NCBI RefSeq assembly: GCF_022063185.1
Contig: NZ_CP091913.1
Location: forward strand, 5,991,141-6,055,140
Length of the DNA: 64,000 nucleotides
Reading direction: 5' to 3'
From: Nostoc sp. UHCC 0870
Lineage (GTDB): Bacteria; Cyanobacteriota; Cyanobacteriia; Cyanobacteriales; Nostocaceae
Positions 1-64,000 of the stretch are shown here, piece by piece. The notes under the pieces are model-generated. The model ran no database searches. It was not told where the DNA came from and saw only the letters and a program-made list of their open reading frames with translations. The first letter of the stretch is position 1. Each line of letters opens with the position of its first letter. The position numbers were made by a program, and so were the translations under genes.

Positions 1-470
1 CCAACCAAACTAAAAGTATTGCCTAGCATTTGAGCAACGGTTTGTCCAAAAGCTTGATTGACAGTATTCACATCATTGAGCAACCGACTCATTAAATCGC
101 CAGCTTCACTGCGGTCAAAAAAGCTGAGTGGTAGACTCTGGATTTTGAGGAAAATATCTTGTCTCAGTTGCGCCAGCAATCGTTGCATAATCCAGCCGAC
201 GCGAATAATTTGACCCCGGATTGCCCAGATACCAAATCCATAGATTAAACCTAGTAGTCCTAATAGTCGCAGCAACCCCTGCAAATTTCCTTTTGCTATG
301 AGGTTATCAACTGACCAACCTAGCAAGAATGGCCCAATCGCTTGGGTAGAAGCACCGATTAAGACTAATGTCAGTGCTACGGGAATTTCTTTACGAAAGG
401 GGCGCAAGTATCCTAAGAAACGCCGGATGGTGGAAAGTTTTTGAGTTTCCTCTTGCTCAGATGCAATCAC
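1..470 (-). CDS. ABC exporter subunit, N-terminal part (cut by window edge)
   Basis: This is the first part of an ABC transporter with fused membrane and ATPase domains; the ATPase half lies outside the window. Reverse translation from a GTG start at 468-470 gives VIASEQEETQKLSTIRRFLG, then hydrophobic helices, then the typical coupling-helix text LPLSFFDRSEAGDLMSRLLND of type IV exporters. An AGGGG ribosome site lies 9 bases before the GTG. The next gene on the same strand (553-2379) is a second exporter half, so the two probably form a heterodimer that pumps lipids, peptides or drugs out. The substrate cannot be told from sequence. Confidence 0.85.
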   Translation of the reverse strand, partial: MIASEQEETQKLSTIRRFLGYLRPFRKEIPVALTLVLIGASTQAIGPFLLGWSVDNLIAKGNLQGLLRLLGLLGLIYGFGIWAIRGQIIRVGWIMQRLLAQLRQDIFLKIQSLPLSFFDRSEAGDLMSRLLNDVNTVNQAFGQTVAQMLGNTFSLV

Positions 471-501
471 TAGAATTTACCCCTTAGTCATTAGTAGTTT
501 T

Positions 502-577
502 TCCCCCATACCCCCATACCCCTACACCCCTATCCCCTACACCCCTACACCCCTACACCCTCACACCCCTATCCCCT
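502..577. repeat. C-rich low-complexity tract (CCCCTACA-like units)
   Basis: A run of CCCCATA, CCCCTACA and CCCCTAT units separates the two ABC genes. It enters the end of the downstream exporter gene, so the last residues of that protein (GDRGVRV) are encoded by repeat DNA. Similar tracts occur near 3085-3120 and 58400-58610. Confidence 0.8.
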
Positions 578-2379
578 TGTTTCTTAACTTGAGATTCTAA
601 AATCGCACCGTAGAGTGGGCTGGTTTGCATTAATTCCTCGTGAGTGCCTTGGGCTGCTAATCGTCCTTGATCTATCAGAAAAATGCGATCAGCATTTTTG
701 ACGGTACTAATCCGTTGAGCCACAACAAAAGTTACACAAGCTTTTTGGCGCATCATGTCATCTAATGCGGCTTGAATTTCGGCAGCCGTTTTCGCATCCA
801 CGGCTGAGGTACTGTCATCCAAAATCAGAATACTATAATCTGTGAGTAAAGTCCGAGCGATCGCAATCCGTTGTTTTTGTCCACCAGATAACCCAACGCC
901 CCGTTCACCCACAATCGTCTCATAACCATCGGGTAGACTGGTAATGAAATCATGGATTTGGGCAGTTTTGGCTACCTCAATCACCTCCTCTAGTAGTGCC
1001 TTGGGTTTGGCGTAAGCGATATTCTCACGCAGAGTACCAGAAAATAATGTAGTTTCCTGAAATACGATACCGATGTGTGTTCTCAAACTTTTCAGTGTAA
1101 AATCTCGCACATCCCGCCCATCAATGCGAATCGCGCCTCTGGTGACATCATAAAAGCGAGGAATCAGGTTCATAATCGTACTTTTGCCAGAACCTGTCAT
1201 CCCTAACACGGCAATTAGCTCTTTGGGCTTAGTTTCAAAAGATACATTCTTCAGGATTTCGGTAGTTGCGCCAGGATAGCGAAAGGAGACATTTTCAAAT
1301 GTGATTCTGCCGCCACAGGTATCAAAGGCGATCGCATCGGGGCGATCGCGAATATCGATTGTGGCATCTACCACCTCATAGATGCGTGCAGCTGAAGCTG
1401 CTGCTTGGGCGATCGCAGGTGCAGCAAAGCCTATCAGCAAAATTGGTTGGAAAATCAATACTAGATAGGAGTTAAACGCCACTAGTTCGCCAATGGAAAA
1501 GCTGTCCCTAATGATTTGCGCTCCTCCGTAGCCAAACACCGCCAGCGTCACCAAATTACTCAGCAAGAAGATAAACGGGAATGTACTACGGATGGCACGA
1601 ATTGTCTTCATGTTAGCCGTGACTAATTCATCATTGAGGCTGGTATAACGCGACTTTTCTGCCGATTCCCGCACGAAAGCTTTTACGACCCTGATACCAA
1701 TGAGATTCTCTTGCAATACAGCATTTAGCTCACTCAGTTTTTCTTGTACCTGTCGGAATATTTGGTCGTTACGGGTGACGAATCGCGCCATTAACCATGC
1801 GGATAAGGGTACTACCGTCAAGGAAATTAACGCCAGTTCCCAATTCATCACCAGCAACAGTACCGCAATCGCCACCAATGTCACGACTCCACCGATGACT
1901 TGAATTAAACTAGTGCCAATAAAGGTGCGGATTTGCTCAATATCATTGGTGACGCGGGTTAATAGTTGCGAAGTCTGTGACTGGTCATGATAGCTAAAAC
2001 TGAGATTTTGAATCTTGCTGAAAATCTTGTTGCGTAGGTCATAGGCAACGCCTTGAGAAGCTGATTCTGCTAAATAACTTTGACCAAAGTTAAATACACC
2101 ACGAGCGATCGCTGCGGCTACCATCCACGCAGCACTGTATATAACTATCTGTAAATCTTGCTTGACAATGCCCTGATCTATTGCCCAGCGAAATAGTTGA
2201 GGAGTCACCGCATTTGTAACTGTCAAGAGCAGTAGACTGATCAAAGCCCCCAGCGAAATCAATCCGTAATTCCTCAAACTCCCTAGCACACGCCAGATTG
2301 CTTGCATTGACGAATTTTCCTGGGGTTCTGATGGTGAAACCACTGGAATTTCTCCCTCATGTGTTTTTAAAATTATCAC
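553..2379 (-). CDS. ABC exporter, fused transmembrane and ATP-binding domains
   Basis: This 608-residue protein is a type IV ABC exporter half-transporter. Residues about 25-330 hold the six-helix membrane domain, including the coupling motif NLSFSYHDQSQTSQLLTRVT. Residues about 365-600 hold the nucleotide-binding domain: Walker A GMTGSGKST, signature LSGGQKQR, Walker B ILILDD followed by STSAVD, and an H-loop region that reads VAQRIST, where the usual switch histidine is replaced by glutamine. That replacement is common in the degenerate site of heterodimeric exporters, which fits pairing with the upstream half-transporter at 1-470. The start is a GTG at 2379; a later ATG at residue 25 is possible. 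Confidence 0.9.
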   Translation of the reverse strand: MIILKTHEGEIPVVSPSEPQENSSMQAIWRVLGSLRNYGLISLGALISLLLLTVTNAVTPQLFRWAIDQGIVKQDLQIVIYSAAWMVAAAIARGVFNFGQSYLAESASQGVAYDLRNKIFSKIQNLSFSYHDQSQTSQLLTRVTNDIEQIRTFIGTSLIQVIGGVVTLVAIAVLLLVMNWELALISLTVVPLSAWLMARFVTRNDQIFRQVQEKLSELNAVLQENLIGIRVVKAFVRESAEKSRYTSLNDELVTANMKTIRAIRSTFPFIFLLSNLVTLAVFGYGGAQIIRDSFSIGELVAFNSYLVLIFQPILLIGFAAPAIAQAAASAARIYEVVDATIDIRDRPDAIAFDTCGGRITFENVSFRYPGATTEILKNVSFETKPKELIAVLGMTGSGKSTIMNLIPRFYDVTRGAIRIDGRDVRDFTLKSLRTHIGIVFQETTLFSGTLRENIAYAKPKALLEEVIEVAKTAQIHDFITSLPDGYETIVGERGVGLSGGQKQRIAIARTLLTDYSILILDDSTSAVDAKTAAEIQAALDDMMRQKACVTFVVAQRISTVKNADRIFLIDQGRLAAQGTHEELMQTSPLYGAILESQVKKQGDRGVRV

Positions 2380-2456
2380 CTACAAACGAGTTTAAAAGGC
2401 CAGAGGAACTGCTGGGGTAGTTTCTTAAAAGACTAAACGTGGCAGAATGGCTGCAC

Positions 2457-2798
2457 TTAATCCTGACTCCGAAAAGATGCTACCCGCACATGACCACCAT
2501 GTAAACCTTTGTGCAGGTTGGCTTCTTGCTGCATCATCTCTAGATGCTGCATTGCTTGACGAGCATGATGTAAAATTCGCTCTCCCGCCGAGGTCAAAAC
2601 TGCACCGTAACGACCTCTAGCAAATAAAGGTACACCTAGTTCTTCTTCTAAAGTAGCGATCGCATGACTAACTGCTGGTTGAGTAAGTTGTAATTCTAAA
2701 GCTGCTTCACTGAAATTGCCGCGCTCCGCTACTGCAACTACGGCGCGAAGTTGGGAAATTTTCATGGATAATTTATGAGGATAAATATTGGCAGGCAT
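2457..2798 (-). pseudogene. LysR-type regulator, truncated after the DNA-binding domain
   Basis: Only 113 residues remain of a family that is normally about 300 long. The winged helix-turn-helix is intact (MKISQLRAVVAVAERGNFSE, then QLTQPAVSHAIATLEEELGVPLF). The reading frame stops just after HVRVASFRS. On the DNA the expected continuation AA-ILP is still visible a few bases later (GCAGCCATTCTGCCACG) in a shifted frame, after which homology ends and the ABC transporter begins. The gene therefore looks broken by a small insertion plus a 3' deletion. The natural start is probably the methionine at residue 12 (2765). A DNA-binding fragment could still be made. Confidence 0.75.
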
Positions 2799-3131
2799 AC
2801 GAACGTATAAGTCTAGAGGTTCATATCTGTCTCTGGATTGAACAAATTTACAAGTATCAACAATATGACGAAATAACTCTGGTGATTGGTTATTAGTTAT
2901 TCTTCTAAATCCCCATTTCTTCTTACTAAATTTAGTTTCATCTTTTAAAGATATCCCACCAACTTAGTTAATTTTTTCACTCCCTAGCATGATTTTTCTA
3001 CCCAACTTTTGATATAAACGCAAGGCTAGATTAGTTTGTGGGATACTGACTAAATGTTCCTCAAAAATCGGTCTGACTTGAAAAAGGGGTGTAGGGGTGT
3101 AAGGGTATAGGGGTGTAAGGGAAAGACTTTT
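2799..3131. other. Intergenic region with a possible gene remnant
   Basis: No intact gene is seen. On the minus strand an open frame of about 38 codons ends at 2964 (text ...EEHLVSIPQTNLALRLYQKL...). It looks protein-like but has no start or ribosome site, and I cannot assign it to a family. The right end (3085-3120) is a repeat of GGGGTGTAGGG units. Confidence 0.4.
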
Positions 3132-3704
3132 TCATGTTTTCTTGTGTACGTAGGGTAATTTACTCAGGGGAGTAGCCAACCCGTCAATACTGACAATATT
3201 TTTCTGTTGTTGATACTCTTTGACTCCCTCTTCTCCTTTTTTATCCGCCCAATTGACTAGAGTTTGGCGTTGACCTTTATATTCATAAAGTGGTACACCA
3301 AACCCACAAGATGTCTGCACACGTTCCACATCAACAACGATAATCTGACGAGTTCCAGGAATTGGGGGAAACAATGAGTATAATAAATGCCAATCAGGGG
3401 AACTTGGTAAAATTGTTCTGCCCCGTCCATAGAGACGTAATATACAAGCAGGTTCTGCAAAGGCGCAAAACATTAAAGTAATCCGCCCGTTTTCTTCGAT
3501 ATGGGCTGAAGTTTCGTTACCACTACCTGTTAAATCTAGATAAGCTACCTGATGGGGAGAAATCAGGCGAAAACCATCTAATCCTTTAGGTGAGAGATTT
3601 ACATGACCATCAGGACTCAAGGGTGCAGAAGCAACAAAAAATATTTGTTGGGCTGCAATAAAGTCTTGCAGTTGTGCTGTAATACAGTCAAAAACTTTAG
3701 ACAT
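3132..3704 (-). CDS. Pyridoxamine 5'-phosphate oxidase-like FMN-binding protein
   Basis: The protein of about 190 residues has the split-barrel PNPOx-like fold: FIAAQQIFFVASAPLSPDGHVNLSPKG near the start, then HQVAYLDLTGSGNETSAHIEENGRITLMFCAF. Family members bind FMN or a related flavin; the substrate is unknown here. I place the start at ATG 3702-3704 (MSKVFDC) because the frame upstream runs into AATTCAAAATT tandem repeats. It stands alone between a truncated regulator and an inverted-repeat element. Confidence 0.75.
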   Translation of the reverse strand: MSKVFDCITAQLQDFIAAQQIFFVASAPLSPDGHVNLSPKGLDGFRLISPHQVAYLDLTGSGNETSAHIEENGRITLMFCAFAEPACILRLYGRGRTILPSSPDWHLLYSLFPPIPGTRQIIVVDVERVQTSCGFGVPLYEYKGQRQTLVNWADKKGEEGVKEYQQQKNIVSIDGLATPLSKLPYVHKKT

Positions 3705-3716
3705 AGACTTTAACAA

Positions 3717-3747
3717 TTCAAAATTCAAAATTCAAAATTCAAAATTA
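3717..3747. repeat. Short tandem repeat, TTCAAAA units
   Basis: Three to four copies of the TTCAAAATTCAAAA unit. The same family recurs at about 24925-24957, 27341-27357, 51507-51543 and 53465-53497, always between genes. Confidence 0.85.
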
Positions 3748-3756
3748 AATCCAAAG

Positions 3757-3990
3757 AACCCCACCCCCAACCCCTCCCCGTTCACGGGGCTACGGTGTAT
3801 ACACAAGTTATCGAATCACAATCAGTCCTCTGTTTACCCCACCCTAACCCTCCCCTTGGAAATGGGAGGGAACTAGATTTTCCGGTTTCCCCCCTTTCCA
3901 AGGGGGGATTAAGGGGGGTAATTCGACTTGTGTGTACACGGTAGGTTCACGGGGAGGGGAGACAAAGCGTAGCTGTGGCGGGGTGGGGTT
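3757..3990. mobile_element. MITE-like nested inverted-repeat element
   Basis: The ends mirror each other (AACCCCACCCC at left, GGGGTGGGGTT at right). Inside lie further mirrored pairs: CTACGGTGTATACACAAGTT against CTTGTGTGTACACGGTAG, and GGAAATGGGAGGG / CCAAGGGGGGATTAAGGGGG blocks. It encodes no protein. This looks like a non-autonomous element or a composite of repeats; I saw no clear target duplication. Confidence 0.55.
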
Positions 3991-4139
3991 GAATGACTAT
4001 TGGAAGCATAACTAATTATTTGAACCTGATCTGATGCAGTTAAGTCTGATGGCGAAGTTAGCACTATACATTTTTCCGCTAGCATTCTATCAGGCGCAAG
4101 AAAAAATCTGGATTTACTCCACAGGGTTAGCTATCTATC

Positions 4140-5132
4140 ATGACTAGTATCACCAAAACTCAGAAAAAGGGCAAGTCTTTACCTCCAAAGCTTATCATTG
4201 GCATGGGTAAATTTGTGTGGACAACCCTTTGGCAGATAATGATGTCAAAACTTGCTCCCCGGAATCAATCAGGAGAATATATTCGCCCTAGTAGCGAATT
4301 TAGAAATTTTATCAAAACCGGGGAAGATAGCCCCTATCCACCAGCAACCGGACGTTATACCCTTTATGTAGGTATGGGTTGTCCTTGGGCGCACCGCACC
4401 TTAGTAGTTCGGGCGTTGAAAGGATTAGAAACTGTGATATCAATATCGGTGGTTTCTCCTTCTGCGAAAACGGGCGGCTGGGTATTCGACACTCCCGAAG
4501 AAAATTGCTCTACTCTAGCGGAGTTATATGCTCTTGCGAAACCTGGTTACAGTGGACGCTCTACAGTGCCGGTATTATGGGACAAACAAACAAAGACTAT
4601 TGTGAATAATGAGAGTGCAGATATTATTGTGATGCTGAACTCGGAATTTAATGAGTTTGCTTTAAATCCCACACTGAATCTCTACCCAGAGGAGTTAAAA
4701 CAGCAGATTGACTCTTGGAATGAGAAGATTTACACCTATGTCAACAATGGCGTATATCGTTGTGGTTTTGCTCAGACACAAGAGGCTTACAACAAAGCTT
4801 GTGATCAGCTATTCACAACTCTAGATGAGATTGAGGCTGCATTGGCTCATAGTAAATATCTCTGCAAAGATGATGTCACTTTAGCAGATGTGCGGCTGTT
4901 CACTACGTTGTTCCGGTTTGATATTGTCTATTATGGTTTGTTTAAGTGTAACTGCCGTAGAATCAAGGATTATGAGCATTTGAGTGTCTATTTACGTAAC
5001 TTATATCAGCTAAAAGGTGTTGCTGATACTTGTGATTTAGACAGTATAAAGCGAGATTACTACGGCAATCTTTTTCCCCTCAATCCCAGTGGAATTATTC
5101 CCTCTGGGCCTGATATGTCTTATTTGAATTAG
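4140..5132 (+). CDS. Glutathionyl-hydroquinone reductase (GST Xi class)
   Basis: This 330-residue protein matches the YqjG/Xi-class glutathione S-transferase-like reductases, which use glutathione to reduce glutathionyl-hydroquinones. The catalytic motif GMGCPWAHR (about residues 78-86) has the nucleophilic cysteine. The thioredoxin-like half continues to STVPVLWD and NNESADIIVML; the helical C-terminal domain carries FTTLFRFDIVYYGLFKCN, a hallmark of this class. It is a stand-alone gene, with no operon partner. Confidence 0.88.
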   Translation: MTSITKTQKKGKSLPPKLIIGMGKFVWTTLWQIMMSKLAPRNQSGEYIRPSSEFRNFIKTGEDSPYPPATGRYTLYVGMGCPWAHRTLVVRALKGLETVISISVVSPSAKTGGWVFDTPEENCSTLAELYALAKPGYSGRSTVPVLWDKQTKTIVNNESADIIVMLNSEFNEFALNPTLNLYPEELKQQIDSWNEKIYTYVNNGVYRCGFAQTQEAYNKACDQLFTTLDEIEAALAHSKYLCKDDVTLADVRLFTTLFRFDIVYYGLFKCNCRRIKDYEHLSVYLRNLYQLKGVADTCDLDSIKRDYYGNLFPLNPSGIIPSGPDMSYLN

Positions 5133-5160
5133 ACGCATGAGGGTTTTAGGAAAAAAGTTG

Positions 5161-6012
5161 TCAGTCATAATTTTGACAACAACTTAAAAGCTTTTCTTTG
5201 ATCAGCGATCGCACATTGTCTGGCGATACAATCACACAATCGGGGGTATATTGCATGATTTCCCGAATAAACCAAAATGTATTAGGTACACGCCTCACAA
5301 CTCGCCGCACTCGTTGTTTGTCTGGTAGCCACTCATTGAAAATATCTTGGGGTTTGGCTTGATAAGCAAAAGCTAAGTTATTTAATAAGTGCATTTCCAC
5401 TTCGATTTGGTCTAAGTGCGATCGCCATTCACCGTCAATTTGCGTAACGGCAGCATCTAGTATGCGGTCTAAACGAAAACACCAATTATGGGTAAGTTCT
5501 GGGATATCCAAGTTTCCTGCTGTCTCCTCACACCAGCAATCAAGATACTCTCGCTTTTCGTGGGGGGTAATTTTGGCATAACGCACTGTAAAATTAAATA
5601 CTCGTTCGGCTGCATCTTGATAGGAAAGTTGAAAGGGTTGTTCACGGAGAATATAGCGGTCTATTTGTACCCGCCAAGCTGGGGGCGTGTTCCCTAGGAA
5701 GGCTTGAATTTCGTTCCGCAGTGGGGTTGATAATTCGCCGCGTTCTAGTAATAATTCAGCAATAATTTGTGCTTGTTCAACTTGTCCAATATCGGTTAAA
5801 GCACCAATACACCGATGTAAGGCGCGGATGCGCGATTCTTGCCAATCATTATTTTTACCAATGATTAACTGACGTTGTGCGATCGCTTTGATGAGTTTGG
5901 AGATATTGGGATCATCTCCCCACATCATACCGAACTCACGCGCGATCGCTTCTAGTTCGGCTTTATCTCGTTCTGTTACCGACAGGGTTATAGACTGACC
6001 TTTACGACTCAT
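5161..6012 (-). CDS. WYL-domain transcription regulator of the CRISPR-Cas locus
   Basis: The 283-residue protein begins with a ribbon-helix-helix-like segment (SITLSVTERDKAELEAIARE ... ISKLIKAIA, residues 6-45) and then has WYL-type ligand-sensing text (FNFTVRYAKITPHEKREYLDCWCEE, then a basic VRRVVRRVPNTFWFIREIM segment). A homologue of this arrangement beside the Synechocystis type I-D locus (Sll7009) represses that locus. Here the gene is divergent from cas3 across a 99-bp region holding two copies of ACGGACACT, so autoregulation and repression of cas3 are likely. The ligand is unknown; nucleic acid binding has been shown for some WYL proteins. Confidence 0.8.
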   Translation of the reverse strand: MSRKGQSITLSVTERDKAELEAIAREFGMMWGDDPNISKLIKAIAQRQLIIGKNNDWQESRIRALHRCIGALTDIGQVEQAQIIAELLLERGELSTPLRNEIQAFLGNTPPAWRVQIDRYILREQPFQLSYQDAAERVFNFTVRYAKITPHEKREYLDCWCEETAGNLDIPELTHNWCFRLDRILDAAVTQIDGEWRSHLDQIEVEMHLLNNLAFAYQAKPQDIFNEWLPDKQRVRRVVRRVPNTFWFIREIMQYTPDCVIVSPDNVRSLIKEKLLSCCQNYD

Positions 6013-6111
6013 GAAAGTATACGGACACTTTTATACTTATTTATCTTGCCAACTTTTATTTTGCGTGCCAATATAGTTTTTAACAACCAGTTACGGACAC
6101 TATTTAAGTTT
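6013..6111. promoter_or_regulatory. Divergent promoter region with paired ACGGACACT operators
   Basis: The nonamer ACGGACACT occurs at 6021-6029 and 6093-6101 in the same orientation, each followed by an AT-rich segment (TTTTATACTTAT and ATTTAAGTTTAT). One copy sits just ahead of the WYL gene start and the other about 10 bases ahead of the cas3 start. The starts are 72 bp apart, about seven helical turns, which suits a dimeric repressor that loops or co-occupies both sites. Confidence 0.55.
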
Positions 6112-8328
6112 ATGTCCGAAAATTACAAAATCACTCTCAAACCCGTTTATTCCCAAACAGTCCCCACACCTGATGGGGTGCAAATACCTAAAGATTGGTC
6201 ACTATCTTGGCATCAAGTCGCTACCTTAGAAGCACTACGCAATCCCAATATTGACGTAGTATTCAACACTGCTATGACAGGCGACGGTAAAAGTCTCGCC
6301 GGATACCTGGATATTTTGCAAAGACACTCTCCGGTTTTAGGGCTATATCCCACAAACGAACTCGCCAGAGATCAAGAAAAACAAATTAGAGGATATATTG
6401 ATAAATTTCAGCCTGAACATAAACCGCGTGTTAATCGTTTAAGTGGACAAGAATTAGAAATTTATGCTGAAGAAGAAAACTTAAAAAAAGGAGTAGCTTT
6501 AGAAACTCGCGCTGGGCAATCTGAAATTTTGCTGACCAATCCTGATATTTTTCACTATCTACACTATGGGGCATATTTACTTTATAAAGATAATCCAGAT
6601 AAACTCTGGAACAGAATAGATAAGCATTTCAATGTCATTCTTTTTGATGAATTCCACGTATTCCAAGCACCACAAATCGCCAGTGTAATCAACACAATGC
6701 TATTGATTCGTCACACCAACAGAAGTAAAAAGTTTTTATTTCTTTCTGCTACACCAAATCCGCAATTAATTGAGAGACTTAAATTAGTAGGTTTTCGCTG
6801 CCATGAAATCAACCCACTTGAAGAGGATAAATATCAATTTACTGATAATCTTACTAAATCTGAGCATCTAAAAACCCAATCTTGGCGAAAAGTTGTAGGG
6901 AAAATATCATTGCAGTTTATCTGTTTAGAATCTAAGCCTAAAGCTTCTGAAACTTGGTTAAAAGATAATGCAGCATTGATTTTAGATCATTTACAAAAGT
7001 ATCCAGGTAGCAAAGGTGCAATTATTCTTAGTTCTATTGCTGCTGTGAAACGATTAAAGGATTTTTTTACACCTTTTCTCCAGCCGTATAATTTCACAGT
7101 TGAAGAAAATACTGGTTTATCTGGAAAAAAAAGTAAAGAAGAATCGTTAAATGCTGATTTAGTTTTGGGAACTAGCACTATTGATGTGGGTGTTGATTTC
7201 ACAATCAATTTCTTGTTTTTTGAATCAGCCGATGCAGGTAATTTTATCCAGCGTTTAGGGAGACTAGGAAGACATGATGCTTATGAACGTAACGGACAGC
7301 AGATTAATTTTACTAACTTTACTGCTTATGCACTTGTCCCTGAATTTTTGGTGAAAAGGCTTTTTGAAAAAGATGAGAAGGATGAAGCACCACCATTGAA
7401 GTCAGGCGAAGTTTATGAACGTCCATTTTTTCATGATCAAATTAGGGATAAATACCGCAAAATTAATGATTTTACAGGCTATTACTTTAAATGGGGTGTT
7501 GTTCAATCTATGCGACTGGTTCGACAGTTGGGACATCCTAATATTAGACAGCAATATGCAGCAGGTAGTCAGGAAGCACTAAAGAAAGATTGTGAGATAG
7601 TTTTCAGCACTGATAAAAGACAAGCCAATCTTAAAGCAGCTTTTGTCCGTAGCAAAGAATGGGAAGAAAAATGGCACAAACTTTCAGGAACAGATAAGGG
7701 AAATCCGATTTTAGAGGAGGCTGTGAGTTTTCGGGGTAAGAGTCCTTTACTGTGTGGAATTTACGATAATACCGAGCAAAATGAGGCTGATAAGTTCAAA
7801 ACCTACGATTTACCAGGAATTCTCAGCAACTTGGAAATTGAACCGATGAAGGGGACAGAATTTGAACGGTTGCGACAAGTAACAGCAGAACGCGCAGATA
7901 CAACTATTCCCAAAGGCAGATTTAAAAACTGTCTAGGATTTATGAAATTACTTCGTTATCGAGAAGAAAGACTAGATTGGAAATTTACTTATCCTGGAGA
8001 CTTGAAACCCTTTGCTGATACTTGGGATGTCCAGGTGTTGTTGGGTATTCAGGTTTGGCAACCTGCAAACTATTGGATTAGTGAAATTAACAAGCAATTG
8101 AAGAAACAGGCATTAGTTAGTTATCTGCTGCCTTTTCCCTTAGAGAGAGTACGTCAGCAAGGACGATTGCCAATGCACTTTCAGATTTACCCAATTAGTG
8201 ACCAATATAGTGTTCTAGACAATACACCACCATACTGTATTGCCTTTGGGCAGTCTGCACTATTGCTAGACACCTTGACACATTGGTTTAAGAGTAAAGG
8301 GGATGAGATATGGATAACGCCGTGTTGA
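6112..8328 (+). CDS. cas3: CRISPR-associated helicase Cas3 (type I-D)
   Basis: This superfamily 2 helicase unwinds target DNA after Cascade binding. In type I-D the HD nuclease is carried by Cas10d instead. Motifs: Walker A NTAMTGDGKS (about residue 52), DEFH (about 179), LSATPN (about 211), GTSTIDVGVDF (about 350) and QRLGRLGRH (about 380). No HD domain is present. I choose ATG 6112 (MSENYKITL); the frame extends 22 codons upstream only to a TTG inside the operator region. The stop codon falls inside the first repeat of the degenerate CRISPR unit at 8324-8432. Confidence 0.93.
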   Translation: MSENYKITLKPVYSQTVPTPDGVQIPKDWSLSWHQVATLEALRNPNIDVVFNTAMTGDGKSLAGYLDILQRHSPVLGLYPTNELARDQEKQIRGYIDKFQPEHKPRVNRLSGQELEIYAEEENLKKGVALETRAGQSEILLTNPDIFHYLHYGAYLLYKDNPDKLWNRIDKHFNVILFDEFHVFQAPQIASVINTMLLIRHTNRSKKFLFLSATPNPQLIERLKLVGFRCHEINPLEEDKYQFTDNLTKSEHLKTQSWRKVVGKISLQFICLESKPKASETWLKDNAALILDHLQKYPGSKGAIILSSIAAVKRLKDFFTPFLQPYNFTVEENTGLSGKKSKEESLNADLVLGTSTIDVGVDFTINFLFFESADAGNFIQRLGRLGRHDAYERNGQQINFTNFTAYALVPEFLVKRLFEKDEKDEAPPLKSGEVYERPFFHDQIRDKYRKINDFTGYYFKWGVVQSMRLVRQLGHPNIRQQYAAGSQEALKKDCEIVFSTDKRQANLKAAFVRSKEWEEKWHKLSGTDKGNPILEEAVSFRGKSPLLCGIYDNTEQNEADKFKTYDLPGILSNLEIEPMKGTEFERLRQVTAERADTTIPKGRFKNCLGFMKLLRYREERLDWKFTYPGDLKPFADTWDVQVLLGIQVWQPANYWISEINKQLKKQALVSYLLPFPLERVRQQGRLPMHFQIYPISDQYSVLDNTPPYCIAFGQSALLLDTLTHWFKSKGDEIWITPC

Positions 8329-8432
8329 GATCCCTAATAGGGATTCGCTGCTTTGTCAGCAGGGTGGGTTCAGTATCAGTGAATTATGAGTCTGTGTTTC
8401 AATCCCTAAGAAGGGATTATTTAAAGACCCCA
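8324..8432 (-). ncRNA. Degenerate mini-CRISPR: CreA/CreR-like guide RNA gene
   Basis: Two repeat-like units at 8324-8360 and 8396-8432 start exactly 72 bp apart, equal to the main array unit (37 + 35). Read on the minus strand, the leader-side unit ends in GGGATTGAAAC as the main repeat does (12-base identity, 24 of 37 ungapped), so the 5' handle ATTGAAAC is intact. Its stem AATCCCT/AGGGATT is a perfect 7-bp hairpin with an altered loop. The distal unit (22 of 37) keeps a perfect stem ATCCCT/AGGGAT but has lost the handle, as terminal repeats do. A TATAGT -10 box on the minus strand (8435-8440) could start transcription at about 8428. The 35-nt spacer is 8361-8395. Orientation is opposite to the cas operon. 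Confidence 0.8.
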
Positions 8433-8481
8433 CCACTATAAGATAGCACGAAAGAGGCATTCACAGTCGAATTTACTTATG

Positions 8482-8519
8482 GTTACAGAATCATTATTCA
8501 CAGATATTGTAGTGATAGA
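8482..8519 (+). promoter_or_regulatory. Self-target of the mini-CRISPR spacer, with GTT PAM, over a putative promoter
   Basis: GTT (8482-8484) is followed by a 35-nt stretch that agrees with the mini-CRISPR spacer at 21 of the first 25 positions and 23 of 35 overall. Mismatches among the first 25 are at 6, 11, 18 and 23; pairing collapses beyond 25. GTN is the established I-D PAM. The site overlaps a possible promoter facing right: -35 TTACAG (8483-8488), 16-base spacer, -10 TATTGT (8505-8510). Cascade bound here would block transcription of the genes from 8604 onward. Confidence 0.75.
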
Positions 8520-8540
8520 GTGCTTTTTCGATAAAAATCA

Positions 8541-8567
8541 ATGGTCTCAGAAAAAATAGTATGCTAG
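8541..8567 (+). other. Possible mini-ORF downstream of the self-targeted promoter
   Basis: ATG at 8541 opens an eight-codon frame (MVSEKIVC, containing the rare-type codon ATA) in the leader between the self-targeted promoter and the first inserted gene. CreT toxins of known CreTA modules are small RNAs with mini-ORFs that sequester a rare tRNA. There is no good ribosome site, and an eight-codon frame is easily found by chance, so this is only a candidate. Confidence 0.2.
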
Positions 8568-8603
8568 GCTCTAAAGTGATCCTTTAAACCAGGAAACACT
8601 TAG

Positions 8604-8849
8604 ATGCAAAGCCAAAACTCTGACCCCTTAGACCAACTCCGTTATGCCATCAATGATCTGATTGATCGCATTAAAGTGCAGCAGCAGCACAATATCATTC
8701 AAGATAATCGACTCTCAGACCATGACCATAGAATTGAGGAAACGGAGGAATCAATCCAATTGTTATGCAGAAAATTTGCTCAATTCGACTATCTAATTGG
8801 GAGAAATCAGGAACTAGAAGAAAAAAACGATTTTTACTATAGAGATTGA
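8604..8849 (+). CDS. Small coiled-coil protein of unknown function, inserted in the cas operon
   Basis: The 81-residue protein is charged and helical throughout (LDQLRYAINDLIDRIKVQQQ, later LSDHDHRIEETEESIQLLCR), with heptad-like spacing suggesting a coiled coil. AGGA at 8591-8594 lies 9 bases before the ATG, so it is probably translated. I do not recognise a family. It is the first gene behind the self-targeted promoter and lies 12 bp before the DUF1016 nuclease gene, so the two may act together. Confidence 0.65.
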   Translation: MQSQNSDPLDQLRYAINDLIDRIKVQQQHNIIQDNRLSDHDHRIEETEESIQLLCRKFAQFDYLIGRNQELEEKNDFYYRD

Positions 8850-8861
8850 AATATTGTCATT

Positions 8862-9881
8862 ATGAGTAATTCTATTTCTGACGATTACAGAAATCTACTT
8901 ATGGAAGTACAACAACGGATTCGTTCAGCCCAGTACGAAGCATTAAAGGCAGTTAATCGGGAAATGATTAACCTGTATTGGGATATTGGGCAGATGATTG
9001 TTATCAAACAACAGGATGCTAGTTGGGGTAAATCAGTAGTAGAACAGCTAGCAAAAGATTTACAAGCAGAATTTCCTGGTATTAGCGGTTTTTCTGCTCG
9101 AAATATTTGGAATATGCGGAATTTTTACGTCACATATCGCCAAAATGAAAAACTGCAACCATTGGTTGCAGAAATTGGATGGACTCACAATTTGGTCATT
9201 TTAGAAAAGTGCAAAGATGACTTAGAACGAGAATTTTACATTAGAATGACTCGGAAGTTTGGTTGGACAAAAAACGTTTTAATTCACCAAATTGAAAATC
9301 AAACTTATGAAAAAACTCTGCTTAATCAAACTAATTTTGATCAAAGTATTTCAGCAGAGATAAGTAACCAATTAAAGCTAGCAGTTAAAGATGAATATAC
9401 TTTTGATTTTTTGGAACTAGCAGATGAACACAGCGAACGACAGCTAGAAGAGTCAATTTTAGGAAAAGTTCAACCATTTTTACAAGAAATGGGTGGAATA
9501 TTTGCCTTTATTGGTAGCCAATATCGTTTAGAAGTTGATGATGAAGAATATTTTATAGATATCCTATTATATCATCGCCGTTTAAAATGTTTGGTTGCAA
9601 TAGAATTAAAAATTGGTAAATTTTTACCTGAATATGTTGGCAAAATGCAGTTTTATTTAGCTGTTCTAGACAACACGGTAAAGCTACCAGAAGAAAATCC
9701 TTCTATTGGCATTATTCTTTGTAAATCCAAACAGAGAACTATTGTTGAATATGCACTAAAGGAATCTAATAAACCAATTGGTGTTGCAACTTACCAAATA
9801 GTTTCTAAAGTACCACAAGAATTAAAAAATCAACTTCCAGATCCAGAACAAGTTGCTAAACTCCTAGAAGGATTTGAATAA
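8862..9881 (+). CDS. DUF1016 (YhcG-like) PD-(D/E)XK nuclease, inserted in the cas operon
   Basis: This 339-residue protein has the DUF1016 N-terminal domain (about 8-150: LMEVQQRIRSAQYEALKAVN, LYWDIGQMIV, FPGISGFSARNIWNMRNFY) and a C-terminal PD-(D/E)XK nuclease domain (about 185-325). The catalytic residues are visible: D in EYFIDILLYHRRL and the E-x-K in VAIELKIGKF, followed by GKMQFYLAVLD. The family is found in restriction and defence islands and next to mobile DNA. Here it sits between cas3 and cas10d, where I-D operons normally have no gene. Its target is unknown. Candidates are a helper nuclease of interference or an abortive effector controlled by the nearby mini-CRISPR. Confidence 0.85.
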   Translation: MSNSISDDYRNLLMEVQQRIRSAQYEALKAVNREMINLYWDIGQMIVIKQQDASWGKSVVEQLAKDLQAEFPGISGFSARNIWNMRNFYVTYRQNEKLQPLVAEIGWTHNLVILEKCKDDLEREFYIRMTRKFGWTKNVLIHQIENQTYEKTLLNQTNFDQSISAEISNQLKLAVKDEYTFDFLELADEHSERQLEESILGKVQPFLQEMGGIFAFIGSQYRLEVDDEEYFIDILLYHRRLKCLVAIELKIGKFLPEYVGKMQFYLAVLDNTVKLPEENPSIGIILCKSKQRTIVEYALKESNKPIGVATYQIVSKVPQELKNQLPDPEQVAKLLEGFE

Positions 9882-9898
9882 ATATTTGGAATTTAAAA

Positions 9899-10336
9899 AT
9901 GAATATAGATAAACTCACTTTAGCCAAAATAAAATTAATCAGAAAATATTACCAGACTTTAGAAAATTTTAGTTCTATTAGCCTTGATGATTTCTTGGAT
10001 GATTATTATCAACAACTTCTTGCAGAAAGACTCTTGCATCTAATAAATCAAGCCGCAGTAGATGTCAATCACCATATCTTATCAAAACTAAATCCTGGAA
10101 ATCATAATAATAACTTTGAATCTTTCACAGAGCTTACTAAATATAAAGTAATCACACCAGAATTAGCAAAGCAGTTAGCACCATCAGAAAGACTAATAAA
10201 ACATCTAGTTTATGAATATGATGAGATAGATCCAAGTCAAGTTTTCAGAGAAGTTAATTTTGCTTTACAGCAATATCCACTTTACCTTAGACAAATCAAC
10301 ACTTATTTAATTTCCTTGAATCAAGAACATGGCTAA
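9899..10336 (+). CDS. HepT-like HEPN protein (DUF86) with catalytic motif lost
   Basis: The 145-residue protein follows HepT toxins along its length: RLLHLINQAAVDVNHHILSK, FTELTKYKVITPELAKQLA, then VYEYDEIDPSQVF. In HepT the segment before the final EYD.ID reads RN..VH.Y, with R and H catalytic. Here the same stretch reads IKHLVYEY, so R, N and H are replaced by I, K and Y. It should be inactive as an RNase. The usual partner, MntA nucleotidyltransferase, is absent. It overlaps cas10d by 8 bp, so translation is coupled with the cas genes. It may be a structural or antitoxin-like partner. Confidence 0.75.
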   Translation: MNIDKLTLAKIKLIRKYYQTLENFSSISLDDFLDDYYQQLLAERLLHLINQAAVDVNHHILSKLNPGNHNNNFESFTELTKYKVITPELAKQLAPSERLIKHLVYEYDEIDPSQVFREVNFALQQYPLYLRQINTYLISLNQEHG

Positions 10337-13300
10337 AAAAACCAAGAAATCAGATGAATATCAACAACTATCACTCTTAGAAGCAGAAACAGAAAATGAT
10401 TCAACTTCCGAACTATTAGATGATGATTGGATGTCTGGAGATGATTCTGACTTTCAAGAAACATCTAATCTAAAAGTTGAAACACAATCAGCAGAACTCT
10501 TAACCCTAAAATTACTGCAAGATGCAATTAAATCAGAAAACGATGATGATTTAATTATGCAGGAATTTAGTGATTACGTTTTACCCAATCTTTTACGGGT
10601 AGCAGTTGGAGTTACAGCCAAAGGTGGCAAATTTTTTGATTATTTCGATGAAAAGAGAGAAAGGGAGATAGATGATTTCCACAAAAATAATTTAGGAAAA
10701 AGTCACAAAATAAAAGAGCCGAAAAAACTTAATCGAAGAAATGCAGGTGATCAATCTTTAAATACTCATTTACTCAATGGTTTACTACCAGCTAATTTAA
10801 TAGAACGTTGTCTAAATAAACTTGATACCACTGCAAAAAGGGTAATTCGAGAACAAGAAAGACGTTTATTAATTGCTGGGTTTATTTTACATGATTTTGA
10901 AAAGTTTGATTATCGGTTATTTCCTGAAATGCCAGATAATTATAAAGCAATCAGCCAAGATAAAGAGCAAGACATTCGCAAGTTATCTGTAGATGCCCAT
11001 CGCAAAATTATAGATATTATAGTCTGTGAATTGGGTCTTGATAAATTTGTTAGTCCTGATGAAGCAACAGCATGGCAAGAATATCGAGATGATTTGTTAT
11101 TTATTGCCTACAATGCCCAGCGTCGAAATGATACAAATCTCAATGTTTCTGAGTATGGTTTACAGCCAATAATTGATGATTATATCCTGATATGTCTTGC
11201 TGATTTAACTTGTTTAGCTGATTTACTTTCCTCAGTTATTAAGCATCCTCAAGATGCAGAACACCAGGGATTAAATGGAATTCTCCACAGCCTCAGTGAT
11301 GGACAATTAAAATTTACCTATCACAGTATTGCTGAAAATAGAGGGGTTTTAACTAATGTAGTTAACAATGCTTTAATTCAGGCTCATACCAGTCTGAATA
11401 CAGATGAGCATACCTACTATGAACCTTTGCTATATCTGCCTACGGGTGTAATTTATTTGGCTGAACGTCATGCACCTCCTATTTCACCGCAAGATTTACC
11501 AAACCGGGTAGTTGATAATATTAAATCACTTTGTGCAGGACAACTGCGCCTGAGACAAACGGGTTTTGGTAGAGATGGGAAAGGCATGAAATATGCCGAA
11601 TATTACAACTTATTTTTTGATTCTCCTGGCTTGATGCAGGTAGCTTTAGATGCAACTTTACGCATCTTAAACCCAAACAAAGTTTCAGTTGCTAAAAGTC
11701 GCAGTGATAATTTAATTAAATTTCAAAAACAAGGTGTTTTACCTGCTGACTATGACTTTAAATTTGATGATGATATCCGCATTGACCAAATAGCAGAGTT
11801 TGGTGATTTAGTTAGTCGCAAAATTTGGGATGAAACCGTAAATCGGATTGCGGATATTCGCAAGAAAAATAAAAATCTGTCAGAAGTACCAACTTTAGAG
11901 TTAACGCACAAAGTTGCAGAATTTTGGAACTTGACAGGATACTTACCCCAAATTAGAGAAATTCAGCATATCAACGAAAGTCTCAAAGAAAATAAATTAA
12001 AAGGCAATACTGGAGGCGTACCTTATGAATGGTACTATCTCGCAGCTAAATATTTAGAAAATCATCCTGGGATTGAGAGTGTTCGTGAAACTTGTCAGCA
12101 AGTGATTCAATATCTCACAGGCTTAATTTCACCCATCATTGCACAGTACGAATTACCCGATGGTTGGGATGATTTAAGACTTTGGGTATCACGCGTTGTG
12201 ATGTTACCCAATACGAATCGAGAAACATCAGATAAAACTCAAGTCGATACATTTTTAGCTGAGTTGAATAATTATAATGCTGCCAAAAAACCAGGACGGG
12301 GAAAACAATTAATTTGCTCAATCTCCCATTCTGCTTATACAGTAACAGAACAGATGGAATCGGCAGTTTTATTTACGCCTCAAGTTTATACAAACAAGCA
12401 AATGTTAGGAGGTTCTAACGCTAAACGCAATATCTCTAGTATTGCAGGTGTGGAGATGATGCTGAGGCAAATTTTAATGAATCAAACTCAAGCCGTGGGT
12501 AAACGATTTGAAGATGGGAAATATCGCTATCTCTATTTTTACCCGACTTATTATTTCACACCAGAAACCAATAAGTTTTTACAGAAAGCCTACAACGGTA
12601 TTGCTCAAACTCGTTTTGATACGAGCATCCGTAACCACTTTATTAGTAAAGATTTACAAGCAAACTTAGAACGAGAAAATTATCAAAGTGTAGATGCTTT
12701 CTTAATTGATGAAAACTTAGAACGTGATAAAGACCGTACATTTAAACTGTCTTATCCCGAAGACCAACCTTTAACATTTTACTTCATGGCATTACCGCCA
12801 GGACGAGATAGCAGCGATACCGAATCTTGGATAATGCCTAGTTGGTTAGCGTTTGCTTTCCCAATGATTTTAGATGTTAAAACTGTGGTGTCTGAGTCAC
12901 CAATTCCGCCTTTTAATGATGGTGCTGAATTTGAAGAAAGCGTTTTTCTGGATAGTGCGCCTCATGCTTTCCGTGCATTAGTCAGACGCGATCGCTTTCG
13001 TCTAGATTACATCCTGGAAGGTTGGGATGAAAACGGCATCCAATACCCCGCACCTCTAAATGTGCTTACCGCCGCCTATGCAATTCACCTTGATGTGAAT
13101 GCTAGACAAGGTAAATCTGGTTATGATGCCAACTGGGGTAGATTTACTGAACTGGCAAAGGATTTTGAAACCAGTCCTTTGTACGTCTTTTATTACCTCA
13201 ATCGTTGGGTGCGTAACCAAGGAGTAGAAACAGCACGCATCGAGAAAATTAGGCTTTATGCCTATCATTTTTATCCTTGTTTTGATCCTTATGTGCAGTA

Positions 13301-13790
13301 TGACATGAATACGAAAACGTTGATTGTGAAAGAAGAATCAAGTCTGAATCATCCTAAGAATTTAACAGAGCTTTATCGCCGCTTTTATCGGGCAAATAAG
13401 CGTTATAATCCTAAATCTAACGCTGTGTTAAAACCTATTGATATTGCGGCGGAAACTATCCTTAAAGCTGAGTCGAGTGTATTTCAAGGAGAAACCTTAG
13501 TTGTAGGAGTAGCAGCAGAAGTTTTCAAACTCATGGATCGCGTTCATGCTTCCACTGCTGAAGGACGCTGGGTAATGAGTAAACGGGAAGAAGAAAGACA
13601 AGCTGTGTTGGATTTTGCTAAGTATTTTGTCATCGAAGTATTTGAGAAAGCATTTGCAGGCGATCGCGCACGTTTAGCAGGTCGTCAACTCAATTTAATT
13701 CGAGACACTTGTGAGTTTCTTTACCGTCTAGAAGATGACAAAGAAAACGCAGGTAAAGACAATAAGCCTACCGAATCTGATGATGCTTAA
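10329..13790 (+). CDS. cas10d: Type I-D Cascade large subunit Cas10d (Csc3) with HD nuclease
   Basis: At 1153 residues this is the I-D large subunit. It reads the PAM, nucleates Cascade and carries the HD nuclease that cuts target DNA with Cas3. The HD motif is in RLLIAGFILHDFEKFDYRLF (about 180-200), with an earlier histidine in SLNTHLLNGLL. No GGDD cyclase motif is visible, as expected for Cas10d. The C-terminal 160 residues correspond to the small-subunit-like domain. The gene overlaps the HEPN gene by 8 bp and precedes csc2 by 46 bp. Confidence 0.93.
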   Translation: MAKKTKKSDEYQQLSLLEAETENDSTSELLDDDWMSGDDSDFQETSNLKVETQSAELLTLKLLQDAIKSENDDDLIMQEFSDYVLPNLLRVAVGVTAKGGKFFDYFDEKREREIDDFHKNNLGKSHKIKEPKKLNRRNAGDQSLNTHLLNGLLPANLIERCLNKLDTTAKRVIREQERRLLIAGFILHDFEKFDYRLFPEMPDNYKAISQDKEQDIRKLSVDAHRKIIDIIVCELGLDKFVSPDEATAWQEYRDDLLFIAYNAQRRNDTNLNVSEYGLQPIIDDYILICLADLTCLADLLSSVIKHPQDAEHQGLNGILHSLSDGQLKFTYHSIAENRGVLTNVVNNALIQAHTSLNTDEHTYYEPLLYLPTGVIYLAERHAPPISPQDLPNRVVDNIKSLCAGQLRLRQTGFGRDGKGMKYAEYYNLFFDSPGLMQVALDATLRILNPNKVSVAKSRSDNLIKFQKQGVLPADYDFKFDDDIRIDQIAEFGDLVSRKIWDETVNRIADIRKKNKNLSEVPTLELTHKVAEFWNLTGYLPQIREIQHINESLKENKLKGNTGGVPYEWYYLAAKYLENHPGIESVRETCQQVIQYLTGLISPIIAQYELPDGWDDLRLWVSRVVMLPNTNRETSDKTQVDTFLAELNNYNAAKKPGRGKQLICSISHSAYTVTEQMESAVLFTPQVYTNKQMLGGSNAKRNISSIAGVEMMLRQILMNQTQAVGKRFEDGKYRYLYFYPTYYFTPETNKFLQKAYNGIAQTRFDTSIRNHFISKDLQANLERENYQSVDAFLIDENLERDKDRTFKLSYPEDQPLTFYFMALPPGRDSSDTESWIMPSWLAFAFPMILDVKTVVSESPIPPFNDGAEFEESVFLDSAPHAFRALVRRDRFRLDYILEGWDENGIQYPAPLNVLTAAYAIHLDVNARQGKSGYDANWGRFTELAKDFETSPLYVFYYLNRWVRNQGVETARIEKIRLYAYHFYPCFDPYVQYDMNTKTLIVKEESSLNHPKNLTELYRRFYRANKRYNPKSNAVLKPIDIAAETILKAESSVFQGETLVVGVAAEVFKLMDRVHASTAEGRWVMSKREEERQAVLDFAKYFVIEVFEKAFAGDRARLAGRQLNLIRDTCEFLYRLEDDKENAGKDNKPTESDDA
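13305..13790 (+). CDS. Possible internally translated small subunit Cas11d
   Basis: In the Synechocystis type I-D system a separate small subunit is translated from inside cas10d. Here an in-frame ATG at 13305 (MNTKTLIVKEESS, residue 993 of Cas10d) would give a helical protein of about 161 residues, the right size. No strong ribosome site is visible before it, and other nearby starts (GTG at 13327) are possible. This rests mainly on family knowledge. Confidence 0.35.
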   Translation: MNTKTLIVKEESSLNHPKNLTELYRRFYRANKRYNPKSNAVLKPIDIAAETILKAESSVFQGETLVVGVAAEVFKLMDRVHASTAEGRWVMSKREEERQAVLDFAKYFVIEVFEKAFAGDRARLAGRQLNLIRDTCEFLYRLEDDKENAGKDNKPTESDDA

Positions 13791-13836
13791 CAAGTGATCT
13801 TACCTCAACAATTACTAAATTATTTGGAGATTAATT

Positions 13837-14853
13837 ATGGCATTGCTCAAAACTCTTGATTCACAACTATTCCAAGCAGAAATTCCTTACAAACCAATGG
13901 GTAAATATGCCCACTTTCTCACAATTCGCATCACTGAATCTTACCCTTTATTTCAGACAGACGGAGAATTAAATAAAGCACGAGTCAGAGCCGGGGTTAA
14001 AGATAAGACAACAATTAGCCGTTTGTCAATGTTCAAGCGTAAACAATCTACCCCAGAACGTTTAGTAGGGAGGGAATTACTTCGCAAATATGAATTAGTC
14101 AAACCTGAAGAATGCGAATATAACGTCAACTTTGCAATGGATAATCCTGACTGTATTATTTACGGTTTTGCGATTGGTGATTCTGGTTCAGAAAAATCAA
14201 AAGTTGTAGTAGACACAGCATTTTCAATTACTGCGTTCGATGAATCTCACGAAACCTTTACTTTGAATGCTCCCTTTGAAAATGGGACAATGGCTTCTAA
14301 GGGTGAAAATGGTTCTAAACCTGGTGAAGTTACTAGTCGAATTAATCAACAAGACCACATCAGACCCCAAGTTTTCTTTCCTAGTATCGTCACCCTAAAA
14401 GACCCCACAGAAGCTAGCTTCCTTTACGTGTTTAATAACATCTTGCGGACACGTCATTATGGAGCGCAAACAACCCGTACAGGTAGAGTGAGAAATGAGT
14501 TAATTGGGGTTGTATTTGCTGATGGAGAAATTACTAGTAATTTACGCTGGACTCAAGCAATATATGACCAGATGAAAGCTAATAATTCTTTAAATTCTCC
14601 TGATCCTCTGGATGAAGATGAAGTAATTACTGCTGCTAAAAATGCCATTGAAACTTTGATGTCTGAAGAATTTATTGTACATACTGATTTTATTGGTGAT
14701 GCTTTTGAACCTCTATTAAAAGAAGTGAAGAACCTCACTACTAGCGAAACAGGAATTAAAAGTATTTTACAAAAAGCTGATGCTGAAGCTAAAGCTTATG
14801 CTAATAAACACATTAGTAAAAAGAAAACTGCTGCGAAAGCGGGGAAAGAGTGA
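13837..14853 (+). CDS. csc2: Type I-D Cascade backbone Csc2 (Cas7d)
   Basis: This 338-residue Cas7-family protein forms the helical backbone that coats the crRNA. Recognisable text includes MGKYAHFLTIRITESYPLFQ, RHYGAQTTRTGRVRNELIGVVFADGE and a lysine/alanine-rich tail. A GGAG ribosome site precedes the ATG. Its stop overlaps the start of csc1 (TGATG). Confidence 0.93.
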   Translation: MALLKTLDSQLFQAEIPYKPMGKYAHFLTIRITESYPLFQTDGELNKARVRAGVKDKTTISRLSMFKRKQSTPERLVGRELLRKYELVKPEECEYNVNFAMDNPDCIIYGFAIGDSGSEKSKVVVDTAFSITAFDESHETFTLNAPFENGTMASKGENGSKPGEVTSRINQQDHIRPQVFFPSIVTLKDPTEASFLYVFNNILRTRHYGAQTTRTGRVRNELIGVVFADGEITSNLRWTQAIYDQMKANNSLNSPDPLDEDEVITAAKNAIETLMSEEFIVHTDFIGDAFEPLLKEVKNLTTSETGIKSILQKADAEAKAYANKHISKKKTAAKAGKE

Positions 14854-15560
14854 TGGTATTGATTTACCGTTGTCAATTAGAATTGCATGACAGCCTTTAT
14901 TATGCCACGCGTGAAATTGGGCGATTGTATGAAACAGAGCCAATCATTCACAATTATGCTCTCTGTTATGCACTGGGTTTAGTTGATAGCCAAATCTATT
15001 GTACTACCGTGGCTGAAGAACATTCCTATCGCTATTTCTGTCCTGAACAAGTACCAAAATATGAAGAGCATTTAACGCCGCTTAATCAACAGGGTATTTA
15101 TGTTACTCCTGCATTAGCTATTAGTCATTCTGCAATTCTCAACACATGGAAGTATGCTAACAATAACTATCATGTGGAGATGGAGAAAACGCAGAAAAAC
15201 ATCCCTAGTTTTGGGAGAGCCAAAGAAATAGCACCAGAAAGTCAATTTGAGTTTTTTGTAATTTCTCAAAAAGAACTCAAATTACCAAAATGGCTTCGCT
15301 TGGGTAAGTGGATGAGTAAAGCTGAGTTGACAGTTGAGCAATTACCTAAACCTCAAAATGCTGAAGGTTTATTCACCTGCAAACATCCCTTAAATCCTTT
15401 AGATGTGATGTTTTCTAATCAAGTGATTAGCTACGATGTGGTGAATATGCCTCCAGTTAGTTTAATTCAGAATGTGCAAATGCGAGGGCAATATTACCAA
15501 TTTACTGAGATGAAAGACATCAAAATTCCGGCTCGAATGGCTTATCATTTTCGTAGTTAA
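14853..15560 (+). CDS. csc1: Type I-D Cascade subunit Csc1 (Cas5d)
   Basis: The 235-residue Cas5-family protein caps the 5' handle of the crRNA. The start MVLIYRCQLELHDSLYYATREIG is typical of Csc1. I choose the ATG at 14853, which overlaps the csc2 stop by one base and has GGGGAAAG ahead of it, rather than the GTG at 14850. The C-terminal part has ARMAYHFR near the end. Confidence 0.9.
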   Translation: MVLIYRCQLELHDSLYYATREIGRLYETEPIIHNYALCYALGLVDSQIYCTTVAEEHSYRYFCPEQVPKYEEHLTPLNQQGIYVTPALAISHSAILNTWKYANNNYHVEMEKTQKNIPSFGRAKEIAPESQFEFFVISQKELKLPKWLRLGKWMSKAELTVEQLPKPQNAEGLFTCKHPLNPLDVMFSNQVISYDVVNMPPVSLIQNVQMRGQYYQFTEMKDIKIPARMAYHFRS

Positions 15561-15568
15561 TAATTACT

Positions 15569-16192
15569 GTGCGATCGCTTGTGAAACACTATCAACAACA
15601 ACCCAACGCCTTCCCCAGCGATTATCTCAGCCACTTGTGGGGAGAAATCCATGCTTGTCCTTACTTTGCAATCAACAACCTCAACCGCGATTTTGTGGGG
15701 ACTAAGGGATTTTCTGTGGTGTTTGTGCGATCGCACCTCTCTACAGTAGAACAACAGTTTCCTTACTTCAAGCCTTACCTAGATTTAGCTCTCCAGCCTA
15801 ACTGTAACGCTTTCTACCTCAACCCCTTACTACTCAAGGAAGGCTCTCGCGTTGATCCGCATATAGATCGCTCTCTGCGTTCCTACTGCAAAACCATAGA
15901 ACCGCCTACCCTTGTGAGTGTTCTATATGTGCGTGTACCTCTCAACATGGAAGGGGGAGAATTGATACTCAAAGCGCACAAACGCCAACTTGGACAAGTT
16001 AAGCCTCAAATGAATACTTTACTATACTTTCAAGGTGACTTAACCCATGCTGTCAACCCTGTCAAAACCCCCGGATATCGTCTGAGTTTGGTTTGCGAAC
16101 AGTATAGTTTAAGTGATGTAGAACTCCAGGAAATCCCACCCTTTACAGTAGAGTCGCGGGTTGCTCAGTCTACAACAAAAAAACGTAAATAG
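15569..16192 (+). CDS. 2-oxoglutarate/Fe(II) dioxygenase inside the cas operon
   Basis: This 207-residue protein has the double-stranded beta-helix oxygenase motifs: iron ligands H98 and D100 (SRVDPHIDRSL) and H160 (GDLTHAVNP), with R171 (GYRLSLV) placed to bind 2-oxoglutarate. The family hydroxylates protein residues or demethylates nucleic acids; the substrate is unknown. Start is GTG 15569 or GTG 15581; neither has a clear ribosome site, and a HIP1 octamer lies between them. It begins 8 bp after csc1, so it is transcribed with Cascade genes. It is not a standard I-D component. Confidence 0.8.
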   Translation: MRSLVKHYQQQPNAFPSDYLSHLWGEIHACPYFAINNLNRDFVGTKGFSVVFVRSHLSTVEQQFPYFKPYLDLALQPNCNAFYLNPLLLKEGSRVDPHIDRSLRSYCKTIEPPTLVSVLYVRVPLNMEGGELILKAHKRQLGQVKPQMNTLLYFQGDLTHAVNPVKTPGYRLSLVCEQYSLSDVELQEIPPFTVESRVAQSTTKKRK

Positions 16193-16213
16193 GCTTTTGA
16201 ATTTTGAATTTTG

Positions 16214-16326
16214 GGCGTTGCTGATTAGTGGGATGATTTTTGTCTCACGCAAAGGCGCAAAGACACAAAGAATCAATATCCTGTTTTGTACAAAAGTCTC
16301 AATTCATCCCGCATTTATGCAACGCC
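16214..16326. mobile_element. MITE-like element (113 bp) between the oxygenase gene and cas6
   Basis: The ends form an inverted repeat: GGCGTTGC...GGGATGA at left and TCATCCCGC...GCAACGCC at right (15 of 23 terminal positions match, with perfect outer 8 and inner 7). The body holds a CGCAAAGGCGCAAAGACACAAAG tract. It is flanked on both sides by GAATTTTG repeats, so it appears to have inserted into a short tandem repeat tract. It encodes no protein. Confidence 0.65.
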
Positions 16327-16343
16327 GAATTTTGAATTAATAT

Positions 16344-17162
16344 ATGCCTCATAGCCTGATTCTCAACCTACTTCCCCAGTCTCCCATCTACCCCCAATTC
16401 CTCACAGGTAGACACTACCATGCTTTATTCCTCACCCTAGTTAGTTCTGTTGATCCAGCCTTGGGAGAATATCTGCATAACTCCAAGGCGGATAAAGCCT
16501 TTACCCTCTCACCCCTACAAATACAACAACGAACAAAACCAGATCACTACAGTTTGCAATTAAGTCATCAAAAACCCATCCCGGCTGGTACTCCCTGCTG
16601 GTGGCGCGTTTCCCTGCTTGATGACACCCTATTTAGTAAGCTAACTCCACTGTGGCTAAATCTCAACCCTGAACACCCTTGGCATTTAGGTTCAGCCAAC
16701 TTGTATATTACCAGCATCCAAGGTACACCCCAATCAATACAACCCTGGGCGAACGCTTGCAGCTATGCTCAATTATATGAACAAGCCAGCGAGAGCGATC
16801 GCGCCTTAAACTTCCTCTTCGCCACCCCCGTAGCCTTCCGCCAAGGGACATACGATACATTTTTACCCACTAGAGAATGTATCTTTAACAGTCTTCTCAG
16901 CCGTTGGCAAAAATATAGCGGAATTGAACTCAGCAATATATCATTTGACTCAATTTATCCCAGTTGTTTTAATATTAATACCGAAATAGTTCGCAACTAC
17001 GACAGCAAATTTATAGGGTGCATTGGTGAAATTGGCTATCGAATTTTAGGAGAGATTGAACCTAATACAATTAAACAAATTAACGCTTTAGCTGACTTTG
17101 CCTTATACGCAGGAATCGGGCGAAAAACAACAATGGGAATGGGAATGGTCAGAAGGAGATAG
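16344..17162 (+). CDS. cas6: CRISPR RNA endonuclease Cas6
   Basis: This 272-residue RAMP-family nuclease cuts the repeat hairpin to release crRNAs with the 8-nt handle. The N-terminal ferredoxin-like fold starts SLILNLLPQSPIYPQFLTGR; the C-terminal glycine-rich loop is AGIGRKTTMGMGMVRRR. A likely general-base histidine is among HYHALF near residue 25. It is separated from the upstream gene by a MITE, so its expression may be partly independent of the effector genes. Confidence 0.88.
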   Translation: MPHSLILNLLPQSPIYPQFLTGRHYHALFLTLVSSVDPALGEYLHNSKADKAFTLSPLQIQQRTKPDHYSLQLSHQKPIPAGTPCWWRVSLLDDTLFSKLTPLWLNLNPEHPWHLGSANLYITSIQGTPQSIQPWANACSYAQLYEQASESDRALNFLFATPVAFRQGTYDTFLPTRECIFNSLLSRWQKYSGIELSNISFDSIYPSCFNINTEIVRNYDSKFIGCIGEIGYRILGEIEPNTIKQINALADFALYAGIGRKTTMGMGMVRRR

Positions 17163-17287
17163 GGGAAGATTTTCATCATTACTTGTGGACTAACTCGGCA
17201 TTAATGAGAGTATCAATTAACTCTCTCTGCGTCTCTGCGCCTCTGCGTGCATAAATCATATCTACCACGATCCTAAATAAAAAATCC
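17163..17287. other. Intergenic spacer with GCGTCTCTGCGCCTCTGCG repeat
   Basis: The 125 bp between cas6 and cas4 contain a CTCTGCGTCTCTGCGCCTCTGCGTG tract of the kind also seen at 31694-31722 and 34360-34390. A promoter for the adaptation genes could lie here, but none is clear. Confidence 0.5.
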
Positions 17288-17878
17288 ATGAAAGATCATG
17301 ATTACATTTCAATCGCAGCCTTGAACCAATACGCCTATTGTCCTCATCGCTGCTGGCGGATGTTTTGTGCTGGAGAATTTATTGATAATCAATATACAAT
17401 TGAAGGCACAAGTTTACATGAACGAGTCCATACAGTTGGAGAGATAAATCGTGAGGATACTTGGCAAGTTCGAGCAATTTGGTTGAAATCTGACAATTAT
17501 AAACTAATAGGTAAATCAGATTTAATTGAAGCCGAAAATGGTGAATATTATCCCATCGAATACAAGCGGGGACGCAAAGGTGAATGGGATAATGATGAAA
17601 TGCAAGTTTGCGCTCAGGCTTTGTGTTTAGAAGAAATGACGGGTAAAACTATCAACACAGGCTACATTTATTATGCTCATTCACACCAACGTCAGTTAGT
17701 AGAAATTAATCAAGAATTGCGTCAAACTGCGATTTCTGTTATTGAATCTGTGCAGCAGTTGTTATTTACGGGTAGGATGCCAACTGCTATTAAAACTAAA
17801 CGTTGTGATGGGTGCAGTCTTTACGCTTCATGTTTACCTCAAGCAATTGATAAAGTTAGGCGTTATCAAGAAGCTTAG
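17288..17878 (+). CDS. cas4: CRISPR adaptation exonuclease Cas4
   Basis: The 196-residue RecB-like nuclease trims prespacers and selects PAM ends. Iron-sulfur cysteines are C18 (AYCPHRC) with C173, C176 and C182 (RCDGCSLYASC). Nuclease residues are H44 (SLHERVH), D in GKSDLIE and E-x-K in YPIEYKRG. It is followed after 68 bp by cas1; the gap holds GTGACAG heptamer repeats. Confidence 0.93.
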   Translation: MKDHDYISIAALNQYAYCPHRCWRMFCAGEFIDNQYTIEGTSLHERVHTVGEINREDTWQVRAIWLKSDNYKLIGKSDLIEAENGEYYPIEYKRGRKGEWDNDEMQVCAQALCLEEMTGKTINTGYIYYAHSHQRQLVEINQELRQTAISVIESVQQLLFTGRMPTAIKTKRCDGCSLYASCLPQAIDKVRRYQEA

Positions 17879-17946
17879 GTGACAGGTGACAGGGGACAGG
17901 AAAGAGAATGGACTTTCTTAAATGCAACTGAATTAGGAAACATACT

Positions 17947-18951
17947 ATGGGAACAGTTTACATTACTCAAGATGATGCTTTTATCGGTAAAATTGATGAG
18001 CGTCTTAACGTCAGGTTTGATAAAAAGACGATTTTAGATATCCCACTTTTAAAAATTGATGGGGTTGTAGTTTTAGGACGTGCGACTGTTTCACCGGCTG
18101 TAATTTCGGAATTACTTCAACGTCACATTACATTAACATTTCTGACTGATACAGGTCGTTATTTGGGACACTTACAGCCAGAGGTTACTAAGAATATATT
18201 TGTTCGCAAGGCGCAATGGCAAGCGGCTGGAGAATCACCGCAGGCTATTCATTTGGTACAAGGTTTTGTCAGAGGTAAACTAAAAAATTACCGTCATTTA
18301 TTACTGCGTCGTCAGCGAGAAACTACAGATTTAGATTTATCCAAGAATATTACTCGCATTGAGCAGGCGATCGCACCAATTGACGCAACACATAATATAG
18401 ATTCCCTGCGAGGCTTGGAAGGTGCAGGTAGTGCGGCTTATTTTGGTTGCTTTAATGAGATTATTCGCGTGATGGAATTTGAATTTACTCACCGTAACCG
18501 CCGGCCACCTAAAGACCCGGTGAACTCCTTACTCAGCTTTGGTTATGCTTTGCTGCGTCATGATGTCCAAGGTGCAGTTAATATTGTTGGTTTTGACCCA
18601 TATTTAGGTTATTTGCATTGTGAACGTTATGGGAGACCATCTCTAGCACTAGATTTAATGGAAGAATTTCGTCCTATAGTCGTTGATGCGGTGGTGTTAT
18701 CTGCGTTAAATAAACGTTTGTTGACACCTACGGATTTTGTTACAGAACCTTTGAGTGGTGCGGTTTCCCTGATTCCTGAAGCGCGAAAAACATTTTTGAA
18801 GTTATATCAACAGAAGAAGCTTTCGGAATTTAAACATCCAGTATTGGGACGTAAATGTACTTATCAGGAAGCCTTTGAATTGCAAGCTCGATTAATGTCT
18901 AAATATCTCATGGGTGAAACGGAAAAGTACCCTCCTTTGGTTTTGAAGTGA
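17947..18951 (+). CDS. cas1: CRISPR integrase Cas1
   Basis: The 334-residue integrase inserts spacers with Cas2. The catalytic glutamate is in RGLEGAGSAAYFG, the histidine in YLHCERYGRPSLALDLMEEFRP, followed by an aspartate-containing segment. Length and motifs are normal. It is 58 bp upstream of cas2. Confidence 0.95.
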   Translation: MGTVYITQDDAFIGKIDERLNVRFDKKTILDIPLLKIDGVVVLGRATVSPAVISELLQRHITLTFLTDTGRYLGHLQPEVTKNIFVRKAQWQAAGESPQAIHLVQGFVRGKLKNYRHLLLRRQRETTDLDLSKNITRIEQAIAPIDATHNIDSLRGLEGAGSAAYFGCFNEIIRVMEFEFTHRNRRPPKDPVNSLLSFGYALLRHDVQGAVNIVGFDPYLGYLHCERYGRPSLALDLMEEFRPIVVDAVVLSALNKRLLTPTDFVTEPLSGAVSLIPEARKTFLKLYQQKKLSEFKHPVLGRKCTYQEAFELQARLMSKYLMGETEKYPPLVLK

Positions 18952-19009
18952 ATGTAAGGGATTGGGGACTGGGGATTGCACTTCGACACTTAAAAGGTAG
19001 ACAGTAGAC

Positions 19010-19297
19010 ATGAATGTTGTTATTTCTTACGATATTTCAGAAGACAAGCGACGTACTAAAATCCACAACATCCTCAAGTCTTATGGGCAGTGGGTGCAGT
19101 ATAGTATATTTGAATGTCAGCTAAATGATACACAGTATGCTAAACTGCGATCGCGCCTCAATAAGTTGATTAAAAGCGATACCGACAGCATCCGTTTTTA
19201 TTTCTTATGTGCTTGCTGCTTTGGTAAGGTTGAACGTATCGGCGGCGAACCAGTCCGCGATGACACCATTTTCTTCGCCGAATGCGCGGATGGGTAG
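19010..19297 (+). CDS. cas2: CRISPR adaptation protein Cas2
   Basis: The 95-residue ferredoxin-like protein bridges two Cas1 dimers. The start MNVVISYDISEDKRRTKIHN with D8 and the later QYSIFECQL are typical. It is the last cas gene and directly precedes the leader. Confidence 0.95.
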   Translation: MNVVISYDISEDKRRTKIHNILKSYGQWVQYSIFECQLNDTQYAKLRSRLNKLIKSDTDSIRFYFLCACCFGKVERIGGEPVRDDTIFFAECADG

Positions 19298-19509
19298 GTG
19301 TTGAAAAGGCAGTTTCTACAAAAATGGTTGCAACTCTCTCTGTATAAGACTTTTAACGATTAACTCATGTTAAAATACCCGCGCACCTTATATAGACTGA
19401 CTTTTAGCCATTTTTGTATTGCCGTTTTGCGATCGCTTGTGTTATCATTCCACTATCCGCGATTCAGTACCTTGAAAACTTCATATAGCTTGGCTTTCAG
19501 GCTTCCGCT
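19298..19509 (+). promoter_or_regulatory. CRISPR leader
   Basis: The 212 bp between cas2 and the first repeat are AT-rich and non-coding. They hold several TATA-like boxes (TTATATAG near 19390, TTCATATAG near 19482). By position and array polarity this is the leader, with the array promoter and integration signals; the exact start site cannot be read. Confidence 0.75.
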
Positions 19510-21944
19510 ATTGCAATTTCATTAACTCCCTATCAGGGATTGAAACAAGGGTGAGAAAATTTATTTTGATTTTAAAAATGGATTGCAATTTCATTAACTC
19601 CCTATCAGGGATTGAAACTCTGGCATCTTGAATAGAATCATATTCGTAACTAGATTGCAATTTCATTAACTCCCTATCAGGGATTGAAACAAAAGCCTTC
19701 GTAGAGATGCTACAACCCTAAAGTAATTGCAATTTCATTAACTCCCTATCAGGGATTGAAACAGCCCAATTTGAACGGCTAGACGACTGAAGCTAATTGC
19801 AATTTCATTAACTCCCTATCAGGGATTGAAACGCATTGTGAGAGTGGGGGGCAATTTGGAATTGAAATTGCAATTTCATTAACTCCCTATCAGGGATTGA
19901 AACGTTGGGGATGATGAAGCAGACAGGACAGCAGCATCATTGCAATTTCATTAACTCCCTATCAGGGATTGAAACATTGGAAACGCTTAGGGTCTAGATG
20001 TAATTCGCTATTGCAATTTCATTAACTCCCTATCAGGGATTGAAACCAGGCGAATCAAGAAGCAAGATATCAGGATTTACGATTGCAATTTCATTAACTC
20101 CCTATCAGGGATTGAAACAAAGTACAGGTAAGGTGGGGAGTTGGGGAGAGTGATTGCAATTTCATTAACTCCCTATCAGGGATTGAAACATTAAGTCGAT
20201 GCTGTAAGTCTGGTAACTCTGGAATTGCAATTTCATTAACTCCCTATCAGGGATTGAAACAGGAGTACAAGTACAACCAGGATTATAAATAATATTAATT
20301 GCAATTTCATTAACTCCCTATCAGGGATTGAAACGCGACGGATTCATCTATGGGTGCTGAAGCCCGGTATTGCAATTTCATTAACTCCCTATCAGGGATT
20401 GAAACAATTCCTTCAATTATCAGGGGGAACAAGCATCTTATTGCAATTTCATTAACTCCCTATCAGGGATTGAAACAATATAGATTCCCCTATACTGCCA
20501 CGCAAATCATGAAATTGCAATTTCATTAACTCCCTATCAGGGATTGAAACGAGAATTCTTAACTGACGCTACTTGTTGTCCAATATTGCAATTTCATTAA
20601 CTCCCTATCAGGGATTGAAACAACGCATTGAGAAAGCCTACCAATTATTTTTTAAAATTGCAATTTCATTAACTCCCTATCAGGGATTGAAACTGGGAAT
20701 TTTCTAATCGAAACATTCCACCCCCAGATTGCAATTTCATTAACTCCCTATCAGGGATTGAAACGATACCTTAATTCGCGACATCGTATCAGAAGCATCA
20801 TTGCAATTTCATTAACTCCCTATCAGGGATTGAAACATCTGCTGCTACTTTCTTGATGAAGCAATATAAGCGTATTGCAATTTCATTAACTCCCTATCAG
20901 GGATTGAAACGTGGTTGCGTGACAGGTGGAGATGCAATTGTTTGATGGGCTAATTGCAATTTCATTAACTCCCTATCAGGGATTGAAACTGACCATTTGC
21001 TTATTAAGCTTGATCATTGCTGCATTGCAATTTCATTAACTCCCTATCAGGGATTGAAACACTAGCCCCTGATTAGGTAACGACGAAGTAACGATAAAAT
21101 CGCATTGCAATTTCATTAACTCCCTATCAGGGATTGAAACGGATCTATCCCTAAGCGATGCAATTGAACCATTGCATTGCAATTTCATTAACTCCCTATC
21201 AGGGATTGAAACCCCCAGCCGCACCCAAGACAATCATATTTAGGCGGCGGGATTGCAATTTCATTAACTCCCTATCAGGGATTGAAACTGAGATTTTCCC
21301 GCTTGGTGGTTTCGTACAAGTCAGCATTGCAATTTCATTAACTCCCTATCAGGGATTGAAACGGGCGAGTGCCTTGGGCATCCACCATAAAACCACGCTA
21401 TTGCAATTTCATTAACTCCCTATCAGGGATTGAAACATCAACGTGGCGTGCTAAGTCTTGGTAGTTATCGAAGCTATTGCAATTTCATTAACTCCCTATC
21501 AGGGATTGAAACTAAATACTTGCGGTAGTTTAATAGAGGTAATACATTGCAATTTCATTAACTCCCTATCAGGGATTGAAACAGGTAGAACCTTCATCAA
21601 CTCTTCAACATCCTCAAGTATTGCAATTTCATTAACTCCCTATCAGGGATTGAAACTGGGTAGCCCGATCGCGGACACAATGCGGTAAAATTGCAATTTC
21701 ATTAACTCCCTATCAGGGATTGAAACAATTAGAATCTCTTGATACTGAACTGTATTTGCGGTTATTGCAATTTCATTAACTCCCTATCAGGGATTGAAAC
21801 ACAAAAAAGATTACCTGAAAGAATGGCAGTTAAATTGCAATTTCATTAACTCCCTATCAGGGATTGAAACAGAGAATAAATATTGGTATTACCGTTATTG
21901 CTGGATGATTGCAATTTCATTAACTCCCTATTAGGGATTATTGC
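19510..21944 (+). CRISPR. Type I-D CRISPR array, 34 repeats and 33 spacers
   Basis: The 37-bp repeat starts ATTGCAATTTCATTAACTCC and ends AGGGATTGAAAC, with stem TCCCT-ATC-AGGGA. I counted 33 apparently identical copies plus a degenerate last copy at 21908-21944, which has TATTAGGG and has lost GAAAC. This fixes the leader at the left. Spacers are 33-43 nt, mostly 34-37; two are long (42 nt at 20911-20952 and 43 nt at 21061-21103). I saw no duplicated spacers. Confidence 0.98.
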
Positions 21945-22084
21945 GTCTTTCTTTGCGCCTTTGCGCCTTTGCGCGAACCAAAAATAGTCTTATTCAGCAA
22001 CACCAAAATATTGATGTAACAGATCAAACTATCATAAAAGAAGGGCTAAAGCCCTTACTACAAAAGAATATTGGGGAATTAGAG

Positions 22085-22780
22085 ATGAAGATACATTACT
22101 TGCAGCACGTTCCCTTTGAAACACCTGCCAGTATTGAAAAATGGGCATTAGAACACAAACATTATCTTTCCGCCACCAGATTTTACGCAAACGAATCCTT
22201 ACCGCCAGTAGAGGATATTGATTGGCTAGTGGTGATGGGTGGCCCAATGAATATTTATGAAGATAATCAATATCCTTGGTTGACACAAGAAAAGCAATTT
22301 ATTGCCCAAGCAATCCAAGCCAATAAAACAGTAATTGGGATTTGTTTAGGTTCGCAGTTGATAGCAGATGTTTTAGGCTCTAAAGTTTATCCAGGAGAGA
22401 ATAAAGAGATTGGTTGGTTTCCCATAGAACTAACAAATGAAGCGCAAAACTCAACTATTTTTGGTGCATTACCGCAGAAATTTACAGTGTTTCATTGGCA
22501 TGGTGATACCTTTGATTTACCGCCGGGTGCAACTCGGTTAGCCTACAGCCAAGCGTGTCAAAATCAGGCTTTTATTTATAATCAGCGAGTGTTAGGTTTA
22601 CAGTTTCACCTAGAGTCAACTAAAGAGAGTGTTAGTCAAATCATTGCAAATTGCGGTGATGAATTGGTCGAAGGTAAATATATCCAGCAAGCAACAGAAA
22701 TGCTCGCTCAAACAGAGGATTTTGAAAAAATTAATATTATCATGAATAGTATATTAGATAACCTGGCTCGTAATTCATAA
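22085..22780 (+). CDS. Class I glutamine amidotransferase-like protein
   Basis: The 231-residue protein has the GATase fold: GGPMNIYED, nucleophile elbow GICLGSQLIADVLG, FHWHGDTFDLP and the H-E pair in LQFHLEST. Such stand-alone domains resemble GMP-synthase-type amidotransferases and gamma-glutamyl hydrolases; the acceptor is unknown. I choose ATG 22085 (MKIHYLQHV); the frame upstream reads through the end of the CRISPR region and repeat DNA. Confidence 0.85.
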   Translation: MKIHYLQHVPFETPASIEKWALEHKHYLSATRFYANESLPPVEDIDWLVVMGGPMNIYEDNQYPWLTQEKQFIAQAIQANKTVIGICLGSQLIADVLGSKVYPGENKEIGWFPIELTNEAQNSTIFGALPQKFTVFHWHGDTFDLPPGATRLAYSQACQNQAFIYNQRVLGLQFHLESTKESVSQIIANCGDELVEGKYIQQATEMLAQTEDFEKINIIMNSILDNLARNS

Positions 22781-22782
22781 TT

Positions 22783-22847
22783 GTTTGTAGTAAGGACTTT
22801 AGTCCTTTTCAATTTTAAAAATAAGGGCTGAAGCCCTTACTACGAAC
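22783..22847. repeat. GTAGTAAGGACT inverted-repeat element between convergent genes
   Basis: GTTTGTAGTAAGGACTTTAG at left mirrors the right end, CCCTTACTACGAAC. It lies between two convergent genes and may act as a two-way terminator. It belongs to a family also found at 22040-22064 (half), 35457-35586, 39590-39614 (half), 51664-51722 and 56898-56921 (half). Confidence 0.7.
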
Positions 22848-22858
22848 ATTATGGAACA

Positions 22859-24556
22859 TTAGTATTGTGGAGAAATAGTATTAGGTTCAGTACCTAAACC
22901 TTGTGCTAATTCTGTAGAGGTGAGAGACTTAACGATACTCAAACCCAGCGAATGGCTAGAAATGGTTTTAGCATAAGCTGCACTCAGATAGGGTGCATAT
23001 TCTGCATTCTTAGCTACGTAGGTTTGGAAGAAAGGTAAACTCAAAATGTTCATGTAGCGGTGTGCTTGTACTGCATCCCCAACTAAATCTGGAGATAAGG
23101 GTACTTGCTTACTGCTGGGATGACTATTCCCAATGGTGGTGAAATGAGTTCCACCAACAAGCATGGCGAGATATTTTTGGGAACTAGCTAACCAAGAAAA
23201 GGGTAAAATTTGCTCATACAAAGCTGGTGCAATAGTATCTTCACTACTACCAATCAGCATGACAGGGACTTTAATCTGATTAATCCCAGACTTGCCGAAA
23301 ATAGAACTGGTGATGGGGTTAACTGCGATCGCAGCTTTGACTCGTTTATCTTGTAAGCTATCTAGCAGGGATTTATTTTTCAATCCCAAGGCGCGACACT
23401 GAAACAATAAAGACATATTCCAGGTTTTGTTGAGTTTCTCTGGTTTACAGTCTTGTTGCAACTGCTCAAAGTTAATCTTACCGCCAGCTAATACTAAGGC
23501 TGTGTAGCCTCCCAAAGATTGTCCAAAAACACCAACTTCTTGCAAATTTAGCCTACCTTTAAACTGACCATCAGACTGGTTACTGATTTCCAGTTGATTC
23601 AAAACATACTTTATATCTAAAGGTCGGTCTTGAAATTCCTCTGGTGTTATGACTTCATTTGCTTGTTGACTCACACCCCGCGCTTGTTTCGCATCGCTAC
23701 TGGGATGGTTGGGAACAACTACAGCAAACCCGTGAGAGGCTAGGTGTGTAGCCAAATATTGAAAGTTACTGCTATCTGAACCCAAACCATGAGAAATGAC
23801 AATTACAGGCGCAGTCTTTTTAATGCGGGGGAGATAAACATCTGTTAACAATAAGCGATGACGTGCAGAGTCAAAAAACCTGAGTGTATGTTTTTGCGCT
23901 GCAATTTTGCCGTGATTGGCTAAATCTGGTAATTGAGATAAACCTTTGGTATTGTGGATGCTAGAAGCTTCCAGATTAGATTTATTGGTAACTACTGCGA
24001 TCGCTTGGTGAGTTTTATTAACGATTTTCTGTAATTCGCTAGCTATGGTTAAACTTTGGGCTAAATTAATGTAGATACCGTTAGTAGGATATTTGCGTAA
24101 TAAATTTAATAAAGTTAACCCTTCCGGTTCACTAGCTGCTAATACTAACGCTGAACGTAAAGCATTTAATTCTGGTTCTGTTTCTATGCTTTTACTTTGA
24201 ATTACCTCCCCCAACCGCCGCAGTAAAAATTCTCCCTGGGATGTGTACAAAAATTGCGACAACACTACTGGACTAACTTTCACGGGAGTATATAACATTT
24301 GCCGCAATTCTTGAAACTGTTTCTGGGGCAAATATTGCTGATAAATCGCTAATTCTTCATTAACAAAACCTGTTTTGGCGTATACTTCTAAAGTAGCGAC
24401 AGAAATAGATAACTCTAAACCTGAATAAGAAGTATAGACTCTTTCGGCTGCTATGACAGGATGATTTACTCCCGATGTTGGGAGTAGTGTTGATAGAACT
24501 AGCAAGAGCGAATGTTTGCTCACGCTGCTAGTCCATTTACTAAATAGACTATTCAT
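22859..24556 (-). CDS. Secreted alpha/beta hydrolase with DUF1400 domain
   Basis: The 565-residue protein starts with a signal peptide (SKHSLLLVLSTLLPTSGVNH, cleaved near residue 37). Residues about 40-170 are a DUF1400 domain, typical of cyanobacteria. Residues about 245-520 are an alpha/beta hydrolase: oxyanion region VISHGLGSD, nucleophile S347 in FGQSLGG, acid in GSSEDTIAP and histidine in GGTHFT. It resembles dienelactone or platelet-activating-factor hydrolases. The substrate is unknown; location is probably periplasmic. Confidence 0.88.
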   Translation of the reverse strand: MNSLFSKWTSSVSKHSLLLVLSTLLPTSGVNHPVIAAERVYTSYSGLELSISVATLEVYAKTGFVNEELAIYQQYLPQKQFQELRQMLYTPVKVSPVVLSQFLYTSQGEFLLRRLGEVIQSKSIETEPELNALRSALVLAASEPEGLTLLNLLRKYPTNGIYINLAQSLTIASELQKIVNKTHQAIAVVTNKSNLEASSIHNTKGLSQLPDLANHGKIAAQKHTLRFFDSARHRLLLTDVYLPRIKKTAPVIVISHGLGSDSSNFQYLATHLASHGFAVVVPNHPSSDAKQARGVSQQANEVITPEEFQDRPLDIKYVLNQLEISNQSDGQFKGRLNLQEVGVFGQSLGGYTALVLAGGKINFEQLQQDCKPEKLNKTWNMSLLFQCRALGLKNKSLLDSLQDKRVKAAIAVNPITSSIFGKSGINQIKVPVMLIGSSEDTIAPALYEQILPFSWLASSQKYLAMLVGGTHFTTIGNSHPSSKQVPLSPDLVGDAVQAHRYMNILSLPFFQTYVAKNAEYAPYLSAAYAKTISSHSLGLSIVKSLTSTELAQGLGTEPNTISPQY

Positions 24557-25106
24557 TGCTCAACTGTTTTGGTGGTGTAATGCTGATTGTTGGTAGTAAT
24601 GCTGACACCCCAGTTGATTGGAAGAATTCGTAGTTCGTAAAACCTTAAATTTGAGTTGGATTTATTGGCTTGTGTTGTATAAAGTTATTCTGATAATTCA
24701 GAATCTCAATGATTTTTTGTGGTGATTAGGTGATGAAAACGCAGTTTCTCAGGAGATACACAGGTAGAAAAAGATTCACCCTTGGAGAGACTTAAATTGA
24801 TGCTTGACACTAACGTTAGTAATCATAACAAATGTTAAAAATCACTGCCTCAGTAGTTTTGATGTAGCTTTAAACGTTAAGTTTTCTTGAGAGCATCCCA
24901 CCAACAGAAGTCCCCCACTATTAACAATTCAAAATTCAAAATTCAAAATTCAAAATTAAAGACAGTTGGAGTTAGGGATTTAAACCCCAACTCAACTGAT
25001 ACTACGTGTAGACGTAGGGGTCTTAAACCCTTGAATTTACGATAATAAAAAAAACAGATATTTCTATCCTGTCACCTATCACCTATCACCTGTCACCTGT
25101 CACCTG
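24557..25106. other. Intergenic region rich in short repeats
   Basis: No gene is seen. It contains an AATTCAAAATT tract (24925-24957), a GGGATTTAAACCCC-type palindrome near 24975 related to those near 56825 and 61780, and a tract of TCACCTG/TCCCCTG heptamers from about 25069 to 25133 that runs into the end of the next gene. Confidence 0.7.
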
Positions 25107-26045
25107 TCACCTGTCACCTGTCCCCTGTCCCCTATTTTTCTTCAATGCGATCGCTATTGAACCAGCTACTACTAAAAATGCACCGAATACACCTAAAATT
25201 GTCAGCCGTTCTGGAGGTATTAAATTAGGTGCAATTAGTGAAGTAACTTCTACAGAAATTAAAGTAAAAATCGGTGCTAGAGCTAATACAGCACTTACTC
25301 TTGATGCTTCCCAATGTTCTAAGGATTCCGCAAAAGCACCATAGGCAATGAGCGTATTTAGACCACAAAAAAATAAGGTTACTAAATGAAAATTACTGAG
25401 TGTAATAATGGTTTCTACCTTAGCCAAGGGAGTAAATAATACAACACATCCGCCATAAATCATTAACATAATTTGGGCAGAAGATAGAGATTGTAATAAT
25501 TGCTTTTGGGCTAAAGCATAGATTGCCCAAACTACCGCACCTAACACTACCAAAGAACTACCGAAAATATAGGTACTAGTGGAAGTAATTAAATTAGTGA
25601 ATTGGGCGCGAAAAAATAAAACATACCCTAAAGTTAAGACACTTACACCCATCCATTGCTGCAAATTGTAGCGTTCTTGAAAGATGACTAAACCACCAAA
25701 ACCTAACAATACAGTAGCTAATTGAATAATCACTTCAGTATTAGCGGCAGATGTTAACGCTAAACCGTGCATAAAGAAAAAGTAATTACCCGCTAACATG
25801 AGGGTAGCGATCGCTAACAATTTCCAACCATTAGCACTCAATTTTCCTAACTGCGGTAATTGACCGCGCATCCCCAAATACGTAGCCAGCAAAACAAAGG
25901 ACACCAAAAAGCGAAACCAAATCACGGTGTAAACGTCCAAAGTTTGCAGTACAACCTTGAGTGCGATCGGTAGTACACCCCATAAAGAAACAGTCAATAA
26001 AGATAACGCTAGCCCCAAACGCCAGCGACCAGAACTATAGTGCAT
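25107..26045 (-). CDS. EamA/DMT-family transporter
   Basis: The 312-residue membrane protein has about ten transmembrane helices in two EamA repeats (for example LALSLLTVSLWGVLPIALKV and SSLVVLGAVVWAIYALAQKQ). The family exports amino acids, metabolites or drugs; the substrate is unknown. The C-terminal GQGTGDR is encoded by TCACCTG heptamer repeats, so repeat expansion has altered the protein end. Confidence 0.88.
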   Translation of the reverse strand: MHYSSGRWRLGLALSLLTVSLWGVLPIALKVVLQTLDVYTVIWFRFLVSFVLLATYLGMRGQLPQLGKLSANGWKLLAIATLMLAGNYFFFMHGLALTSAANTEVIIQLATVLLGFGGLVIFQERYNLQQWMGVSVLTLGYVLFFRAQFTNLITSTSTYIFGSSLVVLGAVVWAIYALAQKQLLQSLSSAQIMLMIYGGCVVLFTPLAKVETIITLSNFHLVTLFFCGLNTLIAYGAFAESLEHWEASRVSAVLALAPIFTLISVEVTSLIAPNLIPPERLTILGVFGAFLVVAGSIAIALKKNRGQGTGDR

Positions 26046-26151
26046 AATAATTCGTAATTCGTAATTCGTAATACCCTACGGGTTCGCGTAGCGTTCCGTT
26101 CGCGCTAGCGTTGCGTAGCAAAGGAAAGGATTGCGCCTACTTAATTCGTAC
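26046..26151. repeat. AATTCGT tandem repeat with GTAGCG palindromes
   Basis: AATTCGTAATTCGTAATTCG units are followed by a GC-rich stretch with GCGTAGCGTT and CGCTAGCGTTGCGTAGC. Similar sequences are at 30420-30510, 35495-35545, 41490-41570 and 61601-61715. Confidence 0.7.
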
Positions 26152-27327
26152 TTAAAAGAAATCCATCATCCAGGGAGAGACACCGGCAAACATTTGCGTA
26201 GCGGTGGTGAGTGCTGTGGCTGTTGCATCTAGTTTTCCGGCTAGCTGCAACTGATAGGGTGTAAATAGGCTGGAATATAAGGGTGCTAATCCTTGAATAT
26301 CTAGCTTGAACTCGCCTTTACCGCCTTTGGTGACTTCACCTCGACCATTGGCAACAGATAAAATAAATTTACCTTGGTTGGCACTGAGTAAGTTATCTTG
26401 TATATCTAAATGTAATTCTGCTTCCACTCCTGGCGGATAACCACGGGTGGCTAAGGCTTTGCATACATCAACTATTCTTAGCATCCAGCGATCGCTCTGG
26501 CAAATTTTAGCTGTTTGCTCTGGTAAAAGTAATGTCAGAGAATCAGTAATTGAACTCTTCCAGCGCACTTTGTCAATTTGGGAACGATGATTAGCCAGAA
26601 ATGACCAGAAAGTGACTGCTGCATCAGGGGAAAGAATCACCCAATCTTTAACTTGCAGAATAGAACCATCTTTGCTACGTTCTTGAGTGAAGATGATGTA
26701 ACCTTGGGGTTCGTCTTTATCACCAATTAAGTAAGTATATAGAGTTTCTTGAGCTTCTGTGTGAATTAATCCTTGCCAGAGTGCTGGATGTCGGTCTAAA
26801 TAGCCGTGAGTGAGTTTTCCCTGTTGCTGATGTAGGCTATGAAATAGATCATAATCTTTCGGGTCTACAGGTTGCACAGGTAAAGATTGTTCACGTATTT
26901 GAATACTTTGTGTAGGAATTTCCCAAGTGCAGTAACTCCCAGCTTGTTCATAGCCTGCTTTGCGGTATAGGCGTTGTGTAGCTGGATAGAGGACTGAAAT
27001 TGGTATATCCTGGGCGTGGATTTCCTGGAGAGCATTTTGGATTAGAGCGATCGCAGCTCCATCGCCACGGTATTCTGGAGCAATACCCACAGCCGCAATT
27101 CCCGCCATAGGTACACGCTGACCACTCCACCATTGACCCATCGAGTAAATTACCAAGCCACCAGCAACTTTTTGATCTCGATAGATAACACGAAAATTAT
27201 CTAAACCAACAAGATTGGCATAAATTTCACTGTCACCAGCCGACATGATAAAACATTGTTCGAGGATAGGTCTTAGTTGTTGAATATCCTCTTGCTGGGC
27301 TTTGGTGTATTTAAATTGAGGTGTCAA
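26152..27327 (-). CDS. Eis-like GNAT N-acetyltransferase
   Basis: The protein of about 390 residues has an N-terminal GNAT domain with acetyl-CoA text (VGIAPEYRGDGAAIALIQNA), a second GNAT-like domain and a sterol-carrier-like C-terminal domain (EAELHLDIQDNLL ... FKLDIQGLAPLYS), the order seen in Eis-family acetyltransferases. The start is uncertain because no ATG is available: TTG at 27327 (LTPQFKYTK) has GGAG 9 bases upstream, while an earlier TTG at 27366 would translate TTCAAAATT repeats. The C-terminal carboxylate expected of the family is at SPWMMDFF. Confidence 0.85.
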   Translation of the reverse strand: MTPQFKYTKAQQEDIQQLRPILEQCFIMSAGDSEIYANLVGLDNFRVIYRDQKVAGGLVIYSMGQWWSGQRVPMAGIAAVGIAPEYRGDGAAIALIQNALQEIHAQDIPISVLYPATQRLYRKAGYEQAGSYCTWEIPTQSIQIREQSLPVQPVDPKDYDLFHSLHQQQGKLTHGYLDRHPALWQGLIHTEAQETLYTYLIGDKDEPQGYIIFTQERSKDGSILQVKDWVILSPDAAVTFWSFLANHRSQIDKVRWKSSITDSLTLLLPEQTAKICQSDRWMLRIVDVCKALATRGYPPGVEAELHLDIQDNLLSANQGKFILSVANGRGEVTKGGKGEFKLDIQGLAPLYSSLFTPYQLQLAGKLDATATALTTATQMFAGVSPWMMDFF

Positions 27328-27394
27328 GTCGCTTCGCTCCAATTCAAAATTCAAAATTAAAGACAATCAGTGGGGGCTTGGCTGTAGGTGCTGT

Positions 27395-27474
27395 AGGTAT
27401 ATCATAGCCCCCTCCTTGCTTGCGGGGGTTGGGGGTGGGGTTCTTGTACCTAACTAAAGCGAGAACCGCTATAC
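27395..27474. repeat. Dispersed 80-bp repeat, copy 1
   Basis: This begins AGGTATATCATAGCCCC and ends TTCTTGTACCTAACTAAAGC plus GAGAACCGCTATA. A second copy with the same ends is at 39416-39500. It is non-coding and of unknown role. Confidence 0.65.
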
Positions 27475-27497
27475 ATATTTACTAAAAACCAACAAAG

Positions 27498-28130
27498 TCA
27501 ACACCCTACCCGTATCCCCTTCACAAAAACATCTACACAGGTTTCAATATATTCTTCACTGCTGTAGCTATGGGGCTGGAGTTTAACTTCTCGACACAGC
27601 ATTCCAGCTAAAAGCATTCCCCTAAACATATCAACGGCTGCGACTAGATTAATCTCAGGTCTGACAGTTCCACGTTTTTGACATGATTGCAAGTAAGCTA
27701 CCAGTTTTTCACCCAAAGGCTTGGCGGCTTCTTCTATCACTTGCTTGGCTGCTTCTGGATGGCGTTTGGCTTCCCCAATAAAGGTACGAATTAAATCTTC
27801 TTGCGCCTCTAGCATGGTGTTATACAACTGGGCATAATTTTTTAAATCAGTGCTTAAATCCTGTGTCCATGCTTCCGGGTTAGCAAGGGCTTCGGTTTGC
27901 AGTGCTAGAGCATTTTCAATTACTGCTTTTAACAGTTGCTCTTTACTCGCAAAGTGACGAAATAATGTTACTTCATTCACACCAGCTACACGAGCTATTT
28001 CACGGGTAGTTGCGCCTTGAACACCCAAGCCAGCGAATACTTGTGAAGCAGCCTCTATCAAACGTGTGCGGGTCAGAGTAGAAGAACGGACAGTTTTAAT
28101 CATTATTTGATTTTCAGTAATTGCGGGCAT
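27498..28130 (-). CDS. TetR-family transcription regulator
   Basis: The 210-residue regulator has a TetR helix-turn-helix (RLIEAASQVFAGLGVQGATT, then REIARVAGVNEVTLFRHFAS) and a helical ligand domain (AAVDMFRGMLLAGMLCREVK). It may govern the neighbouring acetyltransferase or transporter genes, but no operator is obvious. A second ATG at residue 10 is a possible start. Confidence 0.9.
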   Translation of the reverse strand: MPAITENQIMIKTVRSSTLTRTRLIEAASQVFAGLGVQGATTREIARVAGVNEVTLFRHFASKEQLLKAVIENALALQTEALANPEAWTQDLSTDLKNYAQLYNTMLEAQEDLIRTFIGEAKRHPEAAKQVIEEAAKPLGEKLVAYLQSCQKRGTVRPEINLVAAVDMFRGMLLAGMLCREVKLQPHSYSSEEYIETCVDVFVKGIRVGC

Positions 28131-28270
28131 TGTTAAATTTCATGAAAAAATAGTTTTTAATTGAGATAAATTGGCTCAGAGATGATGGATTAATCTTTTT
28201 TAAATGAAAATCAAAATTTAATTTCTCGGAAGAATATTAACCTCAATTGTACTCAGCACGGGGTAACACC

Positions 28271-28903
28271 TCAACTCCCCACTTCCCACTCCTTACACAT
28301 CTCGGTGACAGGAACTACTAACCCACGTCCTAAGTGATGAGGTACTCTTTGAATAGCAATAAATCCCAAGCGCAAATAAAAACCTTCAGCATAAAGGCTA
28401 GCAGTTGTGGTGACGCTATCAAAACCCTGCTGAGATGCTTCGCCACAAAAATGTTCTACTAAAGCCCGCCCAATTCCCTGTCCTTGATAATGAGGATGGA
28501 CATATAAACTAATTAATTCATTCAAAATAAAACTGGCGAATCCTGTGATCATCTCATCTTCAATGGCTACTCTGATAGTCTCTAATTTCAGATGCCTTAA
28601 GATATTAGAGCCATCTGGCTTATCGAGGTAATTACGCCAAGCTAAAAGTTCTTTACGAGTATAAAAAGTTGTAGGCAGGGCTTTAATAGCAGCAATATGG
28701 ATAGCACTTAGTACCCATGCGTCTGTTTCCTTTGCAGGTCGCAGGGATATTTCCTTGGGATTCATTGTTTCTAGGGTGGCATTAAAATTGTCTGCCTTAG
28801 CTAAGAGAGATTGTAATTGCGATCGCCACTCCTCAACAAGCTGATTTGTCCAATTTTTGCTGTAAGTATAACATTTATCACATAAATTTCTGTTAATCTT
28901 CAT
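28271..28903 (-). CDS. GNAT-family acetyltransferase
   Basis: The 210-residue protein holds a GNAT domain from about residue 50 (EISLRPAKETDAWVLSAIHI) with the acetyl-CoA motif YVHPHYQGQGIGRALVEHF and the C-terminal FYLRLGFIAIQR. The substrate is unknown. The N-terminal 46 residues have two cysteines (CDKC) and could be non-native; ATG 28765 is an alternative start. Confidence 0.82.
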   Translation of the reverse strand: MKINRNLCDKCYTYSKNWTNQLVEEWRSQLQSLLAKADNFNATLETMNPKEISLRPAKETDAWVLSAIHIAAIKALPTTFYTRKELLAWRNYLDKPDGSNILRHLKLETIRVAIEDEMITGFASFILNELISLYVHPHYQGQGIGRALVEHFCGEASQQGFDSVTTTASLYAEGFYLRLGFIAIQRVPHHLGRGLVVPVTEMCKEWEVGS

Positions 28904-28943
28904 CTAAAAACATTAATTTTCTGTTGTACAAAATACCGTTTTT

Positions 28944-28986
28944 GTATACCATATAACATTTCACAGGTTAAAAATCGAACTAATAT
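28944..28986 (+). promoter_or_regulatory. NtcA-type promoter of urtABCDE
   Basis: GTA-N8-AAC (28944-28957) is followed after 23 bases by TAATAT (28981-28986). This fits the NtcA-activated promoter plan GTA-N8-TAC, about 22 bases, TAN3T, with one deviation in the right half-site. Urea transporter genes are known NtcA targets in Anabaena. The transcript would start near 28993. Confidence 0.55.
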
Positions 28987-29102
28987 CACAGTTTAAAAGT
29001 TAATCTTGTGTGCTTGGCTGCCATCACTATTCCGTATTAAACAGGTCAAGCTTGATGCTGGCTTGTAGTAGCTAATTCAATCATCGGGAAATTAATCAAC
29101 AA

Positions 29103-30419
29103 ATGAGTAGACAATTTAACCGACGTAGGTTTTTAATTTACAGTTCTGCAACTATTGGTAGCAGCATTCTGCTGAAAGCTTGCGCCAATAACACCCCAAC
29201 CGCTACGGACACTCCAGCTACAACTGGAGGTACTTCTCCTGTCGCTGCGGCTAGTGGTAATACCATCAAAATAGGGATTCTGCACTCCCTCAGTGGCACA
29301 ATGGCTATTAGTGAAAAAAGCGTTGTCGATGCTGAGAAATTAGCCATCAAAGAAATTAACGCGGCTGGTGGTGTTTTAGGTAAGCAAATTGAAGCCATTG
29401 TTGAAGATGGTGCTTCTAACTGGGATACTTTTAGGGAAAAAGCCACTAAGCTAATTGATCAAGATAAAGTAGCTGTAGTGTTTGGTTGTTGGACTTCAGC
29501 TAGCCGTAAAAATGTCAAGCCAGTCTTTGAAAGCAAAGACCATATGCTGTGGTATCCCGTACAGTATGAAGGTCAAGAATGTTCTAAAAACATTTTTTAC
29601 ACAGGTGCAGCACCAAATCAACAAATTGAACCTTCTGTTGATTGGTTGTTAAAAAATAAAGGCAAAGAATTCTTTTTAGTAGGCTCAGATTACGTTTTCC
29701 CTCGTACTGCTAATACTATTATTAAATCTCAATTAGAAGCTTTAGGTGGAAAAACAGTTGGTGAAGATTATTTACCATTAGGTAACACAGAAGTTACACC
29801 AATTATCAGCAAAATTAAGCAAGCTTTGCCTAACGGCGGGGTAATTTATAACACCTTGAATGGTGATAGTAATGTAGCTTTCTTTAAACAGTTGAAGGGT
29901 GCAGGCTTAACACCAGACAAATATCCTTCTATGTCTGTCAGTATTGCGGAAGAAGAAGTTAAAGCAATTGGGGTTGAGTATCTCAAAGGTCATTATGCTG
30001 CTTGGAATTATTTCCAAACAGTGGACACTCCTGCTAATAAGAAATTTGTCGAAGCTTTTAAAAAAGAATATGGTGCAGAACGGGTAACAAATGACCCAAT
30101 GGAAGCTGCATATATTGCCGTTTATTTGTGGAAGCAATCAGTAGAAAAAGCGGGTAGTCCTGATTTAGCTAAAGTGCGGGCGGCGGCTTATGGTCAAACT
30201 ATAGATGCACCTGAAGGTAAAGTGACAGTCAATACTAATCACCACATATCTAAAATTGTGCGGATTGGTGAAGTTAGAGATGATGGTTTGTTTGATATTA
30301 TCTATGCTACACCTGCACCAGTTGAACCAGTTCCTTGGAATCAATTTGTGAAAGAAACTAAGGGATTTGCTTGTGATTGGTCAGACCCAGCGAAGGGCGA
30401 AAAATATAAAAAGGCCTAA
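29103..30419 (+). CDS. urtA: Urea ABC transporter, substrate-binding lipoprotein UrtA
   Basis: The 438-residue protein binds urea outside the membrane. The N-terminus combines a twin-arginine signal ([12 protein letters not shown]) with a lipobox ending LLKAC, so it is likely a Tat-exported lipoprotein. The type I periplasmic-binding fold follows ([20 protein letters not shown]) with UrtA text [20 protein letters not shown]. It is the first gene of urtABCDE, under a likely NtcA promoter. Confidence 0.96.
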
Positions 30420-30524
30420 TTCAAGATAATTCGTAATGGGCTGCGCCCCGCTACGCTAACGTAATTCGTAATTCTTAATTAATTATGAATTACGAATTAG
30501 TATGATAGCTTTTGGTAAAAAAGA
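30420..30524. repeat. Inverted AATTCGTAA repeat between urtA and urtB
   Basis: TAATTCGTAATTC and GAATTACGAATTA mirror each other around a GC-rich insert. The hairpin could lower transcription past urtA, giving more binding protein than permease, a common pattern in such operons (inference). Confidence 0.5.
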
Positions 30525-31685
30525 ATGTTAACAGGTTTTTTAGATGCTGTATTTAATGGTATTAGCATCGGTTCTGTATTATTAATTGCAGCCTTGGGAT
30601 TAGCCATTATATTTGGCTTGATGGGTGTGATTAATATGGCGCATGGTGAATTGATAATGTTTGGGGCTTATACAACCTTTGTTGTGCAGAATGTCTGTAA
30701 ACAATTGGGCGGGTTTTGGTTTGAAATTTATATATTTTTAGCGTTAATTATCGCTTTCATTTTCACCGCATTTATTGGATTAATTCTGGAAAGAGGTGTG
30801 ATTCGTTACCTCTATGGGCGACCCCTAGAAACTCTGCTAGCAACTTGGGGAGTTAGTTTAATTTTTCAGCAGTTTGTTCGCAGTGTGAATTGGGTAATAG
30901 TAATTGGCTTGGTTTTGTTTTCTCTATTATTTTTTGGGGGTTTATGGGTTTTAAATTCCCGCACAAATTTAGAGAGGATTCGTAACTGGGTTGTAGTAGT
31001 GATTTTCTTGTTATCTTCAGGGGTGACAATCACTACAACTAACTTATTGAGTCAAACTTATCAGCTAGCAGTCACTCAACCTTGGTTCGGCGCACAAAAT
31101 GTAGACGTAACCGCGCCTAGTTGGTTACAAACTGGCATATCTTTAGGTGGTGTGCAATTACCATTTGCTAGGTTATTTATTATTGCTTTGACAGTAATTT
31201 GTGTGGGAGGAATTTATCTATTCTTACAGCGTTCTAGCTGGGGATTAAGAATTAGGGCGGTGACTCAAAACCGCAGTATGAGTGCTTGTTTAGGTATCCC
31301 CACTCAAAAAGTTGATGCGATTACTTTTGCTTTGGGTTCTGGTTTAGCTGGGGTGGCTGGGTGTGCGATTAGTTTACTCGGTTCTGTGGGGCCAAATACT
31401 GGACAAAACTATATTATCGACACATTTATGGTTGTGGTTGTCGGTGGGGTGGGTAACTTAGCCGGTACTATTGTAGCTGCTTTGGGAATTGGCACTGCTA
31501 ACTTTTTAATTGGTTCGGGGACTTTGGCTTTGTTGTTCTCTCCTGTGAAGCCTTTAGCAGATTTCTTGACGTTTTTTGCTACTACAAGTATGGCGAAGGT
31601 GATGGTATTTGTGCTGATTATTGTATTTTTACAGTGGAAGCCTGGGGGGATGTTTCCGCAAAAGGGTCGGACTGTTGATGTTTAA
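30525..31685 (+). CDS. urtB: Urea ABC transporter permease UrtB
   Basis: The 386-residue LivH-type permease has about ten membrane helices. Typical text is IFGLMGVINMAHGELIMFGA near the start and the EAA-like loop RAVTQNRSMSACLGIPTQKVDAITFALG. It pairs with UrtC. Confidence 0.95.
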   Translation: MLTGFLDAVFNGISIGSVLLIAALGLAIIFGLMGVINMAHGELIMFGAYTTFVVQNVCKQLGGFWFEIYIFLALIIAFIFTAFIGLILERGVIRYLYGRPLETLLATWGVSLIFQQFVRSVNWVIVIGLVLFSLLFFGGLWVLNSRTNLERIRNWVVVVIFLLSSGVTITTTNLLSQTYQLAVTQPWFGAQNVDVTAPSWLQTGISLGGVQLPFARLFIIALTVICVGGIYLFLQRSSWGLRIRAVTQNRSMSACLGIPTQKVDAITFALGSGLAGVAGCAISLLGSVGPNTGQNYIIDTFMVVVVGGVGNLAGTIVAALGIGTANFLIGSGTLALLFSPVKPLADFLTFFATTSMAKVMVFVLIIVFLQWKPGGMFPQKGRTVDV

Positions 31686-31724
31686 TTTTTTTTATCTCAC
31701 GCAGAGACGCGGAGGGCGCAGAGG

Positions 31725-32843
31725 ATGAAGAAGGGAGGACGGTTAATATTAATTGAGGTTGGGGTGGTGGTAGCGATCGCACTTATCCTAATTTTAATTA
31801 TGCCATTGGTGCTGTCAGAGTTTCGCTTGAATTTGTTGGGGCGATTTTTGTCACTGGCGATCGTGGCGTTGGGGATTGACTTGATTTGGGGTTATACTGG
31901 GTTACTCAGTTTGGGACATGGTATATTCTTTGGTCTGGGTGGATATGCGATCGCAATGTACCTGAAGCTGCAAATCCCAGAGGGTGAGTTACCTGATTTC
32001 ATGGGGTTGTATGGTGTAACTGAACTTCCCTGGTTTTGGCGACCTTTTTATTCTTTTCCCATAACAGTAGCGGCTGTGGTGATAGTTCCAGGCTTGCTGG
32101 CGGGGTTGCTGGGATATTTAGTATTTCGCAATCGGATTAAGGGAGTTTATTTTTCAATTCTGACCCAAGCTGCAATTATTGTATTTTTTAACTTTTTTAA
32201 CGGTCAACAACAATTTTTCAACGGGACAAATGGACTGATAGACTTCAAAACTCTGTTTGGTGCAAATGTCAATACTCCGCAAACAAAATTTATTTTCTAT
32301 ATCCTTACAGTATTTTTTCTCGCCGCTACCTACGGGATTTGTCGCTGGTTGACAAGTGGACGCTTTGGACGACTTCTAATAGCTATTCGAGACGATGAAA
32401 GCCGCGTAAGGTTCTCTGGCTATGACCCTACAGATTTTAAAACCTTAGTCTTTGCAGTTTCAGGTGCGATCGCAGGCATAGCAGGAGCATTTTACACCCT
32501 ACAAAGTGGTTCTGTCTCACCCAGGGCAATGGATATTGCTTTTTCCATTGAAATGGTGATTTGGGTAGCTGTGGGCGGACGTGCTACATTAATCGGGGCA
32601 ATAGTGGGGACTTTATTAGTTAATTATGCCCGTACTTTTTTAAGTGAACAATTTGCCGAAATCTGGCTATTTTTCCAAGGCGCATTATTTTTAATAGTCG
32701 TGACAGTCCTTCCTGACGGACTAGTCGGATGGTTGCGTAGTCAAAACATTGCCCTTTTCAAACGTCCTCAACAAATTTCTACATATCCCAGCTTAGAAGA
32801 AGACCCAGAAGTGCAACATGAACGGCAAAATCTTGGAAACTGA
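31725..32843 (+). CDS. urtC: Urea ABC transporter permease UrtC
   Basis: The 372-residue LivM-type permease has WGYTGLLSLGHGIFFGLGGY and the loop AIRDDESRVRFSGYDPTDFK. The start lies next to a GCAGAGACGCGGAGGGCGCA repeat that also supplies a purine-rich ribosome site. Its end overlaps urtD by 26 bp. Confidence 0.95.
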   Translation: MKKGGRLILIEVGVVVAIALILILIMPLVLSEFRLNLLGRFLSLAIVALGIDLIWGYTGLLSLGHGIFFGLGGYAIAMYLKLQIPEGELPDFMGLYGVTELPWFWRPFYSFPITVAAVVIVPGLLAGLLGYLVFRNRIKGVYFSILTQAAIIVFFNFFNGQQQFFNGTNGLIDFKTLFGANVNTPQTKFIFYILTVFFLAATYGICRWLTSGRFGRLLIAIRDDESRVRFSGYDPTDFKTLVFAVSGAIAGIAGAFYTLQSGSVSPRAMDIAFSIEMVIWVAVGGRATLIGAIVGTLLVNYARTFLSEQFAEIWLFFQGALFLIVVTVLPDGLVGWLRSQNIALFKRPQQISTYPSLEEDPEVQHERQNLGN

Positions 32844-33558
32844 AAACGTTACGGTGAGTTTTGACGGTTTTAAAGCCATCAACCAACTAAATTTTAGTAT
32901 GGATGTGGGTGAATTGCGAGTAGTAATTGGCCCTAATGGTGCGGGTAAAACCACATTTCTGGATGTAATTACAGGTAAAGTCCAACCAACTATAGGACGA
33001 GTTTTATTTAAAGGAAAAAACCTGCGTTCTCTACCTGAACATCAAATTGCACGGCGGGGGATTGGGCGTAAATTCCAAACACCTAGAGTTTATCTCAACC
33101 TAACCCCACGGGAAAATTTAGAAATTACCAGCAACCGCAATAAAAGTGTTTTTTCTACATTGTTGGGGCGTTCTCATTCTACTGAAAAAAATAGTATTAA
33201 AGGTTTATTAGAAACCATTGGTTTAACTCCTAAAGCAGACATCCCCGCCGCGTTATTATCTCATGGAGAAAAGCAACGTTTAGAAATTGGGATGTTAGTA
33301 GGACAGTCCCCAGATTTATTACTTGTTGATGAACCAGTCGCAGGTTTAACTGATGAAGAAACCTATAATATTGGCGAACTACTTTTAACATTAGCGCAGA
33401 GTCATTCAATTTTAGTCATTGAACATGATATGGAATTTGTCCGCCAAATCGCCAAAAAGGTCACAGTTTTACATGAAGGTTCGGTACTCTGCGAAGGTAA
33501 TTTTGAAGAAGTCCAAAATGACCCCCGTGTGATTGAAGTTTATCTAGGACAGCAGTGA
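32818..33558 (+). CDS. urtD: Urea ABC transporter ATPase UrtD
   Basis: The 246-residue LivG-type ATPase has Walker A GPNGAGKTT, signature LSHGEKQR, Walker B LLLVDEP and the H-loop VIEHDMEFV. It overlaps urtC, so translation is probably coupled. Confidence 0.96.
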   Translation: MNGKILETENVTVSFDGFKAINQLNFSMDVGELRVVIGPNGAGKTTFLDVITGKVQPTIGRVLFKGKNLRSLPEHQIARRGIGRKFQTPRVYLNLTPRENLEITSNRNKSVFSTLLGRSHSTEKNSIKGLLETIGLTPKADIPAALLSHGEKQRLEIGMLVGQSPDLLLVDEPVAGLTDEETYNIGELLLTLAQSHSILVIEHDMEFVRQIAKKVTVLHEGSVLCEGNFEEVQNDPRVIEVYLGQQ

Positions 33559-33625
33559 TAGGTGACAGGTGACAGGTGACAGGTGACAGTGGGAATAGGA
33601 GAGATACACTAATGACTATTAACAA

Positions 33626-34324
33626 ATGCTAAACATATCTAACCTTAACGTTTACTACGGTGAAAGCCATATTCTCCGCAACGTAGATTTAACTGTACCA
33701 AATGGGCAAATGGTATGCCTAATTGGACGTAATGGTGTAGGTAAAACAACCCTACTCAAATCCATTATTGGATTACTCAAACCTCGCAGTGGTACTATTA
33801 ACTTAGCCGGGAATTTAATCAACTCCAAATCACCAGACCAAAGGGCAAAGCTGGGGATTGGTTATGTTCCCCAAGGACGAGAAATTATTCCGCGTTTAAC
33901 AGTTAAAGAGAATCTCCTATTGGGATTAGAAGCTAGACAGAAACAGGTTAAAAAAGTCGAAATTCCCGAAGAGATTTTTAGCTTATTTCCGGTGTTAAAA
34001 ACCATGTTGTCGCGGATGGGTGGTGATTTAAGTGGTGGACAACAACAACAACTAGCGATCGCGCGTGCTTTAATGGGACAGCCTCAACTACTCGTCTTAG
34101 ATGAACCCACTGAAGGGATTCAACCCTCCATCATCCTCGAAATTGAAGCAGCCGTCCGTCGCATCATCGAAACCACAGGCATTTCTGTCTTACTAGTAGA
34201 ACAACACTTACACTTTGTCCGCCAAGCCGATTATTACTACGCCATGCAAAAAGGTGCTATTGTAGCCTCTGGTTCAACCGAAGAACTAAGTCAAGACGTA
34301 ATTCAAAGGTTTTTAGCGGTATAG
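33626..34324 (+). CDS. urtE: Urea ABC transporter ATPase UrtE
   Basis: The 232-residue LivF-type ATPase has Walker A GRNGVGKTT, signature LSGGQQQQ, Walker B LLVLDEP and the H-loop VEQHLHFV. It is separated from urtD by a GGTGACA heptamer repeat (33558-33589). It completes the operon. Confidence 0.96.
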   Translation: MLNISNLNVYYGESHILRNVDLTVPNGQMVCLIGRNGVGKTTLLKSIIGLLKPRSGTINLAGNLINSKSPDQRAKLGIGYVPQGREIIPRLTVKENLLLGLEARQKQVKKVEIPEEIFSLFPVLKTMLSRMGGDLSGGQQQQLAIARALMGQPQLLVLDEPTEGIQPSIILEIEAAVRRIIETTGISVLLVEQHLHFVRQADYYYAMQKGAIVASGSTEELSQDVIQRFLAV

Positions 34325-34411
34325 AGGCTTTCCATCATGCGAATAAAACCTCCCCTCCCCTCCGCGTGAACCTCCGCGCCCCTCTGCGTTTAAAAATGAA
34401 AGAATATCACC

Positions 34412-35464
34412 ATGTCCAACTACTTCCGCGCCAACGTTAACGCAATGGCTAGCTACATTCCTGGGGAACAGCCCCCACGGGGTACACAAATCATTAAACT
34501 TAACAGTAACGAAAACCCCTATCCCCCCTCACCAGCAGCATTAGAAGCACTGCGAACTATTGATGGTGAATCGTTACGGCGATATCCAGAACCCTTTGGC
34601 GGACAATTTCGCCAAGCTGTCAGTCAAGTTTTAGGAGTTCCCAGTGATTGGGTAATTGTCGGTAATGGTAGCGATGAAGTTTTGAGTATCGTCATTCGCG
34701 CCTGTGCTGAACCTGGACGCAAGGTAGTTTATCCCATGCCGACCTATGTGTTATATCGCACATTAACTGAGATGCAGGCGGCGGAAATTCTGGAGATTCC
34801 TTATGCAGAAAACTACAGTTTACCCGTTGCAGAATTAATTGCCGCAAATGGGGCTGTAACATTTATTGCCTCACCAAATAGTCCTTCTGGTCATATTGTC
34901 TCGAAAGATGACTTACGAAAACTAGCGAGTAGTTTGTCTGGGGTATTGGTAATTGATGAAGCATATGCAGACTTCGCTGATGAGAATGCGTTGGATTTGG
35001 TGCAGGAATACGAAAATGTGATGGTGATTAGAACCCTATCTAAAGGTTATTCCTTAGCGGGATTACGCTTAGGCTTTGGCATTGCCAATCCCAAATTATT
35101 GCCAGGATTGTTTAAAGTCAAGGATAGTTATAACATTGATGCGATCGCCTGTGCAGTTGGTACTGCTGCTATCACTGACCAAGCTTATAAAAATGCCTGC
35201 ATCGCCAAAATTAAAGCCTCACGCCACAAGTTAACGCAAGACTTAAAGCAATTAGGCTTTCGCGTGTGGGATTCTCAAACCAACTTCTTATTAGTCCAAC
35301 CACCTCAAAATAACGCCGAATATCTCTACCAAAAACTCAAAGCACAAAAAATTCTCATCCGCTATTTCCCACAGCCAGGACTAGATGATAAACTACGCAT
35401 CACCGTTGGCACTGATGAGCAAAATCAAATCTTAGTTACAGCATTATCTAAGGAAGGTTTGTAG
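34412..35464 (+). CDS. hisC: Histidinol-phosphate aminotransferase
   Basis: The 350-residue PLP enzyme converts imidazole-acetol phosphate to histidinol phosphate in histidine synthesis. Motifs: IKLNSNENPYPPSPAALEAL at the start, SPNSPSGHIV, and the PLP lysine in RTLSKGYSLAGLRLGF. The stop codon lies inside the left end of a GTAGTAAGGACT element. Confidence 0.93.
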   Translation: MSNYFRANVNAMASYIPGEQPPRGTQIIKLNSNENPYPPSPAALEALRTIDGESLRRYPEPFGGQFRQAVSQVLGVPSDWVIVGNGSDEVLSIVIRACAEPGRKVVYPMPTYVLYRTLTEMQAAEILEIPYAENYSLPVAELIAANGAVTFIASPNSPSGHIVSKDDLRKLASSLSGVLVIDEAYADFADENALDLVQEYENVMVIRTLSKGYSLAGLRLGFGIANPKLLPGLFKVKDSYNIDAIACAVGTAAITDQAYKNACIAKIKASRHKLTQDLKQLGFRVWDSQTNFLLVQPPQNNAEYLYQKLKAQKILIRYFPQPGLDDKLRITVGTDEQNQILVTALSKEGL

Positions 35465-35586
35465 TAAGGACTTCAGTCCTTATTTTTTCCCTACGCCAAC
35501 GCGTAGCGTGTCGTAGCCTCTCGTTCGCGTAGCGTCTCCCGTTAGGAGAAGAGAACGAAGAGAGGACTAAAGTCCTTACTACGAAC
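35457..35586. mobile_element. GTAGTAAGGACT inverted-repeat element overlapping the hisC stop
   Basis: The left end GTTTGTAGTAAGGACTTCAG and the right end GGACTAAAGTCCTTACTACG plus AAC are inverted copies around a GC-rich, GCGTAGCG-containing core. Its left end supplies the TAG stop of hisC, and it lies between convergent genes, so it may also act as a terminator. Confidence 0.65.
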
Positions 35587-35601
35587 TTGATAACAAGAAT
35601 T

Positions 35602-37449
35602 TTACTGACTAATAACCACCCGAAACCCACAAATTCTTAATCCCCCGTCTGACTCATTCCAACTGCGGCTAGCACTGCGACATAATTCTGCACCAAAGTT
35701 CCAAGAACCACCGCGCAAAACTCGCCGATATATATCACCGCCTTCCTCCCACACACTACCGTTGGTGGGTGCGCCATTATAATTGTTGTGCCAAGGGTCA
35801 GCACACCATTCCCACACTAACCCGTGCATATCATACAATCCAAAGGCGTTGGCTACCCGAAAACTACCTACATCAGTTGTTTCCTTCCGATGGCGGTTTT
35901 TGGCTTCTGTGCTGTAACTGTCGCCACTGCTAAAGTTAACTAACTCAGAGGTGATGGTTTCGCCAAAGTGAAAAGATGTAGTTGTATCAGCGCGACAGGC
36001 GTATTCCCATTCTGCTTCGCTGGGTAAACGATACTCACGCCCAGTTTTGTCTGAGAGTCTGGCACAAAATTCTACAGCTTCATGCCAAGATACATTTTCC
36101 ACTGGTCGATTTTGACCTTTAAATTTAGAAGGATAAGGATTTAGGGGTTGCTTGATTTTGGGTAAAGCCGCGACCGATCGCCATTGGGCTTGTGTAATCG
36201 GATACTTGCCCATAAAGAAAGGTGCGATCGCTACTTCATGTTGTGGGCGTTCGTCAGCATCTCCTTCAAAGTTGGGTGAACCCATCATGAATGCACCCCC
36301 TGGAACTTCTACCATTTCCAAAGTGATGTCTTTGCTGATGTCTTCTATAAAGAATTGGGCAATATTGCGATCGCGATTTACTTCTCTTCCACCTGTATCT
36401 ATTGTCACCACATCAAACTCACAGGTTTTTAAAGGTGGTAGTGGTATTTTAGTTTTTTGTAAGGTTGGTGGTAATGGTACTAGTGTCGGTTGATTAACTA
36501 ATAATATTTGCGTTTCAATATCAGGTAGAGTTGTACCTTTTAAATCATTTAAAGCTTCTATCGCTGATTGATATCGATCATTAGGTAAATGTTGAATTAA
36601 TTTATCTAAAACTTTGCTTAAATTATCACTAACAACAATACCTTTTTTCTCTAAATAATCTTGCCACAACCACTTAGCATTCATCGGATCATAAAGACCA
36701 TCATCAATATGTCCGTAAAGATTTTGGTAGGGCAAACATTGAGTTAAAAGACGCACACAAGTTACACCCAAAGCATATAAATCACTAGCAGGACAAGCAA
36801 ACCCCGCCATCTGTTCCGTTGGGGCATAACCAAGGGTATAAATAACTGTTGCTTGTCTAGCTATACTAGTTTGTGTAACTTGTTTAGCACCACCAAAATC
36901 TATTAATACTAGTTTGCCATCACTATCACTACGAATAATATTTTCTGGCTTAATATCCCGGTGGATTACATTACAAGAGTGAATAAAATCTAAAACTGGT
37001 AACAAATCAAATAAAACTTGTCGAATTTTCCCCTCATCAAAGGGTTGTTGCTGCACCTCTTGTAAGAGAGTTTGCCCTTGAATAAATTCCTGTACCAAAT
37101 ATAAGCTTGAACCTTGTTCAAAGTAAGCCAATAATCTGGGAATTTGACTATGATTTTCACCCAGTTCATATAACCGAAAGGCTTCTTCTTTAAAGAATTC
37201 GGCTGCTTTGCTACGTTGTCCTGTTCCCCGAACTTGGGGGAAAAATTGTTTGATGACGCAAGGCGCATTTAATCTGTCTACGTCTTCAGCTGCATAAGTT
37301 TTACTAAAACCACCTTCACCTAATAGCCACAATACACGATAGCGGTTTCTCAGCAATTGGCCAAAGCTGCTTTGTCCGCAAGTCATGCAAAATTTATTGC
37401 TATCAGGATTGAATGGATTTGAGCAATTGGGATTTTGGCAAATTTGCAT
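35602..37449 (-). CDS. Ser/Thr protein kinase fused to a formylglycine-generating-enzyme domain
   Basis: The 615-residue protein has a four-cysteine zinc ribbon at the N-terminus (CQNPNCSNPFNPDSNKFCMTCG), a Hanks-type kinase at about 35-300 (GEGGFSKTYAAED, IHRDIKPENII, LIDFGGAKQ) and an FGE-sulfatase-like domain at about 375-612 (EVPGGAFMMGSPNFEGDADE, RPVENVSWHEAVEFC, RVLRGGSWNFGAELCRSASR). This fusion is common in Nostoc-type cyanobacteria. The second domain may be a C-type-lectin-like binding module. Substrates are unknown. Confidence 0.92.
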   Translation of the reverse strand: MQICQNPNCSNPFNPDSNKFCMTCGQSSFGQLLRNRYRVLWLLGEGGFSKTYAAEDVDRLNAPCVIKQFFPQVRGTGQRSKAAEFFKEEAFRLYELGENHSQIPRLLAYFEQGSSLYLVQEFIQGQTLLQEVQQQPFDEGKIRQVLFDLLPVLDFIHSCNVIHRDIKPENIIRSDSDGKLVLIDFGGAKQVTQTSIARQATVIYTLGYAPTEQMAGFACPASDLYALGVTCVRLLTQCLPYQNLYGHIDDGLYDPMNAKWLWQDYLEKKGIVVSDNLSKVLDKLIQHLPNDRYQSAIEALNDLKGTTLPDIETQILLVNQPTLVPLPPTLQKTKIPLPPLKTCEFDVVTIDTGGREVNRDRNIAQFFIEDISKDITLEMVEVPGGAFMMGSPNFEGDADERPQHEVAIAPFFMGKYPITQAQWRSVAALPKIKQPLNPYPSKFKGQNRPVENVSWHEAVEFCARLSDKTGREYRLPSEAEWEYACRADTTTSFHFGETITSELVNFSSGDSYSTEAKNRHRKETTDVGSFRVANAFGLYDMHGLVWEWCADPWHNNYNGAPTNGSVWEEGGDIYRRVLRGGSWNFGAELCRSASRSWNESDGGLRICGFRVVISQ

Positions 37450-38089
37450 AATGAGGTGAGGAGAGCATATTTTCCAAAGTTAGCCCCAATATTATTGAAT
37501 GGGAAACTGATATTGAAACAAATAAAACTTTATGATTGCTTGATATATACTGCTATGAAAAGATACATATCAAACATTTTGATTCATTTGTTACTTTCTA
37601 ATGGTTACTCTACATATTAGCAACCATATTTTTATGAATAAAATAATAATATAACTAAGCCGTTTAACTTGTCAATAGTATTTGAATATAGTGATTGTTT
37701 ATAAACCTATTCGGGTACAGATAGGTGTTTATTCACTAAGTATAAAAATATAATTTACTGGCATTATTTTAAATTTAAAACCACTTTGGTAAAATTTGGT
37801 AATTTTGATACAAATAAATTCAAGTGATATTTAGGGCTGCATTCATTTAAGCAAGCATAAGCAACGCAGTCATTAGCCATTATGGGAAAACTGATCCTTA
37901 AGTGAACTGTTATCTGATCCAAAACAGAAAAACTGAACATTTTGCTGATCCTATCTTTCCTTTTTTCTCAACATTATACTTTGTATCAAAAGCAATGCGA
38001 GTGCAACTCATTTGGACTGAATGGTAAGGCACTAAGAAAAGGAGTCGCACAGCAGAATATCAACTTAACACGGAAAAGAGGATCAGGTT
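37450..38089. promoter_or_regulatory. Intergenic region with repeated CTGATCC motif
   Basis: This AT-rich 640-bp region separates two divergent genes and holds no convincing gene. CTGATCC occurs at 37891-37897, 37914-37920 and 37945-37951, and once inverted (GGATCAG, 38080-38086) at the ribosome site of the next gene. These may be regulator sites for the secreted protein gene at 38090. Confidence 0.4.
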
Positions 38090-38704
38090 ATGTCACCTAA
38101 AAATACACTAACAGCCATTGCGATAACATTGACAACAATGTCTGTTGGCATCCACAACCCAGCAACTGCCTTGGTTAAGCCACCCATCTCTGTAAACGAG
38201 ACGGTAACTATTAATCTTAGCAACCAGAGACCTAAACAGCCAAATGTAATTACTCAAAACGATACCTATAGGGGGCCAGACAGGGATTACACAATTAAGA
38301 TGCCAGGTACAGTTACAAACAATACAAACGATCAATTAACATCTGTAAGTTCTATTACCAACACCGTATACACAATTTTGTCCAAGTATTCAGAAGCAGC
38401 TACTCAGTTAACTCCTTCACAAACTCGGCAAGTTTTGCATAGTTCAATGCTGGAAACTATTGGTCGTACTGGCCTAGTGATTAGAACGAATAATTATCAA
38501 ATTGAAGGATATCCTGGCTTAGAACTAACAATGCAACACGCCGATGGCACGCTGGGTAAATATCGTGCCTTTGCAGTTAATCAGCGTCTTTATTTTATGG
38601 GAGCTATAACAACAAATAAGTTCACCAGAGAATCCATTGATTTCTTTGATTCTTTTCGTGTCTATCCTGAACAAATCCGTTACTCAAATCCTGGTGTTTA
38701 TTAA
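38090..38704 (+). CDS. Secreted protein of unknown function
   Basis: The 204-residue protein has a signal peptide (LTAIAITLTTMSVGIHNPATA, cleaved near residue 27) and no membrane segment after it. The mature part (DRDYTIKMPGTVTNN ... YPGLELTMQHADGTLGKYRA ... LYFMGAITTN ... FFDSFRVYP) has the look of small periplasmic proteins of cyanobacteria; I do not recognise a named domain. GAGGATCAGG gives a ribosome site 4 bases before the ATG. Confidence 0.75.
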   Translation: MSPKNTLTAIAITLTTMSVGIHNPATALVKPPISVNETVTINLSNQRPKQPNVITQNDTYRGPDRDYTIKMPGTVTNNTNDQLTSVSSITNTVYTILSKYSEAATQLTPSQTRQVLHSSMLETIGRTGLVIRTNNYQIEGYPGLELTMQHADGTLGKYRAFAVNQRLYFMGAITTNKFTRESIDFFDSFRVYPEQIRYSNPGVY

Positions 38705-38884
38705 TAAATAACCCTGGTATTTGGATCGCAATATTTCTCAAATCCAGTAAGCCACAGTGAGTTATATGTAGGTTGAATTGAGGAACAAAACCCAACATTT
38801 CCGGGGCTTTGTTTAGTTTCACGCTGATTAGCCTGATTTTATTTACATCCTGAAATTCATTCTCAATCTAAGGAGAAGTACCAA

Positions 38885-39256
38885 ATGCTTTCCAAGTTAG
38901 TTCGTAATACTTTTATAGCTACTGCTTTGACATTGCCAATGTTACCAATAGCTGGACAGAGGACTCTAGCAAATGATATCCGTGATTTCGTAGTATACAA
39001 CAACAATGAATTAAGAATTACTCGTTTCTATGTCTCTTCACAAAAATCTGATACTTGGGGGTCAAATATTCTTAATTCAGCCCTATTGAGTGGCGAATCG
39101 ACAACAATAAAATTTCATGATAACAGCAATCAATGCGTTTATGATGTTAAAGCTGTTTACAGTAACGGAACTTATGATGTCGGAAGGCATAATCTCTGCT
39201 CAACTTACTTTTTGTACTTTTATGGAGATGGAGGTGATTATTTTCCTAGAAGATAA
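38885..39256 (+). CDS. Small secreted protein of unknown function
   Basis: The 123-residue protein has a signal peptide (MLSKLVRNTFIATALTLPML, cleaved near residue 30) and two cysteines (NQCVYD, NLCSTY) that may form a disulfide. The pattern VVYNNNELRITRFYVSSQKS, WGSNIL, IKFHDNSNQCVYDVKAVYSN is shared by small exported proteins in cyanobacteria, of unknown role. AAGGAGAAG is a strong ribosome site. Confidence 0.75.
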   Translation: MLSKLVRNTFIATALTLPMLPIAGQRTLANDIRDFVVYNNNELRITRFYVSSQKSDTWGSNILNSALLSGESTTIKFHDNSNQCVYDVKAVYSNGTYDVGRHNLCSTYFLYFYGDGGDYFPRR

Positions 39257-39665
39257 ATAAGCGATTCGTTAAATATAATGAAAGTTTTCCATGACTACAT
39301 AAATAACTAGATAATTGAGTTATTTATGTAGTCAGCTATTTTAAAGAAAATTTCATTTTGACAATATTGAATGTTTTGAATTTAAGGGTTGAATATATAT
39401 AGCCTTTCCTAAATGAGGTATATCATAGCCCTCTCATTGCTTGCTCTTAGGAGGTTGGCGGTGGGTTTCTTGTACCTCACTAAAGCGAGAATCGCTATAG
39501 CTAAAGCTAAAATTTAATCGACGAAATGAATTATGTTTGTGATATTATTTTTACTAATTAATAAATTGTAATCTAGTTCTGATTTTGTTAAGGACTAAAG
39601 TCCTTACTACGAACTTGCTTATCCATCAATTTAAACTTGACCCACTACTACTGCTAGGATAAAAA
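39257..39665. other. Intergenic region with dispersed repeat copy 2 and a GGACTAAAGTCC half-element
   Basis: It holds the second copy of the 80-bp repeat (39416-39500) and half of a GTAGTAAGGACT element (39590-39614). A stem GTTATTTATGTAG/CTACATAAATAAC near 39292-39330 could end transcription of the upstream gene. Confidence 0.6.
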
Positions 39666-41294
39666 ATGTTTAATTTTTTTATAGTTCCTCGGAAGTTAAT
39701 TGTTGCTGTATTCATTTTGCTATTAACTCCCTTAGCAAAGGTTAATGCTGAAGATTCTCCACCAGTTTCAACCACTGATAAAAGCACTGATTCCCTTCCA
39801 AAAATTAATCAATATGCTCAACTAGATGCTGCACCTGTTACCTCGGTGAATCAGCTTTCTGATGTGCAACCGACTGATTGGGCATTTCAAGCGTTACAGT
39901 CTCTAGTCGAGCGTTATGGTTGTCTGGCGGGATACCCAGATGGGACTTTCCAAGGAAATCGCGCCATGACTCGCTTTGAGTTTGCAGCCGCCTTAAATAC
40001 TTGCATAGACAAAGTTAGTCAACGCCTGAGTGCTGATATTGTAGACTTGGTTACTCAAGAAGATTTGGCGACTTTGCAAAAGCTACAAGAGAAATTTTCT
40101 ACAGAACTTACTACATTGAGGGGTAGAGTTGATGCTTTGGAAGCACGTACCGAACAGATAGAGCAACAAAAGTTTTCCACCACCACAAAACTTAATGGTC
40201 AGATAATATTTGCTGCAACAGATGCTTTTGGGGATGCTAGCCGTAGTGGAAATGGGGATGAAAGTAATCTCACGTTTTCTAGTCGGGTGCGCCTTAACTT
40301 TGATACCAGCTTTACTGGAAAAGATCGGCTGCGTGTAAGACTTCAGGCGAGTAATGTGGTTAATCCCATCGCACCTGGAAATGAGACTCGTTTAAGCTTC
40401 CAATCGGGTAGTAATACAACTAATGATGTTTTCCTCAGTAAGCTGGAGTATTATTTTCCTTTAGGTGAGACAATCAGAGTTTTAGTTGGTACTGGTTCTA
40501 ATACTTACCTTGATGATGCAGATGTGATTAATCCTCTCCTCCAAAGCGATGCAGATGCTACTATTTCTCGCTTCGGTCGATACAATGCAATCTACCGCGA
40601 AGGTGGAGATACGGGTTTAGGTATAACTTTTAACCCAAACGGGAATTTCAAAGCAGAGATGTTTTATTTAGCCGGTAATGCCAACAACCCTAGTAGCGGC
40701 CTTTTTAACGGTAAATATGGTCTGTTGGGACAGATTATATTTTATCCCAACGCCAACGCCAAAAAGAACACAGATACCAAAATTGCCTTCACTTACGTCA
40801 ATGCTTACAACGAGAACGGTTTAGGACATAATACTGGTAGTTTAGCCTCCAACTTGGGCGGTAGAAAAGTTTCCTCTAATTCCTATGGGATTGAAACGAA
40901 TGTCAAAATTAATAATGGACTGCAAGTTGGTGGATGGGTAGGCTATACCAATGCGCGGGCTTTAACTGGCGATGTCAAAGGTAATGCTGATATTTGGAAC
41001 TGGGCTGTGACTCTAGCCTTTCCTGATTTGGGTAAAAAGGATAATTTGGGCGGGATCATTGTGGGGATGCAGCCTAAATTAACTGGTTCTTCTGCACAGT
41101 TATCTGGTTTACCTCGTCGTGATCCCGATACAGGACTTCACATTGAAGGGTTTTATCGGTATCAAATCAACGACAATATCAGTATTACGCCTGGTTTCAT
41201 TTGGCTAACATCACCAAACCATAACGAGCAGAATGGCGATGTTTTTGTGGGAGTAGTTAGAACTACTTTTAACTTAGAGAACAACAAAAAATAA
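39666..41294 (+). CDS. SLH-domain outer-membrane porin (iron-uptake-porin type)
   Basis: The 542-residue protein has a signal peptide (LIVAVFILLLTPLAKVNA), an S-layer homology domain at about 60-120 (QLSDVQPTDWAFQALQSLVE, GYPDGTFQGNRAMTRFEFAA), a short coiled coil (about 135-170) and an OprB-like beta-barrel to the C-terminus (FVGVVRTTFNLENNKK). Such porins are the main outer-membrane channels of cyanobacteria, with the SLH part binding peptidoglycan. Confidence 0.92.
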   Translation: MFNFFIVPRKLIVAVFILLLTPLAKVNAEDSPPVSTTDKSTDSLPKINQYAQLDAAPVTSVNQLSDVQPTDWAFQALQSLVERYGCLAGYPDGTFQGNRAMTRFEFAAALNTCIDKVSQRLSADIVDLVTQEDLATLQKLQEKFSTELTTLRGRVDALEARTEQIEQQKFSTTTKLNGQIIFAATDAFGDASRSGNGDESNLTFSSRVRLNFDTSFTGKDRLRVRLQASNVVNPIAPGNETRLSFQSGSNTTNDVFLSKLEYYFPLGETIRVLVGTGSNTYLDDADVINPLLQSDADATISRFGRYNAIYREGGDTGLGITFNPNGNFKAEMFYLAGNANNPSSGLFNGKYGLLGQIIFYPNANAKKNTDTKIAFTYVNAYNENGLGHNTGSLASNLGGRKVSSNSYGIETNVKINNGLQVGGWVGYTNARALTGDVKGNADIWNWAVTLAFPDLGKKDNLGGIIVGMQPKLTGSSAQLSGLPRRDPDTGLHIEGFYRYQINDNISITPGFIWLTSPNHNEQNGDVFVGVVRTTFNLENNKK

Positions 41295-41316
41295 ATTATC
41301 CGCAATTGATGGTTGG

Positions 41317-41381
41317 GTAGGGTGCGTCAGGATGAATAGTTTCTGAGTATAGTTAGTTTCTATCGCACTGACGCACCCTAC
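41317..41381. repeat. Hairpin repeat GTAGGGTGCGTCAG, likely terminator region of the porin gene
   Basis: GTAGGGTGCGTCAG (41317-41330) and CTGACGCACCCTAC (41368-41381) form a perfect 14-bp inverted repeat just after the porin stop. It can serve as a transcription stop; the sequence is also a common dispersed repeat of this group. The rest of the gap to 41913 holds GCGTTAGCGGAGCGGG repeats and AT-rich DNA without a gene. Confidence 0.65.
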
Positions 41382-41913
41382 AGTTTGGATATTTTTTTAT
41401 CTGGAAGTCCCTTATACCAATTCACAAAAACCTTGATACAGATGTAACCCCTGAAAGCTTTGCTGCATCTAAGTTTTTTAATTGCGAATTGCGTTAGCGG
41501 AGCGGGGCGGGAGCATCGTTGCGTTAGCGGAGCGGGACGTTAGTCCATTGCGAATTGGTATTAGACCCAACTTTTCGATAAACAAGATTGTGTAAATAAC
41601 CTGACTTGATTAAAAAAGTTGGGGTTGTGAAATGCTCATTTTTTTCTCTTCAAAGTTTATTATCTTTTACAAAAAACATTACTTGCAAGATGTTAGGAAA
41701 AGAATTATTATACTAAAATACTTACGTGAGTAATAATTCTGAAAAAGCAAGCGTAAATTAATCTAATTTTTACTAGCCTACCGATCAGCTTTTACCTATA
41801 TAATCTTTGGTTTTAATATTATGACCGCTTGTATAAAAATTATCAATTAGATACCCCATTAATCAAAGAAGTCAGGTATCTGAAGATATCGAGGCTTTCT
41901 AGATATCTAAGAG

Positions 41914-42041
41914 GTTGTTTGAAAAGTTTCAGGAGGGATAAAAATGTCATGTTGACTGGAGTCCTTCGCTTTGCTCAGGACTGCATACTCCTAGGTCGCA
42001 GCAAGCTACAACATGACAAAGAAACAGACTTTTCACACAAC
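41914..42041. mobile_element. MITE-like element (128 bp) upstream of the receptor kinase gene
   Basis: Inverted ends GTTGTTTGAAAAGT and ACTTTTCACACAAC (13 of 14 match) enclose a body with no gene. An open frame of 102 codons that crosses it is not believable. The element ends 55 bp before the kinase start, so it may carry or disrupt its promoter. Confidence 0.6.
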
Positions 42042-42096
42042 TCTAAAATATATTCTTATCAAGATGTAATTTCAACTAAATTTCAGAGGTTAATCA

Positions 42097-44670
42097 ATGG
42101 AAGTTTACTGCACTCGTCCAAGTTGTCCACAACCTGAAAATACTATTTCAGATGAAGATATAAATGCACGCTCTGGGAAAGAAATATGTTGTCCTAGTTG
42201 TGGAATGCCATTGATTTTACAGGGGCGTTTTGTAGCTATAGAGTTATTAGGAAGCGGCGGATTTGGTAGAACTTTTAAAGCTAAAGATATTAGCTTTCCA
42301 GATAAGATACGTGTAATTAAACAGTTACATCCACAAAATCCACAAGGAAGACTCGATCAGATAAGAAGAATGTTTGCCAGAGAAGCAAATATTTTGGACA
42401 ACCTAAGACATCCACAAATTCCCAAACTTTTAGATCATTTTACGATAGACGTTGGAGAGGAATCACAATTAATTCAGGAGTTTTTTTACTTAGTACACGA
42501 TTATATTGAAGGATCTGATTTAGATCAGGAACTCAAGCAGAAGAAAAGATTTGCAGAGCATGAAGTTATCAACATTCTCAACGAAATTTTAAATATACTT
42601 AAGTATATCCATAATTATGAAGGTAATAATCAATATACATACCTACATAGAGATATTAAGCCTGCCAATATCATACACTGTAGTACAGATGGAAGGTTAT
42701 ATCTAATAGATTTTGGTGCAGTTAAACAGATAGCAGAAGGATTACGAGATGATACAACAATGTATCCCCGAACTCACGCGTTTGCATCGCCTGAGCAATT
42801 ACGTCATGAAACATTATCCCCTGCATCAGATTTATATTCTTTAGCTGCAACTTGTATTTGTTTATTAACAGGAATTACAGATACTCATGAGCTTCATCAG
42901 CGTCTTCAGAATTCAAGTTGGAAATCACTTGTGAAATTAGGTGACAAGCGTTTTGAAACAGCCTTAGATGAAATGCTCAGAGAAGAACAAGAACAACGTC
43001 CTCAATCTGCTCAAGCGGTTCTTGATATTTTATCTGCTAAACATGAAACTGAAAAAACTGTAAAGCCCCCTGGTATTAAACAAGATCGGCATCCTCTAGT
43101 TTCTTGGTTGAGGATGTTTATTGATCGGGTAGTGCGACTTCTTCAACCTTGGCGTTCGATCATAAAGTTTATCTTGACATTGTTATTAGGAATGGCGATT
43201 TTAGCTGCTGTACACTACTTCATTAATCCACCATCACCACCTGATGCTAAATATTTTAGCCGGGGAGAAGACGAATTAATTCCTGCCAATGATAAGATCA
43301 GTCAAAATTGCTCAATAGCTTACGGTTATAAAAAACAAGGTATAGAAGCCTTAAAAAAATCCAAGGATTTCGGTGAGGCTCAAAAACATTTCAACGATGC
43401 TAAAGAGGCATTTCACGACAATCAGTGTGAATTTGATCCAGAGACAGTAATTTACGCATATAACGCCAAAGTTGCTCAAACTAACCGCAGTCTACCCACA
43501 ATTGCAGTCGTGATTCCTCCAGGCGACGGTGATACTCGTGAGACTGCATTAGAAATATTGCGTGGTGTAGCCCAATCTCTCGACGAGAAGAAACTATTAT
43601 TTCAAGTTCTGATAGCCAAAGAAAATAATATTCATAGTCATTCGGATCACATTACTAACGAAAAAATAGCTAAATATATTTCTAAAAATAATATTCCTGG
43701 TGATAGTTATTTTAAGCAAAGTAAAATACTAGGAGTTATTGGTCATTATACAAGTACCAAGACTTGGGAAGCAGGAAATATTTATGGAGCAGACACACTT
43801 AATGATGAAAAACTTGTGTTGATTTCACCCACAAGCACTGCGATTAGAAAGCCTCATCGTACTAATCGAAATGAAGATTTAAATAAATACGTTTTTCGTA
43901 CAGCTTCTAATGATAAGACTGCTGCTGGTGATTTAGCTGAACGTATGTTGAAGAAGTTGCAGAATAATACGGAAAAGAAGAAAGCAATTCTTGTTTATAA
44001 CTCTGATAAAGAAGATAAATATAGTAATTCTCTCAGACGAGAATTTTATAATTACTTATGGACAAGAAAGGTAGAACCTGAACAATATATTGTGGATTGT
44101 GATTTAGCAGAGGAATCAAATATTTGCCAAGACAAAGTAGCAACCATGCAAGCAAATACAATCATATTATTTACCAGCAGACGGGATTCCTCTATAGCAA
44201 AAGAGATTATTAAATCAGCAGATAAGAGAATCCTGATTTTAGCAGGGGATGTTTTATATAAAAATCCTGAATTAGAAGAGCTTAAACAATATCCTAATGA
44301 TATGGTGATTGCCGTATTTTCTCACATCAAAAATGCTAATGTTCGGGGTCAGTTTCAAACAAAAGCTGAAGAACTTGGTTGGATAAATAGCATTACATGG
44401 AGAAGTATGAGTGCTTATGATGCAGCGCAGGTATTTATTAAAGCATTGAAGGCTAATAGTAAGCCAAATCGTTTAAATATATACACAACATTGGAAAGCC
44501 CTAACTTCTCTGCTTCAGGTTCTACTAATGCAGAAGTAAGTTTTGAAGATGGCGATCGCAAGTTAGTTACAGGTGTGGGTGTTTTAGTCAAAGTTAAGGA
44601 AATTAGCCCCAATCAATATGGCTTTGAATTGGACGAAACACCAGAGCGAAATAATCCCGAACAAGACTGA
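42097..44670 (+). CDS. Transmembrane Ser/Thr kinase with extracytoplasmic periplasmic-binding domain
   Basis: The 857-residue protein looks like a receptor kinase. It has a cysteine pair cluster at the start (CTRPSCPQ, CCPSCGMPL), a Hanks-type kinase at about 45-325 (GSGGFGRTFKAKD, LHRDIKPANIIH, LIDFGAVKQ), one membrane helix at about 355-376 (FILTLLLGMAILAAVHYFI), a TPR-like linker (about 400-450) and a type I periplasmic-binding fold at about 468-850 (LPTIAVVIPPGDGD, LGVIGHYTSTKTWEAGNIYG, FRTASNDKTAAGDLAERM). It probably senses a small ligand outside the membrane. The STAND ATPase gene follows after 49 bp. Confidence 0.9.
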   Translation: MEVYCTRPSCPQPENTISDEDINARSGKEICCPSCGMPLILQGRFVAIELLGSGGFGRTFKAKDISFPDKIRVIKQLHPQNPQGRLDQIRRMFAREANILDNLRHPQIPKLLDHFTIDVGEESQLIQEFFYLVHDYIEGSDLDQELKQKKRFAEHEVINILNEILNILKYIHNYEGNNQYTYLHRDIKPANIIHCSTDGRLYLIDFGAVKQIAEGLRDDTTMYPRTHAFASPEQLRHETLSPASDLYSLAATCICLLTGITDTHELHQRLQNSSWKSLVKLGDKRFETALDEMLREEQEQRPQSAQAVLDILSAKHETEKTVKPPGIKQDRHPLVSWLRMFIDRVVRLLQPWRSIIKFILTLLLGMAILAAVHYFINPPSPPDAKYFSRGEDELIPANDKISQNCSIAYGYKKQGIEALKKSKDFGEAQKHFNDAKEAFHDNQCEFDPETVIYAYNAKVAQTNRSLPTIAVVIPPGDGDTRETALEILRGVAQSLDEKKLLFQVLIAKENNIHSHSDHITNEKIAKYISKNNIPGDSYFKQSKILGVIGHYTSTKTWEAGNIYGADTLNDEKLVLISPTSTAIRKPHRTNRNEDLNKYVFRTASNDKTAAGDLAERMLKKLQNNTEKKKAILVYNSDKEDKYSNSLRREFYNYLWTRKVEPEQYIVDCDLAEESNICQDKVATMQANTIILFTSRRDSSIAKEIIKSADKRILILAGDVLYKNPELEELKQYPNDMVIAVFSHIKNANVRGQFQTKAEELGWINSITWRSMSAYDAAQVFIKALKANSKPNRLNIYTTLESPNFSASGSTNAEVSFEDGDRKLVTGVGVLVKVKEISPNQYGFELDETPERNNPEQD

Positions 44671-44719
44671 TTAACCTGCAATTGCATCGTGTAAATTGTC
44701 TGCAAATACTAGGAAATTT

Positions 44720-46309
44720 ATGTCATATCAACCTTCTAAACGTGGAAAACAACTTATCAAGGAAGCTAGGATTAAAAAAATTGAACAAGCTAGAAAAGAC
44801 AGAATTAAGGAAAAAGGATGGATTGAACCAGGTTGGGATGTGGAAGAAATATTTCTTAAGGAAGCCAGTAAAATTTTAGAACCGCATCCAGACTGGGATA
44901 ATGTCGAATCATACGCTGTATCATTATCGACTTGGAGACGATTTAAGGAAGGAAAAAGGATCAACTGTACTAATTTTCAGGTCTTTTGTCAAGTTTTGAA
45001 TTTGAACTGGGAAGAGATCAAAGAAAATGAAGCAGATACCAATAAGGATTTGAGCGAAGCACCTCCTCTCGCTAGGTTTTATGGACGCATCCAAGAATTA
45101 GCTGAACTTCAGCAACATATCATCACACAAAACTGTCGATTAGTTACAGTTTATGGCATGGGAGGAGTTGGTAAAAGTGCCTTAGTTCGCCATTTAGTAG
45201 AAAGAAATGAAATTGCTAACAGATATGATTTCGTAATTTGGCTACCTCTACAATCAGCACCTCCATTTTCAGAAACATTGATAAAACTTGTGCAATGTTT
45301 ATCTAGATGTAAACAAGAAACAGGCAATTGTGAACAAGAAACAGGCAATATTGAGCAAATCATGCAGCATTTACATCGTCAAAGATGTTTGATAGTGCTG
45401 GATGGTTGGGAAGAAATTATTGACAATCATAGTGAAGATTATACAAACTATAATTTATTTGTAGAGAGAGTTGCTAAAGAATTTCACAAAAGCTGTTTAT
45501 TATTGCTGAGTAGAAGAAGACCTAAAAATATTGAAATATTAGAAGGTCAATTTGTTTACTCCAAAAGATTGGGAGGGTTAACGTATAAAGATGCACAAGA
45601 ATTTTTAAAAGCAGAAGGTTTGTCAGGTACAGATAGTGAAATAGAAGAACTTAGCCGGCGTTATAACAACCCGTGGATTCTCAGAAGAATTGTTGGGAGT
45701 ATTACTAGTGTATTTGGTGGTGATATATCAAACTTTATGACGCTATCAATTTTTGTTGATGAAGTCACAACTGATTTCTTAGATGGACAATTTCAAGCAC
45801 TTTCACAAGCAGAGATAAATTTGATTTATTGGGTGGCTATCAGACGCAATACAGCCTTATGGAATCAATTGCTACAAGATAGTCGGCAATTGTTAACCGA
45901 TAGTCATTTACTGCAAACTTTAAATGATTTAATTAATAGGCATTCTTTGTTAGATAAAAATATTGAAGAAATTCCAGTGGTTTATATACTAGATCCAGTA
46001 ATTTTGAAATATAGCACTAAGCGATTTATTTTCAAAACTTGTGAACAGATCAAACAAGTATTTACAACTGGTGTTATTAATGGTTCTGAACTGTTTATTA
46101 CCCATAATTTTATTACAGAATACCCAAAAGATGAGGAACTGAATCAGGAACAAATAAGACGAATTGTTAAACCTATTCAACAAGCACTATTGGCTCAATT
46201 TCGTAGTCAGCAGCATCTAGAAACTGAACTGAATAAAGTTATTTCTCTATTGGAATCGCAAGGATATACTTCAAAAAATATCTCACATTTGCTTTCTGCT
46301 TGTGAATAA
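44720..46309 (+). CDS. NB-ARC/STAND ATPase with N-terminal DNA-binding-like region
   Basis: The 529-residue protein has an N-terminal region that looks like a small regulator (about 10-110: RGKQLIKEARIKKIEQARKD ... LSTWRRFKEGKRINCTNFQV) and an NB-ARC NTPase (about 120-400: Walker A YGMGGVGKSALVRHL, Walker B CLIVLDGWEEI, LLLLSRRRP). It lacks the WD40 or TPR sensor repeats usual in STAND proteins. ATG 44720 has AGGA 5 bases upstream; the earlier TTG at 44696 has none. It is probably co-transcribed with the receptor kinase. Confidence 0.85.
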   Translation: MSYQPSKRGKQLIKEARIKKIEQARKDRIKEKGWIEPGWDVEEIFLKEASKILEPHPDWDNVESYAVSLSTWRRFKEGKRINCTNFQVFCQVLNLNWEEIKENEADTNKDLSEAPPLARFYGRIQELAELQQHIITQNCRLVTVYGMGGVGKSALVRHLVERNEIANRYDFVIWLPLQSAPPFSETLIKLVQCLSRCKQETGNCEQETGNIEQIMQHLHRQRCLIVLDGWEEIIDNHSEDYTNYNLFVERVAKEFHKSCLLLLSRRRPKNIEILEGQFVYSKRLGGLTYKDAQEFLKAEGLSGTDSEIEELSRRYNNPWILRRIVGSITSVFGGDISNFMTLSIFVDEVTTDFLDGQFQALSQAEINLIYWVAIRRNTALWNQLLQDSRQLLTDSHLLQTLNDLINRHSLLDKNIEEIPVVYILDPVILKYSTKRFIFKTCEQIKQVFTTGVINGSELFITHNFITEYPKDEELNQEQIRRIVKPIQQALLAQFRSQQHLETELNKVISLLESQGYTSKNISHLLSACE

Positions 46310-46342
46310 ATATAGTTCTGAGCGACTGGAAGTCGCAACTAC

Positions 46343-46368
46343 ACAAACAAAACCCGCCTGCGCGGGTT
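46343..46368 (-). terminator. Rho-independent terminator of the potC-like gene
   Basis: On the minus strand the stem AACCCGC/GCGGGTT (loop of 4) is followed by TTTTGTTTG. It lies about 60 bp after the permease stop and also faces the STAND gene from the other side. A further stem GCGACT/AGTCGC is at 46322-46336. Confidence 0.6.
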
Positions 46369-46374
46369 AAGAAT

Positions 46375-46430
46375 CTGTCCCCTGTCCCCTGTCACCTGTC
46401 ACCTGTCACCTGTCCCCTGTCCCCTATTCC
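46375..46430. repeat. TCACCTG/TCCCCTG heptamer repeat
   Basis: About eight heptamer units of the family also present at 17879-17905, 25069-25133, 33558-33589 and 52857-52886. It runs up to the permease stop codon. Confidence 0.85.
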
Positions 46431-47164
46431 CTCTTATCTCCCAAGGCGCGAATTGATTCAGCTATGACAGCAACCATTGCAGAAGCGACAATTAATAAAA
46501 CACTCAAGGCATTAATATCAGGTTTAACGCCTGTTTTAATACGACTAAAAATTTCTATTGGTAGGGTGTTGTAACCGCTACCGGCGGTAAAACTAGAGAT
46601 AAGAAAGTCATCCAAGCTGAGGACGAATGCTAGTAAACAACCTGCTACAATTCCTGGCATTAATTGCGGTAGTAATACTTGAATAAAAGCTTGTACTGGT
46701 GTAGCACCTAAATCTAATGCTGCTTCTTCCAGGTGGGGATCTAAATTAGTTAGTCGGGAAGAAACGACTAATCCGATATAAGCTATACAAAATACTATAT
46801 GAGCAGCCACAATTGTCCATAAACTCAAGGGGATAGCGAAGGCTGCAAGAAAAACGAGGGTAGCAACTGCGATCGCAATATCGGGAATAATTAAGGGTAG
46901 GTAAGCAATACCACGATATAGCTTTTTCCCAAAAAACTGATAACGCGCCAAGCCTACCGCCATCAAAGTTCCTATGACTGCGGAGACACTCACCGCAAAC
47001 ATGGCGACGATTAAACTATTTTTTAAGGCTGAGAGAATGCGATCGTCACTTAACAATTTGGTGTACCAATCGAGAGTGAAGCCTTGCCAAGTGGCACTGT
47101 AGGGTGATTGGTTGAAGCTATAAAACCCTAGTACCAGAATGGGTAGGTACATAAATATAAACAT
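46424..47164 (-). CDS. potC: PotC-like spermidine/putrescine ABC permease (N-terminus disturbed)
   Basis: The 246-residue permease has the PotC pattern: MFIFMYLPILVLGFYSFNQS, six helices, and the EAA loop EEAALDLGATPVQAFIQVLLPQLMPG. It imports polyamines with PotA, PotB and PotD, none of which is present here. Coding sequence continues upstream of ATG 47164 (PFVTWQAVFSVV) but meets a run of nine A bases; with eight, a GTG start at about 47225 would join in frame. So the true start is lost, or slippage at the A run restores it. Confidence 0.75.
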   Translation of the reverse strand: MFIFMYLPILVLGFYSFNQSPYSATWQGFTLDWYTKLLSDDRILSALKNSLIVAMFAVSVSAVIGTLMAVGLARYQFFGKKLYRGIAYLPLIIPDIAIAVATLVFLAAFAIPLSLWTIVAAHIVFCIAYIGLVVSSRLTNLDPHLEEAALDLGATPVQAFIQVLLPQLMPGIVAGCLLAFVLSLDDFLISSFTAGSGYNTLPIEIFSRIKTGVKPDINALSVLLIVASAMVAVIAESIRALGDKRE

Positions 47165-47885
47165 GACTACTGAGAAAACCGCCTGCCATGTGACAAACGG
47201 TTTTTTTTTGAGACGAAGATATATTCACGTTTTTATTATTCTTAAGTATGGCAGTATAAAATATATTCGACTTGACAGCAAACGTCAATATTATAGCTTC
47301 CTGCACTAGTAATCTGTGAAGAAATAATTGGTCAATAGATTTTCTGTAAAGACGGTGTACCGCAAGGTGGAAGTCAAAAGTCAATACCTTGGTTACGCTC
47401 AGGGTCAAAATTCAAAAGTCACAAGACCTGTATTTTAAGGCTTTGAACGAGTAAAGAAGCGAAAACACGTCAATAAAAGTCTCATGAATACAATATACTA
47501 TCCAATTCGTTAATTTTAAAGTTTTTACTAATAAAAATACCTGAATTTTTACTCCAATAATTTAGATTTACCTGGTGTAATGATGCCGGAGAGAAATTAC
47601 AATGCCACTTATCTACAAATGTGATTATTTTTGTAAATTATCGAATCCTATTTGCAATGTACATAAAACATTAATCATAAGACAAATATCCTGTATAAGG
47701 AATAGGGTGATTTCCCTACTAGGATAGACGAGTAATTAAGAATTTAAAGCATAAGATTTAGGGGTACTGAATTTTTAAAATTGGTGTTAAAAAATAGTTT
47801 CTAGTGCGACCTAAACTAATCGCAAGCACGCTGGAAACGATAAACAAACACACCTATTCAAATCTTATTTTGTCGGAGGTTTGTG
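47165..47885. other. Intergenic region, 700 bp, without a clear gene
   Basis: Apart from the disturbed potC start (to about 47226), this is AT-rich DNA. No intact gene or potB remnant is visible. The right end holds the ribosome site GGAGG (47876-47880) of the glycosyltransferase gene. Confidence 0.55.
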
Positions 47886-48959
47886 ATGAGAATTGCTCAA
47901 ATAGCCCCATTATGGGAGAGAGTACCCCCGCCAGCGTATGGCGGTATAGAGTTAGTAGTGGGGTTATTAACTGATGAGTTAGTCCGACGAGGACACGAAG
48001 TAACACTATTTGCTTCAGGAGATTCTATCACTTCAGCCAAGCTAGCATCAGTTCATCCCCGTGCGCTCAGGCTTGATTCTAGTATCAAAGAATATGGCAT
48101 TTACGAAATGCTACAACTAGGTTCAGTATATGAACGTGCAGACGAATTTGACATTATTCACTCACACATGGGCTGTGCATCATTGTCTTATACCAAACTG
48201 GTAAAAACGCCTACTGTTAATACTCTACATGGCATTTTTACCCCTGACAATGAAAAAATGTTTCAGTATGCAAAAAGTCAGCCTTTTGTGAGTATTTCTG
48301 ATGCCCAACGGGAACTCAGATTAGGACTCAATTATGTAGGAACAGTTTACAACGGCATTGATGTTAGTAGTTATAAGTTTTATCCCCAACCAGATGAACC
48401 GCCATATCTAACATTTTTAGGTCGGATATCTCCAGAAAAAGGCACACATTTAGCCATAGAAATTGCTAAAAAAGCTGGTTGGCGATTAAAAATAGCCGGC
48501 AAAGTAGACGTTGTTGATGTGGAATATTTTGAAAAAGAAGTTAAACCATTAATTGATGGTCAGCAAATCGAGTATTTAGGCGAAGCCAATCATACACAAA
48601 AAAATATCCTGATGGGAGGCGCAGTAGCAACGTTATTCCCCATCACCTGGCGAGAACCATTTGGTTTAGTCATGGTTGAATCAATGGCTTCAGGTACACC
48701 AGTTATCGCTATTAAACTTGGCTCAACTACAGAAGTAATTGCCCACGGTAAAACGGGTTTCCTGTGCAATGATGTCGAAGAGTGCGTTAGTGCGATCGCT
48801 AAAGTTGCAGATTTAGACCGTTATGCTTGTCGGGAGTATGTCCAAAACCGTTTTAGTCTCCAAGCCATGACTGATGGTTATGAAGAAGTTTATCGGCAAA
48901 TTCTGCAAGAGCGATTTGCTAATAATGGGCATCTCCGTAGTACAGTCAGTTTAAAGTAG
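47886..48959 (+). CDS. Glycosyltransferase family 4 (GT-B) protein
   Basis: The 357-residue enzyme has the GT4 pattern: MRIAQIAPLWERVPPPAYGG at the start with the glycine-rich donor loop, HSHMGC, TLHGIFTPDNE, LGRISPEKGTHLAIEIAK and the E-x7-E motif REPFGLVMVESMASGTPVIA. The sugar and acceptor are unknown. ATG 47886 is 5-6 bases after GGAGG and is preferred to the GTG just before it. Confidence 0.9.
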   Translation: MRIAQIAPLWERVPPPAYGGIELVVGLLTDELVRRGHEVTLFASGDSITSAKLASVHPRALRLDSSIKEYGIYEMLQLGSVYERADEFDIIHSHMGCASLSYTKLVKTPTVNTLHGIFTPDNEKMFQYAKSQPFVSISDAQRELRLGLNYVGTVYNGIDVSSYKFYPQPDEPPYLTFLGRISPEKGTHLAIEIAKKAGWRLKIAGKVDVVDVEYFEKEVKPLIDGQQIEYLGEANHTQKNILMGGAVATLFPITWREPFGLVMVESMASGTPVIAIKLGSTTEVIAHGKTGFLCNDVEECVSAIAKVADLDRYACREYVQNRFSLQAMTDGYEEVYRQILQERFANNGHLRSTVSLK

Positions 48960-49002
48960 GGACTGGGGATTGGGGACTGGAGACTGGGGACTGGGGAAGA
49001 TA
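48960..49002. repeat. GGGGACT repeat tract
   Basis: About six GGGGACT/GGGGATT heptamers follow the glycosyltransferase stop. The same family is at 18959-18977, 49565-49590 and 58301-58382. Confidence 0.8.
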
Positions 49003-49040
49003 AAAAGAAGTTTTTTGTTTGTCTCCCTTGTCTCCCTTAT

Positions 49041-49166
49041 CCCGGATTTCTCACCAATTATTACCACCTCAGTCCAGAGTCCGTAGGGACTCTTTGAGCA
49101 AAATATTCGTGAATGATTCGAGCATATCTGTGAACCCGCCCCTACTGTTTGTGAGAAATGCGGGTT
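49041..49166. mobile_element. MITE-like element (126 bp) with TTAT target duplication
   Basis: Inverted ends CCCGGATTTCTCAC and GTGAGAAATGCGGG (13 of 14 match) are flanked on both sides by TTAT, consistent with a 4-bp target duplication. There is no gene inside. Confidence 0.65.
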
Positions 49167-49175
49167 ATCTCCCTT

Positions 49176-49562
49176 TTAATTAAACTTGGCTCTAATTGTC
49201 TCAATGCGTTGACGATTAACGCCTAAATCGCTTTGACCTAAACGGGAAGCTGATCGCACATGAATTACATTAGCATTGCGGTCAAGATAAAACTCTACAT
49301 CATCTACAAATCCCAATAAGGCACTTTGAAATTCTGCATATAAATAATCTTGGGTTTCAGTAATAATTTTGGTTCTGGGTAAGGACTGAATGATTGTTTT
49401 GAGATTAGCGATCGCAGTTTCTGGTGTTGAAGTAAAATTCAAGGGTGCAATTTGGTGAACTGCATCTGAACTTTGACTGGAAACACAATTAGGCGAACTA
49501 GGACAAGCGGCTAACTTACCTTCGCGTACACCTAAATTATTGGGACGTTTACCTGCAAGCAT
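49176..49562 (-). CDS. DUF1499 protein
   Basis: The 128-residue protein matches DUF1499: LAACPSSPNCVSSQSSDAVH, then TKIITETQDYLYAEFQSALLGFVDDVEFYLD and IHVRSASRLGQSDLGVNRQRIE near the end. The family is widespread in cyanobacteria and plants; function unknown. Confidence 0.88.
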   Translation of the reverse strand: MLAGKRPNNLGVREGKLAACPSSPNCVSSQSSDAVHQIAPLNFTSTPETAIANLKTIIQSLPRTKIITETQDYLYAEFQSALLGFVDDVEFYLDRNANVIHVRSASRLGQSDLGVNRQRIETIRAKFN

Positions 49563-49617
49563 AATTGGATATTGGGGATTGGGGACTGGGAAGTTAAATA
49601 ATAATCTTTTGACTTCT

Positions 49618-50136
49618 TTAGTGGTGGCTGTAATGTGCTACTATCCAGAGACAATAACGCTCTAATCCTACCAAAGTTACTGTAATCCCAACGGCTAGGG
49701 CAAATAAAAGTAGATTATCGACATTACCAGCTTTTAAAGCAAAACTCAGGGAAGTAGAAACGGCTGGGGGGTGCATTGCATCTAATATAATCATTAATGC
49801 GATCGCAATTACCATCGCCAGTCCCCCAGAAAGATAGCCCCCACCTAGGACAAAATAGGTGATAGACCCGATAGTTGCTGCCATCATTTGGGCAAGAACC
49901 AGGGTACGTACAGTATTTGTACCATGAAGAGGATCTAAATAAATCAGAAATGCACTGGAAGCCAGAGAAGCAAATAACAATCGCTGCTGGCTGAGAGTTT
50001 CTACCAAGAACATCACAATCAACACTATCAAAGTTGGTGCTGCAACTAGGGCAAGTTCGCCTTGAATATTGAGTCTGCGTCTAATTGACCGATTAGCCCC
50101 CTGTAGGGGTTTTAAGCTAGAACGTTGTTTGCTCAT
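49618..50136 (-). CDS. HPP-family membrane protein
   Basis: The 172-residue protein has about four membrane helices and the family motif HPP in LIILDAMHPPAVSTSLSFAL, with DPLHGTNTVRTLVLAQMMAA before it. HPP proteins of chloroplasts and cyanobacteria have been linked to nitrite transport. I choose ATG 50136 (MSKQRSS); the frame upstream to 50262 does not look coding. Confidence 0.82.
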   Translation of the reverse strand: MSKQRSSLKPLQGANRSIRRRLNIQGELALVAAPTLIVLIVMFLVETLSQQRLLFASLASSAFLIYLDPLHGTNTVRTLVLAQMMAATIGSITYFVLGGGYLSGGLAMVIAIALMIILDAMHPPAVSTSLSFALKAGNVDNLLLFALAVGITVTLVGLERYCLWIVAHYSHH

Positions 50137-50327
50137 TACTTGAATACATACTGCTGGGCAAAATGTAAAACTTTGTTCTGGTTGCTGCTTCTTGCCAATG
50201 AGAGGTTTTAGACACTGACTGTAGTAGAATATGCCTTTGGTAATAGAAAAAGATAATCTCAAGGCAGAGTCAAAAATCGGTCGTGCGATCGCTTTATGAT
50301 CCGGTAAGTACCACTGAGGCGAAAATC

Positions 50328-51479
50328 ATGACCCAGACAATTGCCATTAATGACAATCAACGCTTACAACTCCAACCCCTAGAAATTCCCACCCGTCTGC
50401 TACTAGGGCCAGGCCCTTCTAACGCTCATCCCACAGTTCTGCAAGCGATGAGTACCTCTCCAGTAGGGCATCTTGACCCAGCTTTCTTAGCTTTGATGGA
50501 TGAAATTCAATCTCTGCTACGCTACGTTTGGCAAACTGAAAACCCCCTCACCATTGCTGTTAGTGGTACAGGTTCAGCTGCAATGGAAGCCACTATTGCC
50601 AATGCGGTAGAACCCGGTGATGTAGTGTTAATTGGTGTCGCTGGTTATTTTGGTAATCGTCTGGTAGATATGGCGGGAAGATATGGCGCAGATGTCCGCA
50701 GTATTACCAAACCTTGGGGACAAGTTTTCTCACTAGAAGAACTCCGCACCGCCTTAGAAACTCATCGTCCAGCAATTTTGGCTTTAGTTCATGCTGAAAC
50801 TTCCACCGGCGCACGTCAACCATTAGAGGGAGTAAGTGAATTGTGTCAGGAATTTGGCACACTTCTATTAATAGATACAGTCACAAGTTTAGGCGGTGTC
50901 CCCATATTTTTAGATGCTTGGGGAGTAGATTTAGCCTATAGTTGCAGTCAAAAAGGCTTAGGTTGTTCCCCAGGTGCGTCTCCTTTTACCATGAGTCCCC
51001 GCGCAATGGAAAAATTGCAAAAACGCTCCACCAAGGTAGCAAACTGGTATTTGGATATGAATTTACTGGGTAAGTATTGGGGGAGTGAACGCGTATATCA
51101 TCACACAGCCCCGGTTAACTTATATTATGGACTGCGGGAAGCATTGCGTTTAATTGCTGAAGAAGGACTAGCAAACTGCTGGCAACGCCACCAAAAGAAC
51201 GTAGAATATTTGTGGCAACGTTTAGAAGATATAGGATTAAGTCTGCACGTAGAACGAGAATATCGCTTACCCACCCTTACCACTGTGCGTATTCCGGCTG
51301 GCGTGGATGGTAAAGCAGTTGCACGGCAATTACTCAACGAACATAATATTGAAGTTGGCGGCGGTTTAGGTGAATTAGCCGGTCAAGTCTGGCGTGTGGG
51401 ACTAATGGGTTTTAATAGTCGTCCAGAAAGTGTTGACCGACTCATAGAAGCATTGCAGCAAGTCCTCCCTAAGCAGTAG
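50328..51479 (+). CDS. Alanine/serine-glyoxylate aminotransferase family PLP enzyme
   Basis: The 383-residue enzyme has the class V aminotransferase pattern: LLLGPGPSNAHPTVLQAMST, VSGTGSAAMEATIANAVEPG, LIDTVTSLGGVPIFLDAWGV and the PLP lysine in YSCSQKGLGCSPG. It probably converts glyoxylate to glycine in photorespiration. ATG 50328 has GAGG 10 bases upstream; the longer frame to 50283 includes a HIP1 site and no ribosome site. Confidence 0.9.
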   Translation: MTQTIAINDNQRLQLQPLEIPTRLLLGPGPSNAHPTVLQAMSTSPVGHLDPAFLALMDEIQSLLRYVWQTENPLTIAVSGTGSAAMEATIANAVEPGDVVLIGVAGYFGNRLVDMAGRYGADVRSITKPWGQVFSLEELRTALETHRPAILALVHAETSTGARQPLEGVSELCQEFGTLLLIDTVTSLGGVPIFLDAWGVDLAYSCSQKGLGCSPGASPFTMSPRAMEKLQKRSTKVANWYLDMNLLGKYWGSERVYHHTAPVNLYYGLREALRLIAEEGLANCWQRHQKNVEYLWQRLEDIGLSLHVEREYRLPTLTTVRIPAGVDGKAVARQLLNEHNIEVGGGLGELAGQVWRVGLMGFNSRPESVDRLIEALQQVLPKQ

Positions 51480-51863
51480 GAATAAGAAACTAGTACCGCA
51501 AGGCGGAATTCAAAATTCAAAATTCAAAATTCAAAATTCAAAATGAATACAGCATAAGGTTTTCAGAGATTTTGAATGGTATGTTTATTTACGCCGTGCT
51601 GTACTAGTACCGCTACGCAGAAGTCAAAAGTCAAAAATCCTCTATAGCTTTTAACTATTGACGGTTCGTAGTAAGGACTTTAGTCCTTTTTCAAAATCAG
51701 GAATAAAGTCCTTACTACAAACGTGCTGCTTTTGAAGCCCCAGAATAATTACAAATTACTAAGTTATTCGGTCAAAAAGTTGACAAGCATAGGTAATACA
51801 TCTAATTAATAAATTAAGCTGGTTTTTTCTTCATGTTTATAGGTACAATCGGCTGATTTATTT
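51480..51863. other. Intergenic region with short repeats
   Basis: It contains an AATTCAAAATT tract (51507-51543) and a complete GTAGTAAGGACT inverted-repeat element (51664-51722). No gene is visible. Confidence 0.7.
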
Positions 51864-52832
51864 GTGAATGAAAAATATGTTAAAAAAAAATCTTTAATCA
51901 AACTTTGTACATTAACGATAACTATAACCATAAGCTTGACTCTCAGCAGTTGCACACCTCAAAGAAGGACGATGCTACGACTAACTGCGGAGAAATTTCA
52001 TTATCAAGTCATGGAAGCGATGACATCAGTTAAGGAAATTTACACCCTGACTAATGTACCAATAGAAACTTCTGTATCTCGTGATTTAATTACGGAAGAG
52101 TTACTGACAGACCTTAGTATTGATTTTAGAGACATCAGCGAAGTCAATAAAATTATTACCCAAGACGATGAAACAGATAAACCCCCATCAGAATTTGAAC
52201 AAGAGTTAGAAAATTTAACAGCAGAATATGACACAGCTTTAGAGATATTTCAAAATCTTGAGAATATTGATTATGGTAGTTCTAAAATAGTGGCACGAAC
52301 TGCACAGCCAGCGAGATGCTTAACTGTGAAAATGTTACTTTTAGCCAAGCAGATTCAATCTAGACCACCAAAACCAAATGATCCACAACGGGTACTTATT
52401 AGCTTAAGGTTAAATCAACTCCGTAAACAATACAACAATCCAGAATTATCTGCACAGACAAATCCACAAGAAATTAAACGCCAAGTTGCAGAACAAATAG
52501 ATGAGTGGTTAGCTGTGAATGCTGCTGAAAAACAAATCATAGAAGAGTCTATATCTAAACTTGTAATAGCTGCGGATACTGGACGCAAACTATCAAAGCT
52601 GATTGATGATTATGCAAATTTAAATTTTGAAGTAATTGCTACTAGAGTTACTCAAATTATAGGGGTGACAGCTAATCTAACTGGTAGAGATTATAGTTCA
52701 GTTTTGACAAAGATGAAAACTTTAGAAAGTGCGATTAATGAAGACCCAACTTTGCGAGATTTTATTCGGGAAGTTTCTATTAAAAATAGAAGAACACAGC
52801 TATCACAACCAAAATTATGTCAAGAAATATAG
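51864..52832 (+). CDS. Lipoprotein of unknown function
   Basis: The 322-residue protein has a lipoprotein signal (KLCTLTITITISLTLSSC, lipobox LSSC, cysteine at about residue 30). The mature part is long, helical and charged, with no domain I recognise. Its stop codon lies within a TAGA microsatellite. The small helical protein at 52951 follows on the same strand. Confidence 0.7.
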   Translation: MNEKYVKKKSLIKLCTLTITITISLTLSSCTPQRRTMLRLTAEKFHYQVMEAMTSVKEIYTLTNVPIETSVSRDLITEELLTDLSIDFRDISEVNKIITQDDETDKPPSEFEQELENLTAEYDTALEIFQNLENIDYGSSKIVARTAQPARCLTVKMLLLAKQIQSRPPKPNDPQRVLISLRLNQLRKQYNNPELSAQTNPQEIKRQVAEQIDEWLAVNAAEKQIIEESISKLVIAADTGRKLSKLIDDYANLNFEVIATRVTQIIGVTANLTGRDYSSVLTKMKTLESAINEDPTLRDFIREVSIKNRRTQLSQPKLCQEI

Positions 52833-52886
52833 ATAGATAGATAGATAGATAGATAGGGGACAGGTGACAGGTGACAGGTGACAGGT
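52830..52886. repeat. TAGA microsatellite joined to GGTGACA heptamers
   Basis: Seven TAGA units (52830-52857) are followed by four GGTGACA units. The microsatellite contains the stop codon of the lipoprotein gene, so changes in copy number would not alter the protein. Confidence 0.9.
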
Positions 52887-52950
52887 TTATGAGGTGTATT
52901 GAAATCTGTATTGAATTAAATAGGATTATGTTGTGTTGAGGAATTCGTTT

Positions 52951-53343
52951 ATGTTAACTAATGATGAAATAGTCGATAAATTACAAGCTATAGTTTCTCA
53001 GTTAAAAATTACTTCTGACCCAGAAATAAATATAGAACAACTTCATCAGACAACATCAGATTTAGAAAATATTTTGCCGCAGTTGCAATTTGAAGTGACA
53101 AATGCACGCATGGACAGTAATTGGGAACAAGCAAAGAAGTTAAGGGAAGCTGAGAAGGAATGCAAAAAAGCTCTTGATAGTGTGAGGTCTGCAATTCTGC
53201 GCTCAACTATTATTGGCATAAATCAAGAAAATTTAAATGAAATGCAGAAAATATTAGATGAAGTCCAAACTGCATCTAAAAACCAACGCCGGATAGATGT
53301 TATTATTGCCTCTCTGCGCTTTGTTAGGAAATTTTTTGGCTGA
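52951..53343 (+). CDS. Small helical protein of unknown function
   Basis: The 130-residue protein is predicted helical and charged (DEIVDKLQAIVSQLKITSDP, NWEQAKKLREAEKECKKALD). No family is recognised. ATG 52951 has GAGGAA 9 bases upstream. It may belong with the lipoprotein gene before it. Confidence 0.65.
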   Translation: MLTNDEIVDKLQAIVSQLKITSDPEINIEQLHQTTSDLENILPQLQFEVTNARMDSNWEQAKKLREAEKECKKALDSVRSAILRSTIIGINQENLNEMQKILDEVQTASKNQRRIDVIIASLRFVRKFFG

Positions 53344-53345
53344 TT

Positions 53346-53456
53346 TTATTGCCAGAAAAATCCAGAAAACAGTAAGGGTAAAAGTATTAAAGCAGACGCA
53401 ATTAAAACTAGAGTTGCTGGATCAATTTTAATGTGGTTATCTGGTGGCTTGGTCAT
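53346..53456 (-). CDS. Putative 36-residue single-span membrane protein
   Basis: The minus strand encodes MTKPPDNHIKIDPATLVLIA and then SALILLPLLFSGFFWQ, a polar start followed by one hydrophobic helix and an aromatic end. The ribosome site (GAAGA) is weak. Size and layout fit the many tiny membrane proteins of cyanobacteria. Confidence 0.5.
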   Translation of the reverse strand: MTKPPDNHIKIDPATLVLIASALILLPLLFSGFFWQ

Positions 53457-53513
53457 AAGTCTTCAATTTTGAATTTTGAATTTTGAATTTTGAATTGGAG
53501 CATAGCGACTTGA

Positions 53514-55853
53514 CTACTTTGACATTGCTATTCTAACTTTCTCAACTTGTTTAGGTGCTGGCATATCGTGAAAAAGCGCGATCGCTCGGTTAAAATTATC
53601 CTGGCTCTCTTTTATTTCACCGATTCTTTGATAAGTTAAACCTAACTGATAGTATGCTTTAGCTAAGTTACACTTATCAGAAACCTTGGTCATGCTAGTA
53701 ATAGCTTCTCGATGCTTATTTATCGCTACTGCAAACTCTCCTTGCTCTCGATACAAAGACGCTAAACAAGATATAGCTCTCGCTTCTAAAAAAGAAAACT
53801 CATTATATCGACAATGGGTAATTGCTTCATTACAGTGTTCTAAGGCAGTTTCTATTTGTCCTAAGTTTTTATAAGTTAAGCTAATAAATAATAAGCTGAC
53901 TCCTCGACCCCAAGAGGTTAATTTTTCATTGTTTAATCCCCCAATTATCTCTTCTAACATAGAATTTACATGGTCATTTTGAGTCCCAGAAGATTCTAAA
54001 TAAGCTAAACAACATAGAGCATACACAACATATTGGTAATAATTTCTGTTGTTGGCTACGAGGCTTTTTACTGAGTGTAAAATATAACTAGCTCGTTCAA
54101 CCTCCCATAAATCTATATAACAAAGACCTAAATTAAAAATACTTGATACTTTCTCTTGAAAAAAATCACATTTTGTGGCTATCTCACTGGCTTTATGGTG
54201 ACAATCCATCGCCCCGGAAATGTTACCAATTTGGTGATAAGCTCGTCCTAAGATATTATGCAGTATGCTCAGATGACACTCAGAATTTAAGTTCTGAATT
54301 AGGGGATTGATCACAGCAATCAATGTTTCTAACAAACCGACCCTAGTAAACAATACACCCAAAGATAGAAAACTATCCCATCTATTTTGCCTACCTTGAA
54401 TAATCACATTGGCTGCTTGCTCAAAATCACCAATTTCCATATAGTGATGATAAGCTTCTAGTGCCATCAGTGCATTTTGATGGTCTTCAACTTTCGTAAC
54501 ACTATTATTCCAAAACTCTGCCGCTTTGCGATTAGTAATTTCCCATTCTCCGCTTTGCCGCAATCTGGCGATCGCTTCCGTACAAATCACTGGATGTAGC
54601 CAGTATTTGCCTTTACGAAATTCTATCAATAAACGGTCTAATAAAGATTTAATGACTCTTTTTGATTGTTGTTCTGGTACATCCCAGAGTAAACCCTGGA
54701 GTCCTTGGATACCAACATGATTTACATCTTGATAACGATAGCACCCCAATCGACAAAGAAGTTTATAAGCCTCCCTATCCATTTGTTGTAAACGGTCAAA
54801 TTGACTAGAAACTAAATGTTCTAACTCTCTTTCAATTAATAAATCATCCCGATTTTCGCGCCAATAAACATCTGCATCCCCTTCAAAATCCGTCATAATT
54901 ACGCCACTGATAATTTGCATCGCCTTCGCATTACCACCAAAGGCTTGCCACATTTCACTGCGTGCGGTTAAACTCCCTTTAATGTGACGAATTGCAAAAA
55001 ATTGTTGCCAAGCCGACTCATCCAACCCTTTGAGGGCATAAAATTTGACATCAACTCCAGACTCGTAGAGGCGTTCCCGACTAGTAATAAGTGTGACTGA
55101 TTCGATTGTGGGATCTGCTAAGACTCTCAATAGTTCTATATAGAGACGACGCTCAGGTATAATACAGCCGTTTTTATCTAAGGCTGATTCCAGATTGTCA
55201 ATTAATACACCTGTTTTTCTAGTTTCATCCCGGAGTTTGCGCCGCAGTCGGTCAAGATTAATCCCAAATTCCTTACCGGGTTCTTCGTTAAAGTGTCCCC
55301 TCAACCATTCCTCAACTACACTTTCCACAGAACCGATGTTTTGGGGTTCTTTCGCCATCCACAGTTCTAAAAGATAAAAACCCTGAGTTTTAAGATACCT
55401 ACGTGCTAAGGTAGTTTTACCGACACCACCTTTACCTTGAATCAGAATAATTTTTGCACCAGAATTGACTAGAGAATTAAGTTCAGCGATTTCGCGATCG
55501 CGTCCCACAAAGTTGTAATCTGGTTCTTGTGGCTTGCCATTATTGACGGCTGAATTTAAAATAGGTGTCGTTCTTGAGGATTGTGGCGATTTCCCGCATC
55601 TCTCCGCAGCTACACGAAAAGTAGATTTCGAGACTTTTTCCCCCAGTACATCTGAAAGTATATGCCACAGTTCCGCACCAACTGCTTTTAAATGTGCTTC
55701 TGTGTACCCACAAAGGTCAGCCATATCTTGATATGTCTGTTTTTTATCCTCCCACGCAGAACGCAAGATGATTCTTTGAACTATATCTAGATGCTTCCCT
55801 GTGTGATCAAAAACCAACCTGTCCAAAAGCTCTAAGGCTTCTTCTGCACCCAT
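53514..55853 (-). CDS. NB-ARC protein with vMAP-type N-terminal domain and TPR repeats
   Basis: The 779-residue STAND protein has an N-terminal helix-turn-helix-like domain known from vWA-MoxR-associated proteins (about 1-90: EEALELLDRLVFDHTGKHLD, YQDMADLCGYTEAHLKAVGA), an NB-ARC NTPase at about 110-400 (FVGRDREIAEL, Walker A GKGGVGKTTLARRYL, VLIDNLESAL) and TPR repeats at about 520-775 (NILGRAYHQIGNISGAMDCH, YYQLGLTYQRIGEIKESQDN). This is a signalling or defence-type switch; the trigger is unknown. Confidence 0.9.
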   Translation of the reverse strand: MGAEEALELLDRLVFDHTGKHLDIVQRIILRSAWEDKKQTYQDMADLCGYTEAHLKAVGAELWHILSDVLGEKVSKSTFRVAAERCGKSPQSSRTTPILNSAVNNGKPQEPDYNFVGRDREIAELNSLVNSGAKIILIQGKGGVGKTTLARRYLKTQGFYLLELWMAKEPQNIGSVESVVEEWLRGHFNEEPGKEFGINLDRLRRKLRDETRKTGVLIDNLESALDKNGCIIPERRLYIELLRVLADPTIESVTLITSRERLYESGVDVKFYALKGLDESAWQQFFAIRHIKGSLTARSEMWQAFGGNAKAMQIISGVIMTDFEGDADVYWRENRDDLLIERELEHLVSSQFDRLQQMDREAYKLLCRLGCYRYQDVNHVGIQGLQGLLWDVPEQQSKRVIKSLLDRLLIEFRKGKYWLHPVICTEAIARLRQSGEWEITNRKAAEFWNNSVTKVEDHQNALMALEAYHHYMEIGDFEQAANVIIQGRQNRWDSFLSLGVLFTRVGLLETLIAVINPLIQNLNSECHLSILHNILGRAYHQIGNISGAMDCHHKASEIATKCDFFQEKVSSIFNLGLCYIDLWEVERASYILHSVKSLVANNRNYYQYVVYALCCLAYLESSGTQNDHVNSMLEEIIGGLNNEKLTSWGRGVSLLFISLTYKNLGQIETALEHCNEAITHCRYNEFSFLEARAISCLASLYREQGEFAVAINKHREAITSMTKVSDKCNLAKAYYQLGLTYQRIGEIKESQDNFNRAIALFHDMPAPKQVEKVRIAMSK

Positions 55854-56239
55854 CGATCATCGTCTGTATCATTGTTGGTTCATTATACTCATATTTTCAC
55901 TGTTTCTCGCCTCACCCACATACCACAAACTACTTTTTCCTACCAAGTGGAAAATACTTAACTTACTGAATCCGACTGCAAAGTAAATCAAACTGTATTA
56001 CTCTTGTAATTAATACAGGCAAGTTAGGTTAATTGCCAAGTGAATGTGGTTGAGGAAATATATAAATCGCTACTACTTTTAATTGAATACTGAGCAGTCA
56101 TAACTGAATAACCAATATTATCTAGCAAAACTGAATAAAAGTAGCGGTTACTAAATAGGCAATAAAGATTAACTAACTAGATTCTGTAGAGAGTGTTTAC
56201 AAATAGTGTGTAAGTTTCCACCCTACAGGAGGTTCAATA
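55854..56239. other. Intergenic region, AT-rich
   Basis: The 386 bp between divergent genes hold no gene or strong repeat. AGGAGG at 56227-56232 is the ribosome site of the next gene; its promoter probably lies within 56100-56200. Confidence 0.6.
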
Positions 56240-56506
56240 ATGTTGAATCAAGATTGTCGTCACGATTGCAATCATAGTTATTGCCCATTTGCTCAAGATA
56301 CCAAAAACCCTAATAGATACGTTTGTCTCAAATGTGGTGTTGAGCGAGAAATCAATAAATACTCTGGCTTTGGTTCTTTGTTGATGCTGTTGTTAATGTT
56401 ATTTGCCGCATTTCAATTGATAGTTGTTTTAGAAAGACGAAACTATCAAAAGCAGCAACCAGAGTCAGAAATCACAATTCAGGAGTCAGAATTCAGAATC
56501 CAGTAA
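56240..56506 (+). CDS. Small membrane protein with N-terminal zinc ribbon
   Basis: The 88-residue protein has cysteine/histidine pairs (CRHDCNHSYC, CLKCG) suggesting a metal site, then one membrane helix (FGSLLMLLLMLFAAFQLIVV). The C-terminal TIQESEFRIQ comes from AATTCAGAATCC-type repeat DNA. AGGAGG gives strong translation. Function unknown. Confidence 0.7.
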   Translation: MLNQDCRHDCNHSYCPFAQDTKNPNRYVCLKCGVEREINKYSGFGSLLMLLLMLFAAFQLIVVLERRNYQKQQPESEITIQESEFRIQ

Positions 56507-56566
56507 TTAGATTAATCCTAAATTCAGGCTTCTGTATTTTTCTCCAACTATTTCCAGGAGTGCATT

Positions 56567-56794
56567 ATGAACACAAATCAAGATACCATCCTATTTCGTG
56601 TTACTTCTAGGTCATTGAAATACTTCTTGTTAATGTTTCTTGGCTTTTCTATTGTCTATGCTCTTTCTCATGCTTTAGGGGGTTTAAACATCATTCCCAT
56701 ACTAGTTTATGTTTTACAACATTTATTTTTACCATTGGGAATCATGCTTTTTTGTTTAGTTACAATCACCGTAATTTTTGAATCTTTGCGTTAG
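56567..56794 (+). CDS. Small two-helix membrane protein
   Basis: The 75-residue protein has two hydrophobic helices (YFLLMFLGFSIVYALSHAL and LFLPLGIMLFCLVTITVIF). CCAGGAG precedes the ATG by 8 bases. It follows the zinc-ribbon protein by 60 bp and is probably in the same transcript. No family recognised. Confidence 0.65.
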   Translation: MNTNQDTILFRVTSRSLKYFLLMFLGFSIVYALSHALGGLNIIPILVYVLQHLFLPLGIMLFCLVTITVIFESLR

Positions 56795-56922
56795 TTAATA
56801 TATCGGTTTGCAGTTGAGTTGGGGTTTAAATCCCCGACTCCAATTGTCTTTAAGTAATAAGTAATGGGATTTACTCATTACTCATTACTCATTTATCAGG
56901 ACTAAAGTCCTTACTACGAACT
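56795..56922. repeat. Short repeats between convergent genes
   Basis: A GGGTTTAAATCCC palindrome, TACTCATTACTCATT units and half of a GTAGTAAGGACT element (56898-56921). Confidence 0.65.
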
Positions 56923-58242
56923 TTAAAGTAAACTTTCCATCGCTTTTTGTAAATCATTCGTTAAATCTGCTACAGCTTGTCTCGCACCTAAGCGACTCTC
57001 TTTATAAACTGGGTAACGTTCCGATACAGAAATTGGTTCACCAATCGTTAATTTTACCCGTTCCTTACCCAAGGTTGGACGCTGAAAAGATTTATCGCCT
57101 TTAATTTGAGCAATCATTTTCCACAAGATTAAAACAGTTTCGGCAAATCTTTCTACTGTGGGTTTTTCGCGGATGTAGTTACCAGAAACAGCCACAAAAC
57201 TTTCTACTAATCTCATGTGCCACATTCTAGCATTAGCTTCTTCCGCCACGCGATCGCCTAACGCTCTCTCAACAGCAGATAATCCCTTGATATCCTTATA
57301 CTCTTCTCTAAATATATAGTTCCAGCCAGCCTGCTCTACCCGCCGACAGCGATCGCTCACTTGTCCCTTTGGTTGTAAATTAAAATACTGCTCCGCTATT
57401 TCTAAGGCTGCGTTTAATAAAGCTTGTAATCTGAATGCTAAGGCTTGATTACGGTCTGTAACTTCCTCTGGGACTGCGGACAACTTGAGATGATAAAAAC
57501 GCGTGTAAAACTGTTCCATCAAAGACAGCAAGTGTTCAGCCAAAGTCAATAAACGCGGATACATTGAATCTAAATCTGGAATCTGGCTGTGTGCAGTTGT
57601 ATTTACAGGTAAACCGCTAGTAACTGCTAAGTCATCTAAAATTTGAGCGATCGCACTCCAGGGTGCATCGACATAACTATATTTAATCCCGACTGGTACA
57701 ATTAAAACTTGCTCGGTGCGTCCAGCCTTTTGCAAGTCTTCAGCACACCAAAAACCCATTTGAGCAATTCCTGGTTCTAAGGGACTGATGATTTCTGAAA
57801 GTCCATTAGTCGCGCCTTCTGGTGCTGCTGACATCGGGAACTGTCCATTGGCGAACAAATCCCGCGCCGAACGTAACCCCGTCCAATCAGCCTTACCCCG
57901 TTGAATCGAAGTCCCACCCAATTTTGACGCAAGCCAGCCAACATAGTCACCCGCCCAGAGAGGAATACCGCGATCGTAGATAAAATGAGCATGAATTGGA
58001 TGTTTTAATGCTATACCCTGTTGTCGTGCTACCTTTGGCACAAGTTGCGAAAGCAAATACACCAAAGCAAAAGGATCTTCGGTTTTGGGATGGCGAAATG
58101 CAAGTAAAAAGCGGATTTTCCCCTCTTGAAACTGGTGATAGAGATTTGCTAAAACCTCTACATTCTCTGCTTCAATTTGGGTAATAGAAGTTTGAGTGCG
58201 TATCCATGTTGGTAGAAACAGGTGAACACACCGCAGCAACAA
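56923..58242 (-). CDS. PlsC-like glycerol-3-phosphate acyltransferase (N-terminus frameshifted)
   Basis: The protein of about 440 residues resembles lysophosphatidic-acid-type acyltransferases of cyanobacteria: FLLAFRHPKTEDPFALVYLL (the H-x4-D motif appears as HPKTED), a glycine-rich middle part SAAPEGATNGLSEIISPLEPG and a C-terminal helical domain. The frame has no ATG at its start. On the DNA, ATG 58293 opens [13 protein letters not shown], which would join the main frame as PPAFNPLLLRC if the run of five C bases (58256-58260 on plus as G) had one more. Either the gene carries a frameshift or it starts at TTG 58242. Confidence 0.75.
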   Translation of the reverse strand: MLLRCVHLFLPTWIRTQTSITQIEAENVEVLANLYHQFQEGKIRFLLAFRHPKTEDPFALVYLLSQLVPKVARQQGIALKHPIHAHFIYDRGIPLWAGDYVGWLASKLGGTSIQRGKADWTGLRSARDLFANGQFPMSAAPEGATNGLSEIISPLEPGIAQMGFWCAEDLQKAGRTEQVLIVPVGIKYSYVDAPWSAIAQILDDLAVTSGLPVNTTAHSQIPDLDSMYPRLLTLAEHLLSLMEQFYTRFYHLKLSAVPEEVTDRNQALAFRLQALLNAALEIAEQYFNLQPKGQVSDRCRRVEQAGWNYIFREEYKDIKGLSAVERALGDRVAEEANARMWHMRLVESFVAVSGNYIREKPTVERFAETVLILWKMIAQIKGDKSFQRPTLGKERVKLTIGEPISVSERYPVYKESRLGARQAVADLTNDLQKAMESLL

Positions 58243-58300
58243 AGGATTAAAAGCTGGGGGATAAATTCTAAAGGTGGTTGTGCTTGGTAAATCATGATAT

Positions 58301-58619
58301 TGGGGATTGGGGATTGGGGACTGGGGACTGGGGACTGGGGACTGGGGACTGGGGATTGGGGACTGGGGACTGGGGACTGGGATTGAATCTAAAATTCTTA
58401 CCCTTATACCCTTACACCCCTATACCCTTACACCCTTATACCCCCACACCCCTATACCCCCACACCCTTATACTTCATATTTCGTGCTTGAGTTGGGGAC
58501 TGGGGACTGGGATTGAATCTAAAATTCTTACCCTTATACCCTTACACCCTTATACCCTTACACCCCTATACCCCCACACCCCTATACCCCCACACCCTTA
58601 TACTTCATGCTTGAGTTGA
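58301..58619. repeat. GGGGACT heptamers followed by a tandem duplication of about 120 bp
   Basis: About eleven GGGGACT/GGGGATT units are followed by two near-identical copies (58371-58495 and 58501-58619) of a block running from TGGGGACTGGGATTGAATC through CCTTATACCC/CCCCACACC units to ACTTCAT...GCTTGAGTTG. Long frames across it are artefacts of the repeat. Confidence 0.85.
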
Positions 58620-58663
58620 TACAGAAATTAGCGATTTTGCCATCAGGAGTTAAAAAATAAACG

Positions 58664-60478
58664 ATGCGACTGTCACAAATGTTATTCGTCACACTGCGGG
58701 ATGATCCGGCTGATGCGGAGATTCCTAGCCATAAGTTGTTACTGCGTGCTGGTTACATTCGTCGCATCGGTAGCGGTGTTTATGCTTATATGCCTTTGAT
58801 GTGGCGCGTACTGCAAAAGGTTTCTCAGATTGTGCGGGAAGAAATGAACGCTACAGGCGCACAGGAATGTTTACTTCCCCAACTCCAGCCGTCTGAGTTA
58901 TGGAAGGAGTCGGGACGCTGGGATACTTACACCAAGGCTGAGGGAATTATGTTTTCCCTGATTGACCGCCGTGAACAACAATTAGGATTAGGGCCGACGC
59001 ACGAGGAAGTGATTACTGCGATCGCTCGTGATATGATTCGCTCTTACCGTCAGCTACCCCAGCATCTCTACCAAATACAAACTAAGTTCCGTGATGAAAT
59101 TCGCCCCCGCTTCGGTTTAATGCGCGGTCGGGAATTTATCATGAAGGATGGCTATTCTTTCCACGCCGATGAAGATAGCCTGAAAGAAACTTACCAAGAT
59201 ATGTACCAAGCCTACAGCAATATGCTGCGGCGTTCTGGTTTGGCTTTCCGTCCCGTAGAAGCTGATTCTGGTGCAATTGGTGGTTCTGGTTCAACAGAAT
59301 TTATGGTGTTGGCGGAAGCCGGCGAAGATGAAGTTCTCTACACCGAAGATGGTAAATACGCTGCTAACGTCGAAAAAGCCGTTTCTTTACCTGCTGACGC
59401 TGAACCTTCGCCGTTTACTACCTATGAAAAACGGGAAACACCGGGAACAGAAACAATTGAAACAGTTTGTAAATTCCTCAAGGCTGCTTCTACACAAGTA
59501 GTAAAAAACGTTCTTTACCAAACAGCTTATGATAACGGCTTAACGGTTTTGGTACTGGTAAATATTCGCGGTGATCAAGAAGTCAACGAAGTCAAATTAC
59601 AGAACGAATTAACGAAATTAGCCCCTAATTACGGTGCAAAAGCGATTATTGCTTTAACTGTTCCCAGTGCAGAAACACAGCAAACTTGGGCAGCTAAATC
59701 TTTACCTTTAGGCTACATTGCGCCTGATATTGCTGATGAGTATATTGCTGCAAACAAACAAATTCATCCTAAATTTGTCCGGTTAGTTGATCAAACCGCC
59801 GTTGAGTTAAAAAACTTCATTACTGGTGCAAATGAAAGCGGCTATCACGTCGTGGGTGCAAATTGGGGTGAGCAATTTCAACTACCAATAAGTGTAGTCG
59901 ATATCCGCAAAGCTAGACCAGGCGATCGCGCCCTTCATGACCCGCAACAAATCTTAAAAAGTGCTAGAGGAATTGAAGTCGGTCACATCTTCCAATTAGG
60001 CACAAAATACTCCCAAGCAATGGGCGCAACCTATACTAATGAACAGGGTGAAGAAAAACCTTTAGTTATGGGTTGTTACGGTGTCGGTGTATCCCGTTTA
60101 GCCCAGTCAGCCGTAGAGCAATCCTACGATAAAGATGGCATCATTTGGCCAGTAGCGATCGCACCTTATCAGGCGATCGTCACCATTCCTAACATCAATG
60201 ACGCTCAACAAGTAGAAATTGCGGAAAAACTTTACACGGAACTGAATCAATCAGGAGTAGAAACATTATTAGATGACCGCAATGAAAGAGCCGGAGTAAA
60301 ATTTAAAGATGCTGATTTAATTGGCATACCTTATAGAATTGTTACCGGACGAGCAATTACCAACGGCAAAGTTGAAGTTGTAGAAAGAGCCACGCGTAAA
60401 GCCCAAGAAATTCCCATAGAGGAAGTTGTCGCTACCCTGAAACAGTGGATCAAAGCAGCAACAGAGACTAACAATTAA
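58664..60478 (+). CDS. proS: Prolyl-tRNA synthetase, bacterial type
   Basis: The 604-residue class II synthetase charges tRNA-Pro. Motifs: [18 protein letters not shown], motif 2 region [10 protein letters not shown] ... [20 protein letters not shown], an inserted editing domain at about 225-400 and motif 3 [20 protein letters not shown], then the anticodon-binding domain. Length is normal. Confidence 0.96.
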
Positions 60479-60999
60479 ATCCCCAGGACGCAGAGTAGTA
60501 AATATTATCCTTCCTCTGGGTTCTTCACCAAACTAGACCTCTTGCATAAATGCTGAAGCTGTCATGTTGAGCGAAGCGAAACATCTCAAAGATTATACAT
60601 TTCATTCAGAATGACACATCTCATTTTTTGACTTTTGCAAGAGGTCTACTGTTCAACATCTGGCTAAGAGATGAGATTTATCGATTTATCTAATTGGGCA
60701 GGTGACGGATTAGAAAAATAAATTATAAAATGAAAAATAAAAACGAGTTTAGAATAAAGCTAGATGGAGTTAATTACACCAATTAAATTTTAGAGTAAAT
60801 GGGGATATAGATTACTTATTGAGTTGTCAAGTAGCTACCATAAACTACGTACACCACGATACATCAAAAAGCCCCACATTTAAATTTACAGAGCTATCAT
60901 TTAGATTTTTGGAAACTCTATAGTTTTAACTATCGTCGCTAACCAGGCTGCTCTCCACAAACAGACTATACTCAGCCCCCAGTCAGGAAGGTTTTAAAA
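60479..60999. other. Intergenic region containing a MITE
   Basis: Besides the MITE at 60534-60648, the region is AT-rich and has no gene. The promoter of the GerMN gene is probably in 60850-60990. Confidence 0.6.
60534..60648. mobile_element. MITE-like element (115 bp)
   Basis: Perfect 13-bp inverted ends TAGACCTCTTGCA and TGCAAGAGGTCTA enclose a body with GTCATGTTGAGCGAAGCGAA and GAATGACA sequence. No gene is inside. Confidence 0.7.
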
Positions 61000-61599
61000 A
61001 TGAACGACCAACAAGGAAAACGTATATCTTCAGGTGTTATTGCAGCAGTCTCCGCCGCAGTTATAGCAGTTGGTGGCGGTGTAGCTTGGTTAACAGGTAA
61101 CACCAATTCTCCTACACAACCAACGCCATCGCAAAAAATCCAGCAGCCATACAATGCACAGCCAGGTAATGAGCAAACAGCTAATGTTTATTGGCTCAAA
61201 ACCACTGAAAAAAGCATGGAATTAGTTCCTCAGCCTATTAAAATAGCTGCGGTTCAACCCAACCAAGTTTTAGAGCAGGCTTTTCAAAGTTTGTTAGCAG
61301 GCCCCACTGAAGGCACAAATGCCACCACCATTCCCGCAGAAACTAAGTTATTAGGGCTAAAAGTGGAAAATAAGGATGAAATCCATGTCAATTTATCTCA
61401 AGACTTTACTAGTGGTGGTGGCAGTACCTCTATGATAGGTCGTGTAGGTCAAGTAGTTTATACCGCCACAACATTAAACCCCAACGCCAAAGTGTATATT
61501 GAGGTCAACGGCAAACCATTAGAGGTTTTAGGCGGTGAAGGTGTAGAGATAGAACAACCCATGACCCGTAAAAGCTTTAACAAAGAGTATCCACTGTAA
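61000..61599 (+). CDS. GerMN-domain protein
   Basis: The 199-residue protein has an N-terminal membrane anchor or signal (SGVIAAVSAAVIAVGGGVAW), a linker rich in P, Q and N, and a GerMN domain at about 65-175 (VYWLKTTEKSMELVPQPIKI, LEQAFQSLLAGPTEG, IHVNLSQDFTSGGGSTSMIG). In spore formers the domain serves germination; in cyanobacteria it is probably a cell-envelope module. Confidence 0.88.
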   Translation: MNDQQGKRISSGVIAAVSAAVIAVGGGVAWLTGNTNSPTQPTPSQKIQQPYNAQPGNEQTANVYWLKTTEKSMELVPQPIKIAAVQPNQVLEQAFQSLLAGPTEGTNATTIPAETKLLGLKVENKDEIHVNLSQDFTSGGGSTSMIGRVGQVVYTATTLNPNAKVYIEVNGKPLEVLGGEGVEIEQPMTRKSFNKEYPL

Positions 61600-61855
61600 A
61601 ACAATTCGCAATTCGCAATTCGCAATTCGCAATGGACTAACGTCCCGCTCCGCTAACGCAATTCGCAATGGACTAACGTCCCGCTCCGCTCTAAGCGCAG
61701 CTATGCCGCAGGCTTTACGCTTTTTCCGTGTTGTAACGGGGATTTAGACCCCGCCACAACACTTGCGGCTTGATAGAAGCCGGGGATTTAAACCCCTACA
61801 TTTTGTTAATTTTGACTTTTGACTTTTGACTTTTGACTTGATTTGTCCCCAGTCC
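61600..61855. repeat. Short repeats: AATTCGC units, GGACTAACGTCCCGCTCCGC units and TTTTGAC units
   Basis: AATTCGC units (61601-61630), two copies of GGACTAACGTCCCGCTCCGCT, a GGGGATTTAGACCCC palindrome and a TTTTGACTTTTGAC tract (61808-61842). No gene. Confidence 0.75.
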
Positions 61856-62203
61856 CTAATTCTTATTACTAAGCACCCTAAAATTACGGGCTTGCTGCTC
61901 TAGCCTTGTGGCCAGGCGATCGCAAACCCGATTACATAATTCAAAAATCATCTCGTCTTCCACCCTGTAGTAAGCGCAAGTCCCTTCACTGCGGCGGCTA
62001 AGAATCCCCGCTTGCCACATTACTTTCAGGTGTTTGGACACGTTTGCCTGTGAAGTGTGTGTTGCTTCTACCAATTCTTGGACACATTTTTCTTCATCCC
62101 GCAATAAGTGCAACAGGCGCAGACGCATCGGCTCGCTTAAGAGACTGAAGTATTCGGCTACTTGTTGCACTACTTCTGGCGGTACAGGCAACGCTTGTTT
62201 CAT
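61856..62203 (-). CDS. ArsR/SmtB-family transcription regulator
   Basis: The 115-residue winged-helix repressor has LLSEPMRLRLLHLLRDEEKC, VQELVEATHTSQANVSKHLK and RRSEGTCAYYRVED. The CxC metal motif of SmtB is not present; single cysteines (KCVQEL) and a C-terminal ELCNRVCDR pair could bind metal or sense redox state. ATG 62203 (MKQALPV) is preferred; the frame extends to a TTG at 62227. Confidence 0.88.
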   Translation of the reverse strand: MKQALPVPPEVVQQVAEYFSLLSEPMRLRLLHLLRDEEKCVQELVEATHTSQANVSKHLKVMWQAGILSRRSEGTCAYYRVEDEMIFELCNRVCDRLATRLEQQARNFRVLSNKN

Positions 62204-62289
62204 CAGGATTAACCCGCAGAACTCCAAATGTTAACAATGATTCATTAATTCATTAAGAATAATGACTCACTTGTTATATAGATTAATAC

Positions 62290-62805
62290 CTAATCGGGGT
62301 TAATTCTCATCAAAGGTTGGTTATATTCCACCGGTTCACCATTTTGGATGAGAATTTCCACGACTTGCCCAGAAACCTCAACCTCGATTTCATTCATCAG
62401 CTTCATAGCTTCGATGATGCAGACTGTTTGACCTTTACGGACGCGATCGCCTACTTCTACAAACGCCGCTTCTCCAGGGGCAGGAGCGCGGTAAAATGTC
62501 CCCACCATTGGGGAAGGCACTTCTACAAATTTCTGGTCAATAATTGGCGGAGAACTCCCCCCTGAGTGTGCGCCAGAATTAGTTACCGCATGGTCAGCAA
62601 CACGATTATCAATCTCCGTTGCGGAAATTGGTATTGATGGCTGTGCGATCGTTTGCACCGATGGCATGGACACAACGTGATTACTCACATTAACAGCTTT
62701 ACGTACTGTTAATTCAAATTCATCACTTTTAAGCGTTACTTCTGCAATATCAGTTTCTGCAATAGTTGCCAATAGTTGGCGAATTTCATTAAAGTCCAAT
62801 GGCAC
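62290..62805 (-). CDS. accB: Biotin carboxyl carrier protein of acetyl-CoA carboxylase
   Basis: The 171-residue protein carries biotin for the first step of fatty acid synthesis. It has an N-terminal helical region ([20 protein letters not shown]), a proline/serine-rich linker, and the biotinyl domain with the lysine in [12 protein letters not shown]. It lies directly downstream of efp, a conserved pair. Confidence 0.96.
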
Positions 62806-62851
62806 AGTTTTTTTTACCTCGACCTGTCCGTAAATAAGAATTTTAAGTTTG

Positions 62852-62885
62852 GCAGGGATTTAATCCCCCTGGAGGGATTGAAATC
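62852..62885. repeat. Palindromic sequence resembling a lone CRISPR repeat end
   Basis: Between efp and accB the sequence TTTAATCCCCCTGGAGGGATTG plus AAATC resembles the CRISPR repeat end (stem CCC..GGG, then GGGATTGAAA). There is no second copy. It could equally be a local hairpin of the efp-accB transcript. Confidence 0.3.
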
Positions 62886-62912
62886 GGGATTGCCTCAAGA
62901 ATGAAAGCAAAC

Positions 62913-63470
62913 TTATTCCCTGCCTATGTATTTATCATCACGGGTATCAATTTTGATGCGTTCTCCTTGGGTAATAAACAAAGGAACCATCACAGTTGCC
63001 CCGGTTTCCACAGTCGCCGGTTTAGTGCCACCTGTAGCAGTGTCACCTTTCACACCTGGATCTGTTTGCGTCACCTCTAAAACTACAGAGTTAGGCAGTT
63101 CTACTTCTAGAACTTGCTCACCCCAACGAATCACGTTCACTTCCATACCTTCCTTGAGATACTTGACGCGATCGCCAATTTGAGCAGCACTCAATCTACC
63201 TTCTTCGTAAGTTTCCATATCCATAAAGACGAACTCATCGCCCTCTTTATAGGTATGCTGCATCGTGATTTTTTCAAGAGTGGCCTGTGGCACACTTTCC
63301 CCCGCCCGAAAAGTTTTTTCCAAAACCTTGCCGGTTTGGACACTTTTAAGTGTTGTCCGTACAAAGGCAGAACCCTTACCTGGCTTAACGTGAAGGAAAT
63401 CAATCACTCGCCATACAGACCCATCTAATACAATTGATACGCCGGGTCGAAAATCGTTACTGGAAATCAT
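62913..63470 (-). CDS. efp: Translation elongation factor P
   Basis: The 185-residue protein rescues ribosomes stalled at polyproline. It has the three-domain pattern: [20 protein letters not shown], the loop [17 protein letters not shown] (the tip lysine after PG), and the C-terminal [17 protein letters not shown]. It begins the efp-accB pair. Confidence 0.96.
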
Positions 63471-63624
63471 GAAGCTTTTAAATCGTGGAAGACAATCGGC
63501 ATTTATTGTACCCTTCCAGGGTAGTAATTAGGTAATTAGTCAATAGTTATATAGTCAATCGTCATTGGTCATTGCTTATAAAGTATTTATTCTTCTCTAC
63601 CCCTCTACTTTTTTGCCCTCAGAA

Positions 63625-63714
63625 CTCAACATCGGCTAAACGCCCCGCTACCGTTAACAGCACCCACCACTCAACACCGGCTAAACGCCGCGCTACCGCT
63701 AACAGCACTCAGCA
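63625..63714. repeat. Two tandem 45-bp repeats
   Basis: CTCAACATCGGCTAAACGCC... (63625-63669) and CTCAACACCGGCTAAACGCC... (63670-63714) are near-identical. They lie upstream of the cyclophilin gene and have no coding potential. Confidence 0.8.
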
Positions 63715-63761
63715 CTCATCTATGGGAAGATAAGTCATGAGTTACGCATTTGAGCCATACC

Positions 63762-64000
63762 ATGTTGAATTTATTAAAATCCTGGCTGAAGAACAGCCTC
63801 ATGGCAATACTGTTGGTAACAATATTTTTAGGCATAAATACAGCTAGCTGGACTCCTTCCAGTAACGCCGCTTTGCCATCTGGAAACGCAATCACTGACG
63901 GCAAAGCTCTATTACGGTATGCACTCCCGATAGATAATAAGCCAGTACGTCAATTGCAAGCCAGTCTAGAAGATATCTCTACTCAACTGCGTGCAAATCG
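63762..64000 (+). CDS. Lumenal cyclophilin-type peptidyl-prolyl isomerase, N-terminal part
   Basis: The first 79 residues are present; the gene runs off the window. A signal peptide ([20 protein letters not shown]) is followed by [20 protein letters not shown] and [18 protein letters not shown], typical of the N-terminal helical domain of cyanobacterial homologues of the thylakoid-lumen cyclophilin TLP40/CYP38. The isomerase domain lies beyond the window. Confidence 0.7.

What the first reader, a model, noticed from the sequence alone, without database searches (positions are those of the whole stretch)
8324..8519. CreA/CreR-like mini-CRISPR in a type I-D cas operon that targets a promoter 90 bp away
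Seen: two degenerate repeats with starts exactly 72 bp apart, the array unit length; intact handle ATTGAAAC in the leader-side repeat, hairpin stems kept in both; a 35-nt spacer (8361-8395, read on minus) that matches 8485-8519 at 21 of the first 25 positions; GTT directly 5' of that site. Mismatches at 6, 11, 18 and 23 lie at or next to every sixth position, which type I Cascade flips out of pairing, and complementarity is lost after 25. Known: I-D uses GTN PAMs; CreA and CreR RNAs are degenerate crRNAs that guide Cascade to repress nearby promoters because partial pairing avoids Cas3 cleavage. Inference: this is such a regulator for a type I-D system, with divergent orientation and new cargo.
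Basis: partly seen in the sequence, partly recalled or inferred. Interest (0 to 1): 0.95.

Follow-up and report, generated by a model that had tools for sequence, protein, structure and literature searches.

The report
RNA-guided switch inside CRISPR locus
A tiny two-repeat CRISPR unit behind the cas3 gene of cyanobacterial type I-D systems appears to make a guide RNA that turns the CRISPR complex into a repressor of the small gene next door, and the pattern recurs with many different guide-and-target pairs in the cyanobacteria examined.

Summary
A degenerate mini-CRISPR (8324-8432, minus) carries a spacer matching a GTT-flanked site 89 bp away at 21 of 25 positions. It is no one-off: 76 of 109 Nostocaceae type I-D loci with a measurable cas3'-cas10d gap carry such a unit. 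With other cyanobacteria added, 89 of 103 units match a nearby GT-PAM site, in 12 spacer families. Pairing is kept at 1-5, 7-11 and about 13-16 but low at 6, 12 and 18, Cascade's flip-out rhythm; plain unweighted matching shows this too. Unit and small cargo gene come and go together (74 of 76 against 1 of 33). That fits pairing with the cargo mRNA. Transcription, repression, toxicity and RNA targeting are untested. Such mini-arrays are known from other subtypes, so this is a new variant.

The parts
6046..8328 (+). cas3' helicase gene; its stop codon lies inside the degenerate downstream repeat
   Evidence: Pfam DEAD and Cas3-like_C_2; coordinates
8324..8360 (-). psi-R2, degenerate trailer-side repeat (handle ATCTCAAC)
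   Evidence: a repeat-like hit lies within about 13 bases of the cas3' stop in 63 of 108 loci measured
8361..8395 (-). 35-nt spacer of the guide RNA
8396..8432 (-). psi-R1, leader-side repeat with intact handle ATTGAAAC and a 4-nt loop
8482..8484 (+). PAM GTT
   Evidence: in relatives GTT or GTC in 61 of 65 loci with at least 13/17 when no PAM was required (ties went to GT), and in all 83 non-redundant pairs when GT was required
8485..8509 (+). target site (21 of 25 match; pairing conserved among relatives to about position 17)
8604..8849 (+). ORF81, first gene behind the target; small protein of cargo family C6, coiled-coil-like by eye
   Evidence: all 9 strong hits in 217 genomes (window included) lie in I-D loci with the unit
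8862..9881 (+). DUF1016/YhcG nuclease-like gene, 12 bp behind ORF81
   Evidence: Pfam DUF1016_N, YhcG_C; PADLOC PDC-S02
9899..10336 (+). HepT-like gene without an MNT partner and without the RX4HXY motif
10329..13790 (+). cas10d, overlaps hepT
   Evidence: PADLOC Cas10_Id, E 0
13837..14853 (+). csc2 (Cas7d)
   Evidence: Pfam Csc2 E 1.6e-123
14850..15560 (+). csc1 (Cas5d)
   Evidence: PADLOC Cas5d E 3.4e-111
16344..17162 (+). cas6
   Evidence: Pfam CRISPR_Cas6_N E 2e-77
19510..21870 (+). main CRISPR array, 33 repeats by Rfam, 34 by k-mer count

Best explanation
The unit is read on the minus strand into a crRNA-like RNA (handle ATTGAAAC plus spacer), cut by Cas6 and loaded into type I-D Cascade (Cas10d, Csc2, Csc1). 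Guided by it, Cascade binds the GTT-flanked site in front of ORF81 through about 17 nt of pairing with mismatches tolerated at or near flipped-out bases. Because pairing ends early, the site is bound and not cut, so ORF81 and the genes tightly packed behind it (yhcG, hepT, cas10d) are repressed. When Cascade is lost, inhibited or diverted by other crRNAs, repression lifts. The conserved purpose is most likely to keep a small guard gene silent while Cascade works (CreTA/CrePA-like). Here it would also throttle cas10d (CreR-like). Shown: anatomy, conservation, covariation, co-loss with cargo. Inferred: transcription, processing, binding, repression, guard function.
For: Match beyond chance. Of 76 Nostocaceae units 66 have a GT-PAM site within 450 nt (92 sites) against 10 such sites in the other 1.41 Mb of the same loci, 0.23 expected near. 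Plain 17-nt matching without position weights: 65 of 76 own pairs reach 13, about 2% of 4650 foreign pairs do; family-averaged matches .97 .99 .94 .90 .87 at 1-5.31 at 6.93 .96 .99 .84 .79 at 7-11.47 at 12.85 .99 .85 .66 .55 at 13-17.27 at 18. A further 27 units, by record title mostly other cyanobacteria: 22 reach 13 (4.4% of 634 foreign pairs), with .55 at 6.41 at 12.18 at 18. In 3 units without an ungapped site a 1-nt deletion at 5/6 or 11/12 restores 14/15; 312 controls reach at most 12. Unit and cargo co-occur (Fisher p 5e-24) and change together on a Csc2 tree: 11 supported independent contrasts, 9.7 the same way, 0 opposite, 1.3 without difference. CreA in haloarchaea needs nucleotides 1-5 and 7-11 and not 6 or 12 (PMC8501985, passages). 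I-D Cascade binds GTT-PAM DNA (PMC9123187, passages).
Against: No RNA, binding or expression data. No recognisable sigma-70 promoter at the site; a -35/-10 pair with the PAM in the -35 place scores only about 8/12. Position 11, mostly paired elsewhere, is mismatched here. G092 keeps the guide but has lost the target. Five of 103 units have no recognisable site of either kind: L069, L078, L162, L241, L252. No test shows the cargo is harmful. Locus counts are not independent. The cargo families were picked from ORFs recurring behind targets, so the 74 of 76 is partly by construction.
Confidence: 0.85

Rival explanations
1. Pure CreR-type autoregulator: the unit exists to throttle cas10d and the effector genes, and the small cargo gene is incidental.
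For: In the window ORF81, yhcG, hepT and cas10d follow with gaps of at most 17 bp, so one promoter could serve all. Some loci have only the unit, one small ORF and cas10d, e.g. L157, L168, L178.
Against: Of 33 Nostocaceae loci without psi-R1 only 1 has an intact cargo gene, of 76 with it 74 do, although all these loci have cas10d; the two traits change together on the tree. Seven loci keep only cargo fragments.
Confidence: 0.3
2. Relic: two leftover repeats of a decayed inverted array; the spacer-target match is coincidence or a self-targeting accident.
For: Repeats are degenerate, and short leftovers of arrays are common (general knowledge).
Against: Same strand, and in most loci with a unit the same place at the cas3' stop, from Nostoc to Pseudanabaena; covariation with 6-nt rhythm; 0 of 4000 shuffles reach 21/25.
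Confidence: 0.02
3. The target acts on the guide's own minus-strand promoter (negative feedback on the guide) more than on the cargo.
For: The guide's promoter would have to lie between psi-R1 and the target, about 80 bp here; -10-like sequences were seen there by eye in several families, not tested.
Against: Does not explain co-loss with the cargo gene or the second site in cargo transcripts.
Confidence: 0.1
4. Delocalised homing guide of a type I-D CRISPR-associated transposon.
For: Type I-D CRISPR-guided Tn7-like transposons of cyanobacteria exist (title seen in the reference list of PMC10651486).
Against: No transposition gene among the ORFs scanned around the locus (not the whole window); Cas10d has an HD pair and cas3', cas1, cas2 and cas4 are present; the target is beside the guide.
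Confidence: 0.01

Closest known systems
CreTA (CRISPR-regulated toxin-antitoxin) and its CreA RNA
   Same: Two degenerate repeats around one spacer, partial complementarity to a neighbouring promoter region, pairing at 1-5 and 7-11 with 6 and 12 free (PMC8501985, passages).
   Different: Type I-D; the neighbour is a conserved small protein-coding gene, not a toxic RNA; pairing reaches about 17; in many loci a second transcript site. The term I-D does not occur in the main text of the two CreTA papers searched.
CreR, crRNA-like autoregulators of cas operons
   Same: Cascade-bound degenerate crRNA against a promoter in the cas locus (PMC12737573, passages); in the window the site heads the cargo-cas10d gene block.
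   Different: Presence tracks the cargo gene and not the cas genes; the term I-D does not occur in that review.
CrePA (protein toxin, CreA antitoxin)
   Same: Protein-coding neighbour held down by Cascade-CreA (PMC12737573, section 10).
   Different: No KilA-N domain found in the cargo representatives scanned; toxicity untested; six cargo families instead of one.
Mini-arrays of Shmakov et al. 2023 (Nucleic Acids Res 51:8150)
   Same: As recalled: conserved two-repeat mini-arrays, many subtypes, spacers partly complementary to promoters of cas or cargo genes such as toxin-antitoxins.
   Different: Paper not held, so whether it lists these I-D units could not be checked.

Membership tests
Type I-D CRISPR-Cas locus | cas10d, csc2, csc1, separate cas3', cas6 and adaptation genes with an array | tested here: met
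CreA-type guide | two degenerate repeats flanking one spacer outside the array, handle kept in the leader-side repeat | tested here: met
CreA-type guide | PAM-flanked neighbour site with seed pairing at 1-5 and 7-11, free at 6 and 12 | tested here: met
   in the window itself 9 of the 10 seed positions (11 mismatched, 12 matched)
CreA-type guide | transcribed, Cas6-processed RNA bound to Cascade | not testable with these tools
   no RNA data at hand
CreTA | the repressed gene is a toxic RNA (CreT) | not tested
   the neighbour is a conserved 81-aa ORF, which argues for a protein product; RNA toxicity not assayed
CrePA | repressed protein toxin, typically with a KilA-N domain | tested here: not met
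   no KilA-N match in the window's ORF81 or the other cargo representatives; toxicity itself not testable here
CreR | target lies in the promoter of the cognate cas operon | tested here: inconclusive
   the gene block behind the target includes cas10d with gaps of at most 17 bp, but no promoter was found and presence tracks cargo

The most novel reading that the evidence does not exclude
One guide, two kinds of target. In 55 of 103 units, spacer positions 9-33 pair, mostly without a GT PAM and with bases 12, 18, 24 and 30 left out, with the transcript of the guard gene: before the ORF in C9 and C17 loci, behind it in C3 and C36 loci. In 49 of these 55 the 5' part of the same spacer (1-17, PAM GTT/GTC) also pairs with DNA in front of that gene. 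Type I-D Cascade, which binds ssRNA and is thought to cut it, would thus lock the gene twice, at transcription and at the mRNA. The window's own family (C6) has only the DNA site.
Probability: 0.55. Interest if true: 0.95.

Novelty: new variant of a known kind. Interest (0 to 1): 0.87.

Why it matters
It extends Cascade-guided gene control to type I-D, with a natural experiment of 83 non-redundant guide-target pairs whose 6-nt mismatch rhythm reads Cascade geometry directly from evolution. It suggests that cyanobacterial CRISPR loci widely carry guard genes held silent by the CRISPR complex, predicts which genes switch on when CRISPR is disabled, and points to a single guide that may address DNA and RNA at once. 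Each claim can be tested with a reporter.

Tried and rejected
Decayed-array reading: rejected on covariation. Phage or plasmid origin: no match of the spacer in phages or of 8300-8620 in plasmids; handle plus spacer pattern not in viral contigs. A sigma-70 promoter at the target: not found; the family comparison gave only a weak hint in three C6 spacer families. The second site as a degenerate second guide with its own repeat: handle-like flanks beat the 95th percentile of shuffles in only 14 of 54, and by eye its 5' end does not fit the promoter site of L143, so not adopted. A first test of the second site on positions 18-35 alone was not significant (minus strand own 4 of 103, foreign 4 of 827 at 14/18), because flip positions dilute it; the paired-position test was designed after seeing the profile. 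A distant target for the C17 spacer in G156: no convincing site. Known RNA family at the second site: only CRISPR-DR5 repeats in 5 sources. Beta-clamp-like motifs as a common cargo theme: strict motif in 12 of 13 C9 and 2 of 5 C17 proteins, none in C6, C3, C36 and RAMA (RAMA 3 of 5 by a loose motif), so no general explanation. No structure prediction was run.

Bias to know: the sites counted were selected on the paired positions with GT required, which inflates the contrast with 6, 12 and 18; others (plain 17-nt matching; plain match over 6-33) do not have that bias. Rows dropped: of the Csc2 places listed I fetched 120 loci; 108 of them plus the window had a usable cas3'-cas10d gap. Of 80 loci, 27 new units remained after removing loci without a unit and duplicates of the first set. 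L216, counted as cargo without psi-R1, is such a duplicate and does carry psi-R1. L252 among the 103 is probably a false unit (psi-R1 2.6 kb from cas3').
Full report
What is there. The window lies in a 7.17-Mb genome whose relatives the tool groups as one family of cyanobacteria, by record titles Nostocaceae. A complete type I-D locus runs from a WCX-domain gene, likely a WYL-type regulator (5161-6012, minus), and cas3' (6046-8328) through ORF81, yhcG, hepT, cas10d, csc2, csc1, a 2OG-oxygenase gene, cas6, cas4, cas1 and cas2 to an array at 19510-21870 with 33 (Rfam) or 34 (k-mer count) repeats. Between cas3' and ORF81, on the minus strand, sit two degenerate copies of the array repeat with handles 72 bp apart. 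The spacer between them matches a site 89 bp away at 21 of 25 positions, with GTT directly before it. None of 4000 shuffles of the gap reaches that match. PAM plus matched positions occur once without mismatch in the whole genome.

Relatives. A DNA search of 217 genomes of the family gave near full-length relatives of this gap in seven other genomes and a guide-only relative in one. Because 180 of 217 genomes have Csc2, I fetched 120 csc2 loci; 108 of them and the window have a usable cas3'-cas10d gap. A repeat-like hit on the minus strand is present in 83 of these 109 and a leader-side repeat meeting the handle criterion in 76; shuffled gaps gave about 12 hits per full set. A repeat-like hit lies at the cas3' stop in 63 of 108 loci measured, with or without a leader-side repeat. 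A scan of named genomes (80 loci kept of 143) shows the same layout in Pseudanabaena, Microcoleus, Lyngbya, Petrachloros and others; in Microcystis only the leader-side repeat was detected.

Spacer and target covary. With plain matching over positions 1-17, no PAM requirement (ties went to GT) and no position weights, 65 of 76 own spacer-region pairs reach 13/17, against about 2% of 4650 foreign pairs; 61 of the 65 have GTT or GTC before the site. Family-averaged matching over 10 families falls from .87-.99 at 1-5 to .31 at 6, is .79-.99 at 7-11.47 at 12.55-.99 at 13-17 and .27 at 18. With PAM and paired-position criteria, 66 of 76 loci have one or two sites within 450 nt (92 sites); the other 1.41 Mb of the same loci hold 10. 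Twenty-six loci have two sites, often about 24-27 bp apart on one strand, or inverted. In the second set 22 of 27 units reach 13/17 (4.4% of 634 foreign pairs), with .55 at 6.41 at 12 and .18 at 18; 18 of the 22 have GTT or GTC. Combined and selected on PAM and paired positions, 89 of 103 units have a site; the 83 non-redundant pairs fall into 12 families, with .97-1.00 at 1-5.38 at 6.82-1.00 at 7-11.37 at 12.71-.96 at 13-16.48 at 17 and .13 at 18. Within families, spacer changes are matched by target changes at many paired positions and hardly at 6, 12 and 18; positions 10, 14, 15 and 17 show few compensated changes and 5 about half. In three units the site fits only with a one-base deletion, and it falls at 5/6 or 11/12 each time.

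This resembles the rule established for haloarchaeal CreA, where nucleotides 1-5 and 7-11 are needed and 6 and 12 are free (PMC8501985, passages). [quoted passage not shown] The comparative data here put the free positions at 6, 12 and 18, so that numbering needs checking.

What it controls. Behind the target lies a small gene from one of six families that separate by BLAST clustering: C6 (ORF81 and relatives), C3 (mostly 65-78 aa, PADLOC HTH model E 4e-27), C9 (mostly 62-78 aa), C17, C36 and, in loci with cas10d of about 46% identity, a protein matching Pfam RAMA at E 3e-7 but below Pfam's cut-off. Spacer families mostly go with cargo families: TTCC with C9 in 13 of 13, the TCTATTGCC/ACTGTTGC spacers with RAMA in 10 of 10, ACAGA/ACACA with C6 in 12 of 12; the large lumped family goes with C3 in 22 of 29. 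Of 76 loci with the unit 74 have an intact cargo gene; of 33 without it 1 does and 7 keep fragments (Fisher p 5e-24). Outside the first set, 20 of 27 with the unit and 1 of 11 without, that one being a duplicate that does carry the unit. On a Csc2 tree of 109 loci the unit changes state 20 times; in 11 supported independent contrasts cargo goes the same way 9.7 times on average, never the other way. G146 has lost psi-R1, spacer, target and most of ORF81 together and kept psi-R2. ORF81 has 9 strong hits in 217 genomes, all in I-D loci with the unit; two weaker hits lie in I-D loci with units and three weak ones elsewhere. The guide therefore most likely serves the cargo gene first. In the window ORF81 is packed against yhcG, hepT and cas10d, so the same site may also control effector supply.

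A second site. Looking for targets of units without a DNA site, I found that much of many spacers matches another place, on the opposite strand, so that the cargo transcript would be complementary to the guide. With 17 of 21 paired positions required (9-11, 13-17, 19-23, 25-29, 31-33), 55 of 103 loci have one such site within 900 nt, none on the other strand there, and none on either strand in the remaining 1.88 Mb of the same loci. With plain matching over 6-33 instead (57 of 103 own against 13 of 642 foreign pairs), family-averaged matching dips at 6, 12, 18, 24 and 30 (.31.47.16.24.24) between blocks of .63-.98 from 9 to 33. Covariation is strong at 11, 16, 17, 20 and 28, near zero at the five flip positions, and also weak at 10, 14, 21, 26, 31 and 33. 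The flank is usually ANT (41 of 55) and GTT once. The site lies before the cargo ORF in C9 and C17 loci and behind it in C3 and C36 loci. Forty-nine units have both sites, six only this one, 43 only the DNA site (three of the DNA sites counted here being the gapped ones), five neither. By cargo, in the Nostocaceae set: C3 20 of 23, C9 12 of 14, C36 2 of 2, C17 3 of 3, C6 0 of 22, RAMA 0 of 10, none 0 of 2; one C6-like and one RAMA locus passed only the looser test. Type I-D Cascade binds ssRNA, and Cas7d is proposed to cut it (PMC9123187 and PMC10212523, passages). Pairing with the cargo mRNA inside Cascade is the simplest account of the rhythm. The window's locus has no such site.

How it most likely works. 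Guide RNA from the unit loads into Cascade; Cascade sits on the DNA site without cutting, because pairing stops early, and keeps the small gene silent. Loss, inhibition or saturation of Cascade releases it. Whether the product is a toxin (guard) or a regulator is open. C9 proteins carry two beta-clamp-binding-like motifs, QL(E/V)LF and QLELNLF-like (12 of 13 with a strict motif against 16 of 1100 background proteins); the consensus QL(S/D)LF and the clamp-binding toxin SocB are described in PMC9690074 (passages). This does not extend to ORF81.

Novelty. CreTA, CreR and CrePA are described for other subtypes (PMC8501985 and PMC9458426, passages; PMC12737573, passages and one section), and a 2023 survey of mini-arrays exists that I could not read (its content is recalled). 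In nine paper searches, eight of them on this topic (one search was on clamp toxins), I saw no type I-D case in the listings, but the library lacks most subscription papers. I therefore call it a new variant of a known kind; the two-target guide, if confirmed, would be more than that.

Noticed in passing
L143, L084, L102, L114 and 51 further loci; examples shown: Mostly PAM-less second match of the guide (positions 9-33) on the strand that makes the cargo transcript complementary to it, with 6-nt mismatch rhythm; 55 of 103 loci.
   Followed up: yes
C9 cargo proteins, e.g. L107, 457-648 from the cas3' end: Small proteins with two beta-sliding-clamp-binding-like motifs (QL(E/V)LF and QLELNLF-like); two of five C17 proteins carry QLSLPL or QLELPL. 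Could be replication-clamp inhibitors.
   Followed up: partly
window 9899-10336: Orphan HepT without MNT partner has lost the RX4HXY motif; so have both other orphan HepTs (L065, L118), while 22 of 23 HepTs with an MNT gene in the gap keep it (the MNT label and the motif are recalled).
   Followed up: partly
L169, L179: C-terminal remnant of the RAMA-like cargo gene right behind cas3', with no guide detected; looks like the footprint of a deletion.
   Followed up: partly
window 15569-16192: 2OG-Fe(II) oxygenase gene between csc1 and cas6, matching PADLOC's CRISPR-associated 2OG model at E 2e-82.
   Followed up: no
cas3'-cas10d gaps of the fetched Nostocaceae loci: The gap often holds toxin-antitoxin-like genes in changing combinations: DUF433 with a PIN-like gene (DUF5615, recalled), DUF1016, MNT-HepT.
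   Followed up: partly
window 495-585: Short array of 8-bp CCCCTACA-like tandem repeats.
   Followed up: no
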